From contig JAQUWH010000005.1 in NCBI GenBank assembly GCA_028692955.1, forward strand, positions 68,615-106,448: a stretch of DNA of 37,834 bases, in the 5' to 3' direction. The position numbers and the translations under genes were made by a program. This DNA comes from Clostridia bacterium. GTDB taxonomy: Bacteria; Bacillota; Clostridia; TANB77; CAG-465. A model generated the notes under the pieces. The model was not told where the DNA came from and did not search any database. It saw only the letters and a program-made list of their open reading frames with translations. Positions 1-37,834 of this stretch are shown here, in pieces; position 1 is the first letter of the stretch, and each line of letters begins with the position of its first letter.

Positions 1-1789
1 CATATTCTCCATCTACAAAGTTAACAATATCTTTGTAAGTATAATTACCATTACGAGTCATATGACCAAAATATTCAACTGCATTATCCATAAAGGAATC
101 TAGTTTTCCATTAATATCTTTTGCTTTTCTATAGTCATTATTATAACTAAACTTTTTTTCTAAAGGAATACATTCCGTGATTCTTTCAATATATCTAGTA
201 CCATCTACTCCTCTTTTTAAATGTATATCAAAGTTGATAACTTGTACAACCTGTACTTCTGCAACATTTTCAGAATTAAACATTCCTATTTTTAATAGTG
301 AGTTTCTAAGCGCAGTAATTAAGTTAGGGAATGTTTTAGCATGGTGAGTAAACAAAGTAAACTTTGAGGCAACCTGTGCCATTTGAATCATCCAAGCAGC
401 AACTGGATCAGTTGCAACTTCTCCAAGGATGTTAACACCACCATCTGTTTTCTTTTGAACGTCTAGACCTTCTTGTCCAGTGATCGTATCTGTTTCTCTT
501 AATGACAAGATGTTATGATATGGGTAAATTTTTCTTAAGTGCAATTCGAATGCAGTTTCCTGTACACGAATCGTAATCGTTGGATATAAATATTTCATAA
601 CAGCCATTAGAAGTGTTGTTTTACCACAACCTTGCTCACCTGTTATCGCAGTTACTCTTGCTCCTCTTATTAAATATTTAAGTAATTCAATAACATTTTC
701 TTTATTTTTATGAATCAATAATTGCTCTGGTGAAATAAGCGTAGGTGGAGCAAATTTTCTTACGAAAAATGCCCAAGATTCAGAAAAGTTTGGTCTAAGT
801 ACAACGACACGGGAACCATCTTTCATTTCATTGATTTTGTAACCAACTGATTCAGATAATTGTCCTGGATTATTGTATTTATATATATTTTGACAAACTC
901 TTTTTAATTCTGCTTCACTTCCAAAAGAAAGGAAGGATAAATACGTAGCTTTACCTTTATAGAATATCCATACGCTATCGTATGACATTGGCATTTTTCT
1001 GCCTTTCATTTGTTCTATATAATCATCCATATCAGATAATTGGTCTAGGAATGAAGGAGGTATACCTGATACGCCACCAGATACGCCATCAATATTCATA
1101 TCCCTGATATCATCTACTACACTATAGCCTTTATATTCTTGATATATTCTTTGTACTACTATTTCAAGTTTATCATCAAAACTTAACGTATCTTCTGATA
1201 TTTCTGTAGCAAAAATATTTCTAATTTCGTCATCTGTAATAACGTAAGACGAAACCTCTGGATCAAACTCATACTTTGGAAAATCCAAGTTATATTTTGT
1301 GATAAATTGAGTTAATGCTTCCGCTTTGTATGCCTTTTTGTATACATGCATCAATATTTCAAATTTATCTTGTGAAGTAAGAGCTTCAACATCATCAAAT
1401 GGTATTGCATTATTGATGTTATAGGCATTTACTTTATAGTTGTTTCTTAACAAGTCAAACATAAGAGTTTTTACATACTTCTTATCACTTTTGTCAGCAT
1501 AACCTGCTCCACGTAAAGCCTTTTTCAACTCATATTTAACATTCTTTCTTCTTTCAAATTCTTCTTCAGATAATGCAAGGTCATATAAGTTCATTCTTGT
1601 AATTTCGTCGAATTGTTTCTTTATATAATCTTTCATTTTCTCAACACTATATTTTTCTTTTTCTCTTGATAAGTCCGTTAAATTGTTTTCTTTTTTTTCT
1701 GTTTTCTTTACTTTGTAAACAAAGAAAGTAACAACAAAACCGATTAACAGAATGATCAGTAGTAAGTTAAATATAAACGCAACTGTCAT
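1..1789 (-). CDS. cpaF: CpaF/TadA-family secretion ATPase, partial (C-terminus beyond the window)
   Basis: Hexameric type II/IV secretion ATPase expected to power assembly of a Tad/Flp-type pilus at the inner face of the membrane. The frame opens at ATG 1789 behind a GAGGTGATATA ribosome binding site and stays open to base 1, giving 596 visible codons. The Walker A motif GEQGCGKTT lies at residues 384-392, followed by family signatures LRETD (Asp-box region), GGVNILGEV (Walker B region) and the TLFTHHAKT stretch. Unusually for this normally soluble family, residues 4-27 form a strongly hydrophobic segment followed by lysines, so the protein looks membrane-anchored at its N-terminus. A long helical region without a recognised domain separates this segment from the ATPase core. 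It lies 21 bp downstream of the TadZ-like gene and is the last visible gene of the operon. The family call is firm; the anchor is read from sequence only. Confidence 0.9.
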   Translation of the reverse strand, partial: MTVAFIFNLLLIILLIGFVVTFFVYKVKKTEKKENNLTDLSREKEKYSVEKMKDYIKKQFDEITRMNLYDLALSEEEFERRKNVKYELKKALRGAGYADKSDKKYVKTLMFDLLRNNYKVNAYNINNAIPFDDVEALTSQDKFEILMHVYKKAYKAEALTQFITKYNLDFPKYEFDPEVSSYVITDDEIRNIFATEISEDTLSFDDKLEIVVQRIYQEYKGYSVVDDIRDMNIDGVSGGVSGIPPSFLDQLSDMDDYIEQMKGRKMPMSYDSVWIFYKGKATYLSFLSFGSEAELKRVCQNIYKYNNPGQLSESVGYKINEMKDGSRVVVLRPNFSESWAFFVRKFAPPTLISPEQLLIHKNKENVIELLKYLIRGARVTAITGEQGCGKTTLLMAVMKYLYPTITIRVQETAFELHLRKIYPYHNILSLRETDTITGQEGLDVQKKTDGGVNILGEVATDPVAAWMIQMAQVASKFTLFTHHAKTFPNLITALRNSLLKIGMFNSENVAEVQVVQVINFDIHLKRGVDGTRYIERITECIPLEKKFSYNNDYRKAKDINGKLDSFMDNAVEYFGHMTRNGNYTYKDIVNFVDGEY

Positions 1790-1810
1790 TATATCACCTC
1801 TTTATACCAT

Positions 1811-2627
1811 TTAATTATCTCTTAATTTTGCCATTTCGAATATTTTTTCTACAATTTCATTTGTTTGTAAAATAAACTGTCCGTTATAATCTTTAGGATC
1901 TGCATTAATATTTCTATAGAAGAAATCAACAACATTTCCCATATTACAAGCATCCGCAAAAAGGAAGTTATGCGGTACTGCATATAACATATCTTTTATT
2001 TTGTATTTTAGACGTATATTAGAAAGATTAAATCTTGACTTTGGTTCATAATCTGCAATTACTAAAATTTTATTTTTATCTTTTAATTCTTCCATAGTAT
2101 TTACTTTATCAAAAAACTCTTCAAATTTAACTTCATCTTGATTTGTTACACATACTACAATTTCAGCGTCTGCTAATGTATCTTTTATATATTGTTCGTT
2201 TTGTCCTTTTGGTAAATCAACAAAAACAACATCATATATTTCAGCAGCTTTTCTTGTAATATATGGAAAATTATTGACTAAATCTCTATATCCATCTGGA
2301 TCTTTTGAAGTCATACCATACAAAACATCCAATCTGCCTTTTAATACTGGCTTTGCATAATTTTGTATCGCATCAGAAGTTAGTTTATTACTTGTTACAA
2401 GTCTAATAAGTGCACTAACGCCTAAGTTTGAGTTCTCTAATACACCACTTTGCTTTAATTGGTCATATGCAGTAAAGGATGCCTCTACTTTTTTTGAATT
2501 ATAATTTCCTTGCATTAGCAAGCAACTTGTCTTATGTACAATCCCCATTAGAGTACTAACGGCTATTGCAGTATGTGTATTACCGAGTCATTGCTACATC
2601 TGGGCTCCAAAATACGATTCTTGCCAT
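1811..2627 (-). CDS. TadZ/CpaE-like ParA-family ATPase, frameshifted after codon 14
   Basis: Probable pilus-localisation ATPase of the TadZ/CpaE group. Translation should start at ATG 2627: it overlaps the preceding stop (TAATG) and sits behind AAAGGAGGAAAG. From there the frame reads MARIVFWSPDVAMT and then hits TAA at 2582-2580. Removing one base (the C read on the minus strand at 2585) joins it to the downstream frame, giving MTGNTHTAIAVS, a deviant P-loop of the kind found in this family, and then 245 more residues with VFVDLPKG (Walker B-like) and VVCVTNQDE. The next in-frame ATG, at 2548, lacks a ribosome binding site. The gene is therefore broken, misassembled, or read by frameshifting. 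It sits between the MinD-like gene and cpaF, as expected for a Tad operon. Confidence 0.75.
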
Positions 2628-3334
2628 TAGTCTTTCCTCCTTTTAATTTCCTTTAATACTTCTTTTGAAGTAACATCATCTATAATTTCAGAAGTAATAT
2701 CAGCAATGGTACTAGTATATATTTTACTATGCTTTTTAAGTCCAATGATCCCACTAAATTGTGAATCAATATTTGCTAATTTATCTGTCTCTTCATCTGG
2801 AATTTCATAAGATGGTTCTTGCCAATTAATGTTATAATCTTCAACTTGCTTTTCAAAATAATCTTCAGCAGCTCTAGACATAAATCCTTTATGTAAGACT
2901 TTCGTCATCTTAATTTCATCCTGATTATATACTCTAATTGCTTTTACAATATCTCTATCTTTAGCAGTTGATAAAACGCTAGTAGTCATAAAGAAGTACA
3001 TTTTATCAATGCCTCTTGTTCTAAAAAACTCATATGATTTAGGACTATCCATATCAATTAATATATAATCATATAACCCTATATTGATACCCTGATCACA
3101 CATATAATTTTCAATATCATGCATACTATCAAATCCAACAGCAAAGTCTATACTATTGTATTGGGTTACATACGCTTTTCCTATGTTGTTTAAGGCTGGG
3201 ACTATATATTTTAATTTTCTATCTAATGTAGCATCCACAACTAAAACAGATTTGTTCATGATATTAATTGTCTTTGCTAAATTGATAACAAAATCATATT
3301 TTTCCATATATCCTATTAATCCAATTACTGGCAT
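2627..3334 (-). CDS. ParA/MinD-like protein with degenerate P-loop, second TadZ-like subunit
   Basis: A 235-residue protein with the outline of a SIMIBI-class ATPase: an N-terminal IGLIGYMEKYDFVINLAKTI where the Walker A loop should be, SVLVVDAT (strand 2), YDYILIDMDSP (Walker B-like), and a C-terminal tail of about 60 residues rich in acidic and basic residues. The glycine-rich GKT core of the P-loop is absent, so nucleotide hydrolysis is doubtful. It begins at ATG 3334 after GGAGGAAAAAAT, 31 bp downstream of the CpaB-like gene, and is coupled by TAATG overlap to the TadZ-like gene. Its position between cpaB and the TadZ-like ATPase suggests a partner that pairs with the latter. Family placement rests on fold pattern and context, not on intact motifs. 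Confidence 0.6.
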   Translation of the reverse strand: MPVIGLIGYMEKYDFVINLAKTINIMNKSVLVVDATLDRKLKYIVPALNNIGKAYVTQYNSIDFAVGFDSMHDIENYMCDQGINIGLYDYILIDMDSPKSYEFFRTRGIDKMYFFMTTSVLSTAKDRDIVKAIRVYNQDEIKMTKVLHKGFMSRAAEDYFEKQVEDYNINWQEPSYEIPDEETDKLANIDSQFSGIIGLKKHSKIYTSTIADITSEIIDDVTSKEVLKEIKRRKD

Positions 3335-3364
3335 ATTTTTTCCTCCTAAGTTAATCTATTCTTA

Positions 3365-4396
3365 TTATATAGTTCCATTAATTAATTGATCTCTTTGATT
3401 CTTTTGTGAACTAATTGCATTTTGTGATCCAGAAACTACACCACCGTATTTTTCTTGATTTTTACTTTCATAATCAGTAATAGAATTTTCGATATTTGCT
3501 CTAGCTTCATCAGATAATTTATTTTTAGCTTGTTCTACAATATCTGCATTGTTCTTGATTAAATTCATTACTTGTTTATTTGGTTGATAATTTTCAGTTG
3601 TTCTTGTCACAGTAGTTGCAAAGTTTTTGTAATCTTTAATTAGTCCAAATAATATAGTAGTAAGTTCTGTTTCAGTAGCAGTTTGTATTTTTGTCATTTG
3701 CTTTTTAATTTGTTCAGAGACGTAACCTTGTGCTTTGACAGCAGCATCATCGTTTACTTTTATTTGAGCATCTTGATCTACATATTTTGTAGCATACAAT
3801 TTTGTACCCTGTTCTAAGAAAGAATCTACAGTAGCAGCATTTAATAGTAATCTCTCATCTTCTCCAAGTTGTAACCACATAGTTTCGCCTTCGATTCTTT
3901 TTACTTTCTTTTGTGCTAAAACAATATAGTCAGTTCCGTTAGGGAACATTATTCTAATATCCACGCTATCATTTTCTTGTAAATCACTTGGCATTAAAAC
4001 AGTATTGATTTCTTGACTTCTGATATCTGAAGCCATAATTTCAGTCGTAAGCATAGTCTCTGTAAGAGGTACACTTGCTGCAATACTGTATTTTGCAACC
4101 TTACCTATTACTTCTCCAGCAGAAGTAAACGCACCAGAAGGCACAGTATTAATGTGCACTCTTGTTACGTCAGTAACCATGTCTTCCGTAATAACTTCAC
4201 CTTGCACTACGTCTTTTGTAAGCATAGTAACCGGTTTAGTAAAATTAGCTAAATACTTCTTATTAGTACCATCCTCATATGATTTTATGGTACTAATTGA
4301 CCACCATATGGTAAGACCAATTCCTACAACCCCAATGCCTATACCGATTATAATTCCTTGCATCATTTTCTTTTTAATTTGACTCATTCCTATCAT
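3365..4396 (-). CDS. cpaB: CpaB/RcpC-like SAF-domain pilus assembly protein
   Basis: Membrane-anchored periplasm- or wall-facing component of a Tad/Flp pilus. After a lysine cluster, one hydrophobic helix (about residues 9-32, glycine/isoleucine rich) is followed by a SAF domain at roughly residues 50-115 containing LTKDVVQGEVITEDMV and VPSGAFTSAGEVIGKVAKYSI. A middle beta-rich part follows (MPSDLQENDSVDIRIMFPNG, the usual CpaB continuation), then a helical C-terminal third without a known domain. An ATG at 4405 lies one base from the GGAGG and is too close to be used; ATG 4396, ten bases from it, is the likelier start (343 residues). It is the first gene of the visible pilus cluster, with cpaF last. 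Confidence 0.8.
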   Translation of the reverse strand: MIGMSQIKKKMMQGIIIGIGIGVVGIGLTIWWSISTIKSYEDGTNKKYLANFTKPVTMLTKDVVQGEVITEDMVTDVTRVHINTVPSGAFTSAGEVIGKVAKYSIAASVPLTETMLTTEIMASDIRSQEINTVLMPSDLQENDSVDIRIMFPNGTDYIVLAQKKVKRIEGETMWLQLGEDERLLLNAATVDSFLEQGTKLYATKYVDQDAQIKVNDDAAVKAQGYVSEQIKKQMTKIQTATETELTTILFGLIKDYKNFATTVTRTTENYQPNKQVMNLIKNNADIVEQAKNKLSDEARANIENSITDYESKNQEKYGGVVSGSQNAISSQKNQRDQLINGTI

Positions 4397-4502
4397 TTGT
4401 ATCATACCTCCAAAATTAATCTTAATTACTAAAAAGTATATCTCCTTTTATGAAAAAAAGCAATCGTTTTTATGGTCAAAATCCCCTCAAAAAACATTTG
4501 TT

Positions 4503-4552
4503 AAAAAAATGAAATATAAGTGTAATATTTTTGAAATATCACACTTATATTT
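4503..4552 (-). terminator. Rho-independent terminator after the carboxypeptidase gene
   Basis: A hairpin with arms 4512-4530 and 4534-4552 (one mismatch, three-base loop) is followed on the minus strand by ATTTTTTTAA. It lies just past the stop codon at 4571 and separates the carboxypeptidase gene from the pilus operon. Confidence 0.8.
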
Positions 4553-4570
4553 TGATATATTAATACATTT

Positions 4571-5839
4571 TTATACATTTATTTCTGATAACTCAACATT
4601 AAACAAGAAGATACGAAACAGTTCCTTTAAATAATCTAAAAAGTTAGAGTTACTAATATCATTTAAAACAATTAAGTCTTTTTCTCCCAGAACTTCACTA
4701 GTATTCTTGTCAAGAACTTGTATTTTTCCTACAGGTGTATTAGCTTTAATGGGAGCACTAATGGCATCGTTATATTCAATCACTTCTTGTGTTTCCACTT
4801 TGCTTCCTTTATTTTTTAGTACAGTGACATCCTCTCCAATGGCTATTTGAGCGGTATCAGTAATACATTTATTGATTATTTTATCCTCAATAACTGCATC
4901 TTTTTCATATATATTTTGTATTTCAAAGTTAGAAAAAGCGTAGTTTAATAATTGTGTGGATTCTTCTGCTCTGATATCTGAACTTGGTGCTCTCATGACT
5001 ACTGCTAGAAATGTGGTTCCATTTCTTGTAGCAGTGGATGCTAGATTAAATAAAGCTTGTGATGTTGAGCCAGTCTTTAAACCATTTGCTCCATCATAGA
5101 ATCTGATTAGCTTATTTGTATTAGTAAGACCAAAAGTCCCATCTCTTAATGTATCCATCCAAATTGAAGTAAATTTTAAGATATCTGGATGTTTAACAAT
5201 TAATTCTCTTGACATGATTGAAATATCCTTTGCAGTTGTATAATGTCCTTCTTCATCTATTCCATGAGAATTTTTAAAACTAGTATTCTCCATGCCAAGT
5301 TCTTTTGCTTTTTCATTCATTTTTTTAACAAAATTTTCCTGACTACCTGCGATATGTTCAGCCATTGCAACTGTTACATCATTAGCGGACACCACACAAA
5401 TAGCTTTAAGACAGTCTTCAACCGTTAATTCTTCTCCTACTTTAAACCATATTTGTGAACCACCCATTTTGGATGCAGTTGCACTACATTTAATTTTATC
5501 TGTATAAGCAAGTTTACCCTCATCAATTTGTTCCATAATCAAAAGTAGGCTCATAATTTTTGTAACAGAAGCAGGCAATAATTTTTCATTCTCATTATTT
5601 GCATAAAGAACAGTACCTGTACTCGGTTCAATCAATATTTGAGAAACAGACTGAAACTTAAACTCTGGTGGAGTTAAATTAACAGATGTACTAATACTAC
5701 TTTCAGCAGAAGAAATTTTTTTGGTTTTATTGTTAGTACTTTCCTTTGTCTTATATAGATAGGTCGTTGCAAAAATCTGACTGGAAGTGACTACTATCAC
5801 TAAAACAAATAGCACGATTTTTTTTATTAATTTATCCAT
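4571..5839 (-). CDS. D-alanyl-D-alanine carboxypeptidase (DacF/PBP5 type, peptidase S11)
   Basis: Penicillin-binding protein that removes the terminal D-Ala from peptidoglycan stem peptides outside the membrane. An N-terminal signal sequence or anchor (residues 5-27) precedes the catalytic domain, which carries all three serine-enzyme motifs: SVTK at 91-94 (nucleophile S91), SAN at 151-153 and KTG at 255-257. A PBP5 C-terminal beta domain follows (about 315-395), and the protein ends in an amphipathic stretch (LDYLKELFRIFLFNVEL) like the membrane-binding helix of PBP5. Length (422) is normal for the family. ATG 5839 follows GAGGTGAATT. It is transcribed alone, with its own terminator. DacF and DacB of sporulating bacteria belong to this family; which paralogue this is cannot be settled from sequence. 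Confidence 0.93.
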   Translation of the reverse strand: MDKLIKKIVLFVLVIVVTSSQIFATTYLYKTKESTNNKTKKISSAESSISTSVNLTPPEFKFQSVSQILIEPSTGTVLYANNENEKLLPASVTKIMSLLLIMEQIDEGKLAYTDKIKCSATASKMGGSQIWFKVGEELTVEDCLKAICVVSANDVTVAMAEHIAGSQENFVKKMNEKAKELGMENTSFKNSHGIDEEGHYTTAKDISIMSRELIVKHPDILKFTSIWMDTLRDGTFGLTNTNKLIRFYDGANGLKTGSTSQALFNLASTATRNGTTFLAVVMRAPSSDIRAEESTQLLNYAFSNFEIQNIYEKDAVIEDKIINKCITDTAQIAIGEDVTVLKNKGSKVETQEVIEYNDAISAPIKANTPVGKIQVLDKNTSEVLGEKDLIVLNDISNSNFLDYLKELFRIFLFNVELSEINV

Positions 5840-5979
5840 AATTCACCTCAAAAAAACACATAATACGATGTATTACTACATTATATTACGTGTTTACTAA
5901 ATTATGATTTATATTAATAACATTTAATTGTTATGTATTTATAATAATATACCAAATTGTCTAATATATAACAATAAAT

Positions 5980-6540
5980 TCAATCGTCTGTTCTATTAAG
6001 ATCCCTATTTAATCTTTCAAAATAGCTAAAACAAAATTTATCTAATCTTTCTTTTTCTAAAATTATATTTTTCATAATAGCCTCTGATACAGTACATGCT
6101 AAATTGTATTGCTTTCTTGTAATTTCTCCTAATCTCATTGCATCCTCAAGCTCATCTTGATCTAATAAAATTAGAGTATCTTGATTAGTAAGAACTACAT
6201 CCAAAAACAAATCATAAAAATATGGTTCTATATGATCACTAATAATATTTTCTGCTGTTATATCGATATAGTATTGAATAAATTCTTTTTTCTCATTGTA
6301 TACTGCTGTAATCCAGTAATTGGTATTTTTTAAACCTATTTGTAGCCAATAGAAATTCCTGTCAGCGATTTTTATCGGAGTAGTATTAGGATATTTTTGG
6401 ATAAGTGGTTCCACAATATCTTTTATATGTATTAAACTTGAAACTCCAATTTTTTTATTAGCTTCTATTATGTCGCATTGTATATACTCCTTATTTAACA
6501 CTCTTTTCCAATTTATTTTGGACATATACTTTTTTTCCAT
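5980..6540 (-). CDS. DUF402-family protein, possible nucleoside tri-/diphosphate hydrolase
   Basis: The 186-residue protein matches the DUF402 pattern (relatives FomD and the staphylococcal Ntdp nucleotidases): a beta-barrel core with NFYWLQIGLKNTNYWITAVYN and YYIDIT, then the acidic cluster FYDLFLDVVL and LILLDQDELEDAM, whose aspartates coordinate metal in characterised members. A C-terminal helix rich in charged residues closes it. ATG 6540 has AAGGAG seven bases upstream. It lies 60 bp downstream of the IleRS-like gene on the same strand and is probably co-transcribed with it. The specific substrate is unknown; hydrolase activity is inferred from the family. Confidence 0.75.
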   Translation of the reverse strand: MEKKYMSKINWKRVLNKEYIQCDIIEANKKIGVSSLIHIKDIVEPLIQKYPNTTPIKIADRNFYWLQIGLKNTNYWITAVYNEKKEFIQYYIDITAENIISDHIEPYFYDLFLDVVLTNQDTLILLDQDELEDAMRLGEITRKQYNLACTVSEAIMKNIILEKERLDKFCFSYFERLNRDLNRTDD

Positions 6541-6600
6541 TATTTTCTCCTTGAAAACTATAACAACTTAATCGATTTATTAAACTTTATTCTTATTATA

Positions 6601-9537
6601 CTAGTTGTCATGTTGCCCTTCCATTACTTCAGCACATCTTGGACAAATATATCTATATTTTAAATCCCTACCTATATAGATAGAATATTGATGACACATC
6701 GCACACTGTACGCCCTCGTGTTTTGCCACCTCAACACTTTCTTCTTCAGCTTCCACTAGATTCAATTCAGAAATATTTAAGGATAAATAAACATCATCAA
6801 AATTGGCTTCTATAAATTCCTTTGTTTCTTGTTTTACATTTAGTGTAATAAAAGCTTCTAAACTATTTTTGATAATTTTATCATTTTTTGCTTTATTAAT
6901 AGATTTTTTAATCCAAGTAATAAGTTTAAATATTCTATCCCACTTTTCTGCCTCTTTAGTAATGTCTATTTCTTCCTTGATTAATTTTTGTCTGCATATT
7001 AAAATATTCTTTTCGTCACTTGCATCCTTATGCCATATATATTGCCACACTTCTTCTAATGTAAATGGAAGAATAGGTTCAAAAAACATAACAAGGTACA
7101 TTAGGATATCATACATAGTAGACTGTGTGCTTCTACGTTTCTTACTATCTTTTTTTAGAACATATAGTCTATACTTTATCACATCGAAATATTTTGCTGA
7201 AAGTTCAGATTTGCATAGTTTAGTTAATAATTCATAAACTTTCTTAAATTCCAAATTGTTGTAGGCGTTGTATATTTGAATATTAAATTTCATAGCAATT
7301 CCGTAAAAATAGCTATCAATATCTTTTCTATCTAATACATTCACATAGTCTTTTAGTGGATTAAAATCTGTAAGATTAGACAACAAAAACTTAAAAGTCT
7401 TTCTGATTGTTTTATACGCCTTATTGGTATTAATAATATAATGTTCATTCAACTTTATAGTATTTTCGTTTGATTTAGAAATAGCCCATAATCTTAAGAT
7501 ATCAGTACCATATTTTGAAGCAATCGTCTTTACCGCCTCTTCAGATTTCATTTCCTTTTCTTCTACTACATTGGCAACTTTTTTATCGATTTCTTTTTTC
7601 TTATTTTTGTTTTTATCTTTATTTTTCGTCTTATTTTCAGTATTGCTTTCTAGAAACTTTTCTTTATTTTCAGCTAGTTGCATATTTTCTTCAACATCAG
7701 AATGAATCATTGCTTTGTAGATGGTATTCATTTGTTCATCAAAAGAAGAAGCAAAGCTAAATCCTTTTAATTTTCTGTAAAAGCTAGTTTTACTTTCAAT
7801 TGCTATATCTTTGTAATTTTCGTCTTCATCAATCATATCCATTGACATATATTTAAAAAACTCATTTAAGTTTCCACTATCTTTAAATAAAAAAGTACAT
7901 CTGCATTTTGGGCATATCACTTGTCCTTTTAATATCTGTTCTGGGCTTTCCTTATACCAAGCTTCAATTCCTTTTTCTTTAAACAAATTTCCTATTAATT
8001 CATTGGTCATGTCACTTACAATTAATTCATTACACTGTGCACAATAGAATACAGGAATAGGGAGTCCTATACATTTGTTATTTGACACTACTACCTTTTC
8101 TTGTTGATTAATTTTTTTGATTTGCGCAACAAGTTCTTCTTTTTTATACTTTTCATTAGCGGTAATTCTGGAAAGAATATTGTCAAAATTCTCTTCCGAT
8201 ATTTTATTCTCTTTCATCAAATACCATTCCGGTATTATTCTATAGATCAATTCTTCTTGACATGTTTTACATTTTTGTATAGTAGTCTTGACGTTATTAG
8301 AATAATAAATAAAATTATTATCTTGTAAAAATTTTACAATCTTTTCTCCTACTTCTTTGTAATATGTATTATTATAAACTAAAGCAATAGGATTTGTTTT
8401 TCCATTTTCATCTAATGCACTGCGTATATTACCCATAGCAAAGTCCTTAAAAATAAGATAATCTAAATAAGTAGCACCAGACGATACAATTCTAATACCA
8501 CTTGTATTTTTTTCATCCACATAGATATATTCTCTAGGTGCTATTGTTACTTTCACTGTTTTTGTATAATTGAGTGGATTAGAGCATAGAATTCTTTTTA
8601 ATTTAATTGCTTCAAATTCCTCTAACACTACGTATTTAATATAAAAATTATATTGCATAAATTCTTCTACTTTATCACTAGCAAGTACAAAGAACTTCTT
8701 CGCTCCATTTTCAAATACTTGAACCAAGCTATATTTAGTATCTTCAGCTAATGCTATATTTTCACTAACAGTCATTGTCCATGGTGCAATGGTAGTAGCA
8801 ATAAAATATAGATTTTGCGGATTTCCATATTTTTCAAATAAATCATTTCTATCTCTTATAATTTTATATAGGATATAATAATTTTTCACTTTAATATCTT
8901 CATGAGTCATCTCGTTTTGTTCTAAAGGACTTTTACACTTGATGCACCAATGAACCGGTATTAACTTCCTATGCAATCTCCCCTGTTTGTATAAATGCAA
9001 GAAATTAGTGATAATTTTATTTTCATTTTCCGAATCTGACATTAATTTATAATGCCTTGTATAATTAATCACTGTCCCTAGATTATTGATTTCAACTAAT
9101 TGACGTCTTAGCTTATCAGCTAGCCTTTTTTTAGCCTCTTGCCTTTCTTTAAGACCACTTTGTATATCTGCTTTATTATTACCTATATCTTTTTCTTCTG
9201 CACTTTTTATATTATCTTCCAGTCCACTATCTGAAAATATAATCTTATCATCTACTATATTTCCACTCATAATTTGAAATCTTACAAAAATATCTTTTAA
9301 TATTTTATTTAATACAACCGTTGTATCAAGTACATTATCAACTTTGATAGGGCTATTATCTATTCTATATCGATTGCTAGATAACTTATTTTTTTCTAAT
9401 GCTTGTCTATATCTTGCTTCGTCTTGAATCTTTTCTAAAAAATACTCTTGTCTTTTCGGCAAATTACCATCTGTAGGTATCGTATTTTTAGGTAGATTCA
9501 TTATATCAGAATAGTCCTTATCTCCTTTTATTTTCAT
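6601..9537 (-). CDS. Isoleucyl-tRNA synthetase paralogue lacking catalytic motifs (pseudo-IleRS)
   Basis: The 978-residue protein follows IleRS end to end. The N-terminal signature is intact (MNLPKNTIPTDGNLPKRQ, residues 13-30), as is LNKILKDIFVRF (76-87), which in true IleRS directly follows HIGHA. Here the HIGH positions read DTTV (71-74). The editing domain keeps TTIAPWTM but its GTG-x-VH-x-AP motif is replaced by GIRIVSSGATYLD. GLPIPVFYCAQC and VICPKCRCTF follow, as in the family. The KMSKS loop is replaced by a Lys/Glu/Asn-rich stretch ending KEMKS, just before ASKYGTDILRLW. The anticodon-binding domain is recognisable (KTIRKTFKFLLSNLTDF), as is the C-terminal zinc finger CAMC...CPRC. 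So tRNA-binding parts remain while aminoacylation and editing residues are gone. ATG 9537 follows AAAAAGGTGATTAA. Probably an operon with the DUF402 gene. Role unknown. Confidence 0.85.
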   Translation of the reverse strand: MKIKGDKDYSDIMNLPKNTIPTDGNLPKRQEYFLEKIQDEARYRQALEKNKLSSNRYRIDNSPIKVDNVLDTTVVLNKILKDIFVRFQIMSGNIVDDKIIFSDSGLEDNIKSAEEKDIGNNKADIQSGLKERQEAKKRLADKLRRQLVEINNLGTVINYTRHYKLMSDSENENKIITNFLHLYKQGRLHRKLIPVHWCIKCKSPLEQNEMTHEDIKVKNYYILYKIIRDRNDLFEKYGNPQNLYFIATTIAPWTMTVSENIALAEDTKYSLVQVFENGAKKFFVLASDKVEEFMQYNFYIKYVVLEEFEAIKLKRILCSNPLNYTKTVKVTIAPREYIYVDEKNTSGIRIVSSGATYLDYLIFKDFAMGNIRSALDENGKTNPIALVYNNTYYKEVGEKIVKFLQDNNFIYYSNNVKTTIQKCKTCQEELIYRIIPEWYLMKENKISEENFDNILSRITANEKYKKEELVAQIKKINQQEKVVVSNNKCIGLPIPVFYCAQCNELIVSDMTNELIGNLFKEKGIEAWYKESPEQILKGQVICPKCRCTFLFKDSGNLNEFFKYMSMDMIDEDENYKDIAIESKTSFYRKLKGFSFASSFDEQMNTIYKAMIHSDVEENMQLAENKEKFLESNTENKTKNKDKNKNKKKEIDKKVANVVEEKEMKSEEAVKTIASKYGTDILRLWAISKSNENTIKLNEHYIINTNKAYKTIRKTFKFLLSNLTDFNPLKDYVNVLDRKDIDSYFYGIAMKFNIQIYNAYNNLEFKKVYELLTKLCKSELSAKYFDVIKYRLYVLKKDSKKRRSTQSTMYDILMYLVMFFEPILPFTLEEVWQYIWHKDASDEKNILICRQKLIKEEIDITKEAEKWDRIFKLITWIKKSINKAKNDKIIKNSLEAFITLNVKQETKEFIEANFDDVYLSLNISELNLVEAEEESVEVAKHEGVQCAMCHQYSIYIGRDLKYRYICPRCAEVMEGQHDN

Positions 9538-9610
9538 TTAATCACCTTTTTAATTATATTTTATTGTATCAAATAACAGGATTCTTTTCAATCATTTGCC
9601 AATATATTAC

Positions 9611-9644
9611 AAAAAAATATAGCACTCATTAATAGCACTATATT
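9611..9644 (-). terminator. Rho-independent terminator after the GC-rich orphan gene
   Basis: On the minus strand ATATAGTGCT pairs with AGTGCTATAT (two G-U pairs, seven-base loop) and is followed by seven T. It lies between the orphan gene (stop 9692) and the IleRS-like gene, so the two are separately transcribed. Confidence 0.8.
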
Positions 9645-9660
9645 TATATAACAGCTTAAA

Positions 9661-9683
9661 CGCCCCGTTATTAAAACGGAGCG
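9661..9683 (-). terminator. GC-rich hairpin immediately 3' of the orphan gene
   Basis: CGCCCCGTT pairs with AACGGAGCG (nine pairs on the minus strand counting one G-U, five-base loop), nine bases past the stop codon. Only a short T tract follows, so it probably stabilises the 3' end or acts in tandem with the U-tract hairpin just downstream. Confidence 0.55.
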
Positions 9684-9691
9684 CATAGTTT

Positions 9692-10009
9692 TTAGCTTAC
9701 CATTTGAGCGGTCACATTACGAGCAAGTTCTTCCAAGCGATCGGAGGCGTACCGCCTCACTCTTTCGTTTTGGCTCACTTCAGATAAATACAAAAGAATA
9801 TTCTGATCCGTTATTTTTAAGATGGAAATAATCTGCAATCTTGGTTCTTGAGAAGTAAGAGCTACTTGATTATGAAAACCAGTGTTTTGGATATTTCTTA
9901 ACGCTTTGATTTTTTGATTCAAGTTTCTCCCATCAGCATTGAACTCCCGAAATAAGAATCGGTCAAGCTCCATTTTTTCCTCACTATACTTGCTATTAAT
10001 TATTAGCAT
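9692..10009 (-). CDS. Hypothetical 105-residue helical protein, compositionally foreign
   Basis: I do not recognise this family. The product is almost entirely helical and charged (LDRFLFREFNADGRNLNQKI, LQIISILKITDQNILLYLSE, NERVRRYASDRLEELARN), with no signal peptide or membrane segment; the last part resembles a single HEAT-like helical pair, but one copy proves nothing. Its 3' portion is clearly richer in G+C (about half over the last 75 bases, by eye) than the AT-rich neighbours, and it has its own promoter and two hairpins, so it looks like an acquired single-gene unit. ATG 10009 follows GATGAGGTATTATT. It lies between the IleRS-like and DUF3298 genes without overlapping either. Confidence 0.6.
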   Translation of the reverse strand: MLIINSKYSEEKMELDRFLFREFNADGRNLNQKIKALRNIQNTGFHNQVALTSQEPRLQIISILKITDQNILLYLSEVSQNERVRRYASDRLEELARNVTAQMVS

Positions 10010-10126
10010 AATAATACCTCATCTTTCTTATAATATTGTTTAGACTTCTTTTAACAAACAGATTTAAAATTTTAAATTCTCACACCCCTCAAATAATTAT
10101 TTCGGACATAAATAGAAAACATATTA

Positions 10127-10155
10127 ATTGTACTATAATTATGTCATGTTGTCAA
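10127..10155 (-). promoter_or_regulatory. SigA-type promoter of the orphan gene at 9692-10009
   Basis: TTGACA (10155-10150), 17-bp spacer, TACAAT (10132-10127) on the minus strand. It predicts a leader of about 110 bases before ATG 10009. Confidence 0.75.
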
Positions 10156-10189
10156 GCTTTATTCCATAATTCTACAGTATATTACATTT

Positions 10190-10903
10190 TTAGATAATTA
10201 TTTTATCATAAGGAATTAATTCTCTGGTTTCTCCAGCAACATAAGGAGCAATCTGATAGCGATTAAAAATGAATATTAAACCATCTTTGGTAAATATAAA
10301 ATTCTCAAAATTTTCTTTCATAGGTCTTAAACCATCTTCAAACATTTGCTCATTATAATATTCTTTTATTTTATCATTGTTTTTTAATTTTTCAGAGAAA
10401 TAATCATGAAGTTTATTTAATAATTGGTCATTTTTCTTCATCAAATCTTCTATCATTATTATTTTATCTCCCTTTGTGTTATAGCTTATGGTATACGTAT
10501 TAGTAATAGGATGTGCACCAGCAAAATCATAGAACACATCAAATTCAACTGAAATAAACTCATTGTAACTCGAAATATTAAATTTGATATCTAATGTAAA
10601 TACTTTATCTATTAAATCTGCGCTTTTGCCAATATAATCCTTAAAGATATTTAATTTATCATCTACCAATTTTTTGATGGCAATATTTAACTTATCATAT
10701 TTTGTAACAGGATAATAAATATTAATATGATATTGATTATTGTTTTCGGTTATCTGTTCCATCGTACAATTTTCTATACTTTCTATATTGTTATATACTG
10801 CTTTAACATTTGCTTTTCCATTTTCAATTTGAATACCTACAAAATACGTCAGGATTATAAACACAAAAAAAATAGAAAGTGCCAGAATGTATTTTTTAGT
10901 CAT
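10190..10903 (-). CDS. Membrane-anchored DUF3298 (RsiV-like) protein
   Basis: The 237-residue protein has an N-terminal transmembrane helix (residues 4-25) and an extracytoplasmic domain. Its first half (YHINIYYPVTKYDKLNIAIKKLV...) resembles DUF4163 and its second half DUF3298: FAGAHPITNTYTISYNTKG, IEDLM, and the terminal IFTKDGLIFIFNRYQIAPYVAGE and LIPYDKI. Known relatives include the anti-sigma factor RsiV (lysozyme sensor) and peptidoglycan-associated proteins; here there is no cytoplasmic anti-sigma domain before the helix. It follows cdd by about 45 bp on the same strand, so it may be the last gene of the yqfC-cdd operon. Envelope localisation is secure; function is not. Confidence 0.8.
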   Translation of the reverse strand: MTKKYILALSIFFVFIILTYFVGIQIENGKANVKAVYNNIESIENCTMEQITENNNQYHINIYYPVTKYDKLNIAIKKLVDDKLNIFKDYIGKSADLIDKVFTLDIKFNISSYNEFISVEFDVFYDFAGAHPITNTYTISYNTKGDKIIMIEDLMKKNDQLLNKLHDYFSEKLKNNDKIKEYYNEQMFEDGLRPMKENFENFIFTKDGLIFIFNRYQIAPYVAGETRELIPYDKIII

Positions 10904-10949
10904 TTTTTATCACCTTATACATTATATGCACTTTCTTTTTCTTTATTAT

Positions 10950-11360
10950 TTAATTTTGTTTATCAAGTTCAAAACCATATGGCAAAAATTCACTCAATTT
11001 TTTGTTAATGATAGTACCGGATACATACGTAATGATATCAACATCTTTACACATATCTAATATATATTGTAAACATACTCCACAAGGTACCAGTGTATCA
11101 TCTATTTCATCACTACTTGCCTTCCCACCTACAATGGCGATGGCACTAAAGTCCCTTTCGCCATGCGATAAAGCATTTTGAATGGCAACCCTTTCAGCAC
11201 AGTTAGAAAGTCCAATGATTGAATATTCTTCTATATTAGCTCCAATATATACCGTACCAGATTTTGTAATTAATGCTGCCCCAACAGAATAACCAGTATT
11301 AGTCGCAACTGCATTTTTCCTTGCATTCTTTGCAATAGTTATTAAATCTTCATTTGTCAT
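10950..11360 (-). CDS. cdd: Cytidine deaminase
   Basis: Zinc-dependent deamination of cytidine and deoxycytidine to uridine and deoxyuridine in pyrimidine salvage. At 136 residues it is the usual size of the homotetrameric bacterial enzyme. Active-site motifs are intact: NCAE at 53-56 (Zn ligand C54, proton shuttle E56) and PCGVC at 92-96 (Zn ligands C93 and C96). The substrate-binding GYSVGAAL is at 23-30. It begins three bases after the dgkA stop in the conserved order ybeY-dgkA-cdd seen in Bacillus and Clostridium, where era usually follows; here a DUF3298 gene takes that place. Confidence 0.95.
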   Translation of the reverse strand: MTNEDLITIAKNARKNAVATNTGYSVGAALITKSGTVYIGANIEEYSIIGLSNCAERVAIQNALSHGERDFSAIAIVGGKASSDEIDDTLVPCGVCLQYILDMCKDVDIITYVSGTIINKKLSEFLPYGFELDKQN

Positions 11361-11363
11361 ACC

Positions 11364-12179
11364 TTACCTCCTAAATATATTAGAAATGAAACTTTCAATA
11401 TCAGGTCCCATTAATACAATTTGATAAATAATCAATACTACTAAAATTCCCATGGCAGCGCTCATAATCATGTATAATGGTTTTGCTTTTGTATTTTCGA
11501 TTCTTAATTGTATTATCATAAAGCTAAGCAAGAACGTAATTCCTCCAACGAATATACTCCCTGTAATAAGGTAAGCAAATGTCGTAATTCCAAAAGCAAG
11601 AGCTACTCTTGCACTAGGAAAAGATTTAGAATAATTCTCACTCTTACCAAAGATACCTTTTAAAATAACAGCTAATAATATGATAGTAAATATAATAGTA
11701 GCTAGTATATGTAGTTTAGAAGACAAGATGGATGTTAATATAGAGGTAGTTGCGTTATATAACTTGTCTGCAAACAAGAAGTAAGCTACCACCAAAGCAA
11801 CACCTGTTGATATTAAGACTCCTCCTGCAGCAATATCTTTTGCTGCTTTGGCTCTATCATCATAACGATCTGTAATTAAATCTACAATGTATTCAACAGT
11901 TGAGTTTATCATTTCAGAGAAGATAACAAAGCCAATAGTTAAACATAAGCAAGCAAATTCTGTTTTAGTAAAATCAAAGAATAAACTAGCTATAAAAACT
12001 AAAACACCTATTAAATAATCTATTCTTAAATTTCTTTCCGTTTTAAAAGCCTTAATCACTCCATCAATGGCATGTCCAAGTGCCGTAAAGAATGTTTTAT
12101 TCTTTACTTGCTTTAATTCTTCTAGATGCTCTATTTTTTCTTCTTCTTTTTTATTAGTTTTTTCTTTTTTCATCGACAT
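11364..12179 (-). CDS. dgkA: Undecaprenol/diacylglycerol kinase (DgkA) fused to a degenerate PAP2-like membrane domain
   Basis: After a lysine/glutamate-rich N-terminus, the first half is a three-helix DgkA-type lipid kinase with ALGHAIDGVIKAFKTERNLRID and the signature EMINSTVEYIVDLITDRYDDRAKAAKDIAAG. Gram-positive members phosphorylate undecaprenol for cell-wall carrier supply. The second half adds about five membrane helices resembling a PAP2 phosphatase, but the PSGH motif reads FPSAR and the downstream SR-H-D motif is not seen, so phosphatase activity is unlikely. Possible starts are TTG 12191 (touching its GGGAG), ATG 12179 (13 bases away) and ATG 12173; I chose 12179. All of them lie inside the 3' end of ybeY, implying translational coupling. 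Confidence 0.85.
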   Translation of the reverse strand: MSMKKEKTNKKEEEKIEHLEELKQVKNKTFFTALGHAIDGVIKAFKTERNLRIDYLIGVLVFIASLFFDFTKTEFACLCLTIGFVIFSEMINSTVEYIVDLITDRYDDRAKAAKDIAAGGVLISTGVALVVAYFLFADKLYNATTSILTSILSSKLHILATIIFTIILLAVILKGIFGKSENYSKSFPSARVALAFGITTFAYLITGSIFVGGITFLLSFMIIQLRIENTKAKPLYMIMSAAMGILVVLIIYQIVLMGPDIESFISNIFRR

Positions 12180-12699
12180 TGATTTTCCCAACTCCCACTT
12201 TTTCTAAAGTTTTCTCTTCTAATGTTCTCATATCCATTTTTTCGCCATCAGTCATATGATCATAGCCAACAAGATGACAGATACCATGAGTAATCATGTA
12301 GAGTACTTCTCTAAATACTCCTGTAGCATACTCTTCGGCTTGTTGTTCTATCACATCAAGACACAAGAAGATATCACCGAGTTCAATTTCCCTTAACTTC
12401 TTTTCTTCCTTTTGCTTTGATAATAATTTAATTTCATCTCTATCATAAATAGGAAAAGAAAGAACATCAGTCACTTTATCTATATTTCTATACTCCTTGT
12501 TAATTTCTTTAATTTTTTCTTTACTAACAGTTTCTATAGATATATATACTTTATCATTATCTATTTTTTCCTCCTCTAAAATACTATATATGATATCATA
12601 TATATATTCATAAATATCTGTTGTCGCATCTTTTGTCTTTTCTTTTATAAATGTAATCAAATTCTCATCTGTTTCTATTACTATATTCTCTTTTTTCAT
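12154..12699 (-). CDS. ybeY: Endoribonuclease YbeY (16S rRNA maturation and ribosome quality control)
   Basis: Zinc metalloprotein needed for 16S rRNA 3'-end processing. The metal motif H-x3-H-x5-H is intact as HGICHLVGYDH (H138, H142, H148), followed by MTDGEKMDMRTLEEK, a family hallmark. The preceding NKEYRNIDKVTDVLSFP is also typical. At 181 residues it is slightly long because of a charged loop (about 90-105) and an N-terminal extension. It lies 10 bp after yqfD and overlaps dgkA. In Bacillus phoH and yqfF normally stand between yqfD and ybeY; neither is present here. Confidence 0.95.
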   Translation of the reverse strand: MKKENIVIETDENLITFIKEKTKDATTDIYEYIYDIIYSILEEEKIDNDKVYISIETVSKEKIKEINKEYRNIDKVTDVLSFPIYDRDEIKLLSKQKEEKKLREIELGDIFLCLDVIEQQAEEYATGVFREVLYMITHGICHLVGYDHMTDGEKMDMRTLEEKTLEKVGVGKINVDEKRKN

Positions 12700-12708
12700 T
12701 ACGATTTA

Positions 12709-13890
12709 CTATTCCCCTTCAATAAACTTACCGACTTCCTCGTTGATTACAAATTTAGTAGTAACAGAAATTCCATCTTCTATCTCTGTTATCATAGGCT
12801 CATTATGTTTCAACACGCCATCAGTAGTATTATTCTTAATTTCATTTAGGATATACTCTTCCGCTTCTTTTCTTGCAATTTCAATTAGTTCCTCTTTTGT
12901 TCTTGTCACATTGATTTCTTTGTATTCGCTGCATTTGTATAAATCAAAGGAAAGCTTAAACCCAAATAAATTAATTTCTTTACTATATTTAGTTATATCA
13001 TATTTCTTTGATTTATTCAAATAATTTAACATATTTTCTTTTGAATTAATACCAATTCCGATTGTATATAGGTTCTTATTTTGATATTCTCTCTTAATTT
13101 CTTCGTAACGATATTCCTTGACTAATTCATACTCACAATCAACTCGTAAAATCCCCTTTGCACTTACTTTAATTGGGTCAATATATTTACTATATATGGT
13201 TCCTTCTATTCCAATTGTTCCAGCTTCTATATAACTACCAATTTTAAATTTAGCCGTTCCGTTTTCAGGGACAATTTTGGTAATAATGCCTGATTTTTGT
13301 GCCACTACATTTCCTATACTACTATTTTGTACATTCTTCCCATCTAATTTAGTCTTTTCAACAATCTTAATGATGGCCTTTGTTCCATCAATATCAATTC
13401 CTGCCCAAGAAATATCATCCACCTTAGTTCGTAAAGCATTGACTACTTCCTTCTTATCTAATCCGATTTTATTTTTTCCAATGTACATGCCACTTTCCTT
13501 TAATTTGGTTATTATCTTGTCAGTATCGATATACTCATTTCCCTCTACTTCAATATTCCATATATAAGTAGAGAATAGGATAGAAAAAAATATGACTAGA
13601 GATATTAATATGAATATTAATTTTCTTTTTCTATATTTAAATAGAAAAAAATAGATTCCCTTTTTGTCTTTGATTGTTACCTTACATTTTGTTTTTTTAG
13701 CTATTTTTTTTAACTTTTTAAACTCATATATATTAATCTTAAAGCGAACTATGCCTTTAACAACATTTCTAATATCCCAGATTTTTACATTATTAATTCT
13801 ACATAAGTTAATAAAACGCTCTGTAAAAAAGCCTTCAATTTGTACGGTTACTATTCCCATCATATTTTGTACATTACTTGTTAATCCCAT
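12709..13890 (-). CDS. yqfD: Sporulation protein YqfD
   Basis: A 393-residue homologue of YqfD, a membrane protein found in endospore formers. The N-terminal cytosolic part (IVTVQIEGFFTERFINLCRINNVKIWDIR) is followed by a basic segment, a single membrane helix at about residues 89-110 (KLIFILISLVIFFSILFS), and a long extracytoplasmic part beginning IWNIEVEGNEYID, containing ISWAGIDIDGTKAIIKIVEKT and ending in a charged helical tail. Start ATG 13890 follows AAAGGGG by about nine bases. It lies 14 bp after yqfC. The YqfC/YqfD pair is expressed in the mother cell in B. subtilis; the exact biochemical role is unknown. Confidence 0.92.
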   Translation of the reverse strand: MGLTSNVQNMMGIVTVQIEGFFTERFINLCRINNVKIWDIRNVVKGIVRFKINIYEFKKLKKIAKKTKCKVTIKDKKGIYFFLFKYRKRKLIFILISLVIFFSILFSTYIWNIEVEGNEYIDTDKIITKLKESGMYIGKNKIGLDKKEVVNALRTKVDDISWAGIDIDGTKAIIKIVEKTKLDGKNVQNSSIGNVVAQKSGIITKIVPENGTAKFKIGSYIEAGTIGIEGTIYSKYIDPIKVSAKGILRVDCEYELVKEYRYEEIKREYQNKNLYTIGIGINSKENMLNYLNKSKKYDITKYSKEINLFGFKLSFDLYKCSEYKEINVTRTKEELIEIARKEAEEYILNEIKNNTTDGVLKHNEPMITEIEDGISVTTKFVINEEVGKFIEGE

Positions 13891-13904
13891 ATCACTATAC
13901 CCCT

Positions 13905-14243
13905 TTATCTTTTATAATTGATGCTATATATCTTTCCTTCTATCACCAATTCAAAATCAGTTATTTCTTTTATATCCAGCTGCTTGCCATCTATCACAAC
14001 ATCCATATTATTAGCTTTTATTTTTATATAATCATCATAATAATCTACTATTTTTTTATATCCTTCTATTAGCACATTGACATCTTCTATCATAGTGATT
14101 TTCGTTGATTTAGATACCACTTCAGGAGGTAATTCTAAAAACTCCGATACTCGTTCCTTGGTAGAAGTTATTTTAGATTTGAACTTCAAATTATCCTTTA
14201 TTTGTTTATACCACTTTTTTTTGCCCTTTTTCTTTGTATTCAA
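13905..14243 (-). CDS. yqfC: Sporulation protein YqfC (YabP/YqfC family)
   Basis: Small beta-rich sporulation protein of the YabP/YqfC family. The signature is continuous: VSEFLELPPEVVSKSTKIT, then VLIEGYKKIVDYYDDYIKI and LDIKEITDFELVIEGKI. The N-terminus is strongly basic (KKKGKKKWYKQIKDN). In this frame GTG 14252 overlaps the GGAG and ATG 14249 is only two bases from it, whereas TTG 14243 stands eight bases away and is the best-spaced start. The product is then 112 residues. It heads the yqfC-yqfD-ybeY-dgkA-cdd block; no SigA promoter is obvious upstream, compatible with a sporulation sigma factor, though I could not identify its site. Confidence 0.88.
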   Translation of the reverse strand: MNTKKKGKKKWYKQIKDNLKFKSKITSTKERVSEFLELPPEVVSKSTKITMIEDVNVLIEGYKKIVDYYDDYIKIKANNMDVVIDGKQLDIKEITDFELVIEGKIYSINYKR

Positions 14244-14357
14244 CGCCATCACTCCTTATAAAGTATATTAATACATATTGGTTTTTATTCTTCCTAAAAC
14301 ATCAGTCAAATGTCGAATTTTGTAGATATTTTCCCTAGTAAAAGCTTACATTTCATG

Positions 14358-14386
14358 TTGACAATTAGCATAATTTGTAGTATAGT
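14358..14386 (+). promoter_or_regulatory. Consensus SigA promoter of agrA, predicting a leaderless transcript
   Basis: TTGACA (14358-14363), 17-bp spacer, TATAGT (14381-14386). The expected transcription start, about seven bases after the -10 box, falls on the A of ATG 14393. No Shine-Dalgarno sequence precedes that ATG. Confidence 0.8.
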
Positions 14387-14392
14387 AAGAAT

Positions 14393-15100
14393 ATGTGTAA
14401 AAATATGGAATTAAAGGAAAATTATATTTTAAAAATTGGTATGTGTGATGATGAGTTAGGTAGTATCAAATCTTTTTCTAGCATGCTGGAATCTGCTATA
14501 GAAAAACAAGATTTAAATGCCAAAATTAGCTTAATAACTACAAACCAAAAGGAAATGTTTGATGCTGTGTTTAATAAGGAAATTGACATTCTTTTTTTAG
14601 ATGTAGACTTTAAAAATAATGGAAAAAATGGAATAGAATTTGCAGAAGACTTAAGAAATGTAAATAAAGAATTTTTTCTTGTATTTTTATCTGCTCATCA
14701 GCGATATATGCATGTATCTTTTTTCGTAAAGGTTTATGATTATATCGTTAAACCAGCAAATAAAGATGTAGTAGAACACCTAATAAAAAGATTAAAAGGC
14801 GAATTTGATTACAATAATAAATTATTCTTACATCTAAATAAATGGATAACAGTAAGAATAGATGATATTTTATATATTGAAAAACTAGGTAATAAATGTA
14901 ATATCATAACTACTTACAATACACAAAGCACCACTAAATCTCTTGAAACCTTATTAAATGAGTTGCCAAATTATTTTAGGAAATGCCATAGATCATATAT
15001 AGTGAATGAGAGAAAGATTTTAACGCTTGATAAAAAAGAAAAGTATGCTTTCTTCCCTAGGGGAATCAAGTGCCCCATCAATTCATATTTTGATCTATAA
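14393..15100 (+). CDS. AgrA-like LytTR-family response regulator
   Basis: Cytoplasmic DNA-binding response regulator expected to be phosphorylated by the adjacent AgrC-like kinase. The receiver domain occupies about residues 12-135: acidic pair D19-D20, phosphoacceptor D70 in ILFLD, and conserved K120 in DYIVKPA. A LytTR domain follows (about 140-235) with WITVRIDDILYIEKLGNK and LPNYFRKCHRSYIVN, including the FxRxHRSY-type motif. The receiver normally starts a few residues before the acidic pair, so residues 1-11 are an extension; ATG 14393 coincides with the predicted transcript start, and ATG 14405 is an alternative. It is followed 24 bp later by the kinase. Targets presumably include the agrBD promoter. 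Confidence 0.9.
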   Translation: MCKNMELKENYILKIGMCDDELGSIKSFSSMLESAIEKQDLNAKISLITTNQKEMFDAVFNKEIDILFLDVDFKNNGKNGIEFAEDLRNVNKEFFLVFLSAHQRYMHVSFFVKVYDYIVKPANKDVVEHLIKRLKGEFDYNNKLFLHLNKWITVRIDDILYIEKLGNKCNIITTYNTQSTTKSLETLLNELPNYFRKCHRSYIVNERKILTLDKKEKYAFFPRGIKCPINSYFDL

Positions 15101-15124
15101 TTTAAATTTACAAAGGAGCTTATT

Positions 15125-16453
15125 ATGGAAAATATATTAATTTTTATTTCAAATGTAGTTATACAAACATTTATGTGTGCTTATCCACTATATGGTATAA
15201 GTAAACTCTTAAAAAAGGAAGAGTATTCTAAAAAACAAATAATTTGGTTATGTATTATATCCGTGATAACCGTAACTATAATATTGCTCATAAAACAAGT
15301 GTCAAAAATAGCTAGCATGTTCACTAGTATAGTGGCTTTGTTTTTAATAGCACATTATATTTTAAAAAATACTTGGTTAAAATCGCTATTAATCGCAATT
15401 CTCGTTATCATTTATAATGGGATAACTGAAACACTTTGTTTCTTTATAGGAATGACATTATTAAAAAAAGAAGTAGTAGAAATAGCAACTCAACCTCTTT
15501 CATTAATAGCACTATCAATGTTACAATGTATTTTATCATTTATTATACTTGAACTTATACATTTTATAATCAACAAAAAAGCAAATATCAGTTATATGTT
15601 TGAGAATGTATCGTACAGACAAATTTTAGTATTTATTGGTGCTTTAACGCTTTGCATCTTTCCACAACTAATTATATTTGTATTAACAGCTTATTCATAT
15701 CCAGCTATATTTTTAATAGTAAACTCATTACAATTTATTATTATCTGTATATTCTTGTTTGTATATCTGAAGAAATCAGTTGAACATGAGAAAACACAAT
15801 CAGATTTATTTACCAGTGAACTACACAATAAAACGCTTGTGGGAATGGTTGATGGTGTTCGTACGTTAAAACATGATTACAACAATATCATGCAAGCTTT
15901 GAATGGATATGTTTCAACAAAACAATATGATAAGATACAAACTCATATTAATGGCGTATTAGACGAATGCAATATAGTTAATAATTTAGCAGTCATAGAT
16001 CCAAGCATATTTAATGATCCTGCTATCTATGGTATTGTAGGTTCCAAATTTTTCTTAGCAAACGAACAGAACTTACAATTTGATTTTGATATAGTAACTA
16101 ATATAGCAGAAATACAGTTTCCTATGCCTGATCTTTCAAGAATACTTGGCATATTACTAGATAATGCGATGGAAGCAACTAAAAAGTGTAGTAATCCTTT
16201 CATGAGATTAGAAATGAAATATGATAAGAGAAAATGTGCGGATATTATTCGTGTTGTAAACACTTATGATACTTCTATTCATATTGATTTAGATGAAATA
16301 TACAAGAAAGGCTTCTCAACAAAACAAGTAAAATCTGGTATTGGATTATGGGAAGTAAAAAAGCTAGTATCAAAAGTAAAAAATGCGCAAATATATGCTA
16401 CCATAGAAAGAGACAAATTTGTACAAAATATTATTATTGAAAAGGTAGATTAA
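15125..16453 (+). CDS. AgrC-like sensor histidine kinase
   Basis: Membrane receptor for the Agr autoinducing peptide. Six or seven hydrophobic helices occupy residues 1-216. A cytoplasmic kinase of the AgrC/GHKL type follows: dimerisation helix with TLKHDYNNIMQALNGYV (phosphoacceptor H250), N box LGILLDNAMEATKK (about 340-355), and glycine box SGIGLWEVKKLV. No canonical D/F box is needed in this class. Length (442) is typical of AgrC. ATG 15125 follows AAAGGAGCTTATT. It is co-transcribed with the regulator upstream and converges on the agrBD unit, which would supply its ligand. Confidence 0.92.
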   Translation: MENILIFISNVVIQTFMCAYPLYGISKLLKKEEYSKKQIIWLCIISVITVTIILLIKQVSKIASMFTSIVALFLIAHYILKNTWLKSLLIAILVIIYNGITETLCFFIGMTLLKKEVVEIATQPLSLIALSMLQCILSFIILELIHFIINKKANISYMFENVSYRQILVFIGALTLCIFPQLIIFVLTAYSYPAIFLIVNSLQFIIICIFLFVYLKKSVEHEKTQSDLFTSELHNKTLVGMVDGVRTLKHDYNNIMQALNGYVSTKQYDKIQTHINGVLDECNIVNNLAVIDPSIFNDPAIYGIVGSKFFLANEQNLQFDFDIVTNIAEIQFPMPDLSRILGILLDNAMEATKKCSNPFMRLEMKYDKRKCADIIRVVNTYDTSIHIDLDEIYKKGFSTKQVKSGIGLWEVKKLVSKVKNAQIYATIERDKFVQNIIIEKVD

Positions 16454-16464
16454 CAAGAGATTAA

Positions 16465-16497
16465 AATAGAGCCTACAAATGGCTCTATATTCTTGTG
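16465..16497 (+). terminator. Terminator of agrAC
   Basis: ATAGAGCC (16465-16472) pairs with GGCTCTAT (16480-16487) around a seven-base loop, followed by an imperfect T tract, 11 bases after the agrC stop. Confidence 0.65.
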
Positions 16498-16509
16498 TAT
16501 TAACAATGT

Positions 16510-16548
16510 AAAGAGTGAGTCCTACTCTCTTTTTAGAACTCACTCTTT
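16510..16548. terminator. Long hairpin between convergent agrC and agrD
   Basis: An 11-bp perfect inverted repeat, AAAGAGTGAGT / ACTCACTCTTT (16510-16520, 16538-16548). It lies 31 bases past the agrD stop and probably ends agrBD transcription, though the T tract on the minus strand is poor. Confidence 0.55.
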
Positions 16549-16578
16549 CGTTATATAACTATTTATTATTTAAATCAA

Positions 16579-16692
16579 TTACTTATCTATTAAGCATTTT
16601 GGTGCTTTTGGTTGATGCAAAAAAAGGCAAAAGCAGCTACTCGTTGAGCTTTTTGCATACTTTTCAACCATTCTCTTTAGTATCTTTTTCAA
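16579..16692 (-). CDS. agrD: AgrD-like cyclic autoinducing peptide precursor
   Basis: A 37-residue precursor starting at TTG 16692, eight bases after AAAGGAGG. It has the three AgrD parts: a basic amphipathic N-terminal helix (MKKILKRMVEKYAKSS), a central peptide core (TSSCFCLFL) and a C-terminal acceptor region HQPKAPKCLIDK. The latter matches the HQP-x-xPK-x-L tail of clostridial AgrD, such as the HQPEEPKSL of C. perfringens. AgrB would cleave near the core/tail boundary and form a Cys thiolactone. In C. perfringens the ring Cys is five residues before the His; here Cys occupy positions six and four before it, so the ring is ambiguous. It lies about 200 bp downstream of agrB on the same strand and converges on agrAC. 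Confidence 0.85.
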   Translation of the reverse strand: MKKILKRMVEKYAKSSTSSCFCLFLHQPKAPKCLIDK

Positions 16693-16897
16693 TTTTCTTC
16701 CCTCCTTTTGTTTTTTAATCAATATATAAATTATACCATTACGCTATTGGTAAACCATTCAATTTATTTTTCTTCAAAAAATATAAACTATACGACATAA
16801 ATATATAATCTTTGATTATATTAAAATGAACATTTATATATTGATTATTATCTATATAATATGAATAATATTTTTATTATATTATCCAAATTATATA

Positions 16898-17527
16898 CTA
16901 GGTGTTGTAATATTGTTTGAATTCTTCAGATTCATAACTATGTTTACATTTAAAGAATTTATATGCTACATTAGTTGCTGCCAAATTGATAAACAATATT
17001 GTAAATAAAATTATATTTGCTATCATTTTATCTTTTATCATAAAAACTGACACAAAATATAAAAGTAAAAATGATATAGAAGCAAATATTTTTAATCTCT
17101 TTCTTTTATTTTTCTTTAAGATCGGAATTTCTTCTGTATCTGCAGGTGCAATTTTTAATATGATATAGATTGAGCTTATCAATACTGCTGCATGCAGAAA
17201 ATATATTCCTATCGTATTAAATTCTATGTACTTTGATATTAGAACTGGTGCAAGAAATATGATTATTGATGATATAAAACAAATAATGTTTGTTCTTGCA
17301 TGGGCACCTCCAACAAAGGTTTTGTACGCAATAGTGACGGCTAACACAATTCCTACTAATGGTAATATATTTAAGAATAAACTAATAAAAAAGATTGTCA
17401 AATATTTTGGTATATCCTCTAATATTCTAGTTATTCCAAAACACATTATCTCTCGTTCGTCTCCTATGACTTGTTCACCTTTATATAGAAATTTGTCTAT
17501 AATATATTCACTCATTTTTTCGACCAT
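16898..17527 (-). CDS. agrB: AgrB-like peptide-processing membrane protease
   Basis: Integral membrane cysteine endopeptidase that trims the AgrD C-terminus and forms the thiolactone ring. The catalytic pair is present: H76 in FVGGAHARTN and C83 in IICF, the same spacing as H77/C84 of S. aureus AgrB. Five or six hydrophobic helices cover residues 40-195; the N-terminal amphipathic region holds GEQVIGDEREIMCFGI, as usual in the family. Length (209) is typical. ATG 17527 has a weak ribosome binding site (GGTGGTAGAAA), and the ATG four codons further is possible. A TATAAT-like -10 lies at 17553-17548 on the minus strand without a good -35, as expected for an activator-dependent promoter. Confidence 0.93.
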   Translation of the reverse strand: MVEKMSEYIIDKFLYKGEQVIGDEREIMCFGITRILEDIPKYLTIFFISLFLNILPLVGIVLAVTIAYKTFVGGAHARTNIICFISSIIIFLAPVLISKYIEFNTIGIYFLHAAVLISSIYIILKIAPADTEEIPILKKNKRKRLKIFASISFLLLYFVSVFMIKDKMIANIILFTILFINLAATNVAYKFFKCKHSYESEEFKQYYNT

Positions 17528-17746
17528 TTTCTACCACCACTAATGCCATTATAGTGCATAATTTGAGATCGTTTTAAAAACCAATTTAAAAATATCAGTT
17601 TTAACTATATTTTTAATATATTCTAATTTCGCAATCGTTTTATAACATTTTACAACATATTTTTATCAATCTTTTTGATGAAATCATTGATAAATAGACA
17701 AAATACAACTCTTTATTTGTTTACATAATTTCAAAATAAAGATAAA

Positions 17747-17781
17747 ATTATTGTTAAGAATAAACTATTCTTAACAATAAT
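17747..17781 (-). terminator. Perfect 16-bp hairpin terminating the DUF11/small Cys-protein unit
   Basis: ATTATTGTTAAGAATA / TATTCTTAACAATAAT with a three-base loop; on the minus strand it is followed by TTTTATCTTTATTTTG. Its first arm overlaps the stop codon of the small gene. Confidence 0.8.
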
Positions 17782-17938
17782 ATCTACGAATATATATAAT
17801 TTTACTATATTGATAGCAATATATTTTACATGTGTCACAACTATTATTTAAAATAGCAACTACTTTATTACTTTTAGCCGTTATTTTCTCCCCATTAATA
17901 TAGTAATACCCCTCCGCTTGATTTTCGAGTCTCTTCAT
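17771..17938 (-). CDS. Small 55-residue Cys-containing protein, translationally coupled to the DUF11 gene
   Basis: Its ATG (17938) overlaps the stop of the DUF11 gene in a TAATG arrangement, so its translation is probably coupled; no independent Shine-Dalgarno sequence stands at the right distance. The product begins MKRLENQAEGYYYINGEKI and its second half has C-x2-C-x3-C (NNSCDTCKIYCYQY) and a terminal Cys, with many Tyr and Arg/Lys. There is no membrane helix. The transcript ends at a perfect hairpin overlapping the stop codon, which supports this being a real last gene. I do not recognise the family. A surface or spore-coat role next to a DUF11 protein is only a guess. Confidence 0.6.
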   Translation of the reverse strand: MKRLENQAEGYYYINGEKITAKSNKVVAILNNSCDTCKIYCYQYSKIIYIRRYYC

Positions 17939-18315
17939 TACGTTACATTACAAGTAAAACTTACTGTTGATAACCCAATCGGTAACGTAGTGAATACATA
18001 ACTTAAATTTTGACCAGCAATAACAGGGGTTTGCGTTGCAGCATTTATTTTAAAAGTTCCAGTTTGGTAAGTCATACCAGTTGGTATTATATCTTGAAAA
18101 TTAAAATTTGTTATCGGTGATAAAGAAAGGTTAGTTATTGCAATTGAGTAAGTAATTGAACCACCACTAACAACTAAAGCACTACTTTGTGTCTTTACTA
18201 AAGTTACAAGTGTAGTATCCAATAACTGTGCAGTAACGCTATTACTTGAAAAATTGACTTGTTGTCCAGATATAGTTACATTTGAAGTTGCTTGATTGAC
18301 ATATTGTGTAGCCAT
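17938..18315 (-). CDS. Single DUF11-domain (conserved surface repeat) protein
   Basis: A 125-residue protein made of one DUF11/COG1361 beta-sandwich repeat preceded by about 30 residues. The pattern LVKTQSSALVVSGGSITYSI-IxNLSLSPITNFNFQDIIPTGMTYQTGTFKING-like is diagnostic, with KINAATQTPVIAGQNLSYVFTTLPIGLSTVSF completing the fold. No signal peptide, LPXTG or transmembrane segment is visible, and Lys/Asn pairs suitable for an isopeptide bond could not be assigned. DUF11 repeats usually occur in large wall or spore-surface proteins; a free single repeat is uncommon. ATG 18315 follows GGAGGCAAAATAA. It is coupled to the small Cys-containing gene downstream. Confidence 0.8.
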   Translation of the reverse strand: MATQYVNQATSNVTISGQQVNFSSNSVTAQLLDTTLVTLVKTQSSALVVSGGSITYSIAITNLSLSPITNFNFQDIIPTGMTYQTGTFKINAATQTPVIAGQNLSYVFTTLPIGLSTVSFTCNVT

Positions 18316-18390
18316 TTATTTTGCCTCCTATGATTATTATATGTTGTCCAAATAATATGGTGCTTTAGGCATGTACAATAAATAGCATAG

Positions 18391-18414
18391 AAAAAAGAGC
18401 CTTACATAGCTCTT
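18391..18414 (-). terminator. Terminator of the NadM-like gene
   Basis: AAGAGC/GCTCTT hairpin with an eight-base loop followed by a run of T on the minus strand, five bases after the stop codon. Confidence 0.75.
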
Positions 18415-18418
18415 CATT

Positions 18419-19003
18419 CTATAGGTTACCATTTAATATGTTTTGATACATCTCTTGATAAGATTCTGTAGTGAGTAATTCCTCTCTCAAACGATGATAC
18501 ATACCATATATTTTTTTGTCAACAAACTTGGACCAATATCCAAAATCATCTCTTACTAAAGCTTCTCGTAACAAAGTTGCAGATATTGGTATTTTACTTC
18601 TTGGAATCACTAATTGGGCTATGCCTTTTAAATCCTCTTCTTGAAACCATTTGCTTCTATATTCATCATCTCCATATACAATTAATGAGGGCATCTGATG
18701 AAGATATGAGTTAGCTTTTCCTAATACATAGTTTCCCCACTGATTCATAATATCTTCTTTTCTCATTAAATTAGGTATTTCTTTTACAATAATGGCGTCT
18801 GATTTATCATTATATACGGTAGTAATAACTTCGATTCTTGTCGATACAAGATAGGGATCCCTATATGTTCCATGTTCTTCAGATGGTCCCACCAGAATTA
18901 ATACTTTATCACATAATTGGAGAGCGCGGCCTACCAAAGCTTGATGTCCCAAATGAAAGTGTTGAAATCTTCCAATTATTAATCCAGTGTCATATTGCTT
19001 CAT
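18419..19003 (-). CDS. NadM-like nicotinamide-nucleotide adenylyltransferase (cytidylyltransferase-like fold)
   Basis: Nucleotidyltransferase expected to join NMN (or a similar phosphate substrate) with ATP. The N-terminal nucleotide-binding motif is complete: GLIIGRFQHFHLGHQAL (residues 7-23) with the H-x-G-H signature at 17-20. The second motif of the superfamily appears as ISATLLREAL near residue 141, in place of ISSTxxR. GPSEEHGTYRDPYLVSTRIEVI matches the archaeal/bacterial NadM pattern. Length is 194. ATG 19003 follows AGGAGGGGGTAGTT. It is transcribed alone from a SigA promoter. The exact substrate cannot be decided from sequence. Confidence 0.82.
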   Translation of the reverse strand: MKQYDTGLIIGRFQHFHLGHQALVGRALQLCDKVLILVGPSEEHGTYRDPYLVSTRIEVITTVYNDKSDAIIVKEIPNLMRKEDIMNQWGNYVLGKANSYLHQMPSLIVYGDDEYRSKWFQEEDLKGIAQLVIPRSKIPISATLLREALVRDDFGYWSKFVDKKIYGMYHRLREELLTTESYQEMYQNILNGNL

Positions 19004-19057
19004 AACTACCCCCTCCTATTATAGCTATCATTAAAATGTTATTTTATTAACTTCATG

Positions 19058-19086
19058 ATTATATCATTTTTACTATATTTTTTCAA
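19058..19086 (-). promoter_or_regulatory. SigA promoter of the NadM-like gene
   Basis: TTGAAA (19086-19081), 17-bp spacer, TATAAT (19063-19058) on the minus strand, about 55 bases before the start codon. Confidence 0.75.
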
Positions 19087-19188
19087 TCATTAGTTAGCAA
19101 TTGGAGCGCTAGTTTCGTTTAGAAAGTTTTTTGTAACATAGTTTTAGTTTATTCATAAGATATATATATATAAGGGAGGAATTTTTTT

Positions 19189-19863
19189 ATGAATGAAAAT
19201 TGTTTAAATAATGCAATACATATTGGTGATGAGGCACCTTTATTTAATGCAAATACTACCCATGGACCACTAAAATTAAGTGATTATGCTGGTAGATGGG
19301 TTATATTATTTAGTCATCCGGGTGATTTTACTCCTGTATGTACTACCGAATTTATTGCTTTTTCAAAAATGGAACCAGAGTTTAAAACCAGAAATTGTGC
19401 TTTAATGGGATTATCAATAGATAGTACACCATCTCATTTAGCATGGATAAAAAGCATCTATAATATGACAGGAATAAAGGTTCCATTTCCTATCATATCC
19501 GATTTAGATATGAGCATCTCAAGAAAATACGGTATGTTAGCTCCTGATGTAAGTACTACGCAGACCATAAGAAGTGTATTCTTTATTGACCCAAATGGAA
19601 AAATAAGGGCAATATTACAGTATCCAATGACAAATGGTAGAAATATAGGGGAAATTTTAAGATTGCTAGATGCAATGCAATTAAGTGATAAGAATAAAGT
19701 ATCTACTCCAGCAAATTGGATTCCCGGTTCACCTACCATAGTTACTTCTCCAAAAACATCAGATGAAGTATTTAATAATACAGCTAATCAAAACTGTATA
19801 GATTGGTATTTATGTTATAATGATTCAATTTCTTCCATTGGAATAGACAAAAATTTATTTTAA
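19189..19863 (+). CDS. Peroxiredoxin (AhpC/TSA superfamily, Prx6-like)
   Basis: Thiol peroxidase that reduces hydrogen peroxide and organic hydroperoxides. The active-site motif HPGDFTPVCTTEF holds the peroxidatic C51 with T48 and P49 nearby; the conserved Arg is in QTIRSVFFID (about residue 128). The 224-residue length, with the long C-terminal region PANWIPGSPTIV, matches the Prx6/archaeal thioredoxin-peroxidase subgroup. A Cys pair near the C-terminus (NCIDWYLCYN, about residues 203-209) is as in members that use a resolving Cys. ATG 19189 follows AAGGGAGGAATTTTTTT. A 48-residue Cys-rich gene follows after 14 bp, presumably on the same transcript. Confidence 0.93.
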   Translation: MNENCLNNAIHIGDEAPLFNANTTHGPLKLSDYAGRWVILFSHPGDFTPVCTTEFIAFSKMEPEFKTRNCALMGLSIDSTPSHLAWIKSIYNMTGIKVPFPIISDLDMSISRKYGMLAPDVSTTQTIRSVFFIDPNGKIRAILQYPMTNGRNIGEILRLLDAMQLSDKNKVSTPANWIPGSPTIVTSPKTSDEVFNNTANQNCIDWYLCYNDSISSIGIDKNLF

Positions 19864-19877
19864 GGAGGTAATATTCT

Positions 19878-20024
19878 ATGGATGATTTTTTATTAAATGA
19901 TAATTCTTGTTGTTGTAATGATAAAGGTAGTTTTTCTAAAATATTAAATTGTTTTGGTGGAAATAGTTGTATTTTTATCATTCTAATCGCCATTATTATA
20001 TTATGTTGTTGTTGTAAAAAATAA
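19878..20024 (+). CDS. 48-residue Cys-rich single-pass membrane peptide
   Basis: A strong TAAGGAGG ribosome binding site overlapping the peroxiredoxin stop precedes ATG 19878. The product starts MDDFLLNDNSCCCNDKGSF, continues through ILNCFGGNSC, has one hydrophobic helix (IFIILIAIIIL, about residues 32-42) and ends CCCCKK. Nine of 48 residues are cysteine, in two clusters on opposite sides of the helix. A strong terminator follows two bases after the stop. The ribosome binding site, codon frame and tight packing argue that it is genuine. No family is recognised; it recalls the many tiny Cys/Gly-rich membrane peptides of spore formers. A thiol or metal role alongside the peroxiredoxin is conjecture. 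Confidence 0.75.
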   Translation: MDDFLLNDNSCCCNDKGSFSKILNCFGGNSCIFIILIAIIILCCCCKK

Positions 20025-20025
20025 C

Positions 20026-20066
20026 AAATAGAGCAGTGTATTAAAAGTTAATGCACTGCTCTATTT
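20026..20066. terminator. Bidirectional terminator between the Cys-rich peptide gene and the OmpR-type regulator gene
   Basis: A near-perfect stem of 13 continuous pairs (AAATAGAGCAGTG/CACTGCTCTATTT), extended by a wobble and further A-T pairs. It carries A/T tracts on both sides and lies between convergent genes. Confidence 0.85.
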
Positions 20067-20068
20067 AA

Positions 20069-20734
20069 CTACAATTCAAGTGCTAAAGAATAGCCTCTTC
20101 CTCTTGTAGTTAAAAGGATATCTTTCCCTGCTGTATTTTTGATTTTTTTTCTAAGTTTTGCAATATGTACCCTAAGCACCGATGAAAAAGAATCAAAAAA
20201 CTCATCATAGATATGTTCCAAAATCTCTTCGCTAGAGACGATAGCTGGATACCTAATTGCTAAATATTCTAAAATATCAAATTCTTTTGCTGTAAGTTCT
20301 AATCTTATATTATTATAACTTGACTTTCTTGCTATAGGATCAACCACTAATTTATCTAATATAATATTAGGATTTCCTCTACCTCTGAATCGTCTTAAAA
20401 CCGCTTGTATTCTTGCGTAAAGCTCATCCATGTTAAACGGTTTGATGATGTAATCATCTGCCCCAAAATTTAATCCTTTGGCTATGTCAGTACTTGCCGT
20501 TATAATAATAATCGGCGTCTCAATTTTTTCTTTTCTTAAGTATTTTAATATTTCAATGCCATTTTTATCTGGTAGATTTAAATCCAATAAAATTGCATCA
20601 TATTCATTTACATATGCTTTTTCTTCTCCTTCTAGTCCATTGCAAGCTATATCAACATATAGTCCAGCCTTTTCTAATTCAATTTTCATACACTTTAATA
20701 TTTCACTATTATCCTCAATTATTAATAATCGCAT
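20069..20734 (-). CDS. OmpR/PhoB-family response regulator (orphan)
   Basis: Two-component transcription regulator. Receiver domain (1-115): acidic pair in IIEDNSE, phosphoacceptor Asp in AILLDLNLPDKNGIE (D51), Thr/Ala switch in IIITAS, and Lys in DYIIKPF. A winged-helix DNA-binding domain follows (about 125-218) with LTAKEFDILEYLA, SSVLRVHIAKLRKKI and LLTTRGRGYSL. No histidine kinase gene adjoins it: its upstream neighbour is a radical SAM gene. The partner must be elsewhere, or the regulator is cross-talked or unphosphorylated. Length is 221, typical. The preceding 54-bp gap is AT-rich with a modest ribosome binding site (TTAGGAGAGGTTTT). Confidence 0.93.
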   Translation of the reverse strand: MRLLIIEDNSEILKCMKIELEKAGLYVDIACNGLEGEEKAYVNEYDAILLDLNLPDKNGIEILKYLRKEKIETPIIIITASTDIAKGLNFGADDYIIKPFNMDELYARIQAVLRRFRGRGNPNIILDKLVVDPIARKSSYNNIRLELTAKEFDILEYLAIRYPAIVSSEEILEHIYDEFFDSFSSVLRVHIAKLRKKIKNTAGKDILLTTRGRGYSLALEL

Positions 20735-20788
20735 AAAACCTCTCCTAAATATTAAAGTAATTATACCAAATAAGATGTTAATTTTATG

Positions 20789-21709
20789 TTAAAAAATATT
20801 ATTTTTTTTAATTATTCCATCTAAATTAAAACTTGGTACAAACTCTTCTTCATGCTTACCTATCTTTTGTATATAGCCATTTTGCATATTAATTTTTTGT
20901 AAATATTTTTTTACAATATTCAATTCTTTTGTCGTTATTTTCCTATTAATTTCACTATATAAATTTGCTTTATTTGTGGGAAAATATTGCGCCATAATGC
21001 TAATATATGCGTCTTCACCTAAATTATTTTTAATCCAATCTAAAATTTTAAGTGTTTCCATGACATGAGAAGGTAACATCATTTGACGTATCATGATTCC
21101 TTTTTCTATCATTCCTTCCTCGTCAAAAATAGGATTTCCTACTTGTCTATGCATCTCAATAATAGCAGATGACGTTATCTCAAAATAGTTTTCTATATTG
21201 GAATATTTTTTTGCCGTTTCATTTTTGTAATACTTAAAATCTGGTAAATAGACATCAATATATCCATCAAGATTTTGAATTGCCTCTTTACTATCATATC
21301 CACTTGAGTTATATATCATTGGAACCTTTAAGCCACATTTTCTTGCCTCTTTAATAGCCTCCTTAATTTGTAACGAATATATGGTCGGCGATACTAAATT
21401 GATGTTATGTGCCCCTTTTTCTTGCAGTTCTATAAAAATTTCTGCCAATCTATCTATTGTTATTTCTTCCCCAAAACCCTCACTACTAATTTTATGATTT
21501 TGACAGAAAACACATTTTAAATTACAGTTTGAAAAAAAGACAGTACCAGAACCATTTTTTCCGCTAATACATGGTTCTTCAAAATAATGCAAATTGGCCA
21601 GTGCCACCCTTATCTTGTCTGTTGTTCTACAAATACCTACTTCTCCTTTTACCCTATTAATGCCACAATGGTGAGGACAAAGGTTGCATTTTTCAAGTGT
21701 TATATCCAT
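20789..21709 (-). CDS. Radical SAM protein of the PflX/AmmeMemoRadiSam-like group
   Basis: A 306-residue iron-sulfur enzyme related to pyruvate-formate-lyase-activating proteins. The first residues hold a Cys cluster (LEKCNLCPHHCGINR, then VGICRTTD). The radical SAM motif C-x3-C-x2-C follows in FFSNCNLKCVFCQNHKISSEGFG, and later NLVSPTIY and YLPDFKY are typical of the COG1313 group. The peptide or enzyme it activates is unknown. The frame extends back to TTG 21760, but that stretch is the gene's own promoter (TTGAAA-17-TATAAT); the ATG at 21709 has AAGGAG six bases upstream and is the true start. Confidence 0.85.
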   Translation of the reverse strand: MDITLEKCNLCPHHCGINRVKGEVGICRTTDKIRVALANLHYFEEPCISGKNGSGTVFFSNCNLKCVFCQNHKISSEGFGEEITIDRLAEIFIELQEKGAHNINLVSPTIYSLQIKEAIKEARKCGLKVPMIYNSSGYDSKEAIQNLDGYIDVYLPDFKYYKNETAKKYSNIENYFEITSSAIIEMHRQVGNPIFDEEGMIEKGIMIRQMMLPSHVMETLKILDWIKNNLGEDAYISIMAQYFPTNKANLYSEINRKITTKELNIVKKYLQKINMQNGYIQKIGKHEEEFVPSFNLDGIIKKNNIF

Positions 21710-21731
21710 ACGATACTCCTTATATTCTTTC

Positions 21732-21760
21732 ATTATACTATTTATACTACCAATTTTCAA
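21732..21760 (-). promoter_or_regulatory. SigA promoter of the radical SAM gene
   Basis: TTGAAA (21760-21755), 17-bp spacer, TATAAT (21737-21732) on the minus strand. It lies within the open frame upstream and therefore excludes the longer start. Confidence 0.8.
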
Positions 21761-21761
21761 T

Positions 21762-21788
21762 AAAAAAAGAACACCAAAGTGGGTTCTT
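21762..21788 (-). terminator. Terminator of the D-lactate dehydrogenase gene
   Basis: AAGAAC/GTTCTT outer stem with an inner CCA/TGG pairing, followed by seven T on the minus strand, about ten bases after the stop codon. Confidence 0.75.
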
Positions 21789-21796
21789 TCTTATTT

Positions 21797-22792
21797 TTAT
21801 TTTTTTATCTCATTATCACAATGATTTGTTTCAAATATGGCTTTTATATTTTCGAATGTATCATTTGCAATTTTATTTAAGGCTTCGTTAGTAAAAAAAG
21901 CTTGATGAGAAGTAATTACTACGTTTGGCATAGAAAGCAATATAGATAAGTCTTTATCTCTTATATATGAATTAGACATATCATTTAAGAAAAACTCTTC
22001 TTCGTCTTCATACACATCTAATCCTAACCCACCAATATGACCTTCTTCTAATTTTTGTATTAAACTTTCTGTATCAATTAACTTTCCTCTACTAGTATTA
22101 ATAATGTAAATACCTTTTTTCGTCTTTGCAATGGTATCATGATTAATAATTTTATTAGTCTCTTCTGTAAGAGGACAATGCAATGAGATAATATCAGATT
22201 CTTTTAGTAACTCCTCTAAGCTAACATATTCATAGCCAATTTCATTAGCTGCTTTTTCATCTTTATATACATCGTAAGCAATCACTCTAGTGCCGAAGCC
22301 CTTCATGATTTTACAGAACACTTTTCCTATTTTACCAGTTCCGATAACCCCTACAGTCTTTCCATGGATATCAAAGCCTAATAAACCATTTAATGTAAAA
22401 TTATATTTCTTCGTTCTTTGATACGCTTTGTATATTTTTCTATCAACATCAAGCAATAATGCTACCGCATGCTCTGCAACTGCGTAAGGCGAATATTCTG
22501 GAACTCTTACTACTTGAATACTATCTGCCATATGTTTCATATCTACATTATTAAAGCCAGCACATCTTAGTGCTATTAATTTTACGTTGCATTCTTTTAA
22601 AATTTCTATCGTATCTTGATCTACTAAATCATTGACAAAGATACATACAACATCAAATCCCCTAGCAAGTGGTGCTGTCTCTTTATTCAGCCTTGATTCC
22701 AAATATGTTATCTCATAACCATATTTTTCGTTATATTCATCGAAAAGCTTTTTATCATATTCTTTTGTATCGAAAAAAGCTATTTTTATCAT
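21797..22792 (-). CDS. ldhA: D-lactate dehydrogenase (D-2-hydroxyacid dehydrogenase family)
   Basis: NADH-dependent reduction of pyruvate to D-lactate in fermentation. The Rossmann dinucleotide motif GTGKIG is at 151-156 with the adenosine-binding Asp in IAYDVY. The catalytic triad is complete: R235 (NTSRGKLID), E264 (LDVYEDEEE) and H296 (ITSHQAF). YSPYAVAEHAV (100-110) and the length of 331 match the LdhA subgroup rather than glycerate or phosphoglycerate dehydrogenases. ATG 22792 follows AGGAGGTAAATT. It has its own promoter and terminator and is divergent from the HD-domain gene. Related 2-hydroxyisocaproate dehydrogenases remain possible. Confidence 0.92.
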   Translation of the reverse strand: MIKIAFFDTKEYDKKLFDEYNEKYGYEITYLESRLNKETAPLARGFDVVCIFVNDLVDQDTIEILKECNVKLIALRCAGFNNVDMKHMADSIQVVRVPEYSPYAVAEHAVALLLDVDRKIYKAYQRTKKYNFTLNGLLGFDIHGKTVGVIGTGKIGKVFCKIMKGFGTRVIAYDVYKDEKAANEIGYEYVSLEELLKESDIISLHCPLTEETNKIINHDTIAKTKKGIYIINTSRGKLIDTESLIQKLEEGHIGGLGLDVYEDEEEFFLNDMSNSYIRDKDLSILLSMPNVVITSHQAFFTNEALNKIANDTFENIKAIFETNHCDNEIKK

Positions 22793-22816
22793 AATTTACC
22801 TCCTATATACTTCATT

Positions 22817-22845
22817 ATTATACTACTTTTTTTATTATAACTCAA
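22817..22845 (-). promoter_or_regulatory. SigA promoter of the D-lactate dehydrogenase gene
   Basis: TTGAGT (22845-22840), 17-bp spacer, TATAAT (22822-22817) on the minus strand, 24 bases before the start codon. Confidence 0.7.
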
Positions 22846-22887
22846 TAGTATTAAAATTATTTGTAAATAGTTGGAAAATTTGATAAC

Positions 22888-22916
22888 TTGAATTTATATC
22901 ATACATATGATATAAT
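22888..22916 (+). promoter_or_regulatory. SigA promoter of the HD-domain gene
   Basis: TTGAAT (22888-22893), 17-bp spacer, TATAAT (22911-22916), 28 bases before ATG 22945. The spacer contains the palindrome ATATCATACATATGATAT, which could be an operator. Confidence 0.65.
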
Positions 22917-22944
22917 ATAAACAAACGTTAAAGGGGACGGGAAG

Positions 22945-23538
22945 ATGTTTTTAGGAAATGCTATTGCTACCAGTGAAGTAGCAATAAGTGATGAGAGCAA
23001 AGAGTTGTTTGCAATCGGCTCTCATGTGAATTTGCTTAACAAAAATGAAGAATATCATAGTGCAGTAAAAGATTTAATTGAAAATGAGATTACAATGCAA
23101 ATGAAAACCTACATTCAACATGGTCATACTACTTGCTATCAACATTGTATTAATGTATCATATTATAGTTATGTTATTAGCAAAGCTTTACATTTAGATG
23201 CTATTAGTTCTGCTAGAGCAGGATTACTACATGATTTATTTTTGTATGATTGGCATACTTTACAGGAAAAGGTTCCATTATTTGAAATGCATGGTTTTAC
23301 TCATCCACAGAAAGCACTCAATAACGCCAAATTATATTTTGAATTGAACAAAAAAGAAGAAGATATAATTTCAAAACATATGTGGCCACTGACGATGAAA
23401 TTACCAAAATATAGAGAAAGCTTTATTGTGATTGTTGTCGATAAAATATGTTGTATTGCAGAGTTCTTGAGAGAGAAAAAATGGTTTAAATTATTGTTTG
23501 GTTTAAGTTATAACCAAAGTGATTTTATGAAGAAATAA
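22945..23538 (+). CDS. HD-domain phosphohydrolase-like protein
   Basis: A 197-residue metal-dependent HD-superfamily protein. The ligands expected of the fold are visible: H67 (YQHCINVSYYSYVIS), the HD pair H96-D97 in ARAGLLHDLFLYDW, and a distal Asp in IVIVVDKICCIAEF (about residue 166). FTHPQKALNNAKLYFEL and ISKHMWPLT are typical of uncharacterised clostridial HD proteins annotated near or within small-molecule metabolism genes. ATG 22945 follows AAAGGGGACGGGAAG. It stands alone between a promoter and a strong terminator. The substrate is unknown; a nucleotide is likely. Confidence 0.82.
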   Translation: MFLGNAIATSEVAISDESKELFAIGSHVNLLNKNEEYHSAVKDLIENEITMQMKTYIQHGHTTCYQHCINVSYYSYVISKALHLDAISSARAGLLHDLFLYDWHTLQEKVPLFEMHGFTHPQKALNNAKLYFELNKKEEDIISKHMWPLTMKLPKYRESFIVIVVDKICCIAEFLREKKWFKLLFGLSYNQSDFMKK

Positions 23539-23546
23539 CAAAAATT

Positions 23547-23580
23547 AATGAAACTGATTAAAAATCAGTTTCATTTTGTT
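23547..23580 (+). terminator. Terminator of the HD-domain gene, overlapping the convergent gene end
   Basis: 12-bp perfect stem AATGAAACTGAT/ATCAGTTTCATT with a five-base loop followed by TTGTTTTT. The hairpin includes the final codons of the convergent DUF4097 gene and can also serve the minus strand (AATTTTTG). Confidence 0.85.
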
Positions 23581-24403
23581 TTTCAAAGTTAATCTCTACA
23601 TTACCAATACCACAATCAAATTTAACCATATTATTACCTGTACCTATTGTATTGTCAGAACTTACCTTGCTTCCATTTAATTTCATTACACCTATACCAA
23701 TCTCTGTTTTAATAGTGTAGTCATCTTGATTGCCAAGTATCGTAAAGTCTAAATTGCCGATTCCACATTTTGCTTCACTATTTCCCGAAACTTTAGTTGA
23801 TATAATGATATTTCCAACTCCACAATCTAGATTTAGATTTTTCAAATCACAATTATTTAATGAAGTTTTACCTACTCCACCTTTTATTTTTGAACTTTGT
23901 AGAGCAGCTACATTGTCAACACTTAAATCACCAAGACCAATATGTAATTCTAACTCTTTACTCTGAAAACCAGCAATACTGGATTTTCCTACTCCAGTAT
24001 AAATTTTTGATTTTTCAAGAATCACATCTTTTGGTAGATAGATGTATATTTCTGACTGATCAGAATTAACATTAAAGATTTTATTTGTTTTTTCTTCTAC
24101 TTGTAATGTACCATCCACAACATTTACTTTAAACTTTGAAGTGACATCTTTTGCTTCAACTTTAAACTCATTTCCTTGTTTAATATATAATTTTGATATA
24201 CCAACATCAATATCCAAATAATTAATATCAGTAAAAACTTCACTATATGTTATTTTTTCACTACTAATCTCTTCATGTGTAACAAGAGAGGTGATACTAA
24301 ATATTGATGTAACAGCCATCACAATGCCAAATATAATATTAACTGTTAAGAATATAGCAAAAGCTACCGCTAAATACTTGATAATTCTTTGTACTGAATT
24401 CAT
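23558..24403 (-). CDS. DUF4097-type membrane-anchored beta-helix protein
   Basis: A 281-residue protein with an N-terminal membrane helix (about 10-38) and an extracytoplasmic right-handed beta-helix-like repeat region of the DUF4097 kind: repeated short strands such as LDIDVGISKLYIKQG, KIYTGVGKSSIAGF, LELHIGLGDLSVDNV, LNLDCGVGNIIIST and VKFDCGIGNVEINF. Such proteins accompany LiaF-like sensors in envelope-stress (LiaRS/BceRS-type) operons. It overlaps the upstream LiaF-like gene by four bases (ATGA), so the two are co-translated. No kinase or regulator gene is next to them in this window. Confidence 0.82.
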   Translation of the reverse strand: MNSVQRIIKYLAVAFAIFLTVNIIFGIVMAVTSIFSITSLVTHEEISSEKITYSEVFTDINYLDIDVGISKLYIKQGNEFKVEAKDVTSKFKVNVVDGTLQVEEKTNKIFNVNSDQSEIYIYLPKDVILEKSKIYTGVGKSSIAGFQSKELELHIGLGDLSVDNVAALQSSKIKGGVGKTSLNNCDLKNLNLDCGVGNIIISTKVSGNSEAKCGIGNLDFTILGNQDDYTIKTEIGIGVMKLNGSKVSSDNTIGTGNNMVKFDCGIGNVEINFEKQNETDF

Positions 24404-25077
24404 TTAATATCAATACCCCCAAACATACATACTCCATTTACATACACTGTTTTAGCATTAGCATCCGCATTTTTTAATGATTTGTTTGAAACTCCGCCAA
24501 ATATTGGAGTAGATTTAACAACAACATTAACATTACTTGGTACTATAATAGTAATACCACCAAATATTGCACTTGCATTAATTACTTCGTCTTTATTGAT
24601 AATTGCATTTCTAATATCATAAGTTACACCACCAAATACAGCATTTAAAGTGGCACCTAAAAATTCTTGATTTGATAAATCAACTTTTTGTTCACCAAAA
24701 GTAGCATAGTATTCATTCTTGTCATTTTTATTTAGTTCTCTTACCTTTTCAGATACTTTTTTATTGATTAATTGCCCAAATAAAATGCAAAGACCAATTA
24801 CTAATAATATGGCTGGTATTGCTAATTTTCTTATAATGTCAAAAGATAATATACCTTGTGCTGCTAGTAACAAAGTCACTCCTATTAATACTCCAATAAT
24901 GTCTCCTGTTTTATTATTTGATTTAAATAACCCAATAAAACATGGAATAATGATAAATAAGGTCCACCATCCAGCAAAGAAAATATTAATATCAGTAATT
25001 CCAAAAGCATTCAGTGCTAATATTAGCCCAATTACTATAAATATGATTCCCCATAAAGCATTTCCAATTTTTTTCAT
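24400..25077 (-). CDS. LiaF-like envelope-stress membrane protein
   Basis: A 225-residue protein with four N-terminal hydrophobic helices (LiaI/LiaF transmembrane region: ALWGIIFIVIGLILALNAFG, WWTLFIIIPCFIGLF, and two more up to about residue 115), then a C-terminal LiaF (DUF2154-like) beta domain with the repeated NAVFGGVTYDIRNA, ASAIFGGITIIVP, TPIFGGVSNKS and MFGGIDIK. LiaF restrains the LiaRS system in bacilli. An upstream extension to 25137 is part of the promoter; ATG 25077 is preceded by AAAGGAATTGATTCT. The downstream DUF4097 gene is coupled. Confidence 0.82.
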   Translation of the reverse strand: MKKIGNALWGIIFIVIGLILALNAFGITDINIFFAGWWTLFIIIPCFIGLFKSNNKTGDIIGVLIGVTLLLAAQGILSFDIIRKLAIPAILLVIGLCILFGQLINKKVSEKVRELNKNDKNEYYATFGEQKVDLSNQEFLGATLNAVFGGVTYDIRNAIINKDEVINASAIFGGITIIVPSNVNVVVKSTPIFGGVSNKSLKNADANAKTVYVNGVCMFGGIDIK

Positions 25078-25103
25078 AGAATCAATTCCTTTCTTTTTAT
25101 TAT

Positions 25104-25132
25104 ATTTTAGCATACTATTTGCATTATTACAA
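25104..25132 (-). promoter_or_regulatory. SigA-like promoter of the LiaF-like/DUF4097 operon
   Basis: TTGTAA (25132-25127), 17-bp spacer, TAAAAT (25109-25104) on the minus strand, about 27 bases before ATG 25077. Confidence 0.6.
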
Positions 25133-25309
25133 CACAAATCCTATGATTATGTATTATAACTGTAATTATTATGAAGACCCATAATAGAATACATATAATT
25201 GATTCTTAAAGAATTAATTGTCTTTTTTAAAAATCATATCTATATTAGGTAATTAGATAGTATATATTTTTAAATTTAATAAATACTATCTTATGAAGGA
25301 GGTATTATT

Positions 25310-25747
25310 ATGGAAAATAATACTATGAGTGTACTAGATTATTTTAATAAAGCAATAAAAATGGGAGAAGATTCCTACGCTTTAGTAATTGAAAAAGCAA
25401 CAGATGAAGAATTTAAAAATTTATTGCAAAGCCAATCTAAACTATATGAAGAATTTTTGCAAGATGTAAATGAAAGTTACAAAACAATAGACAAAAAGCC
25501 GGAAGATACCCCACTAATGCAAAAGGTTATGGGATGGACTAGTATACAAATGAGTACGCTTGCTGACAGTAGTAATTCACATATATCCGAAATGCTTATT
25601 CAAGGTGCAATAATGGGAATTATAGAATGTAGTAAACTACTAAATAGTTATCAAGATATTGATAGAGATTTATATCATAAAATTGAAGATTTTAGTAAAT
25701 TACAATATAAAGTGATTGAAGAATTAAAACCTTTTTTAAAAAAATAA
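25310..25747 (+). CDS. DUF2383-like ferritin-fold helical protein
   Basis: A 145-residue all-helical protein with the pattern of DUF2383/ferritin-like four-helix bundles: VLDYFNKAIKMGEDSYALVIEKATDEEF, LLQSQSKLYEEFLQDVNESY, GWTSIQMSTLADSSNSHISEMLIQGAIMGIIECSKLL and DLYHKIEDFSKLQYKVIEELKPFL. Acidic residues and a His (HISEML) fall at helix positions where the ferritin fold binds metal, but a full di-iron set cannot be assigned. ATG 25310 follows AAGGAGGTATTATT. A 9-bp inverted repeat (AGATAGTAT at 25255, ATACTATCT ending 25291) lies just before the ribosome binding site and may control it. Confidence 0.7.
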   Translation: MENNTMSVLDYFNKAIKMGEDSYALVIEKATDEEFKNLLQSQSKLYEEFLQDVNESYKTIDKKPEDTPLMQKVMGWTSIQMSTLADSSNSHISEMLIQGAIMGIIECSKLLNSYQDIDRDLYHKIEDFSKLQYKVIEELKPFLKK

Positions 25748-25774
25748 AATAATGATTTTAAAGTATTTTAGATA

Positions 25775-25810
25775 TAGTAAAGGAGATGACTTCAATATCA
25801 TCTCCTTTAC
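25775..25810 (+). terminator. Strong hairpin after the DUF2383-like gene
   Basis: 14-bp perfect stem AGTAAAGGAGATGA/TCATCTCCTTTACT with an eight-base loop, 28 bases past the stop. No T tract follows, so termination efficiency is uncertain. Confidence 0.6.
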
Positions 25811-25902
25811 TACTCGCTCTTATCATTTTTTAGAATTTACACCCCAACTATTGACGACAAAGAGCTAGTATTTTTAATAGTTATAATATAGTCATTTCTA
25901 AC

Positions 25903-25960
25903 TGGTGGGAATGACCGGAATCGAACCGGTACGCCTTTTGACGGGCGCAGGATTTTAAGT
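25903..25960 (-). pseudogene. Orphaned 3' half of the chromosomal tRNA-Leu(UAA) gene (attL)
   Basis: Reads, on the minus strand, from the anticodon loop through the variable arm, T arm, acceptor 3' strand and encoded CCA (25905-25903), matching the complete tRNA-Leu at 34665-34753 except in the variable arm. Here that arm is CGCC-loop-GGCG; in the complete copy it is CGAC-loop-GTCG. There is no 5' half on the other side: the sequence switches to element DNA after GATTTTAAGT (25951-25960). No product can be made from this fragment. Confidence 0.9.
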
Positions 25961-25989
25961 TTTAAACGTGATTTAGTATTTATCATTTT

Positions 25990-26170
25990 TTAGTGTTACT
26001 TAACACTACTTAAAAATGTTGATATAGATAGCTATTGTACTACTTTTTATTATCAAATATTGATATATAAATAACCATCAAGTATTACAATATTTTAGTA
26101 GTTTCAAAATAAATTGTTAGAACAATGTTAGAACTTTTGGCAAAGTAACAGATAATTTGCCATTTGATAA
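25990..26170. repeat. Left-end region with direct repeats (putative integrase arm sites) and small hairpins
   Basis: No gene here. TAGTGTTA/TAACACTA (25991-26008) is an 8-bp palindrome. The motif TTGTTAGAACA (26114-26124) and its near copy TGTTAGAACTTTTG (26126-26139) recur at the other end of the element as TGTTAGAACTTT (34620-34631) and TGTTAGAACTTTTG (34799-34812). Repeats shared by both ends, outside the core, are what arm-type binding sites of a tyrosine integrase with an N-terminal arm-binding domain look like. Confidence 0.6.
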
Positions 26171-26209
26171 AACTATCTTAACTTGAAAAAGTTAGGGTAG
26201 TTATTTTTT
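26171..26209 (+). terminator. Intrinsic terminator or attenuator immediately upstream of the replication initiator gene
   Basis: 14-pair stem (26171-26184 with 26189-26202, three G-U pairs, four-base loop) followed by ATTTTTT, ending seven bases before the AAAGGAG of the initiator gene. Read-through would be needed to express the gene from any upstream promoter. Confidence 0.65.
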
Positions 26210-26227
26210 GGCTTGAAAGGAGTCAAA

Positions 26228-27139
26228 ATGCCAAACGTAAACATTAATAATATAAAAAACTATTTGTTCTACAAATTACCAAAATGTATTTTAGAGAATG
26301 AGCCATATAAAACAAAGTTAAGTTCGACATCTAAAATTGCCTATATGCTTGTATTAAATAGATTAAGTTTATCTATTAGTAACAGATGGGTAGATTCAAA
26401 AGGTGATGTCTTTATCTATTATTCAAGACAAGAGTTACAAAACGATATACCTACTAGCAAAAAAACTGCTATAAGTGTATTTAAACAACTAGAAGAATTA
26501 AACTTGATACACCAATGTGAACAAGGAAAAGGGCTTGCATATAAAATATATGTTGAAGATGTATTTACACAAGTTTATGAGAAGAAAAAAGTAGTAGAAA
26601 ATTTACCCAATACTAGTGTAAAAACTACACCACCACTGGTGGAAAAATTACACCCAAATAAGAATAAAGAAAATAAGAATGAAAATCATAATTCTTCTAG
26701 TATAGAGTTAGACAAAATAAAGGACAAATGTCTACTTAAAGATTTTAGCAAAACAATTTTAAAAACAGGAGTATCAATTGGTAGTTTATTAAATGCTACT
26801 ATTGATACTCTTTATTATTTGCCTGTACTTACCATAGATAATAAAGATTATAACAATACTGAAATACGTACCATGTTAGGTGGAATAAATGAACAGCACT
26901 TACAAAAGGTTGAAAGTATATTTCTTACTAATTATGAAAATGTAAGAAATTATAAATCATATTTAATTACTTGTGTTGCTAATGTACTACTAGGTAAAGA
27001 TATACCAAGAAACATGATAACATTTTCTAAAAAATATGTTAGTAATTACAAAGGCAGAGAATACACAGAAGAATTTATGGAGAGTCTATATGACAATTTA
27101 GACTCTCACGAAGAGGAATCACAGGAGTTAGAACTGTGA
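26228..27139 (+). CDS. RepA_N-family replication initiator
   Basis: Plasmid-type replication initiator on an integrated element. The N-terminal domain (residues 10-110) has the RepA_N signature: FYKLPKCILE, LSSTSKIAYMLVLNRLSLSISNRWVDSKGDVFIYYSRQELQ, TSKKTAISVFKQLEELNLIHQ. A short low-complexity linker follows (NKNKENKNENHNSSS), then a C-terminal host-specific domain (about 155-303) with no recognised motif. ATG 26228 has GGAG five bases upstream; a TTG at 26213 overlaps the ribosome binding site and is not a start. A terminator-like hairpin stands just before it. The downstream gap holds oriT. It could support autonomous replication of the excised circle. Confidence 0.85.
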   Translation: MPNVNINNIKNYLFYKLPKCILENEPYKTKLSSTSKIAYMLVLNRLSLSISNRWVDSKGDVFIYYSRQELQNDIPTSKKTAISVFKQLEELNLIHQCEQGKGLAYKIYVEDVFTQVYEKKKVVENLPNTSVKTTPPLVEKLHPNKNKENKNENHNSSSIELDKIKDKCLLKDFSKTILKTGVSIGSLLNATIDTLYYLPVLTIDNKDYNNTEIRTMLGGINEQHLQKVESIFLTNYENVRNYKSYLITCVANVLLGKDIPRNMITFSKKYVSNYKGREYTEEFMESLYDNLDSHEEESQELEL

Positions 27140-27193
27140 TTCTTCTTTATCTACAAAAATAAATTTGCGGTAGCATTTTTATTTTTTGTAGCA

Positions 27194-27217
27194 ATATATT
27201 TTGGTTACAAAATATAT
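27194..27217 (+). terminator. AT-rich hairpin after the replication initiator gene
   Basis: 10-bp perfect stem ATATATTTTG/CAAAATATAT with loop GTTA, followed by ATTTATC. A weak terminator or part of the origin region. Confidence 0.45.
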
Positions 27218-27253
27218 ATTTATCAATTTGTGCATAGCACTTATTGATAAAAA

Positions 27254-27318
27254 GGGTGCAGGAACTCCTGCCACCGATACACTTTTGTAAAAAGTGTTGT
27301 AGTGTGTTACAACACTTT
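27254..27318 (+). other. Origin of transfer (oriT) of the pMV158/MobV type
   Basis: Immediately upstream of the MobV relaxase gene lie overlapping inverted repeats: ACACTTTT/AAAAGTGT (27279-27297, loop GTA) and AAAGTGTTGTA/TACAACACTTT (27291-27318) with GTGTGT in the loop. The latter contains TAGTGTG/TTA, identical to the nick region I recall for pMV158, predicting cleavage between 27306 and 27307 on the plus strand. The two hairpins share an arm and exclude one another, as in the pMV158 oriT. A further GC-rich stem GGTGCAGGA/TCCTGCCACC (27255-27275) precedes them. Confidence 0.8.
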
Positions 27319-27368
27319 AACTTAAGCAGAGAAAAGTGTCATTTGAAAAAAACAAGGAGTGATGAAAA

Positions 27369-28475
27369 ATGAGTTATGCTATTATACGAAATGAGAAATA
27401 CAAAAGAGATAATTTAAAAGGAATATATCGCCATAATGAAAGAAAAAATACCAACTATTCCAATAAAAATATTGATAAAACAAGAACATATTTAAACTAT
27501 GCTATCAAGCAAAGTAACAATAGTTATGAAAAAGAATTTGATAGATTAAAAGAACAAAATAACCTAAAAGGGCAAATAAAAGATGTTAGTAATATAGTAT
27601 GTGAATATATCATCACATCTGACATTGATTTTTTCAGAAATATAGGTTTAGAAGAAACAAAGAGATATTTTCAAGAGTCATATAATTTTGTTTGTGAGTA
27701 TAAAGGACTTGGTGAAGAAAATATATTATCTGCAAATATACATTTAGATGAAGAAACACCACATATGCACCTAACTTTTATACCTGTTGTATCTTCTATT
27801 GATAAAAAAGGTAATGAAATAAGAAAAGTTGCTTGTAGTGAGTTTTGGAAAGAAAGAGATAGTTATAGAATACTACAAGATAATTATTATAACTATATCA
27901 CTAGTAAAGGTTTTGATTTACAAAGGGGACAACCATCAGAAACAAAACATATTTCTATGGAAGATTACAAGAAAGCCACTAACTTTCACAAAGTAAAAGA
28001 TTTAACTGATATACAAATTAAACAACCTAGTATAAAAGATATTAGCCAAATTAAAAAAATAACTATTGATAGAGATACTAAAATAGAAGATGAAATTATC
28101 ACTCCACTCAAGGCTCAAAATTCCATTTTAAAGGAACAAAATATCAAACTTGTAAAAGAACTCACCAAAGTAGAAAATATCGTAAATAAGGCTGATATGT
28201 GTGTTTTAGAAAATAAAGAACTAAATAAGAAAAATAGAGAATTGAAACTCGAAAATAAGACATTACGAAAAGAAAATCACAAACTTTATGATATTTTAGA
28301 TACTGCAAAAGATATTATCCTTACAATATGCAGATGGGTTGCTAGAAAACTTAATCTTACCATTGACAGGACTATTGATACTATTGAAATAGAAAATAAC
28401 ATTTGTATTGAGCCATCAGAACAAATTCAAAAGCAAAAGTATGAAAAAGAATTGGAACAAGAAATTGAGATGTGA
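27369..28475 (+). CDS. MobV-family relaxase (Mob/Pre)
   Basis: DNA-nicking transfer protein that would cut oriT and pilot the strand through a helper's conjugation channel. The N-terminal relaxase domain shows motif I (RHNERKN, residues 21-27, with H22) and motif III HLDEETPHMHLTFIP (H125, D127, E128, H132, H134), the HxDExxPHxH metal/catalytic signature of MobV. After residue 205 the protein is a long coiled coil (about 225-310, heptad-like Leu/Lys/Glu) and a charged tail. Length (368) is typical. ATG 27369 follows AAGGAGTGATGAAAA. The oriT lies in the preceding 230 bp. Confidence 0.93.
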   Translation: MSYAIIRNEKYKRDNLKGIYRHNERKNTNYSNKNIDKTRTYLNYAIKQSNNSYEKEFDRLKEQNNLKGQIKDVSNIVCEYIITSDIDFFRNIGLEETKRYFQESYNFVCEYKGLGEENILSANIHLDEETPHMHLTFIPVVSSIDKKGNEIRKVACSEFWKERDSYRILQDNYYNYITSKGFDLQRGQPSETKHISMEDYKKATNFHKVKDLTDIQIKQPSIKDISQIKKITIDRDTKIEDEIITPLKAQNSILKEQNIKLVKELTKVENIVNKADMCVLENKELNKKNRELKLENKTLRKENHKLYDILDTAKDIILTICRWVARKLNLTIDRTIDTIEIENNICIEPSEQIQKQKYEKELEQEIEM

Positions 28476-28508
28476 AAGACCACTTACAAATTAGTAAGTG
28501 GTTTTCAC
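28472..28508. terminator. Bidirectional terminator between the relaxase gene and the GNAT gene
   Basis: GTGAAAGACCACTTAC pairs with GTAAGTGGTTTTCAC (one bulged base, six-base loop), overlapping both stop codons of the convergent genes. Confidence 0.75.
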
Positions 28509-28958
28509 ATTCATAACATACGACTCTTTGCCATGTTCAACAAATCCGAATTTTAAAAGGAAATTTTGTGCTTGATTGTTTTTCGGAAGAACAAAACAAT
28601 GAATAAAGTCTATTTGCTTTTTCCTGGCATGTTCTAGGACTTTTTCGATTAATAGTTTTCCAACACATTTGCCTTGATATTCCTTTAACACAAATATCTC
28701 TGTTACACAAAGACAAGTATCACTGATTTCAACATAATCTTCTTCATACTTTGTATCTGCATATGCGATAATCGTATTACCATCAACTACGACAAAAAGC
28801 GGATTATCTTCATCAGAATCATATTCATTGTAAAAAATATGTCCTTCAGAAAATTTGTAACCAACTGTATATTCGTCCATTTGCTTTAAAAATTCTTTTT
28901 GTAGGGTAACAAACCTTTCGCTATCTTCTATCCGAAGTTCCCTAATTAAAAACTCCAT
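28491..28958 (-). CDS. GNAT-family N-acetyltransferase
   Basis: A 155-residue acetyl-CoA-dependent acyltransferase. The fold is complete: N-terminal IRELRIEDSERFVTLQKEFL, strand 4 with CLCVTEIFVLKEYQGKCVGKLLIEKVLEHARKK (the QGKCVGK loop binds the acetyl-CoA pyrophosphate), and IHCFVLPKNNQAQNFLLKFGFVEHGKESYVM (strand 5, helix 4 and the terminal strands). The acceptor is unknown; family members acetylate aminoglycosides, proteins, toxins or small amines. It is convergent to the relaxase gene within the mobile element and lacks a partner antitoxin gene of the DUF1778 or RHH kind, so a toxin role is not suggested. Confidence 0.88.
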   Translation of the reverse strand: MEFLIRELRIEDSERFVTLQKEFLKQMDEYTVGYKFSEGHIFYNEYDSDEDNPLFVVVDGNTIIAYADTKYEEDYVEISDTCLCVTEIFVLKEYQGKCVGKLLIEKVLEHARKKQIDFIHCFVLPKNNQAQNFLLKFGFVEHGKESYVMNVKTTY

Positions 28959-29062
28959 GTCTGACCCTCCATAATATAATTGGTATAATATAAACTTAAT
29001 ATGTTCTTATTATACCATTATTTTACTGTAATTTCAATAATTATGTAAATTATAGCCTTAAA

Positions 29063-29335
29063 TTATAATATTATTTGTCCATGTGTTATTTCAATAGCCT
29101 TACATCTTATCATATTTTCATATCTAACATCATCAAAATAATTGTTATCATTAGGTGGTAAATAATTCTTTCTTAACTGCTTTTCAACTAATTCTAGCAT
29201 ATCTTTTATTTCAATCTCTTTATAATCTAAATAACTATCAATAGCACCATTTATTATTAATTCATGGTACTTAATAGGATTACTTTTCCTTAATTCTTGT
29301 TTAATTAAATAATGATAAATGCTACCTTTTGACAC
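29063..29335 (-). CDS. Hypothetical 90-residue element protein
   Basis: Not recognised. A small soluble, mostly helical protein starting MSKGSIYHYLIKQELRKSNPI, with IKDMLELVEKQLRKNYLPPNDNNYFDDVRYENMIRCKAIEI towards the end. It lies two bases after the stop of the 108-residue gene on the same strand, so the two form one unit opposite the XRE regulator gene. Its ribosome binding site (TAGGAGTGAGTAA) is inside the upstream gene's end. Small acidic/basic helical proteins at this place in mobilizable elements are usually accessory regulators; nothing here proves it. Confidence 0.6.
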   Translation of the reverse strand: MSKGSIYHYLIKQELRKSNPIKYHELIINGAIDSYLDYKEIEIKDMLELVEKQLRKNYLPPNDNNYFDDVRYENMIRCKAIEITHGQIIL

Positions 29336-29337
29336 AT

Positions 29338-29664
29338 TTACTCACTCCTAAAACATTCTAACAATAAACATATTCCATCTCGTATGCCATCTTTATAATA
29401 CAAGTCATTTAAAAGTGCATTTCTACAAGTACAAGTTTCTTCATATTCGTTTACTAAATCTTTTATTACATCTTGCTTATCACTAGGTACACACTCTTTG
29501 TTACTAGTTAAAAAATTATTATAATCTTGCTTAATCTCATCTGCATAATTATCATAATATTGTTTTTCTTTGTGACTCATATATGGTAAATTACCATCAA
29601 GAGCAGTAACTAACTTATCAAGCATATTACTTTTATTACTAATATCTATTGATATATTTCTCAT
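29338..29664 (-). CDS. Hypothetical 108-residue element protein
   Basis: Not recognised. The sequence is helical and acidic, with a Cys cluster (YEETCTCRNALLNDLYYKDGI) and a C-terminal helix (RDGICLLLECFRSE). LDKLVTALDGNLPYMSHKEKQYYDNYADEIKQDY has a helical-bundle look. Divergent from the XRE-like regulator across an 80-110 bp AT-rich gap, which may hold the operator for both. Co-directional and tightly packed with the 90-residue gene. Confidence 0.6.
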   Translation of the reverse strand: MRNISIDISNKSNMLDKLVTALDGNLPYMSHKEKQYYDNYADEIKQDYNNFLTSNKECVPSDKQDVIKDLVNEYEETCTCRNALLNDLYYKDGIRDGICLLLECFRSE

Positions 29665-29775
29665 AATCTACCCCCATTTTTTAGCATTATATATCATTTT
29701 ATATCGTTTGCCAACTAGTAATCGTTAATAAATAATATCATAGTAGTGTATAATATACTAAAAGGTGTGATAATA

Positions 29776-30015
29776 GTGAGATTGAGCGATGCAATGAAAA
29801 AAAGAGTTCTACAACTCTGTGATGAAAGAAATATAACCATCAATAAAATGTGTACTATTTGTGGTATTACACAATCTACATTAGGCTCATTTTATAATGC
29901 AGAAAATAGTGTCTTAAAAGTTAGAGTTATCTACAATATTTGTAATGGATTAGGTATTACTCTAAAAGATTTTTTTGATACTGATTTATTTATAGATTTA
30001 GATGAAGAAGATTAG
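29776..30015 (+). CDS. XRE-family (Cro/C1-type) regulator
   Basis: A 79-residue single-domain helix-turn-helix protein: MKKRVLQLCDERNITINKMCTICGITQSTLGSFYNAENSVLKVRVIYNICNGLGITLKDFFD matches the HTH_3/HTH_26 pattern, with recognition helix TQSTLGSFYNA. The frame opens at GTG 29746, but that segment contains a TATAAT (29749-29754) and no ribosome binding site; GTG 29776, eight bases after AAAGGTG, is the likely start. It probably controls the divergent small genes and/or the element's excision functions. Confidence 0.85.
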   Translation: MRLSDAMKKRVLQLCDERNITINKMCTICGITQSTLGSFYNAENSVLKVRVIYNICNGLGITLKDFFDTDLFIDLDEED

Positions 30016-30037
30016 CCAAAATTGACTAATCTTTTTT
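30009..30037 (+). terminator. Terminator of the XRE regulator gene
   Basis: AGATTAG/CTAATCT stem (ten-base loop) followed by TTTTTATC; the left arm includes the stop codon region. Confidence 0.75.
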
Positions 30038-30072
30038 ATCTAAATTTCCTTAAAGTTTTTTTATTATTTTAA

Positions 30073-30696
30073 CTAGAAAATAATATCAATATTATTTTTC
30101 TTCAACCAATTATTTATTATCTCCATATTTTGTTCAAAAGATTTTCTAAAATCTTCATAATCTTGATATTCAGTAACAGGAACTACTTTTCCATTTTTTT
30201 CTTTGGTATAGCTAAATTGAATAACCATATTTTCTTTTTCCATATCCGAATATTCAATAATATTCATACCACAATTTAAGATAAAATTGATACATTTTTT
30301 TATATCATCTGGCATCCAAATACTATTTAATAATTCTTTAAGCTTTACAGAAAAAGTTAAGTAGGTTTGATGGTCAAAATATACTTTGTATTTTTCCATT
30401 CCATAAATGCAAGGCATCTTTTCTTTCCCAAAGTTTATATAGCCTTTATAAAGTTTTCCATTGGCACTAGTAGGTATATTATTAGTTCCTACCATTAGCA
30501 TTGTTCTTTTTTTAAGAAAATTTAAAATATCAAATACAGAGTCAATTCTATTAGACTTCACCTTTCCTTTTATACCATATCTATCATATAAAGCAAACGC
30601 TATTATGGCAGTCAATATAGTGCATAAGCAGGAAATTACCGAAAAAATAAAATTCCAATTATCTATGCTTGTTAAAAAATTTATAATCTCTCTCAT
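30073..30696 (-). CDS. Hypothetical membrane-anchored protein of the element cargo
   Basis: Not recognised. The 207-residue product has one N-terminal hydrophobic segment (about residues 14-37: FIFSVISCLCTILTAIIAFAL) followed by a basic stretch and a soluble, probably cytoplasmic domain of about 160 residues (KLYKGYINFGKEKMPCIYGMEKYKVYFDHQTYLTFSVKL..., ending WLKKNNIDIIF). An upstream extension starts with TTG and overlaps the ribosome binding site; ATG 30696 follows GAGGTAAAT and is preferred. It comes 25 bp after the hydrolase gene and is the last gene of the three-gene cargo. Confidence 0.6.
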   Translation of the reverse strand: MREIINFLTSIDNWNFIFSVISCLCTILTAIIAFALYDRYGIKGKVKSNRIDSVFDILNFLKKRTMLMVGTNNIPTSANGKLYKGYINFGKEKMPCIYGMEKYKVYFDHQTYLTFSVKLKELLNSIWMPDDIKKCINFILNCGMNIIEYSDMEKENMVIQFSYTKEKNGKVVPVTEYQDYEDFRKSFEQNMEIINNWLKKNNIDIIF

Positions 30697-30721
30697 ATTT
30701 ACCTCATACAATTACTTTAAT

Positions 30722-31282
30722 TTATATTTTTTTATTAATAATTTCTAATACCTTTGGTATTTCAACAACATTGCTTTTCTTACCCATATGTCCTATGCCT
30801 TTAATTAGCATAGGAATACCATCAATGGCAACTGGGTATCTTTCTAATACATCAAATGGCACTATATGGTCATCATTGCTATATATACAATATTTCTTTT
30901 CTACTTGTTCTTTAAAGTTATTGATTTCTTGTTCAGATATTTCAAAATCCTTAACTGCATTGTATAAATCTTCTCTACCATCAATTTTATATACATCAGA
31001 AAAGCCTGCAAGACTAATATACAATTTAATATTTAATTGATTTTCGTGTAAATACTTAACAATTAATCTATTTCCTATCGAGTGTCCTATCACTATTAAC
31101 TCATCAGTTAACTCATCTTTGTAATTATCTAGTATATCTTTCCACAAATGATACCTTGCATTTTCTTGTACTGGAAATTCAGGTACTATAACTTGATACC
31201 CTTTATTTGTTAATTCATCTCTTAACCACTCAAATACTTTTGGTACTCCATTGTACCCATGTAATAATAAAACTTTACTCAT
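30722..31282 (-). CDS. RBBP9/YdeN-family serine hydrolase
   Basis: A 186-residue alpha/beta hydrolase. The oxyanion/N-terminal motif is LLLHGYNG (residues 5-12), the nucleophile elbow GHSIG (S68), the acid in YSNDDHIVP (D137 or D138), and the base H165 in KGIGHMGKKS, the usual RBBP9 triad. Size and order match the RBBP9/YdeN family, whose substrates are mostly unknown. It is the middle gene of a minus-strand cargo trio: DUF6076-like, hydrolase, membrane protein, with 15 and 25 bp gaps. Confidence 0.88.
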   Translation of the reverse strand: MSKVLLLHGYNGVPKVFEWLRDELTNKGYQVIVPEFPVQENARYHLWKDILDNYKDELTDELIVIGHSIGNRLIVKYLHENQLNIKLYISLAGFSDVYKIDGREDLYNAVKDFEISEQEINNFKEQVEKKYCIYSNDDHIVPFDVLERYPVAIDGIPMLIKGIGHMGKKSNVVEIPKVLEIINKKI

Positions 31283-31297
31283 AATAATCCTACCTTT

Positions 31298-32431
31298 CTA
31301 TTCTTCAAATATTCCTTTGTCTTTTACAGCAAGTAACCATTTTTTAAAATCTTCTTCTGTTTTAGTTTCATCTTTCATCTCTTGTCTAATTTCTTTAACC
31401 CTTTGCTTAAACCATTCAAATTCTTCCTTGTATTGTTGATTTTTAGGATTTCTTTGCATTCTTAAAAACTTTTGTTGATAAGCATTACGATATAACCTAT
31501 CTATGCTATTTTCATCTTGTAATTTCTTCTTTCTAAATAACTGTGAGCCAATTTGTCTACAAGTAAGTCCATCTTGATATACATTGTTGCAATAGATTTC
31601 ATCAGTTCTTTTTTGTGGTACAAAGTATTTACCACAGTTTTGGCATTTCTTAATAGGAAAGTCTTTCATAGCAATAAGTTCAACTAAAGAGATATACAAG
31701 ATACTAGCAAAGCTCGTACTAGATATGAAATATGGGGATTGTATTAGTTCCTTCTTTTTATCTTTTCTAGTAATACCTATTTGCTCATATATATACTTTT
31801 CTTTTGGTCCTGCTGGCGCTACTAATAGCCAGTTTGCATTTGTTTCAAAATCTAGTTCAAGTTTATCAGAATACTTTTCTATGGCATTTGTCATTCTACT
31901 AATTGATAGAGTATAGTATCTTTCATATGGTGTAAAATGTTCTATCTCTTTTAAATCATACAAGTTATACACATAATCAACAACTCTAATAAAATCACTC
32001 TTTACCTTTTCTATATCTTGAACATAATTGTCAAAGATATATTGTATTAACTCATCATATTCCTGTTTAGAATACATTTCTTTTAGTTCTATTTTCATAT
32101 TACACATATTAGTTAAAACATACAGTCCAAACATTTCTGCATATTCTTTTAATTCATCAATATTACCAAAGTCAGTATTTAAAAAATTAGTTAGATAAGT
32201 TCCAGCAACTTCAATACTGTACTTTCTTTCAGTTCTAACATAAAATAAATTATCATCATTAGTTACATATTGATTACATTTAGGAAATTTTTTTATCTCA
32301 TCTTTTGTATAAAACATATCAACTTTGTTTAAAACTATCTTATATTTTTTTACATACCTATGGTGAGTAATATACTCAAGTCGATTGTTTTTATCTACAT
32401 ATATACTGATTGGTAGTATTTCGTTATTCAT
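31298..32431 (-). CDS. DUF6076-like zinc-finger protein
   Basis: A 377-residue protein. A helical N-terminal two thirds (for example VDYVYNLYDLKEIEHFTPYERYYTLSISRM) is followed by a zinc-binding knuckle, KKCQNCGKYFVPQKRTDEIYCNN...TCRQIG, with Cys at 263, 266, 281 and 291, then a basic helical tail with KFLRMQRNPKNQQYKEEFEWFKQRV. This CGK-type zinc ribbon followed by CRQIG occurs in uncharacterised DUF6076-like proteins of Firmicutes mobile elements; some related proteins are thought to bind nucleic acids. It has the longest upstream gap (220 bp) and leads the cargo unit. Function unknown. Confidence 0.65.
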   Translation of the reverse strand: MNNEILPISIYVDKNNRLEYITHHRYVKKYKIVLNKVDMFYTKDEIKKFPKCNQYVTNDDNLFYVRTERKYSIEVAGTYLTNFLNTDFGNIDELKEYAEMFGLYVLTNMCNMKIELKEMYSKQEYDELIQYIFDNYVQDIEKVKSDFIRVVDYVYNLYDLKEIEHFTPYERYYTLSISRMTNAIEKYSDKLELDFETNANWLLVAPAGPKEKYIYEQIGITRKDKKKELIQSPYFISSTSFASILYISLVELIAMKDFPIKKCQNCGKYFVPQKRTDEIYCNNVYQDGLTCRQIGSQLFRKKKLQDENSIDRLYRNAYQQKFLRMQRNPKNQQYKEEFEWFKQRVKEIRQEMKDETKTEEDFKKWLLAVKDKGIFEE

Positions 32432-32510
32432 CTACATCATCCTTTTTTAAACTTATTTATTCTCTTTTAAAATAACATGTTAGTATTTTATAAAATTATA
32501 ACATATACTA

Positions 32511-32539
32511 TTGACATTTGCAAGTGGTTTATGTATAAT
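32511..32539 (+). promoter_or_regulatory. Consensus SigA promoter for the HTH-xis-int operon
   Basis: TTGACA (32511-32516), 17-bp spacer, TATAAT (32534-32539). The predicted leader of about 105 bases contains the inverted repeat ACAATGTA/TACATTGT (32570-32600) and a GTAATA/TATTAC repeat, candidate operators or attenuator elements. Confidence 0.8.
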
Positions 32540-32650
32540 ATTGTTAGTAATATATAATATTATTACAATGTATTATCCAGTAAATAGTACATTGTTTCAC
32601 TATATTCATTATTTGATAACAAATAGTTAACTAAAAGAAAGGGGGATTAA

Positions 32651-33100
32651 ATGAGTAAAAAAATTATGATTCTTGATATGTTCTATAACAATCATTTAAA
32701 GCAAATTGAAATTGCAAAAGAATTAAATGTATCAAAAGCATATGTAACAAAGATAATTAAATGTGATAGTAGATATACTACTGAAAAAAATACTAGAAAA
32801 GAAGATAATGTATTTAACAGAAGATTATATTTATATAACTATTTAAAAGATTACAGAGCAAAGAAAAAAGAAGATAAACAACTTGATGAATTTGTAAAAA
32901 AACAACATGAACAAGCAAGTTATGAATTATCTGCAAAACCACATATTTCAAAAACTAGTTTAAGGAAATCTTGTGGTAGTATTTATGACTATAACAGTAA
33001 AACAAATAGTTTCCATGTTAAGAAAAATATATGTGTGTCTTTTGATATGCCTAGAACTATCAATATGAATAAGAAAATTTTAATAAGAGAAAAGGGGTGA
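32651..33100 (+). CDS. HTH DNA-binding protein of the element
   Basis: A 149-residue protein whose first 40 residues form a sigma-70 region-4-like or resolvase-like helix-turn-helix: MILDMFYNNHLKQIEIAKELNVSKAYVTKIIKCDSRY. The rest is basic and helical (YLYNYLKDYRAKKKEDKQLDEFVKKQHEQ), ending in a predicted beta-rich stretch. ATG 32651 follows GAAAGGGGGATTAA. It is the first gene after the strong promoter and precedes the Xis-like gene by six bases, so it probably regulates excision or integrase expression. Confidence 0.75.
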   Translation: MSKKIMILDMFYNNHLKQIEIAKELNVSKAYVTKIIKCDSRYTTEKNTRKEDNVFNRRLYLYNYLKDYRAKKKEDKQLDEFVKKQHEQASYELSAKPHISKTSLRKSCGSIYDYNSKTNSFHVKKNICVSFDMPRTINMNKKILIREKG

Positions 33101-33106
33101 TAACTT

Positions 33107-33316
33107 ATGAGAAATATTGAAAATATATATAATGTCATGTTTCATGATTATCCTGATATTGTTAATCTAAAACAAATGATGGAAATGTTAGGTGGTATAA
33201 GTTCTACACTAGCATACAAGATACTAAAGTCAAATACAGTAGGAAGTATTAAGGTAGGTAGAGAGTATAAAATACCAAAGGTAAATATTATTTCATATAT
33301 CATAGCAAATAATTGA
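33107..33316 (+). CDS. Excisionase-like small HTH protein (MerR/HTH_17 type)
   Basis: A 69-residue winged-helix protein: IVNLKQMMEMLGGISSTLAYKILKSNTVGSIKVGREYKIPKVNIISYI has the LxxxxEMLG-S---AY-LI--G-I---KVGR-YRI pattern of HTH_17 excisionases. Starts at ATG 33107 with AAAAGGGGTGATAACTT. Directly before the integrase gene, where Xis proteins of tyrosine-integrase elements usually sit. A 15-bp perfect inverted repeat begins over its stop codon. Confidence 0.8.
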   Translation: MRNIENIYNVMFHDYPDIVNLKQMMEMLGGISSTLAYKILKSNTVGSIKVGREYKIPKVNIISYIIANN

Positions 33317-33338
33317 ATAGTTGATTTGCTATGATATA
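33296..33338. promoter_or_regulatory. 15-bp perfect inverted repeat between the xis-like gene and the integrase gene
   Basis: TATATCATAGCAAAT (33296-33310) and ATTTGCTATGATATA (33324-33338) with a 13-base loop spanning the xis stop. It may be a partial terminator that lowers integrase expression or an operator; no T tract of note follows. Confidence 0.6.
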
Positions 33339-33393
33339 ATTCTATCTATCAATGGTAAATTAAATTTAAACTGTTATTTGAGAAAGGAGTAAA

Positions 33394-34602
33394 ATGTTAA
33401 CAGGTAGTTTACAAGTAAAAAAAGGAATTTATTATGCAGTAATTAATCTGTATGATGAATTTGGAAAGAGAAAACCTAAATGGATCTCTACAAAACTAAA
33501 AGAAAAAGGAAATAAGCAACATGCTAAAAGAAAGTTACAAGAGATTATAGCTGAATTAGAAAACAAAAACCTTAACCCAAAACCAAGTGATGATATCTTT
33601 GAACGATATAACAATATGTTATTTTGTGATTATATGAAAGAGTGGCTAGAAAGTATAAAAAATAGTATTGCTAAAACAACATACATCGGTTATAGTCAAG
33701 TCGTAAATGGTAAGTTGTACTCCTATTTCAAAGAAAAGAAAATAAAGTTGATAGAATTAAAACCTATCCATATTATGAACTTTTATGAGTATCTTGCAGA
33801 ACAAGGATTAGGCAATAATACTATTAGACATTATAATGCAAATATTAGTAAAGCATTAAAGAGAGCCGTTATAAAAGAGATTATACCAAGTAGCCCTATT
33901 GATAAGATGGAAAGTATTAAAGAAGAACAATATATTGGAGATTTCTATTCAATAGAAGAACTTGAAAATCTAATGTCAATACTTAATGGTACCTTTATAG
34001 AATTACCTATTTTGATTACTAGTTATTATGGACTGAGAAGAAGTGAAGCTGTTGGTATTAAATGGAGTGCTATTGATTTTAAAGAAAAGACAATTACAAT
34101 TAAGCATACAGTAGGTTATGGAAAAGTTGATGGTGTTACAGGATTTATCTTTGAAGATAAAACAAAGAATGAATCTAGTTATAGAACATTGCCACTTATT
34201 CCTATTGTTGAAGAATTATTATTAAAGCATAAAGATAAACAAAATAAAGATAAAAGATTCTGTGGTAATACTTACGATACTAAGTATAAAGATTATATTT
34301 GTAGAAATGATGTAGGCGAGCTTATTAAGCCAGGTTACATTACTCAAAAATTTGCAGAGATTTTACAAAAAAATAATTTAAGACATATTAGATTTCATGA
34401 TTTAAGACATAGCTGTGCTACTTTACTTAAAAGAAATGGTGTTAAACTAGAAGATATACAACAGTGGCTAGGACATTCTAGTTATCAAACAACATTAAGG
34501 TATGCCCATTTAGATGATGAGCAAAAGAGAGAATCAGCAAATGTTATTACTGTTGTATTTGCAAAAGAGCAAAAAAAAGAACAAATTATTTTAGCCGAAT
34601 AA
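33394..34602 (+). CDS. Tyrosine site-specific integrase of the element
   Basis: A 402-residue phage/ICE-type integrase. The N-terminal arm-binding domain (1-60: GSLQVKKGIYYAVINLYDEFGKRKPKWIST, AP2-like) is followed by a SAM-like core-binding domain (about 75-170) and a catalytic domain from 185. Catalytic residues are all present: R215 (YYGLRRSEA), K256 region (FEDKTKN), H335-x-x-R338 (FHDLRHSCAT), H361 (LGHSS) and nucleophile Y370 (TTLRYAHL). ATG 33394 follows AGAAAGGAGTAAA. Located at the right end, about 60 bp from the element's tRNA-Leu gene, it would recombine the GATTTTAAGT cores in the anticodon loop. Confidence 0.95.
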   Translation: MLTGSLQVKKGIYYAVINLYDEFGKRKPKWISTKLKEKGNKQHAKRKLQEIIAELENKNLNPKPSDDIFERYNNMLFCDYMKEWLESIKNSIAKTTYIGYSQVVNGKLYSYFKEKKIKLIELKPIHIMNFYEYLAEQGLGNNTIRHYNANISKALKRAVIKEIIPSSPIDKMESIKEEQYIGDFYSIEELENLMSILNGTFIELPILITSYYGLRRSEAVGIKWSAIDFKEKTITIKHTVGYGKVDGVTGFIFEDKTKNESSYRTLPLIPIVEELLLKHKDKQNKDKRFCGNTYDTKYKDYICRNDVGELIKPGYITQKFAEILQKNNLRHIRFHDLRHSCATLLKRNGVKLEDIQQWLGHSSYQTTLRYAHLDDEQKRESANVITVVFAKEQKKEQIILAE

Positions 34603-34646
34603 CTTGTTTTTTGATAAAGTGTTAGAACTTTATTTATATATTTATG

Positions 34647-34780
34647 TAACATATGTCATTCCTTTGGTGGGAATGACCGGAATCGAACCGGTACGACTTT
34701 TAAGGGTCGCAGGATTTTAAGTCCTGTGCGTCTGCCAGTTCCGCCACACTCCCATAAGTATTTTGGAATGACATATGTTA
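34647..34780. repeat. 16-bp perfect inverted repeat bracketing the complete tRNA-Leu
   Basis: TAACATATGTCATTCC (34647-34662) and GGAATGACATATGTTA (34765-34780) flank the tRNA at 2 and 11 bases. In the precursor RNA the leader and trailer can pair, extending the acceptor stem into a long helix; on DNA it could bound a tRNA cassette or bind a recombinase. Confidence 0.8.
34665..34753 (-). tRNA. tRNA-Leu(UAA), complete copy inside the element
   Basis: Cloverleaf: acceptor GGGAGTG/CATTCCC, anticodon stem CAGGA/TCCTG with loop CTTAAAA (anticodon TAA at 34719-34717), a long class-II variable arm (CGAC/GTCG), T arm with GGTTCGATTCC, A73 and an encoded CCA (34667-34665). Length is 89 nt with CCA. 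Its variable arm differs by a compensatory pair from the orphaned chromosomal 3' half. No strong promoter lies directly before it, but the consensus promoter of the old chromosomal gene lies upstream at 34988-34960 and can read through. Confidence 0.95.
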
Positions 34781-34902
34781 TATACTAATTTATTTATTTG
34801 TTAGAACTTTTGATAGAACTAACAAGAATTTTTATTTTTTAAAGATTGCCAATGTAAGTTGTAGCAACGTTTCTGACATTTTGAACTCTAATCTACGTTA
34901 AA

Positions 34903-34943
34903 GATTTTAAGTCCTGTGCGTCTGCCAGTTCCGCCACACTCCC
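34903..34943 (-). pseudogene. Orphaned 5' half of the chromosomal tRNA-Leu(UAA) gene (attR)
   Basis: Reads from G1 (34943) through the D arm and anticodon stem into the loop, ending at the core GATTTTAAGT. It is identical over about 43 bp to the 5' half of the complete tRNA at 34713-34755. Past the core the sequence becomes element DNA (CTACGTTAAA on the plus strand), so the tRNA cannot be completed. Confidence 0.9.
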
Positions 34944-34959
34944 ATATATAACAATAGTA

Positions 34960-34988
34960 ATTATAACAAATATAATCACTATTGTCAA
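34960..34988 (-). promoter_or_regulatory. Consensus SigA promoter of the original tRNA-Leu gene
   Basis: TTGACA (34988-34983), 17-bp spacer, TATAAT (34965-34960) on the minus strand; the start would be about ten bases before tRNA G1 at 34943. It now transcribes the orphan 5' half and then the element's complete tRNA 190 bp further. The same DNA also forms an imperfect 14-bp hairpin (34951-34985). Confidence 0.85.
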
Positions 34989-35015
34989 TAATTATATACA
35001 ATATTTTTTATTTTA

Positions 35016-35699
35016 CTACTTTATCTTAAATTGATATGTCTCATCCAAAGTAAATAAAATAGTATCTTCCAACACATTATTTGGAATCTCAAATGCGATA
35101 GTTCCAGTAGTTACTTTACCAGGTTCAATTTCATGTTGAATTAATGTGGTATTACTATATATTCTGTTATAATCTGTTTCATATGGATTACCTTTGTTAT
35201 CAATTAATCGGATGGATAGTCCGTATAAATAAGCATCATGATATGATATGTTTTTTATATGAACTTTAAAACTAACATATCGATATCCTTCTTTTGCTTT
35301 TACCACATTTTCATTATTGCTATCAAGATTATTCTTTTCAATCTTTACTACAAGATCCTCTAAATTAGCATCTTCTCCTAATTGGTATTTTGGTATAAAG
35401 TTGTCTCTTTCATACTCATCTTCTATAACATAACTACTATGTTTCTCTAAATAGTCAAATTCGCCTATACAAAAAACAATTACTCCTAACCAAACAATGG
35501 CTATTGCCATAGAAATACTAGAAACAATCACTCCGGCAATCTGTATTCCCTTTGAATTATTTTGGATTACTTTTTTACTTAATGCAACAATTCCAAATAC
35601 AAAAGAAATAATAGCAGGAATTAATGCAATTGCTCCTACAGCAGGTATGATAGCAATGAAAAATGAAAAGATACCTAATATCAAAGACGCTATAGCCAT
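35016..35699 (-). CDS. Membrane protein with DUF4190-like helices and a DUF4352-like domain
   Basis: A 227-residue protein. Two hydrophobic helices at about 1-42 (MAIASLILGIFSFFIAIIPAVGAIALIPAIISFVFG, typical DUF4190) and 50-82 are followed by an extracytoplasmic immunoglobulin-like domain resembling DUF4352: GYRYVSFKVHIKNISYHDAYLYG, IRLIDNKGNPYETD and PGKVTTGTIAFEIPNN. Such proteins are surface-exposed with unknown role. ATG 35699 follows AAGGAGGTTTTCAT. It is 12 bp after secF on the same strand and may be read as the last gene of the secDF operon. Confidence 0.78.
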   Translation of the reverse strand: MAIASLILGIFSFFIAIIPAVGAIALIPAIISFVFGIVALSKKVIQNNSKGIQIAGVIVSSISMAIAIVWLGVIVFCIGEFDYLEKHSSYVIEDEYERDNFIPKYQLGEDANLEDLVVKIEKNNLDSNNENVVKAKEGYRYVSFKVHIKNISYHDAYLYGLSIRLIDNKGNPYETDYNRIYSNTTLIQHEIEPGKVTTGTIAFEIPNNVLEDTILFTLDETYQFKIK

Positions 35700-35711
35700 A
35701 TGAAAACCTCC

Positions 35712-36629
35712 TTACGCTTTTTTCTTTGCTTCTTTTTTTGATTTTAATTTACTAAAGAATTTATCAAAAGAGTACCATAAAGAAGAAGCAATAAATACAG
35801 ATGAATAAGTACCTACTACAACACCAATAATCAGTGGCAACGAAAATTCCATTAATGTTTGTTGATTATTTAAGATTGCAAATACATATACAATGATAAT
35901 TGCCGTTACTGTTGTAATAGAAGTAATTAAAGTTCTCTTTAACACTTGTGCAATACTAACATTAATTGTATCTAATAAGTCTTTTGATTTTGTAATTTTC
36001 TTTTTATTTTCTCTAATTCTATCATAAACAATAATAGTATCATTAATAGAATAGCCAATAATCGTTAAAGCAACCGCAACAAATGTAGTATTGATTGGGA
36101 ATTTAATAATCCCATATATTGCTATTAAGAAAAGTACATCATGTACTAATGAAAGTACAGCTGTTAAGGCAGCGGTAAATCCTAAAGTCTTAAACCTTAT
36201 CGCAACATATATTAAAATTAATATAACAGATGCGATGATAGCAATTAATGCTGAATTTAATAATTCTTTTCCATAAGATGCTTGCACATTTCTAATAGAC
36301 GGTTCTTCCATCTTTGTGTATTTTGTTTTTAATGCTTCTACTACTTTTCCTGAAGTTTCTTCATTCATAGGATTACTTGTAATAGAAACTGCATTATTAC
36401 CACCAGTTATTTTTTGCACAAGTGGTTTTTCATTGGTAATACCTGATACTATATTTTGAATTTCATTATTATCGAATTCTTCATTTATATTGGTTTCAAT
36501 TTTAGTTCCACCCTTGAAGTCTACATCAAATTTATAACCAGTAACAAGACCATAGGTAATACCACCTACAATAATTAAAAGAGATATTATAACTAATAGT
36601 TTTCTATGCTTTAAAAAGTTAATGTTCAT
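35712..36629 (-). CDS. secF: Protein translocase subunit SecF
   Basis: Membrane subunit of SecDF, which uses the proton gradient to pull exported proteins through SecYEG. At 305 residues it has the usual six helices and a periplasm-facing P1-like loop. Signatures: YKFDVDFKGGTKIE near residue 35, RFKTLGFTAALTAVLSLVHDVLFLIAIYGI (about 145-175), LTIIGYSINDTIIVYDRIRENKK (the conserved loop), and RTLITSITTVTAIIIVY. ATG 36629 follows AAAAAGGAGG; the secD stop ends one base before it, so translation is coupled. Confidence 0.95.
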   Translation of the reverse strand: MNINFLKHRKLLVIISLLIIVGGITYGLVTGYKFDVDFKGGTKIETNINEEFDNNEIQNIVSGITNEKPLVQKITGGNNAVSITSNPMNEETSGKVVEALKTKYTKMEEPSIRNVQASYGKELLNSALIAIIASVILILIYVAIRFKTLGFTAALTAVLSLVHDVLFLIAIYGIIKFPINTTFVAVALTIIGYSINDTIIVYDRIRENKKKITKSKDLLDTINVSIAQVLKRTLITSITTVTAIIIVYVFAILNNQQTLMEFSLPLIIGVVVGTYSSVFIASSLWYSFDKFFSKLKSKKEAKKKA

Positions 36630-36630
36630 A

Positions 36631-37834
36631 TTATTTTACCTCCTTTTTCATACCTAGTAACGAAGGTCTTTTTGCACCTGCAGGTAATATTTGTTTTAAA
36701 ATAAATTTAGTGATAATTACAGCTGTAAGTAAACTTACTACAACACCAATCGCTAACACGATTCCAAAACCTTTTACTGGTCCTGTACCAAATATGTATA
36801 ATAGTATTGCTACTGCAAAAGTTGTTACGTTTCCATCTATAACTGCAGTCATAGCAGTTTTAAAGCTTTTTTCAAATGCTTTTAATGGTGATAATTTATT
36901 TTTTAATTCATCTTTAAATCTTTCAAAAATAATAACATTAGCATCTACTGCCATACCCACAGAAAGAATAAGTCCCGCTATACCTGGTAACGTTAAACTA
37001 ATACCAGTTGATGACATGATAAGTAGTACAATAGCTACATATGCTGTAAGTGCTATACTAGAAATCACTCCAGGTAATTTATAAAATGCAATCATAATAA
37101 TACAAATAATAACAAATGCAACAATACCAGCCATAATACTAATTTCTAATGCCTTTTGTCCAACATATGGCCCAATATATTCTTTACTCACTACATTTAA
37201 ATTAAATGGTAATGTTCCAGAATCTATTAACATGGCATACTCTTCAGCCTCTGCTTTCTTTTCGGTATAAGTACCTGCTCCCATTGTAATAATTGCTGTA
37301 TTAGATTCTATTTTTTCATTCACAGTTGGAGCTGTTATTTCTTCCGTATCTAAGTAAATAGAAAGTGTTTTACCAACCAAATTTCCGGTTGCCTCTGCAA
37401 ATTTTTTGGTTCCTTCCTCACTAAAGGTAAGTACTACATGTGGTGAAGGTAAGCCTGTTTTATCCGTAGGATCTTCACTGTATTTTGCCGTTTTTATATC
37501 ATCTCCAGCTAATAAAACGTTTCCATCTGGATCTCTAAACTCAATTTTAGCTGTCTTATCTAATCCTTCTACAGCACTTAATGGATCCTTACTTTTATCA
37601 TTGATATCAGCAGGTATTTCAACATATATCTGACTAGTTGCTTCATCTGATCTAACGATATAGTCAAATATATTTTTTGCTTCTAATCTTTTTTTGATAA
37701 CTGCTTCTGATTTTTTTAAATGTTCTGTTGAGATTTCGGTTCCATCATCCGCTTTTGCTTGATATACAATTGTACCACCACAACTTATATCTAATCCTGT
37801 CTTTATCTCTTTTGCACTTTTAATAATCGTCTTT
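36631..37834 (-). CDS. secD: Protein translocase subunit SecD, partial (N-terminus beyond the window)
   Basis: The frame is open from the right edge to its stop at 36631, giving 401 visible codons. The N-terminal part of SecD up to about the first motif is missing; visible are GLDISCGGTIVYQA (the GLDLxGG motif region, with ISCGG), the P1 head domain with KIEFRDPDGNVLL and VVLTFSEEGTKKFAEATGNLVGKTLSIYLD, and then the C-terminal helices with MIAFYKLPGVISSIALTAYV, LTLPGIAGLILSVGMAVDANVIIFERFKDEL and FGTGPVKGFGIVLAIGVVVSLLTAVIITKFIL. It is followed directly by secF, the standard order. Confidence 0.95.
   Translation of the reverse strand, partial: KTIIKSAKEIKTGLDISCGGTIVYQAKADDGTEISTEHLKKSEAVIKKRLEAKNIFDYIVRSDEATSQIYVEIPADINDKSKDPLSAVEGLDKTAKIEFRDPDGNVLLAGDDIKTAKYSEDPTDKTGLPSPHVVLTFSEEGTKKFAEATGNLVGKTLSIYLDTEEITAPTVNEKIESNTAIITMGAGTYTEKKAEAEEYAMLIDSGTLPFNLNVVSKEYIGPYVGQKALEISIMAGIVAFVIICIIMIAFYKLPGVISSIALTAYVAIVLLIMSSTGISLTLPGIAGLILSVGMAVDANVIIFERFKDELKNKLSPLKAFEKSFKTAMTAVIDGNVTTFAVAILLYIFGTGPVKGFGIVLAIGVVVSLLTAVIITKFILKQILPAGAKRPSLLGMKKEVK

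Follow-up and report, generated by a model that had tools for sequence, protein, structure and literature searches.

Synthetase paralogues usually keep the catalytic core, as is the case of PoxA, YadB and SbzA, or only part of the protein. HisZ, a bacterial HisRS paralogue with no charging activity, is used as the regulatory subunit of HisG; it responds to histidine, is devoid of the tRNA-binding end and works together with HisG. Among class Ia synthetases, LeuRS-I of Sulfolobaceae and LeuRS2 of Halobacteria are duplicates that bind tRNA and have lost, or nearly lost, charging, and an animal mitochondrial class II synthetase duplicate has lost charging and gained a regulatory role (PMC9437257). 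For IleRS, a 2022 review of synthetase duplications gives only IleRS2 and SbzA, the latter being the IleRS-like aminoacyl transferase of SB-203208 biosynthesis, a full-length IleRS copy that exists beside the housekeeping enzyme (PMC6331615).

The window, meaning the whole stretch of 37,834 nucleotides that was analysed, contains a gene for what seems to be a further synthetase paralogue with a new role; in the open-access literature searched, we found no inactive IleRS paralogue described. Its product shares with bacterial IleRS1 (TIGR00392; S. aureus 1QU2/1QU3 and Priestia megaterium 8C9E) the domain order, the predicted fold, the zinc-site cysteines, the anticodon-binding bundle and the C-terminal CxxC...CxxC finger, but all aminoacylation residues and most editing residues are gone, and it scores 264.8 bits (E 1.6e-78) with TIGR00392, the NCBIfam ileS model, below the 621.4-bit cut-off. 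It is, like SbzA, a full-length copy accompanied by a housekeeping IleRS; however, SbzA has HIGH and KMSKS motifs and a biosynthetic cluster, whereas the paralogue has neither and its neighbours are housekeeping genes. LeuRS-I and LeuRS2 are archaeal and derive from another synthetase, and LeuRS-I still makes leucyl-adenylate, while the adenylate site of the paralogue appears erased. The mitochondrial duplicate acts with the real SerRS, whereas one carrier of the paralogue is devoid of the parental IleRS1 type.

The first-pass annotation had compared the gene to PoxA-type, GCN2-like and HisZ proteins, parallels that do not extend to the details. PoxA keeps its catalytic core and the paralogue does not; a GCN2-like sensor needs a fused signalling domain, and only tRNA-synt_1 (96 bits) and Anticodon_1 (64 bits) are above the Pfam cut-offs in the paralogue. 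HisZ differs in that the paralogue lost the amino-acid site and kept the tRNA end, and in that ilvC, with no match over the cut-off in the 36 genomes of the family, is missing, leaving no usual isoleucine pathway for the paralogue to regulate. A HisZ-like control of isoleucine synthesis is thus not supported.

The paralogous gene and its expression signals

6601..9537, minus strand: coding sequence of the apparently catalytically dead, full-length IleRS1 paralogue, 978 amino acids, ATG at 9537 and stop at 6601
9541..9548, minus strand: ribosome binding site, AAGGTGAT
9563..9591, minus strand: predicted extended -10 sigma-A-type promoter, TTGAAA-17-TACAAT, with TG preceding the -10

The open reading frame of 978 codons, read from the window on the minus strand, is intact and is preceded by a ribosome binding site, as had been claimed at first pass with the strand unstated. 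For ten paralogues of the window's genus the upstream DNA was read, and all but that of G014 have the pattern TTGAAW-N14-TGNTAYAAT 49-78 bases before the start (nine of ten, with 0.001 expected over all ten); it is also present in the copies of this genus that moved to other loci. In its sigma-A form, the predicted promoter is strong and of the vegetative type. No T-box or other Rfam leader reached the gathering score upstream of the paralogue or of ileS, in the window and five loci, and the leader of the paralogue is short, leaving no room for a T-box. Directly upstream (9692-10009), we observed an open reading frame of 105 amino acids with its own TTGACA-17-TACAAT site, with no Pfam match and no relatives in the corresponding loci of neighbouring genomes.

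Loss of the catalytic and editing sites

9316..9327, minus strand: HIGH position, now DTTV (residues 71-74)
8467..8499, minus strand: editing-motif position, where GTGxVHTAPGHGxED has become GIRIVSSGATY (residues 347-357), followed by LDY
7540..7683, minus strand: KMSKS loop position, now a K/N/E-rich segment of low complexity and poor conservation

The replacements described at first pass, DTTV, GIRIVSSGATY and KEMKS (approximately residues 659-663, closing the K/N/E-rich insert), as well as the C-terminal CAMC...CPRC, are all found in the window paralogue, from which GWDTHG, DVWFDSG and GNDQYRG are also gone. Alignment of the paralogues with 22 genuine IleRS1 and E. coli IleS bore out that the catalytic and post-transfer-editing residues have been erased. 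The first histidine of HIGH is present in 22/22 genuine enzymes and in none of the 12 paralogues having that part; all five positions of KMSKS are kept in 22/22 genuine enzymes, and no paralogue keeps the motif. In E. coli numbering, the equivalents of T243 and H333 are each retained in 0/13 paralogues, with an arginine at the T243 position in six of them, and that of D342 is an aspartate in 11/13, including the window paralogue, and a glutamate in 2/13. HXGH is present in all IleRS1 examined, and even its swap to GXHH abolishes product formation by IleRS1 (PMC10485003), while T243R/D342A is the standard post-transfer-editing-dead mutant (PMC9023258). From the motif loss and these published results, we strongly infer that the paralogue is devoid of aminoacylation chemistry and of canonical editing.

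The genuine ileS, whose absence would have suggested misread motifs according to the first-pass annotation, was found in the window's genome (G000; 1.25 Mb, 97.7% complete). It is a single intact IleRS1 gene on another contig (G000:C6, approximately 145989-148769, minus strand), whose product carries PPYANGDIHAGH, GWDTHGLPIE, GTGCVHTAPGHGHED, DVWFDSG, GNDQYRGWF and KMSKS. Neither tRNA-Ile(GAU) nor tRNA-Ala turned up when the tRNAs of this draft assembly were read; since both are usually located within rRNA operons, the tRNA-Ile gene content is uninformative.

Conserved scaffold and selection

8935..8946, minus strand: zinc site 1, first pair (C198/C201), invariant in paralogues
8260..8271, minus strand: zinc site 1, second pair (C423/C426), invariant in paralogues
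8032..8043, minus strand: zinc site 2, C499/C502, invariant in paralogues
7903..7914, minus strand: zinc site 2, C542/C545, invariant in paralogues
6850..7302, minus strand: anticodon-binding helical bundle (Pfam Anticodon_1), residues 746-896
7174-7176, minus strand: K788, equivalent of E. coli K732
6634..6705, minus strand: C-terminal zinc finger CAMC...CPRC, residues 945-968 (Cys 945/948/965/968)

All 12 zinc cysteines are kept in the paralogues, and K788 is kept in 13/13, its E. coli equivalent K732 being, according to older mutagenesis of the E. coli enzyme, a tRNA-binding determinant. No paralogue retains the tryptophan that is invariant in the C-terminal finger of genuine IleRS1 (E. coli W905). 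Its loss, with which canonical reading of the anticodon may have disappeared, weakens the putative link to tRNA-Ile.

According to the AlphaFold2 model (12-row alignment; mean pLDDT 80, pTM 0.73), the whole IleRS1 fold is retained, with the K/N/E-rich insert of the KMSKS region predicted to be disordered (pLDDT mostly <50). Among solved structures, those of the Priestia megaterium and S. aureus IleRS1 are nearest to the window paralogue, and with the model both Foldseek (E 1e-53) and VIA-align ranked IleRS1 structures first. The structure overlay proposed at first pass matched the IleRS1 fold over approximately 850 residues: VIA-align gave Z 30.9 and rmsd 8.7 over 843 residues with S. aureus 1QU3, and Z 29.7 and rmsd 8.0 over 862 residues with Priestia megaterium 8C9E. 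Paralogues range from 910 to 1010 residues; in G011 (L044:2822-6790) we also observed a C-terminal extension of approximately 340 residues, acidic, Asn/Glu-rich and probably disordered.

The dN/dS of the closest paralogue pair (78% identity) is 0.07, a rough value as synonymous sites are near saturation, and that of the genuine ileS of the same genomes is 0.075; other close pairs gave 0.19-0.24. These values indicate purifying selection on the paralogue, in agreement with the earlier claim of a gene under selection rather than in decay, and the combination of a clade absent from relatives with a high dN/dS was not observed. The window paralogue is only 35-42% identical to most members of its own genus, showing that the paralogue evolves much faster than IleRS1. 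One frameshift, either real or an assembly error, is present near codon 54 in the G001 assembly, and the reading frame is fully open in the remaining complete members, at approximately 40% identity.

The distribution of constraint is inverted relative to the genuine enzyme. The 322 columns that are invariant in genuine IleRS1 are retained best, on average, in the C-terminal region (60%) and the anticodon domain (47%) of the paralogues, and far less in the active-site halves (21-25%) and the KMSKS loop (9%). Within the paralogues, the catalytic/CP1 part is the less conserved (identity 0.345, against 0.416 for the anticodon/C-terminal part), whereas in IleRS1 of the same genomes it is the more conserved (0.783 versus 0.680; interaction 0.17, block-bootstrap interval 0.11-0.25). 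In addition, the net charge shifts from -4.7 in IleRS1 to +5.1 in the paralogue for the anticodon bundle, and from -9.1 to +2.6 for CP1. Constraint inversion and basic shift would fit a protein selected for RNA binding and not for catalysis.

Distribution and origin

A paralogue profile identified carriers in 13 of the 36 genomes of the family: 11 of the 28 genomes of the window's genus and two of a second, sister genus. Searches outside the family, restricted to high-score matches (E limits of 1e-180/1e-190), retrieved no paralogue from 350 genomes belonging to the order's other families, and none outside the window's genus among 391 genomes sampled across the class; one contig search returned only the 78% relative. 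Mis-assembly or contamination was rejected, given the conserved synteny of the gene in many genomes.

The phylogeny suggested at first pass recovered a conserved, monophyletic group: in a maximum-likelihood tree of 13 paralogues and 22 genuine IleRS1, the paralogues form one clade (support 100) with a stem of 2.07 substitutions per site. The clade is nested among the IleRS1 of the family, with 90% support for an attachment point at which long branches meet, and one duplication of the IleRS1 native to the family, in an ancestor of the two sister genera, is thus its most likely source. On the rpoB tree, the pattern of presence needs four changes and fits one gain before the split of the genera followed by four losses, in G033, in a 13-genome clade (12 genomes with IleRS2, one with no IleRS found), in G002/G024 and in G019; G000, G004, G009, G018, G023 and G031 are off this tree, their rpoB being missing, fragmented or not fetched. 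About four losses indicate a dispensable role and, thus, an accessory function.

Canonical IleRS is present in 34 of the 36 genomes, being absent from G005 and G008. Since G005, which has no paralogue, also misses IleRS, we treated the absence in G008 as an assembly gap, and both cases are probably gaps of this type. The rpoB tree suggests three replacements of IleRS1 by IleRS2 in the family; we also noticed two size classes of ValRS within one genus (approximately 812-829 and 870-883 amino acids).

Possible functions of the paralogue

With the reactive sites destroyed and the scaffold and tRNA-gripping end under selection, the paralogue is probably an RNA-binding protein. We regard as moderately probable that it is a neofunctionalised pseudo-synthetase, most likely binding tRNA or another RNA, a reading that adds binding and regulation, as what we infer, to the single origin, motif loss, selection, predicted fold and promoter. 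A single duplication of IleRS1 would have taken place before the two sister genera of this Clostridia family split, and the duplicate would have lost the isoleucine/ATP chemistry and canonical editing and retained the entire IleRS scaffold. Its anticodon/C-terminal half would bind tRNA, most likely tRNA-Ile and less surely other RNA, with no charging, and the protein may act as a holder, competitor or sensor of the bound RNA in growing cells. More tentatively, and with some doubt, the paralogues might represent a bacterial family of full-length class Ia pseudo-synthetases, the first of its kind, sensing or holding tRNA and coupling amino-acid supply or RNA state to an output, for example by responding to uncharged tRNA-Ile in these ilvC-lacking and presumably isoleucine-importing bacteria.

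A free-standing deacylase, in which a remodelled CP1 hydrolyses mischarged or correctly charged tRNA-Ile in trans and the core serves as scaffold, seems improbable. The retained aspartate or glutamate at the D342 position, the amino-acid anchor in editing, and a new CP1 motif common to the paralogues, TGIRIVSSGxTYLDYLIxKE, would suit such an enzyme, as would the loss in all paralogues of H333, which prevents hydrolysis of cognate Ile-tRNA (PMC9023258). Nevertheless, nothing else is left of GTGxVHTAPGHG, T243 has given way to other residues, often to the arginine of the editing-dead mutant, and CP1 is no better conserved within the paralogues than the catalytic part (34% versus 33-35%).

Somewhat less probable still is a SLIMP-like partner or chaperone in complex with the housekeeping IleRS1, a role that whole-scaffold retention and the presence of IleRS1 in 11/13 carriers would fit. 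However, G016 keeps the paralogue with IleRS2 only, which rejects a strict dependence on IleRS1, eight genomes with IleRS1 have no paralogue, and on the rpoB tree few independent events underlie the loose association. In G016 (L045, L059), the paralogue adjoins prfA, a few genes downstream of apparent sepF and divIVA (identified by eye), a region that is often the neighbourhood of ileS in Firmicutes.

Gene neighbourhood offers no conserved partner gene and differs between the two carrier genera. The window's genus usually has agrC-agrA, followed by yqfC-yqfD-ybeY-dgkA-cdd-DUF3298-[paralogue]-dacF-cpaB, with probable Tad-pilus genes beside dacF, and in genomes without the paralogue its place is occupied by other, mostly short, genes. 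In the second genus, rsgA and rpe lie upstream and the paralogue is flanked by a DUF362 gene on one side and scpB-addB on the other; in G011 and G016 it is found elsewhere. A spore-stage regulator, proposed at first pass, is not supported, given the vegetative-type promoter and the retention of the gene in G011 (99% complete), which is without YqfD and SpoIVA; moreover, approximately 20 genomes with SpoIVA have no paralogue. In G029 YqfD is present and no SpoIVA was seen.

An SbzA-like transferase, moving isoleucine from Ile-tRNA-Ile onto a small molecule, is disfavoured and very unlikely: SbzA is likewise a full-length IleRS copy, but it keeps slightly changed HIGH and KMSKS motifs and its active site, as modelled, accommodates the substrate, whereas the paralogue has none of these and lies in no biosynthetic cluster in either of its neighbourhoods (yqfC-yqfD-ybeY-dgkA-cdd, dacF and the probable Tad-pilus genes, or rsgA-rpe-scpB-addB). 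Equally disfavoured is a decaying, functionless duplicate, for which fast divergence, several losses and the G001 frameshift could speak, against dN/dS of 0.07-0.24, full frames in the other complete members, conserved cysteines and promoter, and a single ancient origin.

As a pseudo-synthetase that binds RNA, the paralogue would be a natural separation of tRNA recognition from catalysis, i.e., a complete class Ia synthetase with erased reaction centres and selected zinc sites, RNA-binding end and promoter, and a testable case of a synthetase turning into an RNA-binding regulator. Such genes may be automatically annotated as isoleucine--tRNA ligases.

Other features of the window

An agr-type system is encoded at 14393-17527, with an AgrA-like LytTR regulator, an AgrC-like kinase and AgrB, and the AgrD peptide may be encoded by a 47-amino-acid open reading frame (16579-16722, minus strand) that contains KSSTSSCFCLFLHQPKAPK. 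Much of the family conserves the agrC/agrA pair adjoining yqfC.

The region 25903-34753 is likely an integrated mobilisable element, coding for a RepA_N protein (26213-27139), a Mob_Pre relaxase (27369-28475), a DUF6076 protein and a tyrosine integrase (33394-34602). It is flanked by 58-nt direct repeats (25903-25960 and 34665-34722, 93%) that correspond to the 3' part of tRNA-Leu(TAA). An exact 44-nt repeat of the tRNA-Leu 5' part (34713-34756 and 34903-34946, 190 bases apart) may be left over from an earlier insertion or tRNA copy.
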